64,000 nucleotides of DNA, from contig WPIO01000337.1 of assembly GCA_009760855.2 (NCBI GenBank), positions 1 to 64,000 of the forward strand, read 5' to 3'. Source of the DNA: Cristatella mucedo. Its lineage: Eukaryota > Bryozoa > Phylactolaemata > Cristatellidae. The first letter of the stretch is position 1; each line of letters opens with the position of its first letter. The notes beneath the pieces are model-generated. The model made no database searches and had not been told where the DNA came from. It saw only the letters and a program-made list of their open reading frames with translations. The translations under genes were made by a program, and so were the position numbers. Shown here piece by piece: positions 1-64,000 of this stretch.

Positions 1-3000
1 GTCGTTCAGAAGCTTTAGCAAAGAACTCCTTTGCATTAAGAAAACCGTATGAAGGAGCACTGCTTTTGGTGCATTGTAATTATCCTGTAAGTATTAAATA
101 AACGTGCAATGGAATGCTTCGTTAGCCTCTGCAGGAAGTTTGTCGGACACAGGTCAATCAATTTTACAGTATTGAGTCGCCTGAAATAAATAATCTTGCT
201 AAAATATTTCTCAGCTGCTTGCCGTTTTTGGTGAAGTGTTATTTAAATCGACTCAGCAGCACACGTCGTAGGTCGTCCTTACCTACAGCTAATGGGCCAA
301 CTAAACCTTGCAAATCGGTCTACTGATAGTGCCACTTTGGATAGCTTTGTGATGTTCAAAATGCAAAGAAAATGCTCAAGTATCCCACAGCATGTTATCG
401 ATTCTTACAAATTGAATTTATAACCTACACTTGTGTCATGTTTCACGATTTGTATTATCATAATAATTTTTTTGCTTTGTTTACGATTCCTCGCAAGCGT
501 ATAAAGTCTTATTGTTTTTTACGCCAATGAGTTGAACTTCAGGTATGCCGCTTGCTATTTCTCTTGCATTACCGCCGCCTAAGTTAGTAAAATGGTTTAT
601 TGTTATCAATATATTGGATCTTTAAGATCGTTCACTACCGATTTAGGTAAAAATGATGCCAAGAAGATCACCTTGTCTTGTGCCTGGTACTTACCTGTAA
701 TGATAGATAAGCTGTGCTCTCTGAGAAGACAGTTGGAGAATAAGCCTGCACGGTACTGACAGCACAACGCTTTCCGTCTCATTCTGTAGCTTGAGGAGCT
801 CGATATCAGCTACAACGAAGAGCTCACAACTCTTCCTTCATCGATATGCCAGCTGCATGCACTGAAGAAGCTGGACGTTTCTCATTGTGGTCTAAATATA
901 CTACCCGATGGATGGGAAGGCATGCTGGCGGTAAGCTCTAATGGAAAGTTGAAAAGCTTGGATTTTTTGAAACATCCTAAATATTTTAAATTAATTTTCC
1001 TCGTAAGTCGTGTGCTCTCAGAGGCCATGGCGGCATAGTATAAACGATGATCTTCAATTAAAAAGAATTGTTTTCGTGACGGCTCATGTCCTTTCTTTTA
1101 GTCGGTCACATACATTTGTTGAAACTACTATAACGAGAAAATGACATTTGACACTGTGTTCTTTAACCATCGTTGTAAGCAAGGTACTTCCTTATAGCAT
1201 TCCTACTTGTTACATCACTTTCAAGCACAGTAGGGTTTTGTGTAATTTACAATTACCTCATGCAACTAGCTATTATGTTGTGACAGTATAACGGTTATTC
1301 GAGCTTTCGCTCTATACGGTACGTTTTGGAGCTTTAACGGTCAACAACATTCGAAATCACCTAAGTCTGAATGAGAAGCCGGAAGTTGATGTCGGGCCTA
1401 AATGTAAAAAGAAAAAGAGCATAATCAGAACGTGAGCAGAATGATCAATAGATTCATCTGGCACGTGATATCCTTCCTCGATACCGTTGTACTTGTCGTA
1501 TTATATTAAAGAGTCCTGTGTAGAAAGAACCTCTGAATGAAAATTCTTAACATGCCGGTATAGAAAGCCTGCTTACATGCAACTTCGACAGCCCTTACGG
1601 TTGTGCCGGTGCTAATTTGGGCTTAATTAGAGGTGATTACAGATGCAACGGTACCAGAAATTAGTTACAGCATCGATCGAAAAGTTAGTACTTGAAACGG
1701 TAGGCCTAAAAATGTTTAGCCTAGTGGTCTTATCGTCGGTTACATGCTTCTAGGATAATCGGAAGTGAATAATTTCCAGCTACTCTTAGTAGGTGTTCTA
1801 GGTTGCTTGCGAATTGGCTTGAACTGGTGTAAATATGCTGCACTACATTAACGTTTGATTCATGGCAACACTATGTGGTTGTTTGACATTAGAAAACGCA
1901 TGTTTTTTTTGAGTCACCTGGTAAATAATAGACTGGCCTCGAGCCATGTATTTTGTTATGTTAGTAGCCAAAGCTAGAAACCCCGTGAGGGTGTACGTAC
2001 CTGACCTATCCACTTGCAGGAAGTTTAGCTGAGTGTTTTTCTATTTATCGGCTCAAACGGCACAACAGGTGCAACTTCGCAGCTACTGGCAATGAAATCA
2101 CGCCGGTTGGGAGTGGGAACCATTAATGATAATTACAACGACATCGATTTCTCAATCTATTGAATAAACTTATAAATCCCCGAAGCTAATACAATAAATG
2201 GAATGCTCATAATTCCCGAGTCGTTTAGCCTGCCTGGCTGTGGTGATTTTATTCAAACGAAGTATTTCCATTGAAATCAATTATTGTTGTGGCAGCTGCC
2301 TAATTTAATTTTGCCTAGCGACCTATAGCTGTACGAAACATTAAACTAAAATAATCATGTTTGCATTTCTTTAATAACCTGAGCGTTGTTTTAAAGGGAA
2401 TGGTTTGTTTTAAGAATACTTCCTGCTGAAAGACCCCTTGTACAGATCGTACGACAAGGCTTTGCAGAAAATTAAAAAAATCGTACGGCTTTAAGGTTAA
2501 CAGCATGTAACGCGAAGATCATCTTTAATATAATAAATAAAAGCTGTTATTATGTCAATGACAACAACAATAGTCACGCTTAATTACTCACCGATTACAT
2601 TGACCTAGACGTTTGTTTTATTTGGGTTGTAACAAAGGCCTTATTAAAGTTGATGAAGGATAGAGGGCAAGTATTCAAGAGAGTTGCGAAATACTTTGCT
2701 GATTCTGTTCTACTCGTAAACTAAGGAAAGGCTGCGTTCTCATCACAATTTCAGTTTAACATGCCGTAAAAGCTTAACGGGTTCGGACGTCTAACGGTCT
2801 AATAGCGTCTGAGCAGGTGTTTCAGGCTTGTTCAAATACGTCATAGCATTAAGTAAATATGCGGCGTTGTATTAAAATTCGATCATAGGAACTAGGGCCT
2901 TCCTTCTTACGGATTTTTCAAATCTTGTTCTTTCCTTGATTAACACATCAATGTTTTGCTAGCATCATACGTTGTTTTCTAGTAGCTAAATAGCAGGTGA

Positions 3001-3830
3001 ACGAAACGTCTCACTGCCGTCCATAAGCTGTGTCACCTACTGTTGTTAGGCGTTCAGCTAAGCGGATTTTTCAATTGTCGGCAACGGAGGCACACAAGTT
3101 TTTTCTTGGCTCCACCCAAAAAGACAATCGCAAAATTATCGCAAGCATAATCTCGCAGATAAGAGGCTTCAATAATCGACTGATGTGGTTAAAAGGCAAT
3201 GGTAAGTGACAGGTGGTACATCACCCTCAAAAAACTAAACGTGGGTCTAGCTTTGACTTTCGCAGAGATTCAAAAAACTAGATATGGTTTAACATGATTA
3301 ATCACACTTATTGATTCTACATTATCTAATACTGCTAAGGCAAAGCTCAACTACATTTACACAGACGGCCATACTAAGTTTAGTGTTATTCCGACCTCGT
3401 GTAATATTAGAACTTTCGGGCTTGCACTTTAAACTACGGCGTTTCATGAGCCAAGAAAAATGGTACTTCTCGAGTAATTGAGAGACCACCGAAGCATGCA
3501 GTAACTAGTTCGTGCTGGTTGGTTTCTATTTAACTCACACAGGCTCTTGTTGAGTTTACTTATACCGCGATTGCTTTTAGTTAGCACTTAATTTTCTAAA
3601 TAGTGACTGAAATTGCTATTACGGGCAACCGCACGACTGGTCAAAGTGCTACATAATTAAACGTCCCCATCTTGTCATCATAGGTATTCAGGGTAAATGC
3701 AGCATAGTTCTTTTGACTCAGAGTTCAAGGACTAAGCTATTGGACTAGTGCAACCTGTTTCGGGTCTGTATAGGACAGGTGACTCATTCCCACAAGTACT
3801 TTTCGGATTTGAATGCAATCAATTCCAGAG
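1..3830 (+). repeat. Tandem intragenic unit A (intron plus LRR exon)
   Basis: First of a series of ~3.8-4.3 kb units. The first bases recur at 3831 (unit B), 16618 (unit D) and 20918 (unit E). Bases 1 to ~2010 are almost identical to 3831 to ~5830; the rest matches 5830-7546 less well. The only coding part I see is the LRR exon at 790-930; the remainder is AT-rich intron. The unit start is arbitrary, because only the period is defined, not a boundary. Confidence 0.9.
790..930 (+). CDS. LRR exon of ROCO gene, unit A (two leucine-rich repeats)
   Basis: A 141-nt exon, 47 codons, phase 0 at both ends. Acceptor ATTCTGTAG is at 781-789 and donor GTAAGC begins at 931. It reads LEELDISYNEEL, then TTLPSSICQLHA, LKKLDVSHCGLN and ILPDGWEGMLA. 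This is two plant/ROCO-type LRRs of 24 and 23 residues with the LxxLxLxxNxLxxLP pattern. LRRs of this class form curved solenoids that bind ligands or partner proteins. The exon joins in frame to the equivalent exons of the next units, and finally to the Roc-COR exon at 39576. The 5' exons of the gene lie outside the window. The exon is too short to appear as an open frame with its own start codon; it is recognised by splice sites, LRR pattern and conservation in three units. Confidence 0.85.
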
Positions 3831-4608
3831 GTCGTTCAGAAGCTTTAGCAAAGAACTCCTTTGCATTAAGAAAACCGTATGCAGGAGCACTGCTTTTGGT
3901 GCTTTGTATTTCTCCTGTAAGTATTAAATAAACGTGCAATGGAATGCTTCGTTAGCCTCTGCAGGAAGTTTGTCGGACACAGGTCAATCAATTTTAACAA
4001 GTTGAGTCGCCTGAAATAAATAATCTTGCTAAATATTTCTCAGCTGCTTGCCGTTTTAGGTGAAGTGTTAATTTAAATCGACTCAGCAGCACACGTCGTA
4101 GGTCATCCTTACCTACAGCTAATGGGCCACTAAACCTTGCAAATCGGTCTACTGATAGTGCCACTTTGGATAGCTTTGTGATGTTCAAAATGCAAAGAAA
4201 ATGCTCAAGTATCCCACAGCATGTTATCGATTCTTACAAATTGAATTTAAACCTACACTTGTGTCATGTTTCACGATTTGTATTATTAGGTTTTGCTTTG
4301 TTTACGATTCCTCGCAAGCGTATAAAGTCTTATTGTTTTTTACGCCAGTGAGTTGAACTTCAGGTATGCCGCTTGCTATTTCTCTTGCATTACCGCCGTC
4401 TAAGTAAGAACTGGTTTATTGTTATCAATATATTGGATCTTTAAGATCGTTCACTACCGATTTAGGTAAAAATGATGCCAAGAAGATCACCTTGTCTTGT
4501 GCCTGGTACTTACCTGTAATGATAGATAAGCTGTGCTCTCTGAGAAGACAGTTGGAGAATAAGCCTGCACGGTACTGACAGCACAACGCTTTCCGTGCCA
4601 TTCTGTAG

Positions 4609-4749
4609 CTTGAGGAGCTCGATATCGGCTACAACGAAGAGCTCAAAACTCTTCCTTTATCTGCATGCCAGCTGCATGCACTGAAGAAGCTGGACGTTTC
4701 TCATTGTGGTCTAAATATACTACCCGATGGATGGGAAGGCATGCTGGCG
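4609..4749 (+). CDS. LRR exon of ROCO gene, unit B (two leucine-rich repeats)
   Basis: A 141-nt phase 0/0 exon with acceptor TTCTGTAG (ends 4608) and donor GTAAGC (4750). It encodes LEELDIGYNEEL, then KTLPLSACQLHA, followed by a second repeat identical to that of unit A. Against unit A the exon has six substitutions, all in the first 57 nt. Five of them change amino acids (S to G, T to K, S to L, I to A by two changes) and one is silent. The second LRR and the following ~475 bases show about one difference. Splicing of unit A to unit B to unit D gives a continuous LRR solenoid with 47-residue periodicity. Confidence 0.85.
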
Positions 4750-6494
4750 GTAAGCTCTAATGGAAAGTTGAAAAGCTTGGATTTTTTGAAACATCCTAAA
4801 TATTTTAAATTAATTTTCCTCGTAAGTCGTGTGCTCTCAGAGGCCATGGCGGCATAGTATAAACGATGATCTTCAATTAAAAAGAATTGTTTTCGTGACG
4901 GCTCATGTCCTTTCTTTTAGTCGGTCACATACATTTGTTGAAACTACTATAACGAGAAAATGACATTTGACACTGTGTTCTTTAACCATCGTTGTAAGCA
5001 AGGTACTTCCTTATAGCATTCCTACTTGTTACATCACTTTCAAGCACAGTAGGGTTTTGTGTAATTTACAATTACCTCATGCAACTAGCTATTATGTTGT
5101 GACAGTATAACGGTTATTCGAGCTTTCGCTCTATACAGTACGTTTTGGAGCTTTAACGGTCAACAACATTCGAAATCACCTAAGTCTGAATGAGAAGCCG
5201 GAAGTTGATGTCGGGCCTAAATGTAAAAAGAAAAAGAGCATAATCAGAACGTGAGCAGAATGATCAATAGATTCATCTGGCACGTGATATCCTTCCTCGA
5301 TACCGTTGTACTTGTCGTATTATTTAAGAGTCCTGTGTAGAAAGAACCTCTGAATGAAAATTCTTAACATGCCGGTATAGAAAGCCTGCTTACATGCAAC
5401 TTCGACAGCCCTTACGGTTGTGCCGGTGCTAATTTGGGCTTAATTAGAGGTGATTACAGATGCAACGGTACCAGAAATTAGTTACAGCATCGATCGAAAA
5501 GTTAGTACTTGAAACGGTAGGCCTAAAAATGTTTAGCCTAGTGGTCTTATCGTCGGTTACATGCTTCTAGGATAATCGGAAGTGAATAATTTCCAGCTAC
5601 TCTTAGTAGGTGTTCTAGGTTGCTTGCGAATTGGCTTGAACTGGTGTAAATATGCTGCACTACATTAACGTTTGATTCATGGCAACACTATGTGGTTGTT
5701 TGACATTAGAAAACGCATGGTTGTTTTGAGTCACCTGGTAAATAATAGACTGGCCTCCAGCCATGTATTTTGTTATGTTAGTAGCCATAGCTAGAAACCC
5801 GTGAGGGTGTACGTACCTGACCTATCCACTGGTAGGAAGTTTACCTGAGTGGTTTTGTATTTACCGGCTCAAACGGCGCGACAGGTGCAACTTCGCAGCT
5901 ACTGGCAATGAAATCACGCCGGTTGGGTGTGGGAACTAGTAATGACCTGAACAACGAAATCGTTGTTTTAATCTATCGAATATGCCTTTTCATCCTGCGA
6001 AGCTAATTGAATAAATAGAATGCTAGTAGTTTCCGAGTCGCTTACTGTGCCAGGCTGTGGTGTTGTCCTTTAAACGAGTTACTCTCAATGAATAAACTTG
6101 TTGCAGTGACAAACAACGTAATTTTGATTCGCGACCTACAGCAGTAAGAAAGATTAAAATTAAATAATTGTTGTGGCACTGCTTTTATAACCTGGACGTC
6201 GTTGTAAAGGGAACATTTTAGTTTAGGAACACTTCGTGTTGTCACGCACCGTATACAGATTGTACTATTAGGCTTTTCAAAAATTGAAGGAGCGTAAGGC
6301 TTTATGTTTAACAGAGCCTAATGCATATTTCATTTTTTATATAAATATTATATGCTGATATCATTTGCATTTCAGGAATAATATTGACGCTTATTTTTTT
6401 ACAGATTACATTGAACTAAACTCATGTCTTATTTGGCTTGTGAAAAAAGCTTAATTTGCGTTGATACCGGATAGATGGAAAGTATGAAAGTGTT

Positions 6495-6580
6495 ATAATA
6501 ATGATAATAATATTGCACTTGATAAAGCGCCCTCGGAGAACTTAATCTCTTTCTAGGCGCTTTACATTTGCTGCAAAGTG
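6495..6580 (-). mobile_element. LINE family A, 3' tail only
   Basis: Severely 5'-truncated copy. It has an AAT-rich run, then TTGCACTTGATAAAGCGCC, the inverted-repeat partner AGGCGCTTTACA, and stops at the GCTGCAAAGTG position. It sits in unit B at a point where unit A has uninterrupted intron. Confidence 0.85.
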
Positions 6581-7546
6581 GTTTGCGAAATTCTTTGCCG
6601 ATTTCGTTCTACTTGTTAACTAATGGAAGGCTGCGTTTTTATTATGATTTCAGTTTTAATATCCAGTAAACGCATCAAGGGTCGGGACGCCAAGCTGTCT
6701 AATAGCGCCTGAGCAGATGTTTTATTCTGGTTAAAATGCGTCGTAGTATAATGTAAATAAGCTGCACGGTATTACTATTTGATCCTAGCGGTGAGATTAT
6801 TCCTTCGTACGGATTTTTAAAATCTTGTGTTCTTTTAATTAACTGATGAACTTTTTGCCGGCATCAGCTGCTGTTTGCTAGTAGCTAAATGGCAGACGGT
6901 CGAAACCTCTCACGGGATCTTTAATTACCGGTAACGGAGGCACACATGTTTTTTCCTAGCACCACCTAAATATATAGTAATAATATAATCTATTGCTTAA
7001 TTCCGCAGTTATAACGATTCAATACTCGGAGATGGTTAAAAGGCAATGGTAAGTGACAGGTGGTGCGTCACCCTTCAAAAACTTGACGAGCATCACGCTT
7101 TTACCTTCGTGGTGATACAAGAAACCAGATATCGGTTAAACATGGTGAATCTTACTTATTGATTCTACATAATCTAATACTTGCTAATGTAAAGCTCCAA
7201 TAAAAATTAAACATATATGTTTACTAAGTTTAGTGTTATTCGGCTCACGTTTAGTATTAGAACTTTTGGGCTTCCACTTTAAACTACATCATTAGATCAG
7301 CCAAGAAGAATGTTTCTTCTCGGGTAATTGATGGACCGCCAAAGCGTTCAAATCTAGTTCGTACTAGTTGCTCTCACTATAACGCACACAGGCTCTCGTT
7401 GAGTTTAGTTATATGGCGATCGTTTTTAGGTAGCACTTAATTTTCTAAATAGCAACTGAAATCACTATTAAAGGCAATCGTACTACTGGTATCAGTGTTA
7501 CATAATTCACTATCCTTATTTTGTCATCATAGGTATTCAGTGTAGA

Positions 7547-7878
7547 TGTGATTGTGGCATGAAACTGGCAGTCGGTTTCTACTATTTATTTCAAAGAATA
7601 AGTAGCGTCTACTTGACCTGCAGTGATAGCTTAAACTAAACGTTAACCTATATTCATGAAATGATGTCAATTGTGACAATGTAAATTTTATTTAGCTTTA
7701 GAGCTCTAAGGCATGTATAAATAGTAAAGACCTAACAAATGCTTTCAGCATTTGGTAGGTAATTATGATTTGTCCTTTCTGTGCATGTATCTACTTGCAC
7801 TATGACTACTGCTTGTGGATGTAACCACCAAACATTTGGTAATGTTTTTTTAATCAGCACGTGTAAAGTGTGCAGAGA

Positions 7879-7910
<32 letters not shown>

Positions 7911-8232
7911 CGAGAGAGATTCAGTTCCCCTAGGATGCTATAAAAATGTTCTATTATTTCTATACGGTTGCTATCGTAGGCCTTTGCCTTTTTTCTTATT
8001 GACAGCTCTAAAATTGATGTTTGGCTTCTCAGTGATATGAAAAGAAACGTAGTTTATGTTGAAGCAGCATGAAAGGGAAACATTAAAATACCTTGTTAAA
8101 TGCTTAGATGATTCAGCTATGCATGCTTGCCACTGGAGCGGTGCTGTAGTAGCTGAATCTCAGAATAAAATGCTTCAATAGTGCAAAGATTGCTACTGCT
8201 TAGATGCACTGTTGCTGGGGGAGACGGCTCTG
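7547..8232. other. Intron, no gene recognised
   Basis: No LRR exon, RNA gene or transposon recognised. The stretch follows the sharp end of the unit B match. It contains a GA microsatellite at 7876-7919. Confidence 0.5.
7876..7919. repeat. (GA)n microsatellite
   Basis: About 44 bases of GA repeats with one T interruption and one C interruption. Confidence 0.95.
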
Positions 8233-8580
8233 CTTGTTGATTCAATTGGGCTGAATTTGAGGTGCTTGAAGATGTGAAGGTACCAGTCCTTAGTTAAAGC
8301 ATTGAGCACATATAGAAGAGTAGGAATGTTCTGCTTACAGAATGTCTAGGACAGTGGCCTCATTGTGCCTTGCAGGCATTTAGCACTGTCGGAAGTGAAT
8401 GTTCTGGATAGCTTTTTAGTGAGTGTTCGAAGGTTACCACTGTTCCTTACCCCCCCCCCGTGTGCCAGCTGTATATCTGAACTGGCTTTGTGCTTCTACA
8501 TGTGGCTTCCTGGACTGCCTGACCACTGGGAAAGTATGCAGTCGTTAAGCTAAGAAGTAAAATTGTAACGTTTAGATTTG
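8233..8580 (+). pseudogene. Degenerate unit segment with relic LRR exon
   Basis: Bases 8233-8440 resemble the unit A intron at about 1610-1800 (shared blocks AAGGTACCAG and TCGGAAGTGAAT). After an abrupt junction and a run of C at about 8451, bases ~8460-8544 resemble the 3' half of the LRR exon: GTGCCAGCTG.. and CTGCCTGACCACTGGGAA match the CQLHA and LPDxWE coding segments. The equivalent of donor GTAAGC reads TTAAGC at 8545, so the GT is lost. The following intron start is still alignable. I read this as a dead two-LRR exon whose upstream part was replaced by deletion. The assignment rests on short by-eye alignment. Confidence 0.5.
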
Positions 8581-8632
8581 AGAAACATTATTTGAACACT
8601 AGAACTTTGTTTCTTAGTACATATAAGTAAAT

Positions 8633-8770
8633 AAATAAAATTCATTTGCATAGAGCCCTAAGAAAGCTTAATATCTATGCAGGTGCTTCCAGTAGGTCTT
8701 AGGTCTCGAGCTCGCGACCTCAGCCAGATATTAGACATTGGGGCGAACACCTTAACCACGTGGCCAATCT
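8633..8770 (-). mobile_element. tRNA-derived SINE, copy 2
   Basis: On the minus strand it begins with an A-box-like GGCCACGTGGTTAAGGTG, has a B-box-like GAGCTCGAGACC, and ends in a tail (GAAGCACC.., TTAGGGCTC.., CAAATGAATT) homologous to the SINE at 29475. The tail resembles the LINE A 3' hairpin region. An AT-rich run flanks its 3' end. Confidence 0.65.
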
Positions 8771-9350
8771 TATGCACTTAGATACTACGTTGGTACGTTG
8801 AAAATGATTTCTCTTTCCTGTGAAAAAGGATTGTTTACGTCCGGGCACATTATCCTGGCTTTGTGACCTAGAGAGGCTAAGAAGTGTTGAGATCTAAGGA
8901 AAATTGTTCCAGCATGGCAATATCAACCTGGCGGTCGTGCGATTGAGACTCTGTAGAACAATGAACAAATAGAACAAACATTAAATGCATGAAGTAACTT
9001 TATGGTCTCTTACACTATTTAAGGACTTCATTTTAGCTATTGAGCTAAATTTAACTTTTAAACGCTTTGATGTTTAATTTATCTTGAAATGCTTCTTGCT
9101 GATAGATAATTCAGTATGTAATATTAAGCTTATTTGATGTGTGAATGGAAACATAATTTATTTCAAAGGACGAGCGTCAATTACCGAAATCGCTTGCTAA
9201 ATCTTTTGCTCGTACTGTTATACTTGTTCTCTAAGAAAGGCCACTATGTTAAGAGAATTTTAGCATGAACATTCCGAAAGAGTCCCAAGAGAGCTGAAGC
9301 TCTGACGTAATATTTCTGGCTGATCTAGGGGTGGTCTTAAACTTAGCCCC
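8771..9350. other. Intron, no gene recognised
   Basis: AT-rich. Bases 9170-9245 weakly resemble unit A around 2675-2740 (GAAATCGCTTGCTAAAT-like block), suggesting old unit sequence. No exon seen. Confidence 0.4.
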
Positions 9351-9662
9351 CGGAAGGTTAACGAGCTTGTATGTGGTGCAGCCAGCACTGATAGCAGAAG
9401 GAGTCACTGACCTCTCTACAAGATGTAATCGAATTCGCAATACTCTTAGCGAGCAGTACACGTCCTCGAGCCGGAGGCGGACCACAGGTCCACTCACGAC
9501 TGGGGAGCTGAACGAGAGACCAGGGGGAAATGATGGCATCACTGGGTGGCCATTCACTCATGCCTCCATCTAATCACTGATGGGCTCCAGGCCGCAGAGA
9601 CGTCATGCACTCCAGCCCTGTCAGGCTATGGCAGGGCAACATGGTGGCGATGCTACTCCCAC
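9351..9662. repeat. Dispersed repeat R, copy 1
   Basis: About 310 bases, from AAGGTTAACGAGCTTGT to GATGCTACTCCCAC, matching 10981-11292 in the same orientation. The pair brackets LINE A sequences. The class is unknown. Both copies keep an alignable minus-strand frame of about 47 codons ending WLHHIQAR, which could simply reflect nucleotide conservation. Confidence 0.75.
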
Positions 9663-9683
9663 AAAGGCTTCCCCATTAATATA

Positions 9684-9880
9684 TAATAATAATAATTCAC
9701 TTGATAAAGCGCCCTCAGAAAACTTAATCTCTCTCTAGGCGCTTTACATTTGCTGTAAAGTGGAATGCAATTGAATGGTAAGTAAAATCATGCTTGAAAA
9801 ACAAACGAAAGGAATAATATGGTTAGGGGTGACATGCACAGGGTCATCATGCAAATGTGGTTAGTGGCAGCATGCACAGT
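9684..9880 (-). mobile_element. LINE family A, 3' end, interrupted
   Basis: AAT tail, hairpin region and non-coding 3' segment, stopping exactly at GCATGCACAGT. There another LINE A tail begins at 9881. The same junction occurs at 25449/25450. Confidence 0.85.
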
Positions 9881-10947
9881 AATAATAATAATAATAATAA
9901 TAATTCACTTGATAAAGCACCCTCAGAGAACTTAATCTCTCTCTAGGCGCTTTACATTTGCTGTAAAGTGAAATGCAATTAAATGGTAAGTAAAATCATG
10001 CTTGAAAAAACAAACGAAATGAATAATATGGTTACGGGTGACATGTACCGGGTCAGCATGCAAATGTGGTTAGTGGCAGCATGCACAGTGTCAGCACTCA
10101 TAACCACATCAAGGACGAATCACAGGGACCCACTAAATGCTGTCCTAAATAGGTGTGTTTTTAGGTTCCTTGTAAATGTGGTCAGGTCGGGGGATGTTCT
10201 GACGCAGGTCGGGAGGGAGTTCCAGGCTTTGGGAGCATATGAACTAAATGCACGGTCTCCAAAGGATTTAAGGTTTGTATGAGGTATTTCTAGACTGTTG
10301 GATTCCGAAAAGCGGGTGATACGATGCTTAGCCTGATGGGGTAGTATATCTGAAAGATAGGCTGGAGCCATAGAATGAAGCGACCTAAAAGTGACGGACA
10401 AAACCTTGAAGTCAATCCGTTGCTTGACTGGGAGCCAGTGGAGGTCGGCAAGAAGTGGAGCAATGTGGCAACTGCGACGCTCATGACAGACAAGCCTAGC
10501 TGCAGAGTTTTGCACCAGCTGCAATCGCCTGATCGCACATGCTGGTAGGCCAGTGAGCAGTGAGTTGCAGAAGTCGAGACGAGATGTCACGAATGCATCT
10601 ACCAACTTGGACGTGGTATCTTTATCTAGACTGGCCCGGATTTTAGCAATGTTATGAAGCTGAAAATAGGCGGATTTGACTGTGGAGCTGATATGGTCGT
10701 CTAACGAGGTCGCTTTGGAATATGTCACCTAGATTTCGAGCTGATTCAACTGGAGATATGCTGGCAGAGCCAATTTTGAGAGTCAGCCTTTCCAATCTCT
10801 GGAACACACTGGATTTGCCCATAACTAGTAAGTTAGTTTTATCATCGTTAAGCTTTAGTAAATTTGCTGCCATCCATGTGCCGATGTCATCAATGCATGC
10901 AGGTAGTGAGCTTAGAGAATTTGTGGTGCTCGAAGGCTGGGAGGGAG
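9881..10947 (-). mobile_element. LINE family A, RT C-terminal half
   Basis: Minus-strand non-LTR retrotransposon. From the 3' end it has (AAT)n, the hairpin, ~200 bp of 3' UTR, and then a coding part ending at about 10120. The open frame 10120-10728 encodes the region after the catalytic core, with motifs LHWLPVKQRI and RLDFCNSLLTGLPACA. Upstream frames contain NLLVMGKSS. Frame breaks near 10700 and loss of the 5' part make it non-autonomous. LINE families of the CR1/L2 type carry this C-terminal RT extension; the exact clade is my inference. Confidence 0.85.
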
Positions 10948-10980
10948 TCACTTGGCTGAAACCAGTCACTCCACTTGCCC

Positions 10981-11292
10981 AGAAGGTTAACGAGCTTGTA
11001 TGTGGTGCAGCCAGCACCTATAGCAGAAGGAGTCACTGATCTCTCTACAAGATATAATTGAATTCACAACACTCTTTGTGAGCAGTACACGTGGGCGAGC
11101 CGGAGAAAGACCACACCACCACTCACGACTCCGGGAGCTGAACGAGAGACCGGTGGGAAAAGATTGCATCACTGGGTGGCCATTCACTCATGCCTCCACC
11201 CAATTAGCTGTGAGCTCCCGCCAGCAGAAATGTTATGCACTCTAGCCCTGTCAACCTAGGGTGGGGCAACATGGTTTCGATGCTAGGCCCAC
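10981..11292. repeat. Dispersed repeat R, copy 2
   Basis: Direct repeat of 9351-9662, with similar ends. It lies just beyond the 5' edge of the LINE A copy at 9881-10947. Confidence 0.75.
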
Positions 11293-11309
11293 TGTGATGG
11301 CTATGCTGG

Positions 11310-12210
11310 TGGTATCGGTTTTCCTGAACTTAAAAGTGCTGTGTGATGCAAAGGTACCCGTGCAAAGTTCTATTAGCTACCTCGAATTCACGAGTGCGAT
11401 TGGACTGTGTGCAAAATTTCTAGCCCAACAACCTTTTTGTGGCTTACAAGCAATAAGGACGAGCCGGACATGAATTTTCTAGATAGCTTCGTAGTAAGTG
11501 TTCACAGTAGGTTACCAGCGACTAATATTTCAATGTAAACATGCATACCCTGCGCATGTCAGTAATAACCGTGGTATACTTGTTTATTGAGCATGCTGCC
11601 ACTAAACGTTCGATTGTACTTCCATTGCAGCAGCTGGAAAGTGTCTAGAAAAACATTGAGTTATCTGAGGGCTTGACATGAAATGTATTATTATTAGTAT
11701 TGTTATCATTATTATAATAGACCACGTGCGAGTTTTTATCGATCTTAGGATAGGCAGTTTGCTAAGCATTTTGAAATCTCTTCTTGAACCAACTACTAAA
11801 GGTGTGGCCTTCAAAATCGGGTTGTTTCCAGGTAGAGATCGTTGACAGCTATAGAGTTAGCATATTTTTCATAGATCCTTGCTTGACATATATGTCAGCT
11901 ACTTTCTCTCTACTTGAACAGGAGAAGCACAACAGTTCATCTCGATAATAAAATCGACCACAGTGCGAATAGTTACACACTTAATCTTTATTATTTAGAT
12001 TATTTTACACTCGTTGCAAGACAGTTATAAGCTTGGTTAAGGCGAATGCTGTATCATGCTTAAAAAATAATATTATGTGTTTGAACCAACGTGGAATGCA
12101 AGAAACAAGTCATTCAGTACCAATCTTAACTAATACCTATTGCCGGCTACGTATACACATACCACAAAATATTCGAATGCCCGCCACCCGATACTTAGTT
12201 GTCATTAAAG
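11310..12210 (+). repeat. ~0.9-kb intron duplicate (partner 23871-24785)
   Basis: Collinear with 23871-24785: CTGAACTT..AAGTGCTG, GATTGGACTGTGTGC, GTATTGTTATC-like and AAGAAACAAGTCATTCAG blocks recur in order. The first 200 bases also resemble the unit A intron at 1610-1800. Both copies contain the same old plus-strand LINE A tail (11540-11715 here), so that insertion predates the duplication. Confidence 0.8.
11540..11715 (+). mobile_element. LINE family A, old 3' tail
   Basis: Diverged 3' segment: GCATGCTGCCACTAAAC, GTGTCTAGAAAAACATTGAG, and terminal ATTATTATTAG. It has a duplicate at 24098-24290. Confidence 0.7.
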
Positions 12211-13170
12211 AATAATAATAATAATTATAATGCACTTGATAAAGCACCCTTAGAGAACTCAATCTCTCTCTAGGCGCTTTACATTTGATGTAAAGAAAAA
12301 TATAATTGAATGGTGAGTAAAGTCATGCTTGAAAAACAAACAAAACGAATAATATGGTTAGGGGTGACATGCACAGGGTCAGCATGCCAAAGTGGTTAGT
12401 GGCAGCATGCACAGTGTCAGCACTCATAATCACGTGAAGGACGAATCGCAGGGACTTGCTAAATGCTGTCCTAAATAGGTGTGTTCTAAGTTCTTTTTAA
12501 ATGTGGTCAGGTCAGGGGATGTTCTGACACAGGTCGGGAGGGACTTCCAGGCTTTGGGAGCATACGAAGTAAATTCACGGTCTCCGAAGGATTTGATGTT
12601 TGTACGAGGTATTTATAGATTGTTTGATCTTGAAAAGCGGGTGGTATGATGCTTGGCCTGATGGGGGAGTATGTCTGAGAGATAGGGTACAGCCAAAGAA
12701 TGAAGGGACCTAAAAGTGAGCGACAAAACCTTGAAGTCAATCCGTTGCTTGACTGGTAGCCAGTGCAGGTCGGCGAGAAGTGGTGTAATGCTGCAACTGC
12801 AACTATCATGACAGACAAGGCTAGCTGCAGAGTTGGCACCAGCTGCAATCGCCTGATCGCACATGCTGGTGGGCTAGTAAACAGGGAGTTGCAGAAGTCA
12901 AGAAGGGATGCCACGAATGCATGGACCAACATGGGCATCATATCCTTATATAAAGAAGACCAAATTTAAGCAATGTTATGAACCATAGGAGGATTTGACT
13001 GTGGAGCTGATATGGCCGTCTAACGAGAGGTCGCTTTGGAATATGACACCTAGATTTCGAGCTGATGGAACAGGAGATACGGTGGAAGGGCCAATTTTGA
13101 GAGTCAGCCTTTCAGATTTGTGAATCATACTGTGTTTGCCCATAATTAGTAAGTTAGTTGTATCATCGTT
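12211..13170 (-). mobile_element. LINE family A, RT C-terminal fragment
   Basis: The 3' (AAT)n lies at the left end (12211). Coding fragments at 12507-12941 and 12613-12864 are in different frames, so the copy is frameshifted. It ends at the RT position TATCATCGTT and abuts a plus-strand copy head to head. Confidence 0.85.
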
Positions 13171-13179
13171 GTGATCATC

Positions 13180-14426
13180 AGAGTGTTGACGTGAATGGAC
13201 AAAGATCATCTGAAGTACCTCTAAAATATGGAGTACCTCAGGGCTCTGTGCTAGGTCCGGTCCTTTTCACCGTTTATACTCTCCCTCTCGCTGATGTGAT
13301 TGCCAAGCACAATCTAGGCTTTCACTTCTATGCGGATGACACTCAGTTGTACCTTTGCTTTGATCCCTCCCAGCCTTCGAGCACCTCAAATTCTCTCAAC
13401 TCACTTGCTGCATGCATTGATGACATCCGATCATAGATGGCAGCAAATTTTCTAAAACTAAACGATGATATAACTAACTTACTAGTTATGGGCAAACCTA
13501 GTGTTATTCAGAAATTGGAAAGGCTGACTTTCAAAATTGGCTCTGCCAGCATATCTCCAGTTGCATCAGCTCGAAATCTAGGTGTCATATTCCAAAGCGA
13601 CCTCTCGTTAGACGACCACATCAGCTCCACAGTCAAATCAGCCTATTTTCAGCTTCATAACATTGCTAAAATTAGGGCTTGTTTAGATAAGGATACCACG
13701 TCCAAGTTGGTCCATGCATTCGTGACATCTCGTCTCGACTTCTGCAACTCACTGCTTACTGGCCTACCAGCATGTGCGATCAGGCTATTGCAGCTGGTGC
13801 AAAACTCTGCAGCTAGGCTTGTCTGTCGTGAGCGTCGCAGTTGCCACATTACTCCACTTCTCGCCGACCTGCACTGGTTACCAGTCAAGCAACGGATTGA
13901 CTTCAAGGTTTTGTCGCTCACTTTTAGGTCTCTTCATTCTATGGCTCCAGCCTATCTTTCAGAGATACTACCCCATCAGGCAAAGCATCGTACCACTCGC
14001 TTTTCGGAATCCAACAGTCTAGAAATACCTCGTACAAACCTTAAATCCTTTGGAGACCGTGCATTTAGCTCGTATGCTCCCACAGCCTGGAACTCCCTCC
14101 CGACCTGCATCAGAACATCCCCTGACCTGACCACATTTAAAAGAAACTTAAAAACATACCTATTTAGGACAGCATTTAGTGGGTCCTTGTGATTCGTCCT
14201 CGATGTGCTTATGCGTGCTGACACTGTTCATGCTGCCACTAACCACATTTGCATGCTGACCCAGTGCATGTAACCCCTAACCATGTTATAAATTTTGTTT
14301 GTTTTTCAAGCATGATTTTACTTACTATTCTATTGCGTATCACTTTGCAGCAAATGTAAAGCGCCTAGAAAGAGATTAAGTTCTCTGAGGGCGCTTTATC
14401 AAGTGCAATATTATTATTATTATTAT
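13180..14426 (+). mobile_element. LINE family A, best-preserved RT copy
   Basis: This plus-strand copy starts inside the RT domain. The first frame (to 13436) has GVPQGSVLGPVLFTVY and the catalytic [13 protein letters not shown] single TAG at 13434-13436 stands where other copies have a Trp codon before MAANFLKLNDD. The frame then continues to TGA at 14190-14192 with LHWLPVKQRIDFK and RTAFSGSL at the C terminus. About 230 bp of 3' UTR follow, then the hairpin and (ATT)n. It lacks an endonuclease and the first half of RT. Apart from one stop it is open, so it is among the youngest copies here. Confidence 0.9.
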
Positions 14427-14940
14427 CGTTCAGTTTTATAAAATTTGCTGCCATCCATGTGCGGATGTCGTCGATACATGCAGCAAGTGAGTTAAGAGAA
14501 TTTGAGGTGGTCGAAGGCTGGGATGGATCAAAGAAAAGGTACAACTGAGTGTCATCCGCATAGAAGTGAAACCTAGATTGTGCTTGGCCATCACATCAGT
14601 AAGAGGAAGAGCATACACCGTGAAAAGAACCGGACCTAGCACGGAGCCCTGAGGTACCCTATATTTCAGAGGTACCCCAGATGATCTTTGTCCTTTCACG
14701 TCAATACTCAGGAGTCTCCCACTGAGATAGGACCTGAGCCACTGCTGAGCAGTGCCAGTGATGCCCAGGTGAGTTCGGAGGCACTCTAAATGAACTCTGT
14801 GATCGATGTTATCAAAACCTGCCGAAAGATTGAGCAAAACAAGCAGAGACACTCTACCCATGTCTGCATTCCTTTGTAGGTCGTTTTATACCCTAAGTGA
14901 TGCTGACTCTGTGGAGTGATTAGCTCTAAAGCCAGACTGG
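14427..14940 (-). mobile_element. LINE family A, RT core fragment without tail
   Basis: Reading the minus strand from 14940, it encodes QSGFRANHSTESASL, LVLLNLSAGFDNIDH and VPQGSVLGPVLFTVYALPL, the RT fingers and palm motifs. It ends at the LNDD position without a 3' tail. A frameshift precedes the YADD region. It abuts the (ATT)n of the preceding plus copy, giving an inverted junction. Confidence 0.85.
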
Positions 14941-16617
14941 AATAAATGGAATGCTGATGGAATAAATGCTGAAATAAATGGAATAAGTTCTGATATAAAT
15001 GCAATGCTAATAAATTCCCAGTCGCTTAGCCTGCCAGGCGGTTGTGACGTGATTTAGTTAAACACATTGTTGTATTGACAACAGCCTTATTTAATTTTGC
15101 CTTGCGACCTACAGCTGTAAGAAATGTTAAAATAAAATAATCGCTTTTGGACTGCTTTAATAACCCGTAAGTCGTTGTCAAGGGAACGTTTTATTTTAAA
15201 AAGACTTCCTGCTGACACGCACGGCATACCGATCGTACTATTAGGTTTGCAAAAAATTGACGGACCATATGGCTTGGACGTTAACAGCATGTAACCTACA
15301 GTTGATCTTGTATACAGTAAATATAGACTGCTATTATGTCAATGTCAACAATAATAGTCACATTTATTTACTCACCGATTACATTGACCTAGACGTTTGT
15401 TTTATTTGGGTCGTATTAAAAGCCTCATTTAAGTTGATAAAGGATAGAAAGAAAGTATTCAAGTGAGACACAAAATTCTTTGCTGATTACGTTACAGCTT
15501 GTAGCCAAGGAAAGGCTGCGTTTTCACCAAGATTTCAGTTTTAACATGCCATAAAAGCTTAAAGGATTCGGACGTCTAATTGTCTAATAGCATATGAGCT
15601 GATGTTTCAAGCCAGCTAAACTACGTGTTAGCTTAACTAAATATGCCGTGTCATGTAATATTTTGATACTAGTGACGAGACCCTTCCTACGTGCGGATGT
15701 GTCAAGTCTTGTCTGTTCTTGAATTATTACACAAACGTTTTGCCGGACCCAGCTGCTGTTGTTTCTAGTAGCTAAATAGCACGTCTACTAAATCTTTCAG
15801 AGCCGTCAGTAAGCCGAATCAGCTACTGTAGTAGGGCGTTCGGCTGAACCTATTTTTCAATTATCATCAATGGCAGCACACCAGTCTATTCCTAGTACCA
15901 CTTAAATAGACAATAGTAATAAAATCGTTAGCTTAATCTCGCAGTTGGGACACTTCAATACTCGTTTGAGGTGGTTAAAAGGCAATGGTAAGTCACTGGT
16001 GGTACATCACCCTTCAAAAACTAAACGTCCGTCAAGCTTTCTTTTTCGTAGTGATACAAGAAACTAGATATTAGGTGGAAATGGTTAATCCCACTTATTG
16101 ATTGTACACAATTTCATACTTGCCAATGCTAAGCTAAAATATAATTACACAGACGGCTTTACTAAGTCTAGTGTTATTCGGCACGCATGTAATATTAGAA
16201 CTTTCGGATTTGCACTTTCAACTACGGCGTTTGATAAGCCAAGAAGAATGTATCTTCTCGGGTAATTGAGGGACCGCAATAGAATGCAGTTAATACTTCG
16301 TCCTTTGTGGTTTCACTTTAAACCACACAGGCCCTTGTTGAGTTAGTTATACGGCAATCGTTTTCAGGTGGCACTTACTTTTCTAAATAGTGACAAAAAT
16401 CGCTAGAAAAGGCAACTGCACTACTGGTAACAGTGTTAGGTAATTCACTGTCCCCATCGTGTCATCTTAGGTATTCAGCGTGAATGCAGCATGGCTCTTT
16501 TAAAGCTGAGGTAAAGGACTTGAGCTATTAGTCTAGTGCAACCTATTGGTGTTTTGTATAGGACAGGTTTCTCATTCCCACAAGTACTTTTTGGATTGGA
16601 ATACAATCAGTTCAAGA
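14941..16617 (+). repeat. Tandem unit C, 3' half
   Basis: Matches unit A from about 2190 to its end (AATAAATGGAATGCT, CCCAGTCGCTTAGCCTGCC, then the AAAAGGCAATGGTAAGT and GGTATTCAG blocks). The 5' half, including any LRR exon, is missing and LINE copies stand in its place. A small local AATAAATG repeat marks the junction at 14941-15004. Confidence 0.85.
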
Positions 16618-17395
16618 GATCGTTCAGAAGCTTTAGCGAAGAACAGCGATGACTAAAGAAAACCGTGTGCTGGAGCATTGCTTAAGGCTCATTGTAATTC
16701 TTCTGTAAGCATTCCATAACAGTGCCATGGAGTGTTTCGTCAGTCTTCGCAGGAAGTTCGTAGCACACAGGTCGCTCAATTTTACCGAGTTAGGTCACCT
16801 CGATAAAATAATCTTTCTTAATATTTCTTTGCTGCCAGCCGTTTTTTGGTGAACTGCAATTTAAATCGATGCGACAGCACACGTTGTAGTTCTTTCCTAT
16901 CTACAGCTAATGGGCAACTAAACCTCGTAAATCTGTCAACTGACACTGCCACTTTAGATGGCTGTGTGATCTTAAAGGTGCAGCGAAAATGCTCAAGTAT
17001 CCTACGTCTTTTAATGATTCTTGCTCATCAAATTAAAGCATGAACTGGTGTTATGTTTTGCTATTTTTAATAATGGTTTTTGCTCGGTTAAAGATTTTTC
17101 ACAAGCTTAGAAAGTCAAAGTGTTTTTTTAAGCCTCTGGGTGGAGCTTCAGCTATGCCACTTGCTATTTCTCTTGCATTACCGCCGTCTAAGTAAGAACT
17201 GGTTTATTATCATCATTTGACTGGATCGATCGATCGTTCACTAGCGATTTAGGTAAAAGTTAGGCCAAGACGAACAGTATGTCGTGTGCCTGGTACTTAC
17301 CTGTAACGAGAAATAGGCCATACTCTCTTTGAAGACAGTTGGATAATAAGCGTGAGCGTTTATACTATTGCATCGCTTTTCCTTTTATTCTGTAG

Positions 17396-17536
17396 CTGGA
17401 GCTGCTCGATATCAGCTCCAACCACAAGCTCAAAACTCTTCCTCCATCCATATGCCAGCTGCATGCACTGAAGAAGCTGGACGTTTCTAAGTGTGGTCTA
17501 AATATATTGCCCGATGACTGGGAAGGCATGAAGGAG
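17396..17536 (+). CDS. LRR exon of ROCO gene, unit D (two leucine-rich repeats)
   Basis: A 141-nt phase 0/0 exon between acceptor ATTCTGTAG (ends 17395) and donor GTAAAC (17537). It encodes LELLDISSNHKL, KTLPPSICQLHA, LKKLDVSKCGLN and ILPDDWEGMKE. The length, phase and LRR register equal those of the exons in units A and B. The next exon in frame is at 27788. Relative to A and B the changes again concentrate at variable LRR positions (Y/S, E/H, E/K, S/L/P, H/K, G/D). Confidence 0.85.
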
Positions 17537-18436
17537 GTAAACCTAAATTAAAAGTTGAAAAGCTCGGATTTTTTAAACGTCCTAAATATTTTGAATTCCT
17601 TTTCCTTGTAAGTCGTGTGCTCTCAGAGGCCGTGGCAGCGTAGTATGAACGATGGTCTTTAATTAAAAAGAATTGTTGTAGTGACGGCTCATGTCCTTTC
17701 TTTTACTCGGTCACATACATTTGTTGAAACGACTAAAACGAGAAAACAACGTTGTGGTACTGGGTCCCTTAACCATCGTCGTTAGCAAGGTACTTTCTTA
17801 TAGCGTTCCCAATTGTGACTTGGTATGCACACACGGTATTGTTTTGTGTAATTTGCAATTAAAGCATGCCACTAGCTCTTAGGTTGACAACGTACAACGA
17901 TTAGTCACGCTTTCGCTCGATACGGTACGTTTAGGAGCTTTTATTGTTAACATCATTTGAATTCGCTTTTGTCTGAATGACAAGCCCAGAGTTGATTGTT
18001 GACTCTATGTAAAAAGAAAAGGAGCATAATTAGTACGCGAGCAAGATGAACCGTAGATTCATATGGCACGTGATATCCTCCTTCGATACCGTTGTACTTG
18101 TTGAATTATTAAAGAGAGCTGTTTTGAAAGAACCACTGAATCAAAATACTTAACGTGCCGTAATAAAGAGCCTGCTTACAGGCGACTTTGACAGGCGTTA
18201 AGGCTGTGCAGATGTTCAGTTTGGCTGAATTAGAGGTGCTAGAAGATGCGACGGTATCGGAAATTGGTTCTAGCATTGATCAAACAGTTAGTACTTGAAA
18301 TAGTACGCCCAGAAATTACTAGCCTAGTGGTCTTATCGTTTGTTAAATGCATCTAGGATAATCGGAAGTGAATAAATTTCTGGCTACTCTTAGTGGGTGT
18401 TCTAAGCTGGTTGCGAATTGGCTTGAACTGGTGTAT

Positions 18437-18929
18437 ATTTCAAAAGCTTCATTCAGAAGACTGCCTCTACAGCTAGCCATCACATCCGATCCCTATCCAA
18501 GATTAGAAGCTGTCTCCCACAGTGGTTTGTAAAAACTTTAACTAGCTCTTTAGTTCTGTCTCGGCTTGATTATTGTAATTCCCTTTTGGCTGGGCTACCA
18601 AAGAAAGCTATTATGCCACTACAGCTGACTATGAATATGGCTGCAAGGCTGGTCTTCAAGTCCCAGCGGTTTGAGCACGTGTCACCTTCGCTGAAAGAGC
18701 TAGGATGGTTGCCGGTTGAGCAAAGGATACAGAGCAAAGTGCTTACGCCGACCCACAAGGCCCGCCACGGCTTGGCTTCTTCGTACCTAGCTGAACTGCT
18801 GCATTAGTTTGAGCCTGTTCGAGCCCTCAGGTCCTGTGTGGACAATAAGTTAGCTGTCCCATTCCTCCGATTAAAGACAGTTGGCAACAAAAGCTTTAGC
18901 TCTGAACGTCCTAGATACATTACATTAAA
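18437..18929 (+). mobile_element. LINE family B, internally deleted insertion
   Basis: Encodes the RT C-terminal region in broken frames (RLDYCNSLLAGLPKKA, ELGWLPVEQRIQSK, HKARHGLASSYLAELL). It then jumps over the last coding part to the terminal GATACATTACATTA tail. It is inserted in unit D only. Confidence 0.8.
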
Positions 18930-20917
18930 CATGCTGCACTACATTTACGTTTGATTCAAGGCCGACAACTAGTGGTTGTTTGGATTTTGAAAATGCATGC
19001 TTGTTTCGAATCACTTGGTAAATATTCGAGTGGCATCAAACCCTGTATTTCGTTTGGTTAGTAGCCAACGCTAGTAAATCCGTAAGGGTATACGCTCCTG
19101 TCCTATTCACTTGCAGGACATTTAGCTGAGTGGTTTTGCGTTTACCGGCTCAAACGGTGTGACAGCTGCAACTTTACAGCTACTTGCTAGGAAAACACGC
19201 TGGTTGCATGTGGGAACCGTTAGTGATCGTAACAGCGAAATCGTTACCTTAGCTTATTGAATAATCCTGTCTATCCCCCGAAGCTAATTGAATAAATGGA
19301 ATGATGATAATTGCCTAATCATGTAGCCTGTCAGGATGTGGTGATGTCATTCAAACGAAGTATTTCCAGTGTGGAAAATTGTTGTAGTGACAACAGCTTC
19401 ATTCAATCTTGCTTGCGAACTACAGCTGTCCGAAACAGTAGAATAAAATAATTATTTTTGCATTGCTTTAATCACCTGCGCTTCGTGTAAAGGGAACGTT
19501 TAATTAAATAATACTTCCTGCTGGCACGCACCGTGTACAGATCGTACTATTATGTTTAGCAAAAAATTGAAGGATCATATGGCTTTGACGTTAACAGTGT
19601 GTAACGTACAGTTGATCTTTTAGATCTCAAATATAGGCTATTATTTTAATGTTGTCAGCAGCAATAGTGACGTGTATTTTCTCACAGATTTTATTGAACT
19701 AGACGTACGTCTTAGATGGCTTGTCAAAAAGCTTAATATACGTCGATGCAGGATTGATGGAAAGTGTTTGAGGGACATGCGAAATTCTTTGCTGATTTTG
19801 TTTACTTGTCAACCTATGAAAGGCTGCGATTTCATCGCGATTTCAGTTTTATATGCCGTAAAATCATAAAGGCTTTGGACGTCTAACTGCTTAATAGCGT
19901 ATGAGCAGATGTGTTAGGCTGGAAAAAATCCGTCATAGTATTAGGTAAATATGCGGCGTGTAATTACCTTTCAATCCTAGAGAAGAGACCCTTACTTCGT
20001 AAGGATTTTTTAAATCTTGTATTTTCTTGAATTAGTAGATACATGTTTTTCCGGCATCATCTGCTGTTTACAAGTAGGTAAATAGCAGGTGGACGAAACC
20101 TCTTACGGCCGTCCGGAAGCCGCGTTAGCGACTCTCGTAGGGCGTTCGGCTGAGCGTCTTTTTCAATTATAGGCAATGGAGACACACGTGTTTTCTTGGC
20201 TACATGTAAATAGATAATAATAATATAATATTGAGCTTGATCTCGTAGTTAGGACGCTTCAATACTTGGAGATGGTTAAAAGACAATGGTAAGTGACCGG
20301 CGGTAAGTCAAATTAAAAAAGTAAACATTCGTCACGCTTTTACTTCCGTGGTGGTACAATAAACTAGATATTGGTTGAAAATGGTTAATCACACTTATTT
20401 ATCCTACATAATCAAATACTTGCTAATGCAAAGCTCAAATATGATTACATAGACGGCGTTACTAAGTTAAGAGTTATTCAGCCCGCTGTAATATTAGAAC
20501 TTTCGGTCTTTCACTTTCAACTATGGCGTTTGATCTGCCAAGAAGAATGTTTCTTCTTGGGTAATTGAGGGACCGCCAAAGCATGCCATAACTTGTTCGT
20601 GCAAGTTGGTTTCACTGTACCGCACACAGGTTCATGTTGACTTTAGTATTATGGTGATCGTTTTTAGGTAGCTCCTAATGTTACAAATAGCGACTGAAAT
20701 CGCTAATAAAGACAACCGTACTACTGGTAACGATGTTACATAATTCAGTGTCCCCATCTTGTCATCATAAGTATTCAGTGTAAATGCAGCATTGCTCTTT
20801 TGATGAAGAGGTCACGGACTGGAGCTATTGGATTAATGCAACCTATTGGCGTTGTGTTTAGGACTGTTGACTCATTCCCACGTGTACTTTTTGGACTTGA
20901 ACGCAGTAAATTCCAAA

Positions 20918-21468
20918 GGTCGTTCAGAAGCTCCAGCGAAGAATCGCGTTGCCAGAAGTAGACCGTATGCAAGGAGAACTGTTTTTGGTGCTTTATAATA
21001 CTCCTGTAACCATTCCATAAAAGTGACACGGAACGTTTCATTAGCCTTTGCAGGAAGTTTGTAGTACACAGGTCGCCAAATTTTCCCGAGTTGTGCCTAC
21101 TCGAAAAAATAATTTTGCATAAGATTTCTCTGCTTCCAGCCGTTTTTGGTGAACTGTAATTTAAATGGACGCAGTTAGCACACGTCGTAGTGCGTTTCTA
21201 CCCCAGCTGATGGACCACTGAACCTATATACCTGTCTACTGGTAGTACTGCGTTACAAGGCTTCGCGATCTTCAAGATGCAGCAGCAATGCTCAAGCACC
21301 CAACAGCTTTTTATCGATTCTTACTGATCTAATCGACGCTTACACTGGCGTCATGTTTCGCAATTTTAATTACGGCTTGTCCTTGGCCTGCGATTTCTGG
21401 CAACCGTTGAAAGTCCTAATGTATTTTTAGTGAGTGTGTGGATCTTCAGTTATGCCACTTGCTATTTT
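20918..21468 (+). repeat. Tandem unit E, truncated
   Basis: Matches the first ~570 bases of unit A, ending at TATGCCACTTGCTATTTTTAA, where the LINE B tail begins. The expected LRR exon ~220 bases further on is absent. Sequence resembling unit A from ~1610 resumes beyond the LINE at 23871. Confidence 0.8.
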
Positions 21469-22792
21469 TAATATAATGTAATGTAGTGTTTCTCTGTATG
21501 TAACTCTACAAAGTCATTAAGACCATGTGGGTGTTACGTAAGAGTGTTTGTATAGCACAATCACAGCCTAAGTGGCTTTCGGTACGCATTCGGTAGCCGG
21601 CGGACTTCATCTCACGCAACAAAGAGAAAGTGAGAAGCATAGCTGAGTCAGGAGGACAGTTGAGGTAGTGAGTAGCATGGAAGTAGCAGCTCAGGACCGC
21701 TGAAAAGTATGAGCCATAGTCGGCAGTAGGAGAATATTTGTCGTTGCGTAAGAGTTGTGGAAGCGAGTTCCATAGTCTAGGACCTGCAGTACAAAAGCTT
21801 CGGTCGCCAACTGTCTTTAAGCGGAGGAATAGGACAGCTAATTTCCTATGAGCAGCAGTTCGGTTTTATCATCATTTTCGACTTCCAGGCTCAAATATTG
21901 GCAAGGCAACCATTCAGTTTCTCAGTTGCGGCAGCAGACTCCGACGGTTTGAATGACAAATTCAACTGAGTATCGTCAGCATAGAAGTGATATTCTATTC
22001 CATGGGCCTTAATCACTTTACCCAGAGATAGCGTATCAATGGAGAACAGCAATGGACCAAGTGCAGACCCTTAAGGGACTCCACAGTTGACCCTTCTCGT
22101 GTGTGAGACCTGACCTCCACACGACACGGATTAAACACGATCAGACAAGTATGACATAAACCATGCCAGTGCTTCGTCTGCCAGACCGATCGTTGTTCTC
22201 AATCGTTACAGCAGAACTTCGTTATCAACGGTATCGAAGGCAGCAAACAGATCTAGCAGAGCTAGGACAGTGACATCCCCGTCGTCGTTGCCACGTAGAA
22301 TGTCATTGTTAACACGGAGGAGAGCAGTTTCAGTAGAGTGCTGCCTCTTGAACCCTGATTTAAATGTTTCTGACATTCCATTATTATCAATATGTTCGAC
22401 CAGCTGGTTAGCAATGATTTTTTCAAGAATCTTTGATAAGAAAGGAAGAAGGGAAACTGGGCGATAGTTTGCAGGGACCTTTGTGTCTAATCCAGACTTT
22501 TTAAGAATGGGTCTAACAATTGCGGATTTGAACGACTTTGGGACAAACCCTATTCCCAAAGAAGCATACACATCTTAGTTATGGCAGGGCTAAGTTGGTC
22601 TGCTAGTGAAGACAACAGAAATGAGGGTATAGGGTTTACAGGAGTCAAGATTTTTTTGCTAGACCTTATTAAGGTAGCCACATCCCATGCAGAAACCTCA
22701 GATAACCTTTTAACGAAGGTCACAGGTTGTGGAACTGCAATTGCTTTATTCGGTAGGGGCTTAATGGAGGCACGAATGTGCACAATTTTTTT
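21469..22792 (-). mobile_element. LINE family B, RT to 3' end (downstream part)
   Basis: Minus-strand element. From its 5' side (right) it encodes HIRASIKPLPNK, then [74 protein letters not shown] and finally GDRSFCTAGPRLWNSLPQLL. Several frame breaks and stops separate these. The 3' end is TTACATTATA-like at 21469. The order of motifs is that of a non-LTR reverse transcriptase. A LINE A copy interrupts it at 22793-23654. Confidence 0.9.
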
Positions 22793-23654
22793 AATAATAA
22801 TAATAATAATAATAATATTGCACTTGATAAAGCGCCCTCAGAGAACTTAATCTCTTTCTAGGCGCTTTACATTTGCTGCAAAGTGATACGCAATAGAATA
22901 GTAAGTAAAATCATGCTTGAAAAACAAACAAAATGAATAACATGGTTAGGGGTTACATGCTCTGGGTCAGCATGCAAATGTGGTTAGTGGCAGCATGAAC
23001 AGTGTCAGCACGCATAAGCACATCGAGGACGAATCACAAATACCCACTAAATGCTGTCCTAAATAGGTATGCTTTTAAGTTTCTTTTAAATGTGGTCAGG
23101 TCAGGGGATGTTCTGATGCAGGTCGGGAGGGAGTTCCAGGCTGTGGGAGCATACGAGCTAAATGCACGGTCTCCAAAGGATTTAAGGTTTGTACGAGGTA
23201 TTTCTAGACTGTTGGATTCCGAAAAGCGAGTGGTACGATGCTTTGCCTGATAGGGTAGTATATCTGAAAGATAGGCTGGAGCCATAGAATGAAGAGACCT
23301 AAAAGTGAGCGACAAAACCTTGAAGTCAATTCGTTGCTTGACTGGTAACCAGTGCAGGTCGGCGAGAAGTGGAGTAATGTGGCAACTGCGACGCTCACGA
23401 CAGACAAGCCTAGCTGCCGAGTTTTGCACCAGCTGCAATCGCCTGATCGCAAAATAGGCTGATTTGACTGTGGAGCTGATGTGGTCGTCTAACGAGAGGT
23501 CGCTTAGGAATATGACACCTAGATTTCGAGCTGATGCAACTGGAGATATGCTGGCAGAGCCAGTTTTGAAAGTCAGCCTTTCCAATGTCTGAATAACACT
23601 AGGTTTGCCCATAACTAGTAAGTTAGTTTTATCATCGTTTAGTTTTAGAAAATT
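22793..23654 (-). mobile_element. LINE family A inserted in LINE B
   Basis: (AAT)n at the left, hairpin, 3' UTR, then the open frame 23034-23612 (192 codons) with LHWLPVKQRIDFK and MGKPSVIQ. An internal deletion at about 23452 fuses AIRRLQLVQ directly to the upstream SAYF segment, removing the RLDFCNSLL part. The frame stays open across the deletion. Confidence 0.9.
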
Positions 23655-23870
23655 CAGGGAGGCTGAAAACTTTTCGGCTGAGCCCTTAATATCTGGGGAG
23701 TCAGACCTAACAGCATCGGCCAGTAAATGGTTTACTGTCTTATAAATCTGTTTACTGTCCGAATAGCCGGAATTCAGCTTTCGTATGAAAAAATAAGCCC
23801 TGGTTTTTTTAAGCTTTCGGATGTAAACTCGAAGGAAATCATTGAAATTGACTGCTAGTGTCTGCTAGTT
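23655..23870 (-). mobile_element. LINE family B, upstream part (between endonuclease and RT)
   Basis: The minus strand reads RKLKKTRAYFFIRKL, then SDSKQIYKTVNHLL and PDIKGSAEKFSASL, the region preceding RT in CR1/L2-like LINEs. It continues the element at 21469-22792 across the LINE A insertion. No endonuclease remains. Confidence 0.75.
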
Positions 23871-24785
23871 GTCTCGGTCTTCTTGAACTTGAAAGTGCTG
23901 GGTGATGCGAAGGTACCAGTGTAAAGTTCTATCAGTTTCCACGAATTGACGAGTGCGATTGGACTGTGTGCAAAAAGTCTAGCCCAGAATTGCGACTATT
24001 GCGACTTCCAACCGATGAGCACGAGTCGGACATGAATATTATAGATATCTTCTTAGTAAGCTTTCACAGCTCGTTACCAGCAACTAATAATTTGACGTGA
24101 GCATGCTGACCCTGGGCATGTCAGCCCTAACCGTGTTATTCTTGTTTATAGAGCATGCTACCACTCAGTGTTCAATTGTACTCCCTTTGCAGCAGATGGA
24201 AAGTGACTAGAAAGACATCGAGTTTTCCGAGGGCACTACATGAAATTTATCATTTTAAGTATTGCGATTATTATTATTATTAATATTATTATAAAACACG
24301 TGCGTGTTTTTATCGATCTTTGGATGGGCAGTTTGCTAAGCATTTCGAAAACTCTGCTTGAACCAGCTACTAAAGGTTTGGCCTTCATAATCTGCTTTTT
24401 TCCAAGCAGAGATGGTCAAAAGCTATAGTGTTAGCATATTGTTAATAGATCCTTGCTTGACGTATACGTCAGCTAATTTCTCAATGCTTGGACAGGACAG
24501 CAGAACACTTTATCTCGATTATTATATCGATGATACTGAAGATAAAAACACACTTAATCTTTAATATCTAGATTATCCTAAAGTCGTTGCAAGAGAGTTA
24601 TAAGCAATGGTTTATGGCAGATGCTGTATCAAGCTTAAAAAATAATATGTGTTTGGACCAACGTGGAAAGCAAGAAACAAGTCATTCAGTACCAATCGTA
24701 ACTAATACCTATTGCCCGCAACGAAGACACGTACCACGAAATATTCGAATGCCCACAACCCGATACTTGGTTGACATTTAGAGCT
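23871..24785 (+). repeat. ~0.9-kb intron duplicate (partner 11310-12210)
   Basis: Second copy of the intron segment described at 11310-12210. It includes the embedded LINE A tail (24098-24290) and an alignable plus-strand frame (24587-24781 here, 12033-12215 there) that I do not recognise. Confidence 0.8.
24098..24290 (+). mobile_element. LINE family A, old 3' tail (duplicate of 11540-11715)
   Basis: GCATGCTGACCCTGGGCATG, GTGACTAGAAAGACATCGAG and terminal ATTATTATTATTAATATTA. Shared by descent with the copy at 11540. Confidence 0.75.
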
Positions 24786-25268
24786 ACATTCTTGTTATGA
24801 AATCAAAAATGTAGTGTAGCCTTGACAGTATCATCCAGCAAGTGATGAACGGTCAAAGAAGGCATTAGCTGCCGGTCTAGTTAGGTTAAGTCTCACCTTT
24901 AAACTCGAGCGCTATTTAATAACTCGAGAACTGTTTAGTCGACTAATACTCACAGGGTCCTAAATGACGAAGTTATTCCCACTCTAGGCATTTGGTTGCA
25001 AATCAAGTTGTTCCAAAGGATTTTTCCATGCTAGAGACAAATGCTGTATCTCTAGACCATGGGGACTGAGAGATGCCCACAAGTTGAAAACTAATTCGGC
25101 TTGTCCTGAAAGTAAGCTAGCAGAGCTTTGGCTTGGCTGTAGCAGAGCAGACTGAAAGAGGTCACCTGGTGTCTTTCGTACAGCTGACTAGCTAGGGCTG
25201 ACTAGCTGACTAGCTAGGGCTAGCCACTGCTCTCTTTTTTGGAGCTTCATTAGCTTCTCACCTTATGT
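24786..25268. other. Intron, no gene recognised
   Basis: No exon or transposon recognised. It contains a short imperfect repeat of GCTGACTAGCTAGGGCT at about 25185-25225. Confidence 0.5.
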
Positions 25269-25555
25269 TAATAATAATTATAATAATAATAATATGCTTC
25301 GTAAAGCACCCCGAGAGTACTCAAACTCTTTCTAGGCGCTTTACCCTTGCTGCAAAGGAAACACCATCGAATGGTGAGTGGTATCATCATTGATAAACAA
25401 CATGGATGACATAGTTAGGGGTGACATGCACAAGGTCAGCATGCACAGTAATAATAATAATAATTCACTTGATAAAGCGCCCTCAGAGAACTTAATATCT
25501 CTCCAGGCGCTTGTCGGCACCCACAGGCTCATATAGAACGAATCTCGGGGAAGCA
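25269..25555 (-). mobile_element. LINE family A 3' end split by a second LINE A tail
   Basis: The outer copy spans 25269-25449 and resumes at 25513-25555 (GTCGGCACCCACAGGC, matching GTCAGCACGCATAAGC of other copies). The 63-bp inner copy (25450-25512) is just (AAT)n plus the hairpin. The interruption lies at GCATGCACAGT, the same site as at 9880/9881. Confidence 0.85.
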
Positions 25556-25639
25556 CTAGATTATAAAATAGCTGTGGATATTTTTAAACAAGGTATATCC
25601 TAATATTTGTAAGCCATGTCAGGAAGTTCAATTATAATT

Positions 25640-26720
25640 TTAATCATGTAACAGTGATAATACCCTAAGAAAAAAAAAGTTTTTTGAGAAATTATCGGAC
25701 TTCCTTAGAGTGGGATATTACATCTAAATGAGTCCATGCATTAGCGACATTCAGTCTCGACTTCGGCTACTCACTTCTGCTTGCTGTTATACTGGCACTC
25801 TCAATCAGATGCTTACTGTTTGTGCATTACTCTTAAGCTAGATTTTTCTGTGCTGTGCTGGCTCCCAATTGAGCAGCATGTTGACCTCTAGGTTCTGTCA
25901 ATCAACTTTCAGATCCCTTTGTTCTCTGCCAGTAGCCTATCTTTCAGAACTATTCCCCACCAGTTTAAGGGAGTAGGGCGGCCAGTAGTTCTAATCATGT
26001 AACAGTGACGATCCCCCCAAGAAAACCTACGTCTTTGTACGAACAATTGGGCTTCGTGAGAGTGGGATACTACAGCCAAATGAGACCATGCATTTCTTAC
26101 AGCCGGTCTCGATTTATGGTACTCATTTCTGCTTGCTGGTATGCTGGCACTCTCAATCAGGAGTATATTGTTTGTGCACAACTCTTAAGCTAGATTTTTC
26201 TGTGCTGTGCTGGCTCCCAATCAAGCAGCGTGTTGACCTCTAGGTTCTGTCACTCAACTTTCAGTTCCCTTTATTCTCTACCCGTAGCCCATCTTTCAGA
26301 AGTAGTCCTCCCACCAAACTAAGTATCGTACCACCCAATTTTCTGAATCAAATTGTTTAGCTTCATCCCTTACGAGTTCTTTTGTGACCCTGCTGAGAGT
26401 TTGTATGCTGCCAAATCTTAGAGCTCACTCCTGATTGACTTCACATTACCTGGCCTGACATTGCAAGAAGCTAAAACCGCACATGTCTGTCACAGCACTA
26501 AGTGGGTCCTTCGGATTTGTGTGTTGTGCATGCTGCCACTGACCATCTTTGTATGCTGACCCAGCACATGTCACGTCTAACCATGTTATTCTTGTTGGAA
26601 TCGTATTTGCTATTACTTAACATACGATCATGCTTCTCTGATGGCATATTTACAGTGCCCAGAAAGTGATTAGGTTCTCTGAAGGGCTATGCAAATGTAT
26701 TATGATTACCATTATTTTAT
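25640..26720 (+). mobile_element. LINE family A, old copy with internal tandem duplication
   Basis: Highly degraded plus-strand RT C-terminal region: segments equivalent to HAFVTSRLDF.., LHWLP.. and the 3' tail (TGCCCAGAAAGTGATTAGG) occur in order. About 340 bases (25640-25980) are repeated at 25985-26330, starting at TAATCATGTAACAGTGA in both. No usable frame remains. Confidence 0.75.
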
Positions 26721-27787
26721 CTTAACCTACAATCTAGGTTTATACATCCTGAGATCGTTAGTAAAAAAGTGAAGGCAAGCCTTAACCTTGATTAAGTCGT
26801 GGTAATTCCGAAGTTACTAGGTACGACCTTAAAATGAAACTCCCAAGGTGGCTGGTAGTTAACTCCCGTAGTAGGAACCAAAATAAAAGCGATTAAGCCG
26901 TTTGATAAAAAACTGACAGTATTGATGACATCAATATGGCGAATGGTATTCTCTATCTCAAAGCTCGATGATTGAGACTAGTAGCAGACATGTCTACTTC
27001 TGTAATGATGTAGGTTGCTTTGACTGTGTCCTTTTTATAGTTTCAGGATTCGTAAAAAGTGTGTTGATTCTATTACCAACATGGTATGGTCTTGCCCAGA
27101 AAAAAATGTAGTGATACACAGTGATTGAATCAAGAGTAGGAAAATGTAGATTCACCTAGCGATGACTACCCAGAGGCTCTCTGGGGCAGTCTGAACTGAA
27201 CCGTCATTGGCCACAGGCTCGGATTGGTCAGTAGGTGAGCAAAAGGCTCTGCATGTCTAGACCTACCATTATAAGCCTGGAACCCCAACGAGTATGTGTC
27301 TACACTATCCGTAATGGCTCTGACAGTCACTCTGGATTGAGCAACTGCAGACTGAAGATGGCTCATACGGAAATACATAATAGCTGATGTAATTAAGTTC
27401 AAGTAAATATTCGATGATCAAGCCATTATTAGTGAGACTTCGGAGTGGTAATTTTTTGCAAGCTTGTTGCATTGTAGCTCCTATTAGAATTACAAGTGTT
27501 AAGATTAGTCGTTCCATTCAATGACTTTATATTCTGAAAATGCTCCTCCTGCGTCTTCTGAGGTTGGCGGTCAATGTCTGTCGGCAAGTACCTGGATGTT
27601 ATCGTTGTAACATACATTCCTATAGTTCGCGCTTCCGTAAAAGGATTAAGGTTCTTGTTTCTATACTGCAATAATAGTTCCAGCTTATTATTTGACGGTG
27701 CCCAAGCATCAAACCGCACCGCTGATGAGTTTGATGCAGTTGTATGCATCATTAAATCCTTTCTGCAGTCTTTGTCCCTCTTTTTAG
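26721..27787. other. Intron, no gene recognised
   Basis: A minus-strand open frame of 107 codons at 27429-27752 has no family features that I recognise and overlaps the approach to the LRR exon. Otherwise AT-rich intron. Confidence 0.5.
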
Positions 27788-27889
27788 TTGGAGGTGCTGA
27801 ATATTAGCAACAACTGTCTGAAAGCTTACCCAAACGGTACCTTGGGCTCGAAGAGTCTTCGATACCTTGACCTTTCAAATTATTACGGG
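27788..27889 (+). CDS. LRR exon of ROCO gene, last separate LRR exon
   Basis: A 102-nt phase 0/0 exon after acceptor CTTTTTAG (ends 27787), followed by donor GTAAGA at 27890. It encodes LEVLNISNNCLKAYPNG, then TLGSKSLRYLDLSNYYG: one complete LRR and the start of the next. It joins in frame to GIDGRGNMITELPDEV at 39576, completing the LxxLP part of the repeat across the splice. It is not part of the 141-nt exon series. Confidence 0.75.
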
Positions 27890-29474
27890 GTAAGAAACTT
27901 GGTATGACGTCGTTTAGCTTTACGTCGACGAGATCTTTATTAGGTTCTCTGTGACGTCTGCACAACATCTCGGCAGCATTATTATAAACCGTGTTGAACG
28001 ACAAAAAGGCAGCTCACCATCAAAATAGGTCAATATACTTAGGACCAACTTGCACACGAGACGGGTGCAATGATGTGAAAGTTCAAAAAATCATAAATTC
28101 CGACTTTCAAGTTGATCAGTTCACTATTATTTGAGATGTGACTTGGTATACCGAGATAGCAAGATACCAAGGGCTGGCATTTCACCCGGTCGTGAAGTTG
28201 AGGTCGGTCGTGAATGGTATAGAAGCTTTAGAAAAAAAATTCTATGTAGCACACAAAATATATGCGAATACTTCTACCTTAATAAACTATTATATTTCAT
28301 CAACAGAACATTACCACGATAGCTGTCATGTTTGTTAAAGTGGAATCATAGTCAGACCCTCCAGTCAGACCAGTGTTCGCCAAACAAATCTCAAGCTATG
28401 AACATCATAACAACAAATTTTTTAAAACAGCCTCAATTTCCCCAGAATACAATTGAATTTATACACATTTTCAGATTGATTCTCAGTGAATTATGGGCTA
28501 ATGCAATCCAAGTCACCAGCTGAGCGACTGACCGTACCGAGGGTTGCCGATAGTACCTCGTGTCGTGAATGGTGACCACAGGAGCTAAATCAGCAGTCCC
28601 AGGATTCCATAGGCGCTGTTATGCTGGACTAAGTTATATTGACCCCTGGCGGAATTAATTTATCAATACATAATCCCTAACGACAGTCTAGTTGACAAAC
28701 AATACTCACTCCAAGTTTGTGAGCTATATTTCTGGCAAGCAAATGAGGAGTTAGAGCCTGTATAGCCATTTTCCACTGTTGTCCATGAGCTGCTGGCCGT
28801 GGCTTGGCCATAGGCGATCGGGCTTAAGCTTTTTCATTGTGTTATAATTACCTGTGAGACGGTTGACCTCTATTGGACGTGCCATTGTTTTGCATATTGT
28901 ATGTTTTTCATATTTTAAAGTGATGTTTGCCCGTTCAGAGCTGAGTCGCTTATATTTACTAATAGTGCACGAAAACAACATTCGGAATCTTATTTTATAA
29001 AGAAAATCGTTATATTGAATTTTAATGTTCTACTTTCGTTGTAAAAAGGTTTATAAAAAAATAACATATCCCGTTCGGGAAGCTTCTTAACCACAAGTCT
29101 TTGTTATTAAATTTGCATCTAGTTCGTCTTTAAGAGGAAATTTTAAATAACTGAATATTGTTTGGTCATTTTTTGAGTTTCCACCTTAGTAGTACTAGTA
29201 GTAGTATAAAAATTTGATTACGACTTCAGGAAACTTAATCCCTTAATAGTAGGAATTCAGAACAAAGGTCATTTAAAAAAAGCTGTTTACTGTTTCTGTT
29301 TTCAAAATCAGCTGCTACCAAGTGATTTTTCTGTTTTGCCATAAAAACGTTTGCATTTTTTCACAGTTTTAAAGCAAATACCTTACTGTTCTCATTAATT
29401 TTATTGTATATTATCTTTTGTGAAATATTTTAAATCGATAGAATTGTACTTCTAATAATTATATTTCAAGAAAC
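27890..29474. other. Intron, no gene recognised
   Basis: AT-rich with long A and T runs. No exon, RNA gene or transposon recognised. Confidence 0.5.
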
Positions 29475-29625
29475 GCCGAGCTGGTTTGGTCCAGCGGTTA
29501 AGGTGCTCACCCCCCCCCCCCCCGACCACGGTCTTGCTGAGGTCGTGGGCTTGAACCCGGAGGCATATGTGAAGCACCCGAATAGAGATTAAGTTTTCTT
29601 GGGGCGCTATTCAAATGAATTATAT
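29475..29625 (+). mobile_element. tRNA-derived SINE with LINE A-like tail, copy 1
   Basis: A tRNA-like head with A box TGGTCCAGCGGTTAAGG and B box GGGCTTGAACCC is separated by a run of C. The tail AAGCACCCGAATAGAGATTA, then AGTTTTCTTGGGGCGCT and CAAATGAATTAT, parallels the LINE A end (AAGCGCCTAGAGAGAGATTA, TTCTCTGAGGGCGCT, TCAAGTGAATTAT). RNA polymerase III transcription and LINE A-dependent mobilisation are inferred from this structure. Confidence 0.75.
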
Positions 29626-29899
29626 CTACAAATTTTTAAGAATACAAGCACATAGTTTGACTGGTCTGAGAAACGAAATCTAGTTTTGTTACAGAAATTG
29701 GTTTAGACTGAAAAACCACTATTAACGTCTGTGGATTTTGGTTTCATATGTTGAATTGCCTTGAAGAATTTCAGGAGATTTTCAATGGGCTGGCCAGATT
29801 TCATGAAGAGCCTGAATTAAAACTTAAGCCATTTTACTTGTCTTGCCATCCAGCTGCAGCTGACGATCCATCTTTTTTGAAGCAACAAATTAAATACAC

Positions 29900-30960
29900 C
29901 TTGAAGTGACAAGTTCACACTTTCGACGTCATTTGACTATAAATGACAATAACTTCAGCAAATTTGACATCAAATAGACGAGATGCTGATACTTCTGCGA
30001 AATTTAGTGTGGTTTTTATGTGGGGCACTGATGGATCTTTGATACTGTGGAAGAGATTCACGACATTGTTGTTTAATCGCTCTTCGACGCAGCACTTCAA
30101 ATTTTCTACGAGTTTGGTACTAATGTTTATAATTCGTGTGAGAGAGCTGTTTGAATAGTAATTCTAAAAACGTGTCAGCACTCATCAATGTCACCTTTTC
30201 TCAAACTTTGATTCTTAACTTAAAGTTTCACTCGATCCATTTCCTGCATAAGCATTTTTAGCTTATCAACAATCAATCGCTCGATCATTTCCAGTACCCT
30301 GAATTTGGTAAGCCTCGATTTTTTCCTGTACCTCGAATTCGTATAGCATCTAGTGAATGGCGATTTTCATTTTTATCAGTGACTATAACGTTGATCTTTG
30401 GATGGAGTTCAAGCGAGTCTTCACTTCAAGATTCAGTTTAATCTTTTGTCTGAACTCTGCTTTAACTTTAGACAGTAAGACATTTTTTCGCAACAGTCGA
30501 TATTTTGATGAATTTGACAAGCTTATCTGATTTCTTAAAAATACTGAGGCATCTATGTCTCCTGCTAATGCATTATCGCTGATCACTTCGAAGTCAGTAC
30601 CTGCTTTAAAATTGTCCAGATCATCAATTTCATCACAATTCATGTTTAAATCGTCCCCAGTACTCTTATTGCACCATGGGCCAATACTTCAAGCTGCAGA
30701 CCATGGTTTAGACAACACTGTCTTACGACATCGATGTGGCCAAAGCATTTCTTATTTATTGCAGCACCGTCCTGAGTAGATCCCACAAACTCTCGCCTCA
30801 GTGTTATTCCGAAACGCTCAAATACTGTTTCATCTATTCTACCATATCGAGAGCAGTGCCTCAACCGAACATGCGAAAAACACCTGCATTATTGCTGTTT
30901 TATGGCCACAATCATTAATGTTGACTCTGAAGAATCGACGAGCACTCACGGCTGTGTTTT
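29900..30960 (-). pseudogene. hAT-family transposase relic
   Basis: Minus-strand fragments in several frames, in hAT order: RRFFRVNIND, then FGITLRREFVGSTQDGAAI with HIDVVRQCCLNHGLQLEV (30646-30864), then LLRKNVL..EVKTRLNSIQ (30383-30643), and a C-terminal piece at 29915-30100. The D-G-A and C-x2-HGLQL motifs are typical of the catalytic core. It is broken by stops and frameshifts, with no terminal inverted repeats identified, so it is inactive. A LINE A copy abuts it at 30965. Confidence 0.7.
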
Positions 30961-30964
30961 GTCG

Positions 30965-31467
30965 ATAATATAATAATGCACTTGTTAAAGCGCCCTCAGA
31001 GAACTCAATCTCTCTCTAGGCGCTTTACATTTGCTGCAAATGGAAATGCAATTGAATGGTGAGTAATATCATGCTTGATAAACAAACAAAATGAATGACT
31101 TGATTAGGGGTGATATGCACAGGGTCAGCTTGCAAATGTGGTTAGTAGCAGCATGCGCATTGTCTGCATGCATAAGCACATCATAGACGAATCACAGGGT
31201 CCCACTAAATGCTGTCCTAAATAGGTGTTTTAAGTTCTTTTTAAATGTGGTCAGGTCAGGGGGTGTTCTGACGCAGGTCGGGAGGGAGTTCCATGCTTTG
31301 GGAGCATGCGAACTAAATGAACGGTCTCCAAAGGATTTGAGGTATATACGAGGTATTTGTAGACTTTTGGATTCCGAAAAGCTGGTGGCACGATGCTTGG
31401 CCTGATGGGGGAGTACATCTGAGTGATAGGCTCGAGCCATAGAATGAAGGGACCTAAAAGTGAGTGA
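30965..31467 (-). mobile_element. LINE family A, outer copy, left part
   Basis: 3' AAT-type tail, hairpin, UTR and the coding end (RTAFSGTL, AWNSLPTCVRT). Interrupted at GACCTAAAAGTGAGTGA. The remainder continues at 32762. Confidence 0.85.
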
Positions 31468-32761
31468 TGTAGTTCGTATGTACGTGTGTATGTATGTATT
31501 GTATGCCAGCTCCTCTGATGAGCCAGTGATGTGGAGTGGACACAGGCCAGTAACCAGCAGGTGGCCAGATGGTAGATTCACAATCACTGTCGGCCGGTGT
31601 ACAGTTGTGGTCGATGAATCATCGGAGTTGGGGAGAGGGGAGTGAGGACGTTAAGGCATGGCTGAGCAGTTGGGGCTCTCTCACTGGGAGTGGGAAGTGT
31701 TACTGGTGAATAAAACATTTGCGAACTTTAAGCTTTTCGCGGTCTATCAAGGACTAAGCACGGACGACAGGAAGAACTATAGCACGGTAAAGAGAAAATT
31801 GACCGCAGCGTTTTCACCCAATCGCTTCTGAGCTTATGACAATAATAATAATAATAATAATAATGTACTTGATAAAGCACCCTCTGAGAACTTAATCTCT
31901 TTCTAGGCGCTTTACATTTGCTACAAAGGGAAATGCAATTAAATGGTAAGTAAAATCATGCTTGAAAAACAAACAAAATGAATAACATGGTTAGGGGTGA
32001 CATGCACGGAGTCAGCATGCAAATGTGGCTAGTGGCAGCATGCTCAGTGTCAGCATGCATGAGCACGTGAAGGACGAATCACAGGGACCCACTAAATGCT
32101 GTCCTAAATAGGTGTTTTTGTAGGTTCCTTTTAAATGTGGTCAGGTCAGGGGATGTTCTGACGCAGGTCTGGAGGGAGTTCCAGGCTTTGGGAGCATATG
32201 AACTAAATGCATGGTCTCCAAAGGATTTAAGGTTTGTATAAGGTATTTCTAGACTGTTGGATTCCGAAAAGCGGGCGGTACTTGGCCTGATCGGGGAGTA
32301 TGTCGGAGAGATAGGCTGGAGCCATAGAATAAAGGGACCTAAAAGTGAGCGACAAAACCTTCAAGTCAATCCGTGGCTTGACTGGTAGCCAGTGCAGGTC
32401 GACGAGAAGTGGAGAAATGTGGCAACTGCGACGCTCACGACAGACAAGCCTAGCTGAGGAGTTTTGCACCAGCTGCAATCGCCTGATGGCCCATGCTGGT
32501 AGGCCAGTAAGCAGTGATGAGCTTTTAAGCAGGCAGTTGAGTGCCGGTGAGAACGTAGACGAATACTCGGCCGACCTTAAGCCGCTGATATAGCTGGTTA
32601 CCGGCCTGTGTCCCAGCCACATCATAGGCTCATCAGAGGAGCCGGCATACAATACATACATACATACACATGTACATACAAACTACAAGTTCCATTGACC
32701 TTAAGTTCACAAGTCAGGAGCCGGCATACAATACATCCATATATACGTACAACTAACTACA
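31468..32761 (+). mobile_element. Foldback LTR-like element with gag remnant, inserted in LINE A
   Basis: The left end is TGTAGTTCGTATGTACG; right ends are at 32687 and again at 32761, both closing in ACTACA. The left ~90 bases are the inverted repeat of 32594-32687 (TATTGTATGCC, GGCTCCTCTGATGAGCC, ACAGGCC). Internally, 31700-31840 encodes a Ty3-like Gag stretch (VYQGLSTDDRKNY, AAFSPNRF), and 32517-32590 its continuation (DELLSRQLSAGENV, EYSADLK). It contains a stop. A GAATAAAAC motif near 31709 could be an LTR polyadenylation signal. Flanks AGTGA and AGCGA suggest a ~5-bp target duplication. An LTR at one end and an inverted partial LTR at the other is my reading. Confidence 0.65.
31841..32516 (-). 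mobile_element. LINE family A, inner copy inside the gag remnant
   Basis: (AAT)n, hairpin, UTR, coding end, and RT C-terminal motifs (LHWLPVKPRID, GLPAWAIRRLQLVQ). It splits the Gag frame between ..AYD and DELL... ATGA occurs at both junctions, as expected for a short target duplication. Confidence 0.85.
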
Positions 32762-33042
32762 AGCGACAAAATCTAGATGCCAATCCGTTGCTTGACTGGT
32801 AGCCAGTGCAGGTCGGCGAGAAGTGGAGTAATGTGGCAACTGCGACGCTCACGACAGACAAGCCTAGCTGCGGAGTTTTGCACCAGCTGCAATCGCCTGA
32901 TGGCCCATGCTGATAGGCCAGTAAGCAGTGAGTTGCAGAAGTCGAGACAGGGTGTCACGAATGCAGGCACCAATTGGGACGTGGTATCCTTATCTAAACA
33001 AGGCTAAATTTTAGCAATGTTATGAAGCTGAAAATAGGCAGA
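32762..33042 (-). mobile_element. LINE family A, outer copy, right part
   Basis: Resumes at GCGACAAAATC, collinear with the left part. It encodes LHWLPVKQRI, CRERRSCHIT and GLSAWAIRRLQLVQ. Ends at the AAAATAGGCAGA position. Confidence 0.85.
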
Positions 33043-33061
33043 CCAATGGTCAAGCAAATCT

Positions 33062-33550
33062 TTACTCCTGGTGTTTTCTATCCATGGCCGCAATCGTTTT
33101 GTTCCTCTTTTCTTTGTAATCATCTTGCACCAGCTTCATCACTTGCTTTAGTTCGCCGGCTTGTTGATATTTAGGGGGCCTAGTTTTTTCTATTAGGGTG
33201 ATGACTTTGACAGCCAGCGATGACAGAATCAGGCTGTGAGGCAGGCAGAGTCTGCTTAGATAGTTGGTTGCAAGGCTCACTACTGGACTTCCTTGTACAT
33301 GAGACTGGCAGCTAAGAAGCAAGCCTAGCTGAAGGGTGGTGGCTGTGGAATCTGGAGCATCGCCCTGGCACGAATGGCACTCTAGAATTGGTGCTTCTTC
33401 CAGGCTCACCTTGACCTCTCCTTGACCTCCGTAGGATCTTTTACTACTCATTCCAGGATGTTGAGGCCGGTGGAAAACTGCCATGGACACATTCACAGCC
33501 TTCGTGCGCACGGTTCTACGCTTGTGATCTACCCATGCTCTGCTAAGCAT
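33062..33550 (-). CDS. Unidentified ORF, 162 codons
   Basis: Longest minus-strand frame outside repeats, ATG to stop, immediately beyond the LINE A 5' edge. It has a hydrophobic stretch in the middle (LCLPHSLILSSLAVKVITLI) and a basic, charged C terminus (KLVQDDYKEKRNKTIAAMD). One ECHSCQG motif is present. I recognise no family. It could be a gene fragment, part of an unknown transposon, or chance. No splice evidence was found. Confidence 0.25.
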   Translation of the reverse strand: MLSRAWVDHKRRTVRTKAVNVSMAVFHRPQHPGMSSKRSYGGQGEVKVSLEEAPILECHSCQGDAPDSTATTLQLGLLLSCQSHVQGSPVVSLATNYLSRLCLPHSLILSSLAVKVITLIEKTRPPKYQQAGELKQVMKLVQDDYKEKRNKTIAAMDRKHQE

Positions 33551-34221
33551 TGCTCAACAGCAGTAGATCTGCGATGAAGCAATGCCTGTCATAGGTGTGC
33601 ACACTATGTTAGAGGCCACATCCTCCCATAATCAGGGAGGCTGTTTTGACTTGAGCAGTCGCACCTGAAGGGTTAACTGCTTCCCCTGCTGGCGATAAGT
33701 TCGCAATGGCCAGTACAGGACTTGATTGTGTTTCTGTTTACAGCAAGGAGTGCTTCAGTGGGAGATCTAGTGTGGGAGCTCTTTCGTGGGATCTGGTAGA
33801 GTGCTGAGCTCTGAGCAGCCTTCAGAGGCTGCGACAGTAGCCACTCCTACTGCAGAAACTGTGGCCTGTCTGATGATCTTACTGTCACACGTTTCACGAG
33901 AGTCGTTCGAGAGGCAGTGTGACTTCAGGCGATATCAGGCAAATCGAGGGGCTTCTGGCTGGGCCCAGAGCATGGCATAAGGGGAGTATCTGAACTCAAA
34001 ATATGTCACGAGTTTTCATTTGCCGTAGGATGCACGAGTATGTAGTCAATCTCCAGTGCTGGTTCTCCTAAAGAATACATGCTTACTGTTGCACAGACTA
34101 CGACTACCTCCGATCAAGAGGGGTATGAGGTCAACTTTCTGATAGAATGTCTGGACACTGCCAGTAAATAGTGAGCTCAGAGCCAGACTGTCTGATGAGA
34201 ATGAATATCGGACATAGCAAA
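33551..34221. other. Intron, no gene recognised
   Basis: Slightly GC-richer than its surroundings. I see no exon or repeat. Confidence 0.4.
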
Positions 34222-34400
34222 TATTAATAATTATAATGCATTTGAAGTAGGCCTCTCAGAGATATCGTCTGTTTCTAAGCACTTCACATTTGCTACAAGG
34301 AAGCACGTTCGAATGGTTAGTAGTAGCGTGCTCAAAAAACAACAGGAGTAACATGGTTAGGTGTGACGTGCACAGGGTCAGCATGCGAACCATTGGTATC
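34222..34400 (-). mobile_element. LINE family A, 3' tail
   Basis: AATAATTATAATGCATTTGA, TTCTAAGCACTTCACATTTG, AACATGGTTAGGTGTGAC and GGGTCAGCATGC in the family order. Confidence 0.75.
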
Positions 34401-35159
34401 GATTGTGTCAGTAGCTGAGGTAAAGCAAGATGGTTTGTACATATGTGAATTATTTTAGAAGGGAAAGTTGGGTATTGCCTGACAAAGAAAACTAGGTTGT
34501 AACCGGCTTTGGCAAAAGAATGGATATTGGAGTTATGTAGCCACACTGTAAGAACTGGCTGACTAATGCATGGTGTGTTCAAATTTCTGGGCCTTCCAGT
34601 TGCCAAGTGCCTCCCAGCAAAGAAACCCTTTTCGGTGACCGTTATCATGTGGCAGACAGTAAGAGTAAGATTGATCGCTAGCATCAATGGATTGTGCACA
34701 GACCCAAACCTACCCTTGTGAGAGCTGAAACCTGGCGTCTTACGATGTTTTCGGTAGGCTGAGGAAGTTTGGGATACATGCCTGGCTTGGTAAGCCTTTG
34801 TGGGGTTAATATCTATGCTCTCATTGCAAGAACCGTAGCATTTCTCCTGCTAGAAAGAATCTGAGCTTGCATCTCTTTGCAGTCGAGCAACAACTACAGC
34901 TGAGGGCAGATTTGACAATGTTGATAGCATAATTCTATTCGTGCTTTTGCACCAATAGGCATATTTCTATTTGTCCCTATAATCTTTTTTCATTGTTTGG
35001 CATTGTTAATACTCAAATGATCTACAACCAATCGTGATGGCAGGCATTTACAATAAAAATTGCTTCTAAACAACTTGGCATGTAAGTTGGACTATTGCAG
35101 GGACTTTGCATTCCTGCTACTCGTTTGAAATAATGATAAACAACTATGAGACATATTTA
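34401..35159. other. Intron, no gene recognised
   Basis: The minus-strand frame 34256-34699 partly covers the LINE tail and shows no family features. Confidence 0.4.
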
Positions 35160-35600
35160 TCGCATCTTAACATAACATAATTGCTTTCTATGCACTTCAT
35201 GTGGGCTGTAATGGAAGCACTTCTACTTAGGAATTGCGTTAGCAGTGTCAGTATGAACAAGCAGACAAAGGAAAATGTGTACGGTTCCCTTAAAGTGTGG
35301 TACCTAGGAGGTTCTGTATTGGTTCTTTTTTAATGTCAAATCAGGCAATTCATGATGTCAATCGGAAGTGAGTGCCACGCTGGTGGAACAAACTAAGGAC
35401 GTGTATAATTTCCAAGGGCCTTGATTTTGGATTGACTCGTTAGAGGAAGTAGGCCTACCTAGCCTTATTGCGAATTAGTTTGCCTGCAAGTGAGTGACAG
35501 AACCTTGAAGTAGATAGCAAAAGTTAGCATACATTTTGAATGCAGCCATTTCAAGACGAACTACCGAGCTCTTATTGGGTAGCCTAGTTATAGCTCAATT
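35160..35600 (-). mobile_element. LINE family A, very old copy
   Basis: Weakly conserved order of family blocks: CTATGCACTTCATGTGGGCT, TGTCAGTATGAACAAG, ATCGGAAGTGAGTGCCACGC and AAGTGAGTGACAGAACCTTGAA. Confidence 0.5.
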
Positions 35601-35789
35601 GAATACACATTTGGGGTTCTCCTAAGTTTCCATGGATGTGTGTGTGTGTGGCAGATGTGTGCTGCTTGTGTTAGAGGTGCTATTCTCAGGATTACACTGC
35701 CTGCATTAGCATCGTGATGAATGACGAGCTTGCATTTGACTTCAAGGCCTATGTACTCTGACCTTTAATGGCTGAGCCACTATGTCTGC

Positions 35790-36180
35790 CGTGTCTTGCG
35801 TCCTCCATACCTAGCTGAAGTGCTGCACCAGTTTCAGCCTCCACCAGTCTTAAAATTGGCTATAGGCAGTGAATTAGCTGTTCCATCCCATTCTTCAAGC
35901 CTCTTGGGAACAGAAAATCTTTGCTTGCTCGTCCTCGCTGGGACCAAGCAATGCGAGCACATTAAACTACTACAGCTTCTGGCACATTTAGACACATTCA
36001 CAGGGCAGGCAGGTTCAAGAAAATCTGCTTAAAGCAAGTCTTTAGCTGCACCTCATGTTAATGTTGTAAAGGGGGGCTAGATCTGAGGAAGCAAAGCCGG
36101 CAGCAGCAGCAGCAGGTTTTCACCTGAACAACAGCTATTTCTCCATGCAGACGACTATGCTAAGCTTTACCTAATGCCTC
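35790..36180 (+). mobile_element. LINE family B fragments
   Basis: RPPYLAEVLHQFQP is read at 35796 onward. A separate segment at 36120-36175 reads FLHADDYAKLYLMPQ, a degenerate form of the RT YADD motif. Order and frames are scrambled. Confidence 0.55.
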
Positions 36181-36929
36181 AGGCTTTGCACGGCACGACT
36201 CTCGTGACACAACTTCCTAACAGAATCATTAATTATAGCAGACGTTTCTTAGTCCAAAGTTCGACGAGAGTGACGCAGCCATGGACTCTCACATGGGTGT
36301 GACAAATAAGTAACAGTTTCCATCCTCTTTCTCATACGATATGAAATCCTTGCAAAATCCTTGCAAAATGCTGAAGATCGACATGAAGAACGTGTGCTCT
36401 GATTTCTGTCAGATAATGCGTTCAAAATAAAAGCCGTCACGTAATATCTGTTTATGCTTTTAGTATTTTTGGTACAGCGCTACATGGGCATAGTTTCAGT
36501 GCACATACACTCTCTCGAACTCACGCTTTCTCTACAAATCCCTTGGTGACAGTCGTATATTCCAAGTCAATTACTCCAGTGCCGAAAATGATGTTAGTTT
36601 TTCACAATTTTTGCACTCTGGGAAAAATGAACGAATGGTTTTGACGAAGGCTGCTTAATTGCCGAAACCCTTCGTTTATCCCGAAGGACTTGCTGAAAGA
36701 ACTCTTGCTCACAGTTGGCTCCGAGTGGCTATTCAACACTGAACTTAAAAGCAAAGATTGTGATCTGATCTGATCTATCTGCATCTGATAATCGCTCAAT
36801 GCACAACAGGTGACATAAGTTTCAAAGCACTTTAAGGCTATGTGGTAAGCTGTCACATCATCTAGCGTTTCTCAAAGTGTGAGACCACTATGAAAGTCTA
36901 TACAGCTAAAAGTATAGGTCGCAAGCAAG
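36181..36929. other. Intron, no gene recognised
   Basis: AT-rich; nothing recognised. Confidence 0.4.
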
Positions 36930-37556
36930 AAGAAACTAGGCCACTGCTGCTGACTATGAATATGGCTGCAAGGCTAGTTTAAAAGTTCCAGAGATTTGAC
37001 CATGTGTCTCGTTAGTTATAAGAGCTACGGTGGCTGCCGGTTGATCAACGGATACAGGACGAAGTTCTTATGCTGACCCATAAGGCCTGCCACCGCTTAG
37101 CTCGCCCATACCTAGCTGAACTGCTGCACAAGTTTCAGCCTTCTCGTGCCCCCCCCCTGCTACTTGTATGGATAATGAATTAGCTGCTTCATGCCACTAC
37201 TTCAAGACAGTTTGCGACAGAAGCTGTTACTATGCAGGTCCTAGACTGTGGAAATCGCTTCTGCAACTCTTGCACAATGACAACTACTCTGCTGCTACTG
37301 ACCATTGCTATTCTTTTTCAGCAGTTCTGAGCTGCTACTTCTATGCTACTCACTACCTCAACTGCTCTCCTGACTCTGCCATGCTACCAACTTTCTTTTT
37401 GTTGTGGGAGACGAAGTCTGTTTGCAACCAAAAGCGAATCGAAAGCCACTTAGGCTGTGTAAGTACGCTATATAAAACTCTCCTGCTTAACATCCACATA
37501 GTCTTCATGGCTTTGTGGAGTTACAGACAGAGATACATTACATTACATCACAAGCA
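36930..37556 (+). mobile_element. LINE family B, 3' end
   Basis: RT C-terminal region with broken frames (AARLV..; WLPVDQRIQDE; ARPYLAELLHKFQP), then the frame from 37168 with CYYAGPRLWKSLLQLL and ATHYLNCSPDSAMLPTF. It ends in AGATACATTACATTACAT. Confidence 0.8.
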
Positions 37557-37745
37557 CGTGGAGGCTGGCTGCTACAGTTGCATAGAGACTGGCTGAGATT
37601 TGGCAGTGCCTAGTCAACCAGCTGCTCTACCGACTCCTCTACATGCCCAAAGCCTCTGGTAGGTATTCGGCTTCGGCAGAAGGAACAGTGAAATATGCAC
37701 CTTGCCTGCAGAGTAAATAAGTAGGTCACTTAAAGGTCACTTTCT

Positions 37746-38540
37746 TCATGATAATATTAACAATAATAATTCATACCCTCTGAGAACTCAATATCTTATT
37801 TGGCACTTTACGTATGTTGCAAAGGAAGCACGACCGAATGATTAGTGGCAGCATGCTCAATAAAAAGCAAGTATAACCTGGTTAGGGAAGACGAGCACAT
37901 CGTCAGAATACACATGTAGTTAGTGGCTGCGTGCACAGTGTCAGCAGGCTTAAGCAGATTAGGACGAATTACAGACCCACTAAATACTATCTAAAATGTA
38001 TGAGTTTTAGTTTTCTTTTTAAATTTTCACAAGTTAGGAGATTTCGTGACAAATGTCCATACGAACCAAAGGCGTGGTCTCCAAAGGATTTAAGATTTGC
38101 ACGAGGTGGGTGTGGGTGAACTGTTTGGTTCCTAAAAGCAAATGGCATGATCCTTAGCCTGGTGGATGAGTAGATTTGCGAGGTCGGCTGGAGCCAAAGA
38201 ATAAAGGGACCTACAAGTGAGTGACAAAACCTTGAGGCAGTTGCGTTGCTTGACCGGTAGCAAGTGCATAAAGAAGTGGTGTGATGTAGCAACTGCAATG
38301 CTCACGTCAGACTAACCTAGCTGCTGAGCTTTGCGCCAGCTGTAAGCACCTGAATGCACATGCCGTAAGACCAATAAGCAGCGAGTTACAGATGTCAAGA
38401 CGGGATGGCAATAATGCAGGGACCAATTTAGATGTGACGTGCCTGCCTAAGAAAGCCCAAATTTTAGCAATATTATGTAGCTGAAACCGAAAGCAGTCAG
38501 CCAATATTATTTAGCTGATGTTGTAGTCCAGCAGCATAGG
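37746..38540 (-). mobile_element. LINE family A, old RT C-terminal copy
   Basis: Tail at the left (ACAATAATAATTCATACCC), UTR, then degraded coding sequence: frames 37987-38298 and 38307-38504 keep FQLHNIAKIWAFL, SRLDICNSLLIGL and TNLKSFGDHAF. Confidence 0.8.
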
Positions 38541-39575
38541 CTTATTTTGGAGAGGGACGTGTAGATTATATGGGGGTGATAGTTAATAATTATTTGTCAC
38601 TAATGGAACAAGCCTGTTAGATATAGCTACCATTGCTTGTTTTATTTGGTTTAGTTAAGCCCTTCACTGGAGTAATTGGAATGGCCAGCATATTTATGTG
38701 GCTTCTGTGTTTCCTGCTCGATGGTTAGCAGATTGTTCACTATGCCCGAGTGTGCTTGGATAGCGGCAGTGAGTGCAGCATTGGTATTTTAATCAGCCCT
38801 GGTGAGCTGAGACTTGAAACCTGCCAGCCGAGTGGCCTCAGGCTTTCAGGCAGCTCAATGAATGAGGACAGCACGCAAGGTCTATTTGAAATGCCTACGT
38901 CTAAAATCCGTGCACGTGCGATATGCTGGTGGTACCAGGAGCCTGCCTGTTCAGCACACTCTTTAAAAGCTAATATAAATACATTTTGGCTGTTGACATT
39001 TAAGATTGTACTGGAAACCATAGCAAAAGGGATGAAAAAGGTGTGTACAATGACTAGGCTTTTTATGGAACGGTGCAAGTGAGTTACTTTGTAGTGTATG
39101 CCTGGCATGCCACTTATTTTTTAGTATTTAAATGAAAACTAGAGCCTTTTGAGTCGCTTGGAGGAGCGGCAATAGCCTCATGGCGTAAGGAAGAACAGAC
39201 TTTCTTGCCTAAACTAATAACAGTTTATTGGTCTCTGCTAACATGGAGTTTATATTCCCTCTTGAATGCTGTTTTTTGCTTGAGAGAATGCATGCTGTCT
39301 ACTCGTAAAATCTTGGTTTTATGTAATGTAATTAGTGTAAACAACAATGTAATTAGTGAATAATCATCTCCAGTCAGGTATGGATTTCACTGCTCATTGC
39401 TGAAATCTATTTGTAATAGTAACGATAAATAATTGCCCAGCAGGTTATTTGTACGGCTGCGTCTGATAGCATAATATGCATGAAAGAATATTAGATTATT
39501 TGGCTCTGCTAGTGCCAAGTCGTTATTTGACAATTTTCTGTTGACTTTTGGTTGAGCTCTCTTGTTTTGCTTTAG
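38541..39575. other. Intron before the Roc-COR exon
   Basis: No exon supported. A plus-strand frame at 38750-39082 (110 codons) has no recognised features. A pyrimidine-rich stretch and TTTAG at 39571-39575 form the acceptor of the next exon. Confidence 0.5.
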
Positions 39576-41400
39576 GGGATTGACGGACGTGGAAACATGA
39601 TAACTGAGCTGCCAGATGAAGTTGTTCATACCTCACTGACCAATCTCTCATTGGAAGGCAATCCAATGGTTCTTCCACCTAGTGCAGTGTGTGACCAGGG
39701 AATTGAAGCTATTCGGCAGTACTTCCGAGATAGCACTCAGGGGAAGGAATCGCTATGCTGTGATACTATCAACATGCTTGGAGACACGGGAGCAGGAAAG
39801 ACTAGCATCGTTCAGTCGTTACTCTTCGGCCGGCCATCCACTGCTGCAGATGACGATAGAACTCGTGTGATAGATCAGAGCCTTGTAAAGATTGCAAATC
39901 AGATCATAAATGTGAATGACTTTGGTGGACATGAAATTTACCAAACAGTATTTCCAATATTTTTGCCCTCTAAAGGGCTTTGTATCATTGCGTTTGACGT
40001 AAGCGAAGAGCTTGTAAAGCAGAAAGAGAAGGTAAAGAAGTGGCTTATGACAATATTCGCTAAATCAACCGAGATACGAGTTATCGTAGTTGGCACGCAT
40101 GCTGATCTTCTTGAAGTAGGCCCACTGAAATATGTGGCAAAAGAGATGGATGAGTACATAACAGAAATTCATCAGTCTGCTCAAAAAGAGCTTACGTCTC
40201 ACATAAATGGACTTCAGGATTTGGATTCCTCCAAAACTAACATCGAATTCCTCGAAAACTCTTATGCCGTTATAAAAGCCGCTGACATTTCATTCAGAAC
40301 TATAAGCTGTAAAGAGAGTGGTGATCATGGCCTAGGTGACCTGATATCCCTAGTCGAGAAGAAACTTAAGGCCGCAGTGCAGTATCCTGCTTCCTGGTGT
40401 CGTATTATGAAAGATATAAAGGACCATAAGTCAGAAGACGAGAACCTACAACCACATTTGGAATGGAAGATTGTCAGAGAAGTGTATGCACGGCACTCGC
40501 TGCCAGAACCGGACGACTCCACACTTAAATTTGTCCTTCGATCTCTTGTATGGACATCCCAGATTATATGGTTAGAAAGCTCTCCAAATCTTCAACACTT
40601 GGTTTTCAATCAACCCCAACGTATTATTTCCTATTTAAAGAAGGTATTGCACCACGAAAATTTTGAAAAATTTCAAAATGATGACTATTACAGACATAAC
40701 ATTGAGTCATATCGTGGAGGGGCTCTGGATAAACCGTTCTTTGGTATATTGCTTGACAATCAGCATGTCAAAGTTGTCAGCGATTTTATGCAACATTTTC
40801 ACATGATTTGCCTCACTTGTCAGGGAATCTACATCTTGACTTGCAATCTCCCTGTGCAGCCTCCTACTAACCTGCAGAAGTGGCTAACCAATGCAGCTGC
40901 AGACCCACCTGTTTGCTGTCACCTGAGCTTCCTGGGGAATTGCATGCCGCTTGCTTTCTTTCCTACTCACTTGACAGCCGTGTTATCCTGGCTGTTCTCA
41001 AATGATGCTGAGCCTGAGTTCTGGAAGGATGGAATACTTGTCGAACTGCATGGCATACGTACAATAATGAGACGCAAAGTTAGTACCGTGGAATTGCTGG
41101 CATTTTCAAGATCGGGTGCAGAGGATGTCTGGAGAGCTTTACAGCCATTACTTAAGTGCATACTTGGTAATATAGCTGAGTCGTGGAAAGGTGTTCCGCC
41201 GAGCTGCATGCTTGTCTGCCCTAAATCGACGTCGATGGAAAACCTACTACCAGTCGTGTCACCTCACGGTCGTAAAGTGAATTGGAATAAACTGATGAAT
41301 TACGAGCAATCTATGGGGGAGCAACCACATTCAAGCACCTGGGATTGCAAAAAGTGTCGCTATAGCATACCTGGAATATGGATGTATCTTCATATGCCAG
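39576..41400 (+). CDS. Roc-COR exon of ROCO gene (LRR end, Roc GTPase, COR)
   Basis: Main exon, 1825 nt, entering in phase 0 and leaving in phase 1 at donor CCAG|GTATGA. The frame runs on to a stop at 41432, but a paralogous exon keeps a donor at the same point, so the last nine residues are probably intron. Counting from the internal Met at 39597: residues 1-40 end the LRR block (LTNLSLEGNPMVLPPS), and the Roc GTPase follows. It has P-loop GDTGAGKT (62-69), switch II DFGGHEIY (~108-115), GTHADLL for guanine specificity (~169) and ISCKES near 240. COR starts around AVQYPASWCRIMKDIKD (~260) and fills most of the rest. The C-terminal part has a CKKC pair. ROCO proteins use Roc-COR as a dimer-regulated GTPase in the cytosol. 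No kinase domain follows. Confidence 0.93.
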
Positions 41401-42772
41401 GTATGACCACAAGTTGTCAGTTCTCTCGATAATCCTCCTGAGGTTTGAGGTTATTGAATGCTTAAATCGTAGCTTTGTTGGCCTTGAAGACTTGCAGCTC
41501 CCACCGGGATTTTCTTAGGGCTTTCCCACTATGGCTTCCCACTTTGACTAATGGTTTGTTGAATTGCCTTAGGCATTACACTTTTGCCTGTCCATTGTCT
41601 CTTTTGATTTGGTCTCCGGTTCTAGGTAGGCCTTGTGACTACCTTTGGAGCAGGTGCTCATAAAATGCTATTTGTTTAATTTTGACAATAAATTTGGTAA
41701 GCTTTGTGCTAGTATTAGTTAATAGGCTTAGCTGTTTACTTACCTTTTACAAAACTAATATAACTATAGGAATGCAATACAATTCAATAGCAATATAATA
41801 CAGCTGTATATCACAATCTATGCGGGCAGTTACTATGAAGTTGCGTTACCTAATTTCTTATAAAGCTTTAAGATTATTACTGACTGTATTTTGCCAGAAC
41901 TTAGTATCGTGTTTTTTTTAATTACCATCCAGTTAAATGCCTTGCCAGATAGTAACATTTTTTTGTTTCGAGCAGGTTTGTATTAGCTAAAACTACACGA
42001 TGCACATGCACACTCTCACACTCATACACACTCACATACAGGCATGCACGTAAGCACATATACACATGCACACATACCAATCACACACGGTGCACTTATT
42101 ATGCTAAATTCAACCCTATCTTTTTCTGGGATCATAGTTACCAGTAGTTTAGTTTCTCTACTGAGAAGTGCGCTGTAGCCTTGTAGCTGTAAAAGATCTT
42201 ATTAAAAAAAAGTTGATTGCCAAGAACTGAAGAGTACTCCTTTGCTATCATCACAATTCCTTTTAATGTGGCTTACAAAACTCCGTGACTAGGTCACTTA
42301 AGGCTGTTATCAAACAATTACCATCTTCTCTTTGAAGGCTCCTGCTCACAACAACACTTTCGGGATGCAGCCAAATACCTCAAACGGCTAGGTAAGGGCA
42401 ACCTGTGTAAGGGGCTTGATGATCATAAGGTCATCCTTTGCAAAGCTTTGCTTCAGCTTTACACAAGTCTATAACTAGTGACTTAGTTTTATCGTCATTC
42501 AATTGAGGAGATATTGTTTGCCCGAAAGACTACTTCGACATACATGTCTGGATGAGAAGAGCCTTAGGTAGCTCACTTCACATGTCAATGCTGCAAGAGA
42601 CATCAGGTAGGGACACTCACAATATTGCTAATAGAAAGTGGCAATTTCTTAGATTACATTCTTCTGAATGTGAATGATCATTTTATTTTATATGGGATTT
42701 GTGTAGTTGGTTAAGTTAAATGCATTGTGCTTGACATAAACACTAATTTAACAAATTTATTTGTGCTGTAAA
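41401..42772. other. Intron after the Roc-COR exon
   Basis: Bases 41401-41680 recur, diverged, at 44331-44600 after the duplicate exon. A CA-rich stretch lies at 42000-42090. No exon seen. Confidence 0.6.
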
Positions 42773-44600
42773 CCCTCCACTGCGGCAGCTGACGATAGAA
42801 CTCGTGTGATAGATCAGAACCTATGCAAAAATTGAAAGTCACTTTGTTAATGTGAATGACTTTGGTGGGCATGAGATTTATCAACAGTGGTTCCAATGTC
42901 TTTGCCTTCTAAAGGACTTCGCATCGTTGCGATCAACATAAGTGAAAACCTTGAGCAACACAAGGAACAAGTTAAGAAGTGGCTTATGGCTGTATTTGCT
43001 AAAACAACCAAGATACGAGTGATTGTAGTTGGCACGCATTCTGATCTTGAAGAAAACTATCTCAAAAAGTGGCTCAAGATATGAAGGAGTACGTATACGG
43101 AATTCATTTGTCTGCTCAGCGAGAGCTTGAGTTTCACATCAATGCACTTGCACTTCAGGATTCCTCCAAAGCATCGAGCATCGAGTTCCTCAACCAATCT
43201 CTCCATGTCATAGCGACTGCCGGAATTTCGTTCGTTACGGTCAGCTGCCTAGGATGGATTCACCATTGCCTAGCTGAGCTGACATCACTAGTCCAGAAGA
43301 AACTTAAAGCCATAGTGCAATATCCTGCATCCTGGTGTCGTATTATGAAAGAGATAAAGGACTATAAGTCAAACGATGAGAACTCTCCGCCAGATCTTGA
43401 ATGGCAGCACATCAGACAAGTTTATGCACGGCACCTGGAGCCGGAGCCGATCGACTTCCCACTATAAGCTATTCGCTTCGATCTGTCGTGTGGACATCCT
43501 AGTTTGCATGGTTAGAGAGCTCTTAGTCCCTTGAAGACTTTGTATTCTATCAACCACAGCAAATTAATAATGATTTAGAGAAGGTATTGCATCACGAATA
43601 TTCTGAAAGTCTTCAAAACCATCATGGCGTTCTGCATTACGAATTTAGTGTGCAGGCATAATGTCTAGGCATTAGGGATCGATATTTTTTGCGATATTTC
43701 TGGGAATAGACACATCTAAGTGGTCAGTTATTTTGAGCCGCAGTAGCACACGGTTGCACTGATCGATCATGGCAACTACATATTGACTCATAATCTCCGT
43801 GATCAGCCACCTTCAATGCTGCAGGTGTGGCCAAACGCAACGGCTGAAGATCCCTTGCATCTTGGCTTCCTGTGAGATTGTATGCCACTTGCTTTCTTTC
43901 CAACTAACCTGTCCTCAGTTTTTTCCTGGGTTTACTCGATTAATGCTGAGCCGAACTTTTGGAAGGATGGAAAACCGCATGGTGTACCTGCCATCATGAG
44001 ACGAAACAAGAGCAACTTGGACTAGATATCATTTTAAAAATCGGGAAGAATAGAATCAGGAGAGATTTACAATCATTGCTTGACTATATCCTTAATATTG
44101 TGGCAAGATCATGGTGCTCTGCTGAAATGCAAGGCTGTCTTCCTGGGATTGGGAGACCTGGGGAGCCTATAGCCAAGTGTGCAAGCACACGGTCGTATTG
44201 TGACTTGGGATACACTGGAGAGAGATGGGCAATCTAGAACTGAGCCATGGCATTCGAGTACCGGGAATTGCAAAAGGTGTGGCCATAGCATACCGTCAAT
44301 GTGGATATATCTACGACAGGCAGGTAGGACGACTGGTTTTAGGTCTTGACGATGTGAGCTTTTAAGTTAGCTGAAGTTTAAAACGTGGCTTAGTCAACCT
44401 TGAAGATTTGTAATGCATCTTGGGATTGTTTAGGGGTTCTACTCTACCCTAGTTTTCCTAATGGGTTGAAATGCAGCATCTGTCGTGGGTATTAAGTTTT
44501 AGTATCTCTATTGTCTATTCTGATTCGGTGTCTAGTTATAAATATGCACTTCAATTACCTTTTGATTAGATTGCAATTAGAACTGGTGCTCAAGTGATGC
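42773..44600 (+). pseudogene. Truncated duplicate of the Roc-COR exon
   Basis: Collinear with 39836-41680, so it includes intron beyond the exon and arose by genomic duplication, not retroposition. It starts after the P-loop, which is absent. It keeps DFGGHEIYQ, then loses one base at about 42890 (frameshift). It carries WLMAVFAKTTKIRVIVVGTHSD in the second frame, and AIVQYPASWCRIMKEIKDY in a third (43069-43467), ending at TAA. Later COR segments are more degraded. The splice donor is retained (GGCAG|GTAGGA, exon end about 44323). With no P-loop, several frameshifts and stops, it cannot encode a working Roc-COR. Confidence 0.85.
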
Positions 44601-44828
44601 TTTTGGCTTGGCCTTTAAACTCAGAATCTTTCATGTGTACCTCAATAGTGTGCTCTCAGCGGTTTTCTGCCGTTGAGCAGACTGTAAAATAATTCACTGC
44701 TGGAGACTCAGGGATCGTCATACTCGGATGGCCTAAATGCTTCAGCAGTATTAGCATTCTAGGCTGGTTTGCTTAGCAGCATCCTGCCTGGCCTGCTTAA
44801 GCACTGTCTCTGTCAGTCTGTCTGTCTC

Positions 44829-44886
<58 letters not shown>

Positions 44887-46085
44887 CTTTGAAGACCTAT
44901 GCAGCCTGCTGTTTTTGCATAGCAGGTCCATCATGTTAGGCTACTAAGTTTGTGCCTGCAGCCTAGTGACCCTCAGACCGATCTGATTAGACTTCTCAGG
45001 CGGCTTGAATGCATTCAGCTGTAACTATTCAGACCTACTTACACAGCTCATGCCAGATAAAGACTCCAACATCTCCACAGCTTGATACTGACTTGGTGTC
45101 TCGAGTTGATGTGTTTTGGTCCTGGCTTTGGTTTAATGATTTGTCATGAAAGTGGCCTGTTTTAGCTGTCGAAGCCGGTAATGGCAGTGCTTTTAGTCGC
45201 AGCCTGGAAGGCCTATCAGGCCCTCTTACAGAAGGAGCTGAAATTGAATTTCACGCAATTTCACAAAAATGACCATCCGAGTTGTATCAGGTCAGCAAGG
45301 TTGCTGCTGAACTTCCAGATGAAATGCTTGTAATGCCTACGGAAGTAATGGCAGGGAAGCTGCATGAACTACCAAGTAGTTTTGAGAAAATGTTTTTAGT
45401 GTTAGGTGTGGCATCATCACTCTTAACGTTCAGTTTAACTTCGGACTCTCTTTTAAAATACTAGTAGGAAAGTATTTTGTATCATTTTAGACCACCTTAT
45501 TCCTATTAAGTCGGCTAGCTGGCCTCAAGGCTGTCATGTCAGTTTAAAGCAATACGAATAACCTGGAACCTCGAGTTCGTAGTGCCTATTCATGAAGTTA
45601 AGTAGTTTATGGGCCTCGAAGTTGATCTTTGTTTCGAAGTAAATAAGTACTGTCTTTGGTTACGGCTCACTGTGTGCACTTCACTCAGGACTACTTAAAT
45701 GTCGAGATGTTGATGAGTAACATGACTATCGAGGGAGGTCACTGGAGACTTCAAAATACTGCCATCCCCGATGATCATGTCAGGCCTCACGAAGTTTCCT
45801 TGTTTTTTTAGACAATGAGACTGTCAGGGGTAATCAGGCGCCCGGTCGCAAAAGAGACAATGTGACAAAGGACCGAGTTCTCAGTGCAGAAAGGTGTCAA
45901 TTATTGGCTTCTAGTGTGTCTCTGACAGGTGGTTGTGTCATGACTGAATAATTGGCTAGCCCTAGTGTTTCGTTTGATATCTATGGTAATACCAGAATTT
46001 TGAAATACACATTAACACCTTCTAAAATATTGAAAGCTTTGTGCAAGTGTGACTTTGCCTTCATGCACTTCATTCAGTAATTGGT
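44601..46085. other. Intron, no gene recognised
   Basis: Contains a TC microsatellite (44810-44883). A short frame at 45282-45464 includes AELPDEM and KLHELPSSFEKM, faintly LRR-like, but without splice support. Confidence 0.4.
44810..44883. repeat. (TC)n microsatellite
   Basis: Starts as TCTG/TCTC mixtures and becomes pure TC. Confidence 0.95.
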
Positions 46086-46087
46086 CC

Positions 46088-46316
46088 CAGTGATTCGTCC
46101 TTTATGTGCTTATCCACGGTGACACTATTGCATGCTGCCACTAACCACAATTGCATGCTGACCCTATGCATGTCACCCCTAACCATAATATTCATGTTGT
46201 TTATCAAGCATGATGTTTCCACTCGCCATTCGATCGGTTTTCCTTTGCATCAAATGTAAAGCGCCTTGAAAGAGATTGTGCTCTCTGATTGTGCATTATC
46301 AAGTGTATCATTATTA
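46088..46316 (+). mobile_element. LINE family A, 3' tail
   Basis: GCATGCTGCCACTAACCACA, CATGTCACCCCTAACCAT, AATGTAAAGCGCCTTGAAAG, then TATCATTATTATG at the end. Confidence 0.85.
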
Positions 46317-46878
46317 TGCACGACCATCATATATAACTTCTGGTCCCCAAATATTGATCCGGGATTTTTACGAGCTTGTCTGCAAGCTGGAGCTGATCTT
46401 GAATGTTGCCAGTGCCACCATTTTCTCTCCCCCTCCAGATCTTTCCATCCTCCTCACATGTCCCTTCCTCCTCTTCTTGCTGCTGCAGTTGTATCGTTTA
46501 GGGCGTTTTCACATTTGATGGAACTGGTGGCTGCCAAAGGTACACCAACTGCTGCAGGACCATGCCAATACTCTGAGGAATTTTTCGGTGTTTAGGTTCT
46601 TAATAAAATACGTGAAGACGTAGAATGTCGTGACATCTGTCAGGAGTTATTACCTTGCAGATTTTAGGTCTCAGCTACAGATGCACCTAGTGGGGTCAGG
46701 TTTGCCTTTGCCTCAGACAACATCTCTTTTTGTTTTGCTCTGTATTGCTTACCTACATGTGTATGAGTCAGCTCACTTAGAAGTCCAAACTCTCTTCCGT
46801 TTGATGCAGCTAACTTACTTTGCCCTTTCTCTTTAAAGTGATGCGATTGTTTGATTCGTTGTGCTTTCTTTTTTTCAG

Positions 46879-46968
46879 GTAATGAGGGCAAACCTTCTGC
46901 CCTACTGCTTGGTGCCAGCAGCGACCTACCAGCTTCATTGGTAGCACCTAAGAAGAGGTCATGGGAAG
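46879..46968 (+). CDS. Linker exon of ROCO gene
   Basis: A 90-nt exon, phase 1/1, between acceptor TTTTTTTCAG (ends 46878) and donor GTAAGC (46969). It encodes NEGKPSALLLGASSDLP, then ASLVAPKKRSWE: a small, hydrophilic, Pro/Ser/Lys-containing linker. Its phase matches both the donor at 41400 and the acceptor at 50520, which is the main evidence. No domain is recognisable, as expected for a spacer between COR and the CARD-like domain. Confidence 0.65.
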
Positions 46969-47182
46969 GTAAGCTTGGTGAGCCGTGAAGGCACACTGGG
47001 GAGGATGGTTGGATTTTACGAGCTTTTTTATAGCCTAATGAGGTGGTACTCAGCCTGCCCGTAGCCCGGGCGGAGAGTTGTGAGTCCAGGTGGGGCAGAG
47101 CACTGTGGGCAGAGTCACGCCCACAACATCGCCATCTTCGTCATTTCGAACTCGCGATTTGAATATATAAATTTCTCTATAA

Positions 47183-47330
47183 TAACACTAATAATACGGC
47201 ACTTGGTAAGGCACACTCAGAGAACTCACTTTTTTCTATGTGCTTTACATTTGCTGCACAGGGAAACATGATTGAATAGTGAGTAATAGCACTAGTCAAC
47301 AATGGCCACTGCTAGTCGTGCCTAATCTTG
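47183..47330 (-). mobile_element. LINE family A, 3' tail
   Basis: AATAATACGGCACTTGGTAA, CTATGTGCTTTACATTTGCT and AACATGATTGAATAGTGAGT in the family order. Confidence 0.75.
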
Positions 47331-47995
47331 AAACGATGGCCACTTCTCAAATCTAAATGCTTGGTAAATAGCTTGTAACTTTTCATAATCGATCAGCTCG
47401 TTTAATCCATATTTGTGACTTAGCATGAAGAAAATGCTAATAATTGCTCCGACTACTAGAAGCAGTGCTATTTTTCTGTAAAGCTTGCTTCTTTACGACT
47501 TTATGATCTCTTAAATGCTAACTACAAGGCACAAGCCCCTTGAAACAAAGCAGGGGCAGCACAAACCAATCGGTTTCTATAGTGGATTCTAGCCAATTTC
47601 GAGCACCTTGGGTGACCAGTGAGGATGTAATAGTGTATTTCTTTATATAAGCACCGTTTGATACATGAGCCGAGGATGTTGTTTTATCTCTATGATTGGA
47701 GCCTAGCAGCATAGCTGGGCTTCTTATAAGCTCTAAATTATTACTTAACAAAATGCTAACTGCCCCTTAGCGTCTGCTCGCTTTCGCAGTTTGCTTGTCA
47801 TCGGAAATATAGCGAGTCCTTAAAGGTGATCACTATTCGCGACACATGGAGAGGATCCGAGTCCAGTCTTAAACGATTCTGTATTGTCCACTTTGAGTGG
47901 TTGAGATAGCAGTTAAGCCTCTTTCGGTTCCATATAAATGTGGCCGTTTAATCAGTTGAACTTATTTCTGAAGCTCAATTTGCATCTGTCTTTCA
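47331..47995. other. Intron, no gene recognised
   Basis: AT-rich; nothing recognised. Confidence 0.4.
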
Positions 47996-48173
47996 ATGAC
48001 CGGAAATGAGTATGTCACTCTGCTATCTGTCTTGCTATTAATTATCAGCTGCTTGACTGTGCAGTTTGCTGGCAGTAGTCTAATTATGCAGTCAATGCGA
48101 CCTGGGGAACGCTGCCCAGGTAAGCAGCGATTTCTGCTTACGTTTGATTGGCATTTAGTTTGTGTGCTTATGT

Positions 48174-48251
<78 letters not shown>

Positions 48252-48595
48252 AAGCGTGCACAAGCTCACTCGGGCGTGCTTGGGCTTGCTTGAGTTGTTA
48301 TCTATTTGTCCTAAACTACTACTTGATAGATAAAGCCTATTGCTGCACCCTGCCATTTTTCAGTATTGGCCATGTCGTTCTCATGATTAGGTGTTGGAAG
48401 TGTTAGGTACATTTCAACACACCTGACGTTTTTTTCGTGGTTTTAGCCATCCCCCCCAAATACCTTAACGGGGACTGCTCAGTGCAATGTCACGGTGACT
48501 ATTTCTATATGGCCCCTGGGTCAAAGCCCAGTGAAAAGATGCTCATTTTCACGACCCAGGTCGTACCTTCTTCTGGGAGGTCACGATTTACCTAA
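47996..48595 (+). CDS. Possible nested gene: small secreted Cys-containing protein (2 exons)
   Basis: Exon 1 (47996-48119) runs from ATG through a signal-peptide-like N terminus: MTGNEYV, then hydrophobic TLLSVLLLIISCLTVQFAG. It ends in ERCP at donor CAG|GTAAGC, phase 1. Exon 2 begins at 48447 after CGTGGTTTTAG and, in matching phase, reads AIPPKYLNGDCSVQCHGDYF, then YMAPGSKPSEKMLIFTTQ, with an in-frame stop at 48593-48595. The intron between holds the TG microsatellite. It lies on the same strand inside the ROCO intron 46969-50520. No family recognised, and further exons may exist. It could also be a relic. The evidence is splice-phase agreement and the leader-like hydrophobic run. Confidence 0.4.
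48177..48250. repeat. (TG)n microsatellite
   Basis: About 74 bases of nearly pure TG. Cys-Val and His-Thr repeat frames over it are artefacts. Confidence 0.97.
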
Positions 48596-49454
48596 ACGGA
48601 AATCTGCATCGCCCAGCTTTATAATAGAAGTAGTAATAACTCTACGTGGAATCTATTGCACCCTAGTTCAACTAAATCTTAATCCCGACGATTTAAAGCT
48701 CCCTGCTACCTTAAGTAATGAATGACATGCATTCAGGCTATCTTGCCTAAGAAAACCTGCCAAAAAGAAAACAATGAACCTGTCCTTGTTCAAGTTATAA
48801 TGCGGCCGCTCAAACTAATGAATGTGACACGTCTGCCATCTGTAGTCTCTAGCTATTACTTTATCAGTGCCCGGTTCTCATCCGGTCGCCAGTATTTATG
48901 TGAATGTCCCACCTCCCTACGTGTCGAAGAATCGATTGAAGCTGGCGGGCCATATACTTGCACCATCGAGGGTTAAGTAGCTAGGATAAGGCTACTAATA
49001 TTCTGAGCTAATTAGTCTATGCCGTCACGCTAGCCAATCTAACTATCGACCAGCTGTCATGCTTGCTGTCAATTGGCTTCAAGCTGGTCAAGGTCGCCCT
49101 TCTGTGCATCCTACCGGCTAGCTGGCTGCTCTTGCTGCAGCTCCCCAGGGGGCACTGCTCTCCCATGCACAGATCCTGCTGGCTTGCCGTTTGTAGGTGT
49201 TGGCTTTCCTCTACCTAGCATTATATGTGCCGAGAATTTTGCCATGCTTGCAATATGATACTAAGGACATGCAGACGCATTCATATAGCATGGGCAAGCG
49301 ATCAGAGCATGTATTCAGGACCTTCTCTCCAAGAAACAACTGTCTTGCAGAAGCACAGCTTGAGTAAACCATCAACTTAAGCATTCGGCCAAATGTCGGC
49401 AAGCAGCTTCTCGTGTTAACCATGTGACACATGGTAGATCAAGGTTATTTGATA
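48596..49454. other. Intron or 3' part of the nested gene, unresolved
   Basis: The frame 48722-48976 contains YLCECPTSL and GPYTCTIEG, Cys-containing and protein-like, but I cannot connect it by splice sites. The rest has no recognised feature. Confidence 0.3.
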
Positions 49455-50170
49455 TTGGCAATAATACGTCAGTATATCGCCCTCAAAGAAAGTAATCTCT
49501 TTCTAGGCAATTTACGTGTGCTGCAAAGGTAGCAAAATCGAATGGTTAGTGGCAGCGCTCTCAATGTCATTTTGCCTAACATAGGTAGAGGTAACATGCA
49601 CAGGGTCACCACCCAAAAATGGTTAGTGGCAGCACTCTCAATGTCAACATGCATAACATAGGTAGAGGTGACATGCACAGGGTCACCATGCAAAAATGTT
49701 TAGAGGCAGCATGCATAGTAGAAGCACCCATAAGCACCCAAAGCAAGAATCTTGAGGAACCAATAAATGCTGTGATAATCAGATGCGTGCTATGGTTTAA
49801 TGGCATCAAGTCCGAAGATGCAGTAATGCCAGTAGGGAGTGAATACCGGGTTTTGGAAGCATGCAAACTAAGTGCAGGGTCTCCGAAGAATTTTAGGTCT
49901 TCAGGAGGTTGACTACACTATTTGATTCGGAGAAGTTGGTGGTATGAATCCAATCATGGCGGTGGATTAGGTCTGATATATGATTTGGAGTGAGGGAATG
50001 GAGTGGTCTACAAGTGACTTACAGAACCACGAAATCTATGCCCTGCTGAACAGTGCAAGCCTGGGAGATGTTTGTTTCGCGATACACATATTTCTCATCA
50101 TTGCGAGGATGGCAGACACTGTAGACTGCATGTGACCGGCATGTGATAAGTTAGAAGAATTCGGTAACAG
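49455..50170 (-). mobile_element. LINE family A, old copy
   Basis: Tail at the left (ATCGCCCTCAAAGAAAGTAA, CTTTCTAGGCAATTTACGTG), UTR with a local ~65-bp duplication (GGTTAGTGGCAGC..GGTCACCA twice, 49530-49690), then degraded RT C-terminal sequence. Confidence 0.75.
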
Positions 50171-50520
50171 AATGCATGCTTCTGGCATTTATTTCTGTAC
50201 TGTGGTTTGAAAGCCTGTGTTTCCTTCACTTTAGTTCATAATTAGATGAATCGGTATGTGTTACATCGTAAAAAATGTAATATAATTCTTCCCACTGCAG
50301 CTAGTTACCAGTAGCTATTATTAAGGATTACAGAACAGCTTGGCTAATCTTAGAGTTGAACCACCAGAGAAAAATAGGTTGGATCGACAGAGAATAATGA
50401 CTCACCTACAAATGGGTTCACGTTGACGAAAACCAATTTGTTGACTGCGATAGTGCCCCTTGTATTAAACTTTCCAACCGCGTTTAAAGGTGACTGACGG
50501 CTTTCGTTCTTTGTTTGCAG

Positions 50521-50702
50521 ATGATGATTCTGCTCGACCGGAATGCTCGGCTGAAAGCAGCAAGCGAAGTGACCTGAGAAGGCGATTCAAAAAAGCTAGG
50601 ACCATGTTGATTGCAGAGTTAGATACATCGGTCGTTCTTCAGGCTCTAGACATTCTCTATGGTGATGAACTCGTTACGGAGGCTCAAAAGCAAAATATTC
50701 AG
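50521..50702 (+). CDS. CARD-like exon 1 of ROCO gene
   Basis: A 182-nt exon entering in phase 1 after acceptor TTTGTTTGCAG (ends 50520), leaving in phase 0 at donor CAG|GTAAGC. After an acidic/Ser start (DDSARPECSAESSKRSD) comes an amphipathic helix RRRFKKARTMLIAELD, then TSVVLQALDILYGDELVTEA and QKQNIQ. The L(x)6ELD, LY(x)nLT-like and E/QxxI spacing is that of the first three helices of CARD domains. CARDs are death-fold modules for homotypic binding. The assignment is by pattern; another death-fold type is possible. Confidence 0.75.
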
Positions 50703-51843
50703 GTAAGCTGTCAAGAAAGTGTCGTGTGCCGATCTGAGACGGAAAAATGCTAATATCTGATATAGCCACCACGTCTATCTGGTATCTGAACAGCCTTATC
50801 AGTTAACTAGCAGCTGCAGCTAAATAACTTGCCTGCTCTTCCCTCGAACATTTAGCCGGTCTTGTAGGTAGTGCATCATAATTAGCCTACAACAAGTAGC
50901 TTTTTAAACCTTTTTTCTTGCCAGCTACAAACCATTGACTTTATTCCTTGCTGTTTTAGGTATTAAAAACCATAATTTCTTTCCACTTTTATTTCGAAGT
51001 GTGTGCTAATATTTCTCGCCTGCCTGTATAATGAGGCATTGTAAGGTGCACCCTTACTTATGCTTGTGCTGCTTAGAATACACGTTTTGCTTTTACGAAG
51101 GGAGAGGTTACGATAATGTCTTTAGATGTCTACATTTAGACCCTGACATTTGCATGATGACTTAATTGTCATAATGGAGTCGTAGCAGTAGTTAAGCTTC
51201 ATATTGCTTACATGAAAAGTAAAAATCCTGCCAATGATTTAGCTGTGGCTGCTAGCCGGATCTGGTACAATCCAAGATCATTCAAATGTGCGATTCATTT
51301 GTATACGTTTTTCCCTAAACTTGAACTGGCAGTGGTAAAATGCGATGCAGTATTGCTGGTTCGAACAGATCTCGTTGCTTATAAATAAATAGATAATGTC
51401 TGGCCAGGGAAGCAGAAAACTATTTTTGGTGAGCTTAACATTATTCAAGTTGTACGCGGTGCATGCTAAATCAAGTTTCGCTTCTTCGTGAAGTGGACCG
51501 ATTACAGTAAAAATGGTATTATGAGAGTAACGATTTATTCATAAAAGTTGAACATCTTAGTTTCGCGGTTATAATTTTCTTACAGTTACCGCTCAGCATT
51601 CCGTTGAAAAATGCAAGTGAGCTAGTGACTGCAGATGGCTACCGATTTGAGAGTTAGTGATAAAAAACAAAAGTTTAAAGCCATAAGCTTAGACAGCAAT
51701 GACCCCTGGCTCGCCGCCTGTTCTACATTGCTAATGATGAACCCATGTGTGGAACTTTATTGATTAAACTATTGCGAATTGTATTAAGCAATGTGACAAC
51801 TTATCCTGCTCTATGAACAAATGTAGGAGTCTACTGTTTTTAG
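50703..51843. other. Intron between the CARD-like exons
   Basis: AT-rich, no repeat recognised. Ends in GTTTTTAG at 51836-51843. Confidence 0.6.
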
Positions 51844-52016
51844 GCAGAGGCGAAGAGAAATGTTCAAATAGATACCGCAAGGTGCTTTGTCGACGTCATT
51901 GAGTCTCTTGGAGACGATGCGATCCTGGCTTTTGTTGCGTCTCTGGAGTCTAAATTCATCGAAAGACCAGATCTGGCTCAAGCTCTCAGGAATTACGGTT
52001 GTCATAGATTCTGACT
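51844..52016 (+). CDS. CARD-like exon 2 and C terminus of ROCO gene
   Basis: Terminal coding part: phase 0 acceptor at 51843, stop TGA at 52014-52016. It reads AEAKRNVQIDTARCFVDVIE, then SLGDDAILAFVASLESKF, IERPDLAQALRNYG and CHRF. This supplies CARD helices 4-6: the R..A..(F/L)(V/L)D.(I/L)...G..A...F...L pattern is characteristic. Together with the preceding exon the domain is about 95 residues, the usual CARD size, at the extreme C terminus. Roc-COR coupled to a CARD suggests a signalling adaptor in an innate-immune or death pathway (inference). Confidence 0.75.
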
Positions 52017-52421
52017 TTGATCACCTAGCTCGGACGCTAGCTGTGTCAGCTCACTAATCTGCCCCATTCATCATCAGATGCCAGGATTGTGAATGCATTT
52101 TTGTTAAGTTCATGAAGGCGCTTTTGCATTTTACTTTAGCTTGCTTGTTGGGATTCGGAATCTGCGGCCGTTAAATTTCACACTAAAAGGTAATATTCTT
52201 GTGTGCTTCTTAATAACTGCATTTTTATCGAGGCCCCGACCAACAATATAATTAAATGTAAATGAATGTTGCAGTGGTTGCACAAGAAACATAGTGGCCG
52301 TTGATTAAACCGCTTCAGTTCAAGGATCAACAAATAAAACCTTGGTCAATTTTCTAGAATGGCCTTTTGTGCAGAAATTTGCTTCTCTTATATGTGCCAT
52401 ATATTGAGGGGGGAAGTTGGA
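52017..52421 (+). other. Probable 3' UTR and end of the ROCO gene
   Basis: No coding frame. AATAAA at 52333-52338 in CAACAAATAAAACC is the first canonical poly(A) signal after the stop, ~320 bases downstream. Confidence 0.5.
52333..52338 (+). promoter_or_regulatory. Candidate poly(A) signal
   Basis: AATAAA downstream of the TGA at 52014, followed by T/G-containing sequence. Confidence 0.5.
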
Positions 52422-53348
52422 AATGATAATAATAATAAATATAATGCACGTGATAAAGCCCCGTCAGAGAACTCAATCTCTTTCTAGGCGCTTTACATTT
52501 GCTGCAAAGGGAAAGCTATTGAATGGTGAGTAATATCATGCTTGATAAACTACGTGAATAACATGGTTAGGGGTGGCATGCACAGTGTCAGCGTGCAAGT
52601 GTGGATAGTTGCAGCTTGCTGTGTCGGCACGCATAAGTACTTTAAGGACAAATCAGAGGGACCCACTAAATGCTGTCCTAAATAGGTGTGTTTTTAAGTT
52701 CTTTTTTAATGTGGTCAAGTCAGTCAAGTCCTGAAGCAGCTCGGGAGGGAGTTTCAGGTTTTGGGAGCATACAAACTAAATGCACGGTCTCCAAAGGATT
52801 TGAGGTTTGTACGGGGTATTTGTAAACTGTTGGATTCCGTAAAGTGGGTGGTACTATGCTTGGCCTGATGGGGGAGTATATCTGAGAGATATGTTGGAGC
52901 CAAAGAATGAAGTGACCTAAAAGTGAGCGATAAATTCTTGAAGTCAATTCGTTCTTTGACTGGTAGCCAGTGCAGATCGGCGACAAGTGGAATAATGTGG
53001 CAACTGCGACGCTCACGACAGACAAGCCTAGCTGCCGAGTTTTGCACCAGCTGCAATCGCCTGATCGCATATGCTGGCTGGCCAGTAAGCAGTGAGTTGC
53101 AGAAGTCGAGACGAGATGTCACGAATGCACGGACGTGGTCTCCTTATCTAAACTAGCCCGAATTTTAGCAATATTATGAAGCTGAAAATAGGCAGATTTG
53201 ACTGTGGAGCTGATATGGTCGTCTATCAAGAGGTCACTTTGGACCATGACTCCTAGATTTCGAACCGATTCAACTGCAGATATGCTGGAAGAGTCAATTT
53301 TGAGCGTCAGCCTTTCCAATTTCTATATCACACTGGGTTTGCCCATAT
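52422..53348 (-). mobile_element. LINE family A, RT C-terminal copy
   Basis: AAT-rich tail, hairpin with one change in the arm (AAAGCCCCG), UTR, then frames 52754-53122 (SRLDFCNSLLTGQPA, LHWLPVKERIDFK) and 53119-53319 (LGVMVQSDLLIDD). A small deletion separates the frames. Confidence 0.85.
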
Positions 53349-54460
53349 TATAATACTACCACATGCTTACTTTCGTCAGTTTACCCAAGCATGATATCTT
53401 ACTGTCAATAACTCATGGTGATTTCGCCACTTGAGGTGTTCTATAAAAGGCCTCGATGGAGATTCGGCGTTCTAAGAGCACAGTGCAAAGACACTTATTG
53501 CAGCTTTTGTGCTCTTATGGCAAAATACCCCTGAGAAATACGCATTTGAAAGTAGTCAGTTTTAATAAGGAACAGAGCGCCAAGCAGTAGATCCAGAGAG
53601 CGAAAATCTGTCCAGTATAGGGCGGCCGGCCTACATCATCAAGGTCTATGGTACCGGGTTCGCCAGGGTGTGCCCACTGCTTATTGGCAGTAAATTGTGG
53701 GCTGAATAGCCACGGTTGGCCCGTTCAGGCCTGCTCAAAAGGTCCGTCAGTCGCCGCACGTTGCTGTGTGATTGGTCAAGTGTATTAATATTAACAGCCG
53801 CTCTTATTGCGTTTAAGTCGTCCTCGAGCATGTGCTTGCAAAGAACTATGCCGGCTCGCGCTGGTGAAAGTGTCGCCAACAAACCTTCCTATCCAGTATG
53901 AGTGAGTGCCTAGAAGGAGATTGAGTTCAATTTAGGCTCTTCTGCCGCTGGATAAGAGAGTCTGCAGCGTCAGACAAAAGTTTGCTCGCAGAACGCTATG
54001 GGAATGTCTCCTCAATGTTAACAGCTGCAGCCTCCATCCAGCGGACCATCATCGAACATCTTAATAGGCTGTGTGGGAAATATGTACTGCATTTTAATTA
54101 GCGAGACGGCTTCGTCGTGTCAATTTTATTCATACCTCATATAGTGAGCATCATATTTTATCAAGTGGCCAGCTGAAAAGCGATACTTTCTGACACTAAG
54201 TACTCGTCCGGGGGATAGGGTAGGATACAGGCTCTTTATGATTCAGGTTGCGGTTTCGAGTACTGCAGTTGGAGGTTTATTATTGCCTGCTGCAAAGGGT
54301 GTTGATAACCGAAAAGGCTTGTCGCTAAACTAATGACTGTTGAATCGGCTGACCGTAACGATAAAAAGAGGCTGACGGGTAAAATTCAGGGATTATAAAT
54401 TGGGCTGGCGCTTCTGTTGCTCTTTATTTTCCCTGCCGTTTGGCGGTTGGTTGATCCCTT
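53349..54460. other. Intergenic, no gene recognised
   Basis: Mixed composition; no exon or repeat recognised. Confidence 0.4.
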
Positions 54461-54654
54461 ACTTGTGCATGTTGCCACTAACCACATTTGCATGCTGACC
54501 CTGTGCATCTCACCCCTAACCATATCGTTTGTTTTCAAGCATGATTTTACTTACCATTCAATTGCATTTCACTTTACAGCAAATGTAAAGCGCCTAGAGA
54601 GAGATTAAGTTCTCTGAGGGCGCTTTATCAAGTGAATTATTATTAATATTATTA
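54461..54654 (+). mobile_element. LINE family A, well-preserved 3' tail
   Basis: GTTGCCACTAACCACATTTG, CATCTCACCCCTAACCAT, AAAGCGCCTAGAGAGAGATT, TTCTCTGAGGGCGCTTTATC and ATTATTATTAATATTATTA. It shows the perfect hairpin arms of the family. Confidence 0.9.
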
Positions 54655-56062
54655 CTTCACTTCCGGTACTCGTCTAGTGACAGCTGCTGAGTCGAGGATC
54701 GAAATCGCTTAAGAGCAATGTTATTTTGCTGCTGGATACGATGATGTACTATAAGTGCGACTTACGTTCGCACTTCAATCAGTAGCTTTTGGAAATATTA
54801 ATTGCATCAAGTACGAGCACAGTCCCTCTACGAGCATGAGATCTTTATTTTATCATTGCCTTTGCTGAAATTAAAGCGTATCAAAGCTCACTGCATGAGC
54901 GCCTTGAAAACAAATCCTCGTCGACCCAGTCAATCCTGCTAGGAACTGTTGCACTGTTATCGTTCATTTCATGACGTCAGTTAGTAGCGAGCTCCCGATT
55001 TGGCCCTAAATAGAGAGAAAAACCGTGAAATTTTTTAGTTATTCTCAAGCGACAGAGTGCGCTCCTGACTAGCGGGCGTATGTCTTGCTTTTTAGTTTAG
55101 TTCTCGTTCACTCACCTTTGAAATCTGGCTCTCAAGACAGACGTCGGAGCTCTGCCATCTCAATGGGGTGGTGCAGACGCACATCCCTGAGGAGGAATTC
55201 CATTGTCTTCAGCCGACTGGGATTAAGGCTGCTGTCTGTGTCACTGCGTTGCGTTCCAGTCGTCTCTGCTCAATCCATTGCCCAGATCTCCGAAAGCGAA
55301 TGAGTGCAAAACCATAAACAACCAAACAAAAACTGCGAAGTGAAACGGTTTATCGCAAAGGAACCATGCGGGCAATTTTACGTAGGGGTCTGCATTAGCG
55401 GCTTACACGCCTCATCGGCAAAGTGCTGGATGTCGGCGTGTTGGTGGTTTTCGCACGAGAGCGTATTGTCGAAGGGGGAGTCGGGACGTCTAGGTACGAG
55501 CTGGCTCGTATGTCGGCTGATCGTCACAGCGTCCTTTACTGACATCGTGCGGCGAAGAATCGGTTGGGACCATCCTGCAGTAGACCATTTGGCGACTCGA
55601 TGCGATCCACTCAGATGAAAATATGGGCTCAGGTTGTCCTGACAATTTGCTAGCGAAGCATTGACCACGGGATGGGGAATGTCACAAACTGTTATGAGAA
55701 TGGACCATTCTCATGGGACGCTACGCTATTGTTTGAATGGCACAGAATGTATCCCAATCTGATTGAATTCACCGTATAATACCATGAAAAGGTAGGGCCA
55801 AGCTCCAGTTTATGTTGAATAATCAAGCGAACTTTTTTGAATGCGTTCTACGTTAACTCAGTCCATTGCACATGCATAATCAATGGAAATGCATGGCAAT
55901 AGCTCCATTATCTCTATCCTGTGCATGACCGCAAGTAACGGCTAATTATAATGCACACCGTTACTATTGAGTTCTCACGAATGAAATGGACATTGAAAGG
56001 AGCTTTGGAATGTTGAGTTATGCTGGCTCAAATCGGCTGACGGCCAGTGTCCTACTTTCCAG
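54655..56062. other. Intergenic, no gene recognised
   Basis: Open frames at 55085-55303 and 55304-55618 have no recognised features. Ends at a CTACTTTCCAG acceptor. Confidence 0.4.
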
Positions 56063-56358
56063 GCGATGTTGACGACAGAAAACTTGTTTTGGCTATTGAA
56101 AGATCTGTTGAGGCTTTCAAAAAGTGGACCCAGCGTCACTTCGATGCGATCCGAGCTGATGACAGCATGAGTGCAGTGCTTCGTACCTTAGCTAACAAAT
56201 ATCGACCAGGGGGTGAGGAATGTCCGGCCTCGTATTGAACTCGACGCATCGAAATCGTTAGGTTGTCTGTAAATACAGCAGAGTCAAACTCTGCACCAGC
56301 AGCAATTTTGAAGCATGCGAACAATTCCCCCAGTGAGGCACAATCCGGAGCCGTATGA
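56063..56358 (+). CDS. Orphan exon pair, unknown protein C terminus
   Basis: Exon 56063-56212 (150 nt, phase 1/1) follows acceptor TTTCCAG and ends at GTGAGG. It encodes DVDDRKLVLAIERSVEAF, KKWTQRHFDAIRADDSMS and AVLRTLANKYRPG, strongly helical and charged. A 66-bp intron ends in AAATACAG. The second part (56279-56358) continues in phase as ESNSAPAAILKHANNSPSE, AQSGAV, then TGA. The first exon is phase-compatible with the ROCO donor at 46968, so an alternative C terminus is conceivable, as is the end of another gene. No family recognised. Confidence 0.35.
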
Positions 56359-56449
56359 CGTATGAGCGCTGCTGAGGCCAAGGTCTTCGGTCTCAGCATC
56401 TAGCAGCGGGAACGAGAAGAGGTGCTGGACAGCATACTCGGCATCTTTA

Positions 56450-56700
<251 letters not shown>

Positions 56701-56719
56701 GCCTATAATTTTCTTTGGA

Positions 56720-57310
56720 ACTCATCGCGTGTTTGGGGCTTGAGTTGAGCAAACTTGCCGTTTTCAGCGAAGGCGGTTTGACTTTCTTTTGCAGCTTCTT
56801 CTAAGCATATAGTAAAAAGAAACGGAAGCGTGACGCTGCATTCGTGCCAAAATGCGTTCAGAACTCGAGTCATCAACATATTAACGATGCAATGGATGGT
56901 TGGAGAGTCGCTATGGTTGGGAAATCCCGTGCGGTTCTATTTTCTACAATCCCACCTGCTCACCCTGGCCTCATCTTACGACTAGCAAGAATCCTCGGGT
57001 GACCCTCTCACCTCCTAACAACATACCACTGCATCAACAAAGCGCGGGATGTCCGAGCGGGAGCGGCCGTCGAGCCAACGTCGGTGGTGGGGGGGGGGGC
57101 TAGTCGGCCTTTGACGTCACCGTCGGCGGGCGACCAAGGCCCGTCAGTAGGTAGGCGCGAGCACAAAATGGCCACCCGCCGCGCATTCGCGGCGAGGGAA
57201 TCCGACGCCGCAAACAGGCACGCAATCAATCCCGGTAGCTCGACGGTTTGGTTTAAGTACCGTTAAGCCAACCGCAGCCGCAGCCGACTGTTACTGCGAG
57301 GTGCTCCGGT
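56720..57310. repeat. GC-rich module E, copy 1 (partial)
   Basis: Matches 58540-59070: AGAAACGGAAGC, GTTCAGAACTCGAGTC, CAATCCCACCTGCTCACC, GACCCTCTCACCTCCTAACA-like, GCGGCCG and CCGCAGCCG in order. Contains a run of G at ~57090. No convincing coding frame. Confidence 0.8.
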
Positions 57311-57879
57311 ATTGTAAGAAAAGTACCCTTTTAGGACATTTCCCTTTTCAATCCTCCTCATGCTCACAATCGTTCGCATTTCAAAGTCTTGAAATGGAAA
57401 ATGTCCCAAGTATACTTTTCCTCCAACATTAAACTTTTGTCCTATTTATTTTTTCAATTAAATGAAATTTATTTTCTTAATATAGACGTATAGAAAAAGT
57501 CCTCAAAAGGGAAACTCGTTTCATACCGAAGTAAGAAGACTAATGAATATTGATGACTTAACTCCAAATAAAATTATTGCTTCTAGGCTTCATAAGTTTA
57601 AATTAGATTTTATTGGAGCAAGCGGAAAACATGAGAGATATGTTCGCAAAGGAAGAGACTATTCAGCAACTGAAATTGATGATTTATTTAATAGTATAAT
57701 AACGATGCCGACGCATTTGATTCGGGAGACCCAAATGGAAGATTTCAGCTCATCGTTAAAGCGCTTAACCAGCTCGTAACCTCTATTACTGCTAGGTAGT
57801 GTGGGCGCGGGATTGCCGCCTCGTTCAGCCCAAACGAGACTCACTCACGTCCAGTAGGCAATCTAGGCGTGAGCAGGTA
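57311..57879. other. AT-rich stretch, no gene recognised
   Basis: A plus frame at 57543-57779 (MNIDDLTPNKIIASRLHKF..) is AT-rich and may be a fragment of an unknown mobile-element protein. No motif supports an assignment. Confidence 0.35.
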
Positions 57880-58230
57880 ACTCCTTAGCAGCCTCTCTCT
57901 ATCCGCCTATTGGGAATGGATTATGAATGGGTGCACTGTCACGTGATTTGATCTAAGTTTGATAGATGGGTCGAGCGATGGGTGGCCGGATAGTGGATTA
58001 CTTCGGATAGAATGGCCGAAGCAAGAAAATGAACGGACCCAGAACTGAATGACGAAGTTTTGCAATCGATGTGCCGTTTGAGGGGGCATGAAGTACGGGT
58101 CCATGGGAAGCCATTTGTCGAGGCGACTACGACGTACAAGACAGACGAGCCTCGTCGCTCAGTCATGTGCCGTTTGGAAGCTTCTCATTGCTCAGGCTGG
58201 AAGGTGTGCGACATTTGTTGAGATACAGCT
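57880..58230 (-). mobile_element. LINE family A, very old RT fragment
   Basis: Minus-strand pieces align to the RT C-terminal region: RLVCLVRRSRLDKWLPM, HIDCKTSSFSSGSVHFLASA and ILSEVI parallel LVCRERRS, RIDFKVLSLTFRSLHSMAPA and LSDI. Confidence 0.5.
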
Positions 58231-58399
58231 TTCGAGACTGGCTCAGCTTTCATACAGCTGTCAGCTGTCATACTTGTATGGACCGAATGATTTACCGCCG
58301 GTGCCGTCGTCCTAGCGATGAAAAATCTCCGTCGGCATGCAAGCGGTTGCCCGCCGCTTCAGAGACAAACGTCACCGTGCGAGCAACGCGAATCTGCTT

Positions 58400-59480
58400 T
58401 ACTTTTGAAGTTCAAGCAGGAGCAGCAGGAGTTGCGTTGAAAGGGCAATTCCTGACCGCAACGTGACTCTTGGCGAGCTTTCAGGCTCGTATCGGCTTTT
58501 CGTACTTCGCTAATTTTAGCCCCGATCGCGTATTTGGGGCCTGAGTTGAGCAAACTTCCAGTTTTCAGCCCAGCAGGTGGTTTGATTTTCTTCTGAAGCT
58601 ACTTCTTGGCACATAATAACAAGAAACGGAAGCCCGAAATTGCATTCCTGACAACATGTGTTCAGAACTCGAGTCGTCAATATATTTAACGGTGCAATAA
58701 ACGGTTGGAGAGTCCCTTCTGTTGGGAAATCTCTTAGTTGGTTCTATTTTCTAAAATCCCACCTGCTCACCGTGGCCCTATCTTACGACAACAAGAACCC
58801 TTGGGTAACCCTCACACCTCCTAACAATATACCGCTGCATCGCCAACGCGCGGGCAGTCCGAGTGGGGGCGGCCGCCGAGCCGACGTCGGCGGCAGGGAG
58901 GGGGGCAGTAGGCGGGCGAGAGCGCAAAATCGCCAGCCGCTAGCGCGTTCGTCGCGCGGGAATCTGACGCTGCAAACACGCACGCAATCAAGCCCGATGG
59001 CTCGACGGTATGATGTAAGTACCGTTAAGCCACCCGAAGCCGCAGCCGACGGTTACTGCGAGGTGCTCCGGCGATGGGGGCGAGTTTCCTGGGAGCGCGG
59101 TCGTCTGAGCGGCAAATCGAGAAGGAGCTTCGCGGCGCGGATGCGAATACTGAAACGGATGGCGCTCGGTTACGTCGCGTGAGACTGAAAAGCGGCTGGT
59201 TAGTGAATTTTGTCATGGAGTATTGCCGAGAGCTGGCGGCGGCAGTAGTGGACGGGCTCTCTTGAATTACCGTGTCCTCGTTCATTAGGAAGTTCTGCAC
59301 GGGGCGTGAATATGGGCTTTCGCTGAGCGCTACGCGTTTACGACTTATCCGCGAGATTTTGTGGCATTCCGCACGTGAACTCTCTTGAAACGCTCAATCG
59401 AGTTTTTCTCGTTCGCCAGTCCGTTCAGCCATGCTGCGATCCATGCTTTCGCCAGGCGCAACGGAGAATGCGACACTCGC
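58400..59480. repeat. GC-rich module E, copy 2 (longest)
   Basis: 58400-58620 matches 62490-62705; 58540-59070 matches 56720-57310; 59070-59420 matches 62775-63260. A frame of 174 codons at 58658-59182 runs across it, Arg-rich at its end, but its other copies do not keep the frame. It looks like a transposon or local repeat rather than a gene. Confidence 0.75.
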
Positions 59481-59599
59481 GTGGCAAATGCATATCACAA
59501 CAGCGAACCGCTTTGAGAGTTTTCTTCTACTAGTTTAGCACCATTCGGCAATTGCCGCGTTCTCGGCGAAATGAATCAATGAGCCATACGCTGGCCTAC

Positions 59600-60060
59600 A
59601 ACGGCCGCCGCGGCTTGGCTCCTTCGTACCTAGCTTAACTGCTACACCAGTTTCAGCCTCTTCGAGCACTGAAGTCCTGCATGGACAATAAATGAGCTGT
59701 TCCGTTCCTCCGCTAAAATACCGTTGGCGACAGAAGCTTTAACTCTGCAGGTCCTAGACTGTGGAACTCGCTTCCACAATTCTTGAGCAATGACAAATAC
59801 TGTCCTGCGGCCGACTACGGCTCATCCTTTTTAGCGATCCTGAGCTTCTACTTCCATGCCACTCACTACTTCAACTGCTCTCCTGACTCTGCTATGCTTC
59901 CCACTTTCTCTTTGTTACGTGAGACGAAGTCTGTTGGCTACCGAATGAGTACCGAAAGCCGCTCAGGCTGTGAGTTCGCTAAACAAAACTCTCCTGCGTA
60001 ACACGCTCATAGTCTTTATAGCTTTGCGGAGTTAAAGACGGAGACACGTACATAAGGCCT
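59600..60060 (+). mobile_element. LINE family B, 3' end
   Basis: RGLAPSYLA, LHQFQPLRALKSCMDN, then CRSWNSLP-like sequence, and the frame 59783-60001 with ATHYFNCSPDSAMLPTF. Ends GTTAAAGACGGAGACACGTA. Confidence 0.8.
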
Positions 60061-60494
60061 CACGCCCAGTCACTGCCCTAAGCTCGCCGTGATTCGCAGA
60101 GGAGCTGAATAGCGCTACTGCACGCAGCTCAAACAAGAGTTCCGGTATTTAGCGGCGAATCCACGCCATGTCACTAGGTACAGCAGCATGCGAGTTCCAG
60201 ACGAACAGACAGCAAAAGTACTGTGCACCGCACAGAGAGCAGGATGCAGTCAAACCGATCTAGAGGCAACCGTGTGGCGTAAATTTGCAGTATTTTTTTG
60301 AGAGCGCGACGCAGGTGAAACGCTGAGAAATTCTGCGGGGACGCTCTGCAGCCGGCCGCTCAATAGCCCGTAATGAATAGCACAGCATCGCCCAGCTGTT
60401 TTTTAGAAGAGTTGCAATAGGCCGCAATGCTTTTCCGCTGGTCTCGGTTATTCGCGGCAGTCACATAACAAGCGCCGCCGAAGAATGGGAGTGC
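60061..60494. other. GC-rich, no gene recognised
   Basis: No frame or repeat match found by eye. Confidence 0.35.
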
Positions 60495-60870
60495 AGCTGA
60501 TGGCGGCGGCGAGATCCAGACGATTCGGCTGATGAGTTATCAGAATGGCCGCAGTAAGTGCTCCAATCCAAGGAAGCCGCAGCCGCCGCCGCAGCACTAT
60601 CATAGTCGATGTCGTCAGCAGGAGAACCTGATGGCAGTGGAAAGACTTATATCACTACAGTAATCGTTGAGGTTGGACAGGAAAAAACGAAAGCGGTCGG
60701 CCTAGAAGAATAAGAGTGGTAATATATTACAACTACTCTCCTGCTACCGACTGCTGCACTTCCTTTCCAGCAGTCCTGCGCTGCTACTTTATTGTTGCTA
60801 CTCATTATCTCAACTGGTCTCCCAACTCAGCCATGCTGCTCACTTTCTCTCTGTTGCTCGGTTGACGGTT
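60495..60870. repeat. Module D, copy 1, with LINE B end
   Basis: GATGGCGGCGGCGAGATCC, CGGCTGATGAGT, AGTGCTCCAATCC and TGGAAAGACTTATATCACTA, then a LINE B-like piece (TACTCATTATCTCAACTGG). The same order recurs at 60868-61290 and 63315-63800. Confidence 0.75.
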
Positions 60871-61290
60871 CGGCTGATGAGTAGTCTGAACAGTCACAGG
60901 TAGTGCTCCAATCCGGGGCTTGCCTCAGCTGCAATACACGTCGTCAGCAGAAGGACTTGATGGCGGTGGAAAGACTTACAGCACTATATTAGTACAGTAG
61001 AAGTTGAGGTCGGACAGAAAATAACAAAAGTAGCCGGCCGAGAAGACTAGAGTGGGAATGTACGACATCTACTCTCCAGCTACAGACTGCGGCGCATCCT
61101 GTCCAGCTCTCGTGAGCTGCAACTTTCATGCTACTCATTGTCTCAACTGGTCTCACAACTCATCTATGCTTCTCACTTTCTCCTCGCTGCGTAAGATGAA
61201 GTTCGTTGGTTGCCGAACGCTTACCAAAATCAGCTTAGGCTGCGAAATTACCTCGCATCATTCCGACATGACATTACGTCAGTCGTGCTA
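60868..61290. repeat. Module D, copy 2, with LINE B end
   Basis: CGGCTGATGAGTAGTC, AGTGCTCCAATCC, GTCGTCAGCAGAAGGAC and TGGAAAGACTTACAGCACTA, then LINE B 3' sequence (frame 61052-61291, ATHCLNWSHNSSMLLTFS). Directly follows copy 1. Confidence 0.75.
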
Positions 61291-61394
61291 ACCTTGAGCA
61301 GTGCCCGGCCACCGCCTGCTGCGTAACGCACATGTCGACACTGCCGCGAGCAATCGAAATACTTAAGGCGTCGGGGGTTGCCACGACGTGAAGT

Positions 61395-61490
61395 TGGATG
61401 CTGGTTGTGCAACGGATACAGAGCAAAGTTCTTACGCTGACTCACAAGGCCCGCCACGGCTGGGCTCCTCCGTACCTAGCTGAACTGCTG
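61395..61490 (+). mobile_element. LINE family B fragment
   Basis: VQRIQSKVLTLTHKARHGWA, then PPYLAELL, cut at the LTR-like element. Confidence 0.7.
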
Positions 61491-61745
61491 TTGTTCGTAT
61501 GTATGTATTGTATGTCTGATACCAGATGGTGGATTCACCACCAGGGTCGGCCAGTGCACTGCTGTGGTCCGCCTGTGGACCGCTGGTACGATTCACCATC
61601 AGGAACGGCCGGGAGATACATCGGTGTTACGTCTCGCGACGAGGGGAGGTTGTAATAATTTCGATGTTCAGTCGGTGGTAGGGAGTCGTGGAGTTGTGCC
61701 CGTTATGAAATAAACTGTCAATTGGGTATCGGTGCTCACTTTTAC
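61491..61745 (+). mobile_element. Solo-LTR-like element
   Basis: Starts TGTTGTTCGTATGTATGTA and ends near CTCACTTTTACA. Related to the left end of the element at 31468 (TATTGTATG, CAGATGGTGGATTCAC, GTCGGCCAGTG). Contains GAAATAAACTG. Flanks ACTGC and ACTGA could be a mutated 5-bp target duplication. It interrupts LINE B at LAELL. Confidence 0.5.
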
Positions 61746-62479
61746 AACTGAGGTGCCAATTTTTCAGCTGTTTTCAAATTGCCCATAAAGAAGTTAGGTT
61801 CTCTTTTAAGGGGCTATCTGGAGTCCGCACGGTCAGTCATCAAAAGCTCATTTGCCATGACGATGGAGACACTTCATTTCCTCACTTTTCTGCCTGGATG
61901 CATCGAGATGCGGTTCGGCCATTTATATCGTAACCCGTTGCGACAGGAGCTGCTGCCGACCTCCCATCACGGCCGACGTCATTACCTCTGCACATCCGGA
62001 AAACGAAGTCAAGCCTGCCGTCAGAGCCAAGTGCCAGACAGCCAAATGGCCTCACACGTGGCTGACTGGACGTAAGGCTAGCTCAGGTTAGAACGGAGCT
62101 CTGCGCAGGCGATGTGGTTAGGAGATGGACCGACTAACGCACTTAAGTAGATATAGTCGATGCAAGACTACGCTTCGAGAGCACGACAGGCGAACCTACT
62201 GCGACGAACAGCTATACGCAACTTAGACTGCCGCGGTTGCGTTCAGCTGGTTACTCAGTTAGCTGCCCGTATCTTGGGATGCTGTAGCGATCCGCCCTCG
62301 GGGTCGCATAGGGTAGTTTATTATACTCGGGCTTCGGGAGCTCGCTCAGTTAACTCCGTCGGTTTGGTACGCGCCGCATAAAGCGCTTGAGCCGGTGTGT
62401 AGCCTCTACTAACGGGCCCACAATATACTTCTGCTTTCGGCGCCCAGTTATGGCCGCTTGTGTTTTAGCCCCACCTCAG
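61746..62479. other. GC-rich, no gene recognised
   Basis: A frame at 61779-62075 has no recognised features. Confidence 0.35.
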
Positions 62480-63310
62480 ACTGCATTACACGGTCCAAAC
62501 AGGAGCTGCAGGAGTTGCTTTGAAATGGCAATTCCTGACCGCATACGACGCTCGATGACCTTCCAGGCTCGTGTAGGCGTTTCGTACCTCGCTAATTTGA
62601 GCCCCCCTATCACTTGTTGGGGCGTGAGTTTAGCTAACTTCCACTTTTCATTGAAGGCGGTTCGAGCGAAGGTTTGATTTTCTTTTGCAGCTTCTTCTCA
62701 GCACATAATAATAAGACCATAATAATAATAATACCATTAGGCCAACCTCAGCCGACGATTACTGCGAGAGCCTCCAGCGATGGGCATGAATTTCCTGGGA
62801 GTGTGGTCGTCTGTGCGGTGGCATCGAGACGGAGCGGTGCGTGACGGTGACTACTTTAGCGGATGGCGCCGCGGCTTACGTCGCGTGCGACCGAACCACG
62901 ACTGGTTAGTGAATTTTTGCGAGGAGTACTGCAGAGAGTGGACGGCGGCAGAAGTGGGTGGTCCCTCTGGAATTACCACGTCCCCGCTCCTTAGGAGCAA
63001 ATGTGCGAGGCGAAATCTGCAGCTGAGATGAGGGCTACGCTTATATGGCTTATTAGCAAAAGTTCGCGGCATTCCGCGAAAAAGTTCCTCAACTCAAGGT
63101 ACGGTCTCCAGAGGGTTTGCGGTTCGTCCCCTTTCAATGAGCGCTTTGGCGCGGGGCGTGAATATGGGGGTTTTCGCTGAGCGGTACGCGCTTACGGCTT
63201 ATCCACAAAATTTCGTGGCATTCCGCACGCCAACGCTCTTGAAATGGGCTGTCGAGTTTTGCTCGTTCGCTAGTCCGCTCAGCCACGTTGCATTCGTTGC
63301 GATTTGTACA
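62480..63310. repeat. GC-rich module E, copy 3 (internally deleted)
   Basis: 62490-62705 and 62750-63260 match the two ends of copy 2. The middle (equivalent to 58630-59040) is replaced by a short AATAATAAT run at 62703-62735. A near-repeat of GCGGGGCGTGAATATGGG occurs at 63151. Confidence 0.75.
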
Positions 63311-63314
63311 GTTG

Positions 63315-63800
63315 ATGGCGGCGGCGAGATTCTGACGATTCTGCTGATGAGTCGTCAGAATGGCCACAGTAAGTGCTCCGATCCGAGCTTCGCCGCCGCC
63401 GTCGCAATATATTAGTCTACGTCGTCAGCAGGAGGACCGGGTAGAGGTTGAAAGACTTATATCAATACAGTAGACGTTGAGGTTGGATAGGAAATAACAA
63501 ATGCAGCAGGCCTAGAAGAATAGAGCCATAACGTACTATATCTACTTTCCAGCCAACCGACTGCTGCACATCCTTACCAGCAGTTCTGAGCTGCTGCTTT
63601 CATGCTACTCATTATCTCAACAGGTCTCCCAACTCAGCTGTGCTACTCACTTTCTCTCTGTTGCTTGAGGTGAACTCTGTGGGCTACCGAATACGTACCG
63701 AAAGCCGCTTAGGCTGGGAGTATGCTATACTAAACTCTTTTGCGTAACAATCACACCGTCTTTGGGCTTTGTGAAAATACAGACAGATATAAATTACATT
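63315..63800. repeat. Module D, copy 3, with LINE B end
   Basis: GATGGCGGCGGCGAGATTC, CTGCTGATGAGTCGTC, AGTGCTCCGATCC and GTTGAAAGACTTATATCA, then LINE B 3' sequence ending in ACAGACAGATATAAATTACA. Confidence 0.75.
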
Positions 63801-64000
63801 ATGTTACGTTATTCGCACTAATCTCGAGCGGCGTCCAGCCAACGCCTCCGGCGTAACGCACTTGGCGATACTCTCGCGAGAAATTGAAACATATAAGGCC
63901 GCGCGGTAGGCACGACGTGACATTTAAGAGACCCTCGACAGCGCCTGACACTTGGACGCAGTAGCGGCATCGTGACGGCACGGTTTACGCGTCGTTGCTT
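63801..64000. other. Window edge, GC-rich
   Basis: Resembles 61300-61390 (GCGTAACGCAC, CGCGAG.AATTGAAA-like, GCACGACGTGA), so module-D-associated sequence continues to the end. Confidence 0.5.

Follow-up and report, generated by a model that had tools for sequence, protein, structure and literature searches.

Metazoan ROCO proteins of the MFHAS1/MASL1 type have the order LRR-Roc-COR without a kinase, with Roc and COR in one large exon, and we know of no long tandem exon array in genes of this type. In jawless fish, the variable lymphocyte receptors (VLRs), which have variable concave surfaces, are assembled somatically from LRR cassettes that are joined by copying. The Sp185/333 proteins of sea urchins have neither LRR nor GTPase. 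Brown-algal LRR-ROCO genes are reportedly the subject of Zambounis et al. 2012 too, as cited by Teng et al. 2024.

In brown algae, ROCO genes contain 72-bp phase-2 exons that encode one LRR each, and shuffling of these exons, alternative splicing and positively selected concave sites are described in the consulted part of Teng et al. 2024 (PMC11378527). As far as the consulted parts of the respective papers go, plant NLR clusters such as RPP8 are made up of LRR paralogues that are extremely polymorphic and exchange sequence between genes (PMC6771003), gene conversion is discussed for the sea urchin immune gene cluster Sp185/333 (PMC3091723), and bacterial GTPase-COR proteins have fast-evolving N-terminal LRRs (PMC8195603).

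It is an open question how invertebrates come to possess a diverse set of recognition proteins without having antibodies. We analyzed a window of the bryozoan Cristatella mucedo that makes up the first 64,000 nucleotides of contig C263; the assembly comprises 688 contigs and 572 Mb. In this window a tandem array of LRR exons lies on the same strand as a Roc exon. Among the matches listed, in a partial literature with most subscription papers outside it, there was no report of such an array in animals, and the matches listed from the literature on molluscan expansions likewise held nothing on such arrays. Our starting point was a short cluster of differences between the first two units of the array, A and B, which a first-pass annotation had noticed in the letters of the window.

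Results

Tandem units and their LRR exons

All window features given below are on the forward (+) strand. Unit A (1..3819) consists of an LRR exon and intron and is near-identical to unit B (3820..7548, the end being approximate) up to about 2050. Identity between them drops sharply at 2050-2100, from about 99% to about 70-80%, and most 100-bp bins beyond 2100 have about 20-33 substitutions; this drop is possibly the point where the most recent amplification of units ended. Beyond about 5880, the sequence of unit B derives from an array layer that is older and more diverged. The core unit is about 3.82 kb long with one recognised 141-nt exon each. The exon of unit A (790..930) is bounded by AG and GT, is in phase 0 and encodes two LRRs of 24 and 23 residues, the first of which (LRR1, 790..861) is hypervariable across the core units. 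Because these lengths and the phase-0 junction keep the LRR register, exons joined to each other would make a continuous solenoid. Skipping a 141-nt exon would keep the reading frame. The exon of unit B lies at 4609..4749, and a third copy in the window, presumably the unit D of the first-pass annotation, at 17396..17536; in these three exons Pfam LRR_1 scored 31.1 (A), 24.0 (B) and 28.4 bits (third copy), above the cut-off of 20.6. A further LRR exon of 102 nt, in phase 0 at both ends, is predicted from splice-like borders at 27788..27889, where LRR_1 reached 17.5 bits, under the cut-off.

In the interval between B and the third copy (7549-16619), where no LRR exon was detected, remnants of a unit are interspersed with dispersed repeats. 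A dispersed repeat family in both orientations and with long frames was seen at 9677-14709, 22787-23654, 30965-33042, 52411-53347 and other places. We take these frames to resemble fragments of LINE reverse transcriptase; a Pfam search with one of them gave no match.

Six more units near-identical to A and B are found on contig C173, with exons at 158046, 161863, 165682, 169506, 173328 and 177152. The repeat register continues from the end of C173 to the start of C263 with a gap of three bases, so that the two contigs may be neighbours, with whole units possibly missing, and the array probably continues across this break. Several LRR1 types were seen: LEELDIS/GYNEEL in A and B, LEELDIRYNKEL in 158046 and LEELKIHNNKDL in 161863, 169506 and 177152, and 173328 has its own, frameshifted type. 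One-base frameshifts in LRR1 occur in two of the eight core exons (C173:165682 and 173328) and may be consensus errors or make these dead exons.

Genome-wide, this exon type gave at least 150 matches, alleles included (150 of 209 candidates scored). From a set of 37 matches we left out C239:99164, which is cut by the contig end. In the remaining 36 exons the donor GT was at the expected place in every case (33 at 141 nt, three at 138 only) and the acceptor AG in 32; the other four are the two frameshifted exons, with AG one base off, and two without a recognisable first LRR.

Co-oriented arrays of LRR exons also occur on C237, C107, C148, C193, C509 and C470; C237, C107, C148 and C193 each hold a Roc exon as well. 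These arrays suggest that the whole family has expanded. In the same assembly, contig C688 is mitochondrial: it has a COX1 match with 11 TGA codons read through, and its frames, open under the invertebrate mitochondrial code, are presumably COX1, ATP6 and COX3.

The Roc exon and its relation to the array

At 39576..41432 there is an open exon of 618 codons, in phase 0 and with a TAG acceptor directly before it, which starts with an LRR-like stretch, presumably the terminal one, followed by a Roc GTPase domain and a probable COR. Roc was recognised by PF08477 with 50.8 bits (cut-off 27, E 2.5e-13), and all five scanned paralogues matched as well. The best matches among solved structures were LRRK2 and LRRK1 together with a chain annotated as leucine-rich-repeat protein and chains annotated as Rab family protein, the last of which we take to be prokaryotic Roco. 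COR was detected weakly: three of five members gave COR-A hits with E values up to 0.5, the best being 0.0012, and the C-terminal part of the window exon matched COR at the right place with 13.4 bits, below the cut-off of 35.3. A decayed second Roc-COR copy with many stops lies directly 3' of the intact exon (42740-44343), and another one outside the window (C263:79065-80701).

The Roc exon has 68 matches in the genome, fragments included. Seventeen LRR exon groups have a Roc match on their contig. All 17 are on its strand and 15 lie 5' of it, the other two being on C214 and C215. In three of the 15, on C80, C634 and C114, the Roc sequence matched is fragmentary. The 17 groups may include each other's alleles, and one Roc match was taken per group (C114 has another one upstream of its exons). 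Eight further contigs with LRR exons had no Roc match. Because arrays and Roc exons are co-oriented on the same strand, they are most likely parts of single LRR-Roc-COR genes, and the array in our window is most likely the N-terminal LRR solenoid of one LRR-Roc-COR (ROCO) GTPase gene, in which one transcript would include the array and every exon would be used.

Clustered differences between units A and B

All eight A/B differences that had been reported for about 775-845 are present, at 778-845 (4597-4664 in B). The A/B states are C/G at 778, T/C at 779, A/G at 808, C/A at 827, C/T at 839, G/T at 843, A/G at 844 and T/C at 845. Six of the eight are in the exon, where five replace residues (S/G, T/K, S/L and I/A) and one is silent by the Nei-Gojobori method, just as the annotation had it. 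Its description of the surroundings also stood: 593-777 (185 bases) is identical between the units, and in the roughly 475 bases after the cluster (846-1320) there is one difference, at 1318. The clustering in 593-1500 is beyond chance: in simulations over this interval, eight of nine substitutions fell into one 68-bp window in 0 of 200,000 runs, and five of six events did so in 159 of 200,000 runs when adjacent changes were merged.

Window base 1 is the end of the contig, and C173 and C239 likewise end inside the array, as one would expect if the cluster were an artefact of assembly or base calling at a contig end within a repeat. Unit A, the first on the contig, has 18 A-only substitutions in 1-600, and at the intron positions 778-779 it stands alone among the core units, since the GC of B is present in the six units on C173 as well. 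Several A-only indels, relative to all other core units compared, were also seen in 1-600. The A-only changes in 1-600 are possibly consensus errors at a poorly supported contig end, and a consensus error is therefore possible at 778-779 too. Such an error there is not proven, because A's bases occur in outgroup units (779 T in all four examined, 778 C in one of four). At the six exon differences, the A and the B states are both seen again in units located on another contig, so that base-calling errors are unlikely to explain them; we rejected error as their source. Since a second patch, on C215, lies inside its contig with allelic flanks on both sides (see below), we consider an artefact very improbable as the explanation of the cluster.

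A unit of the C173:158046 type as putative donor to unit B

The first-pass annotation had favoured a mosaic and proposed to search the array for a donor with the unit B haplotype. Such a unit was found: 4637..4664 of unit B (818-845 in A coordinates) is identical to the unit C173:158046, with 0 mismatches against 5 to A. A 31-base pattern of the B haplotype (826-856 in A coordinates) occurs at two places in the genome, in B and at C173:158082, and its reversed control at none. Among the 54 sites that are variable in the trio of A, B and 158046, the five exon sites in 827-845 where B equals 158046 are consecutive, and the other sites of this kind are just two, 778-779. From 860 onward, in the 3' flank, 25 sites unite A and B with the middle units and set them apart from 158046; five sites separate A and B from the middle units and 158046 alike. 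Because B matches 158046 inside and A outside, the tract is bounded between 817 and 906 and is at least 19 bp long: the minimal A/B mosaic tract is 827..845 of unit A, and the maximum is about 88 bp (818-905 in A coordinates). Position 808 (S/G) is outside the tract, and its G recurs in 173328.

Unit D (17396) had been brought into the mosaic reading since it shares states with both units. Its base does agree with that of B at 827 and with that of A at 808; we rejected it as a donor, because it differs from B at five sites in 827-845. A test for conversion tracts had also been proposed, and a PHI-like test on the exons was marginal (74/2000).

The change from GAT to TGC in B creates CTGCATGC at 842 (4661-4679 in B for 842-860), copying the CTGCATGC that is found 11 bases downstream, at 853. 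A single templated event may thus have produced the triplet change, which would have spread afterwards.

The simplest account is one conversion from a unit of the 158046 type into B. In a rather unlikely variant, A was converted instead: 158046 and B would keep the older K-L-A haplotype, and A would have taken 827-845 from a T-S-I unit. Conversion of A is possible because its 827-845 has an exact match, with 0 mismatches, in C215:19529, and the states 802 G and 816 C, found in every one of the four outgroup units examined, are also those of 158046, A and B. On the other hand, these four outgroup units, a subset of those retrieved, have A and T at 844-845, so the TGC at 843-845 is derived, and the grouping of A and B with the middle units in the 3' flank (25 versus 5 sites) means that more than one loss of TGC would be needed. 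B rather than A would thus be the recipient, and an account with A as recipient would still be gene conversion.

It is also conceivable that the exons of A and B became different after the duplication without conversion, through diversifying selection on point mutations alone. This agrees with five of six A/B exon changes being nonsynonymous and with pN at variable LRR positions exceeding intron divergence in 24 exons (see below). However, five of the six exon differences, three of them adjacent, match one single unit in a run of 19 bp with differing flanks, and the same run is improbable by independent mutation; we therefore regard this explanation as improbable.

A second tract between apparent alleles

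Contigs C215 and C173 match at 97.5-97.6% over 21.6 and 7.0 kb with the same exon order, and we read C215 as the other haplotype of C173. Of the five exon pairs, four show 0 to 3 base differences. In the fifth pair, C215:19529 and C173:136924, the sequences diverge strongly from about -39 to +58 relative to the exon start. Within this interval C215:19529 has the state of the array unit C173:177152 at 30 of 32 informative sites, whereas elsewhere in the compared 900 bp it follows the allele at 238 of 253. To judge from this site pattern, C215:19529 carries a conversion tract of about 100 bp, which replaces the splice acceptor region and the first LRR. Units of the C173:177152 type lie about 25-40 kb from the paired exon on C173.

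Unit B and C215:19529 thus each contain a bounded non-allelic tract within sister or allelic sequence, the pattern of interlocus conversion. The donor haplotype of 158046, the grouping of the flanks and this second tract support the mosaic reading, and short-tract gene conversion is well supported by the sequences compared.

Variability and selection in the LRR exons

In the core set without 158046 (seven units), LRR1 has 19 segregating sites out of 72, against 29 of 1,229 around it (600-789 and 862-1900, A-only sites removed), with a Fisher value of 4e-13 that is no more than a guide because segregating sites in related units are non-independent. Removing A-only sites left the LRR1 count unchanged; the core alignment used unit 158046 from 700 onward and unit B up to 2050. 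In the second LRR, 0 of 69 sites segregate among the same seven units. LRR1 and LRR2 are about equally variable over 29 exons (pN 0.188 and 0.154), so the restriction to the first LRR is special to the recently amplified core block. These 29 exons are the 36 minus seven, namely the two with frameshifts, the two without a recognisable first LRR at the assumed start and the three of 138 nt; exclusion of five exons on C215 left 24.

The suggestion of diversifying selection held for the exon family and not for the A/B pair alone. In this pair, five nonsynonymous changes per 55.7 sites compare with one synonymous change per 16.3 (Fisher P 1.0), and pN/pS of LRR1 in the core units was 0.67. Whole-exon pN/pS over 29 exons was 0.92 for LRR1 and 0.90 for LRR2, neither above 1, and by this measure replacement does not exceed the neutral level. 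It does so at the LRR x positions when introns are the reference: in 24 exons, pN was 0.30 at x positions and 0.05 in the framework, and introns of the same units had 0.23, pN and intron divergences being uncorrected. In 60 bootstrap replicates the ratio of x positions to introns was 1.16-1.58 and that of framework to introns 0.15-0.29. The x and framework sets follow the textbook motif and were written after the per-codon table was known; a six-position concave subset chosen from that table was kept out of the tests. A strict beta-strand set gave pN 0.245, barely higher than the introns (0.226), so the excess comes from a wider set of exposed positions.

Framework codons had pN 0.045-0.059 in the three larger exon sets, with introns at 0.226-0.239 and silent change present. 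Such conservation, together with the splice sites kept in nearly all of the 36 exons (GT in 36, AG in 32), argues against a relic array, whose LRR exons would be functionless by-products that decay after repeat amplification. Frameshifts in two of eight core exons, and the lack of a detected LRR exon between B and the third copy despite unit remnants, would fit such decay, to which we give little weight as an explanation of the array.

Divergent intron patches were seen at 602-622 and 939-995 (A coordinates) in unit 161863, which is otherwise near-identical. They are possibly further conversion tracts, and patches in introns indicate that conversion is not aimed at the exon. We infer that conversion is probably general and that selection decides what stays in the exon.

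Discussion

We consider it quite probable that the tract in unit B arose by short conversion together with selection on the LRR surface, in a tandem ROCO exon array. Units of about 3.82 kb would have been amplified recently, near-identical and differing in LRR1, and unit B would then have received a short conversion tract from a unit of the 158046 type. Repeated short conversions may shift LRR surface patches among units and alleles, and selection may favour change at exposed LRR positions and conserve the framework, so that variants would be kept while introns and framework are homogenised.

With at least 150 LRR exon matches, many of them 5' of Roc exons, and with tracts small enough to alter a single LRR, conversion among LRR pieces may keep recognition proteins varied in an animal, where a receptor or immune function of the putative protein would be plausible. 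If transcripts confirm that the array is one gene, a repertoire produced by intragenic conversion and exon choice would be directly testable. A far-reaching extension, which we hold to be doubtful, is that ROCO genes contain large LRR exon libraries in which frequent micro-conversion moves surface patches between exons and alleles and phase-0 exons are alternatively spliced. This would be an intracellular LRR-based system, independent of lamprey VLRs and of brown algae and possibly in part somatic.

Among the described systems, the predicted gene would share with the MFHAS1/MASL1 type the order LRR-Roc-COR without a kinase and the placement of Roc and a probable COR in one large exon. As in the VLRs of jawless fish, LRR cassettes appear to vary by copying; VLR assembly is somatic, whereas our comparison is within one genome assembly only. 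The likeness to Sp185/333, in the consulted part of that source, would be that of an invertebrate immune cluster with gene conversion (PMC3091723). In RPP8, according to the consulted part of the report, exchange takes place between genes (PMC6771003), whereas here it would be between exons of probably one gene.

The LRR-ROCO genes of brown algae, in the consulted part of their description, have the LRR-Roc-COR order that is predicted here, with phase-matched tandem LRR exons, and also show diversifying change on the LRR surface and are proposed immune receptors (PMC11378527). In contrast to the exons given there, the exons here are of 141 nt (three of 36: 138 nt), in phase 0, with two LRRs, and are set in intron-containing units of 3-4 kb; none of the 36 exons examined was a single-LRR 72-bp phase-2 exon. 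The present locus differs from those described in that part of the source also in belonging to an animal and in its short conversion tracts between units and apparent alleles. If our account is true, the bryozoan array would be an animal parallel to the proposal for brown algae, which it resembles in the logic of LRR-ROCO diversification and not in exon anatomy.
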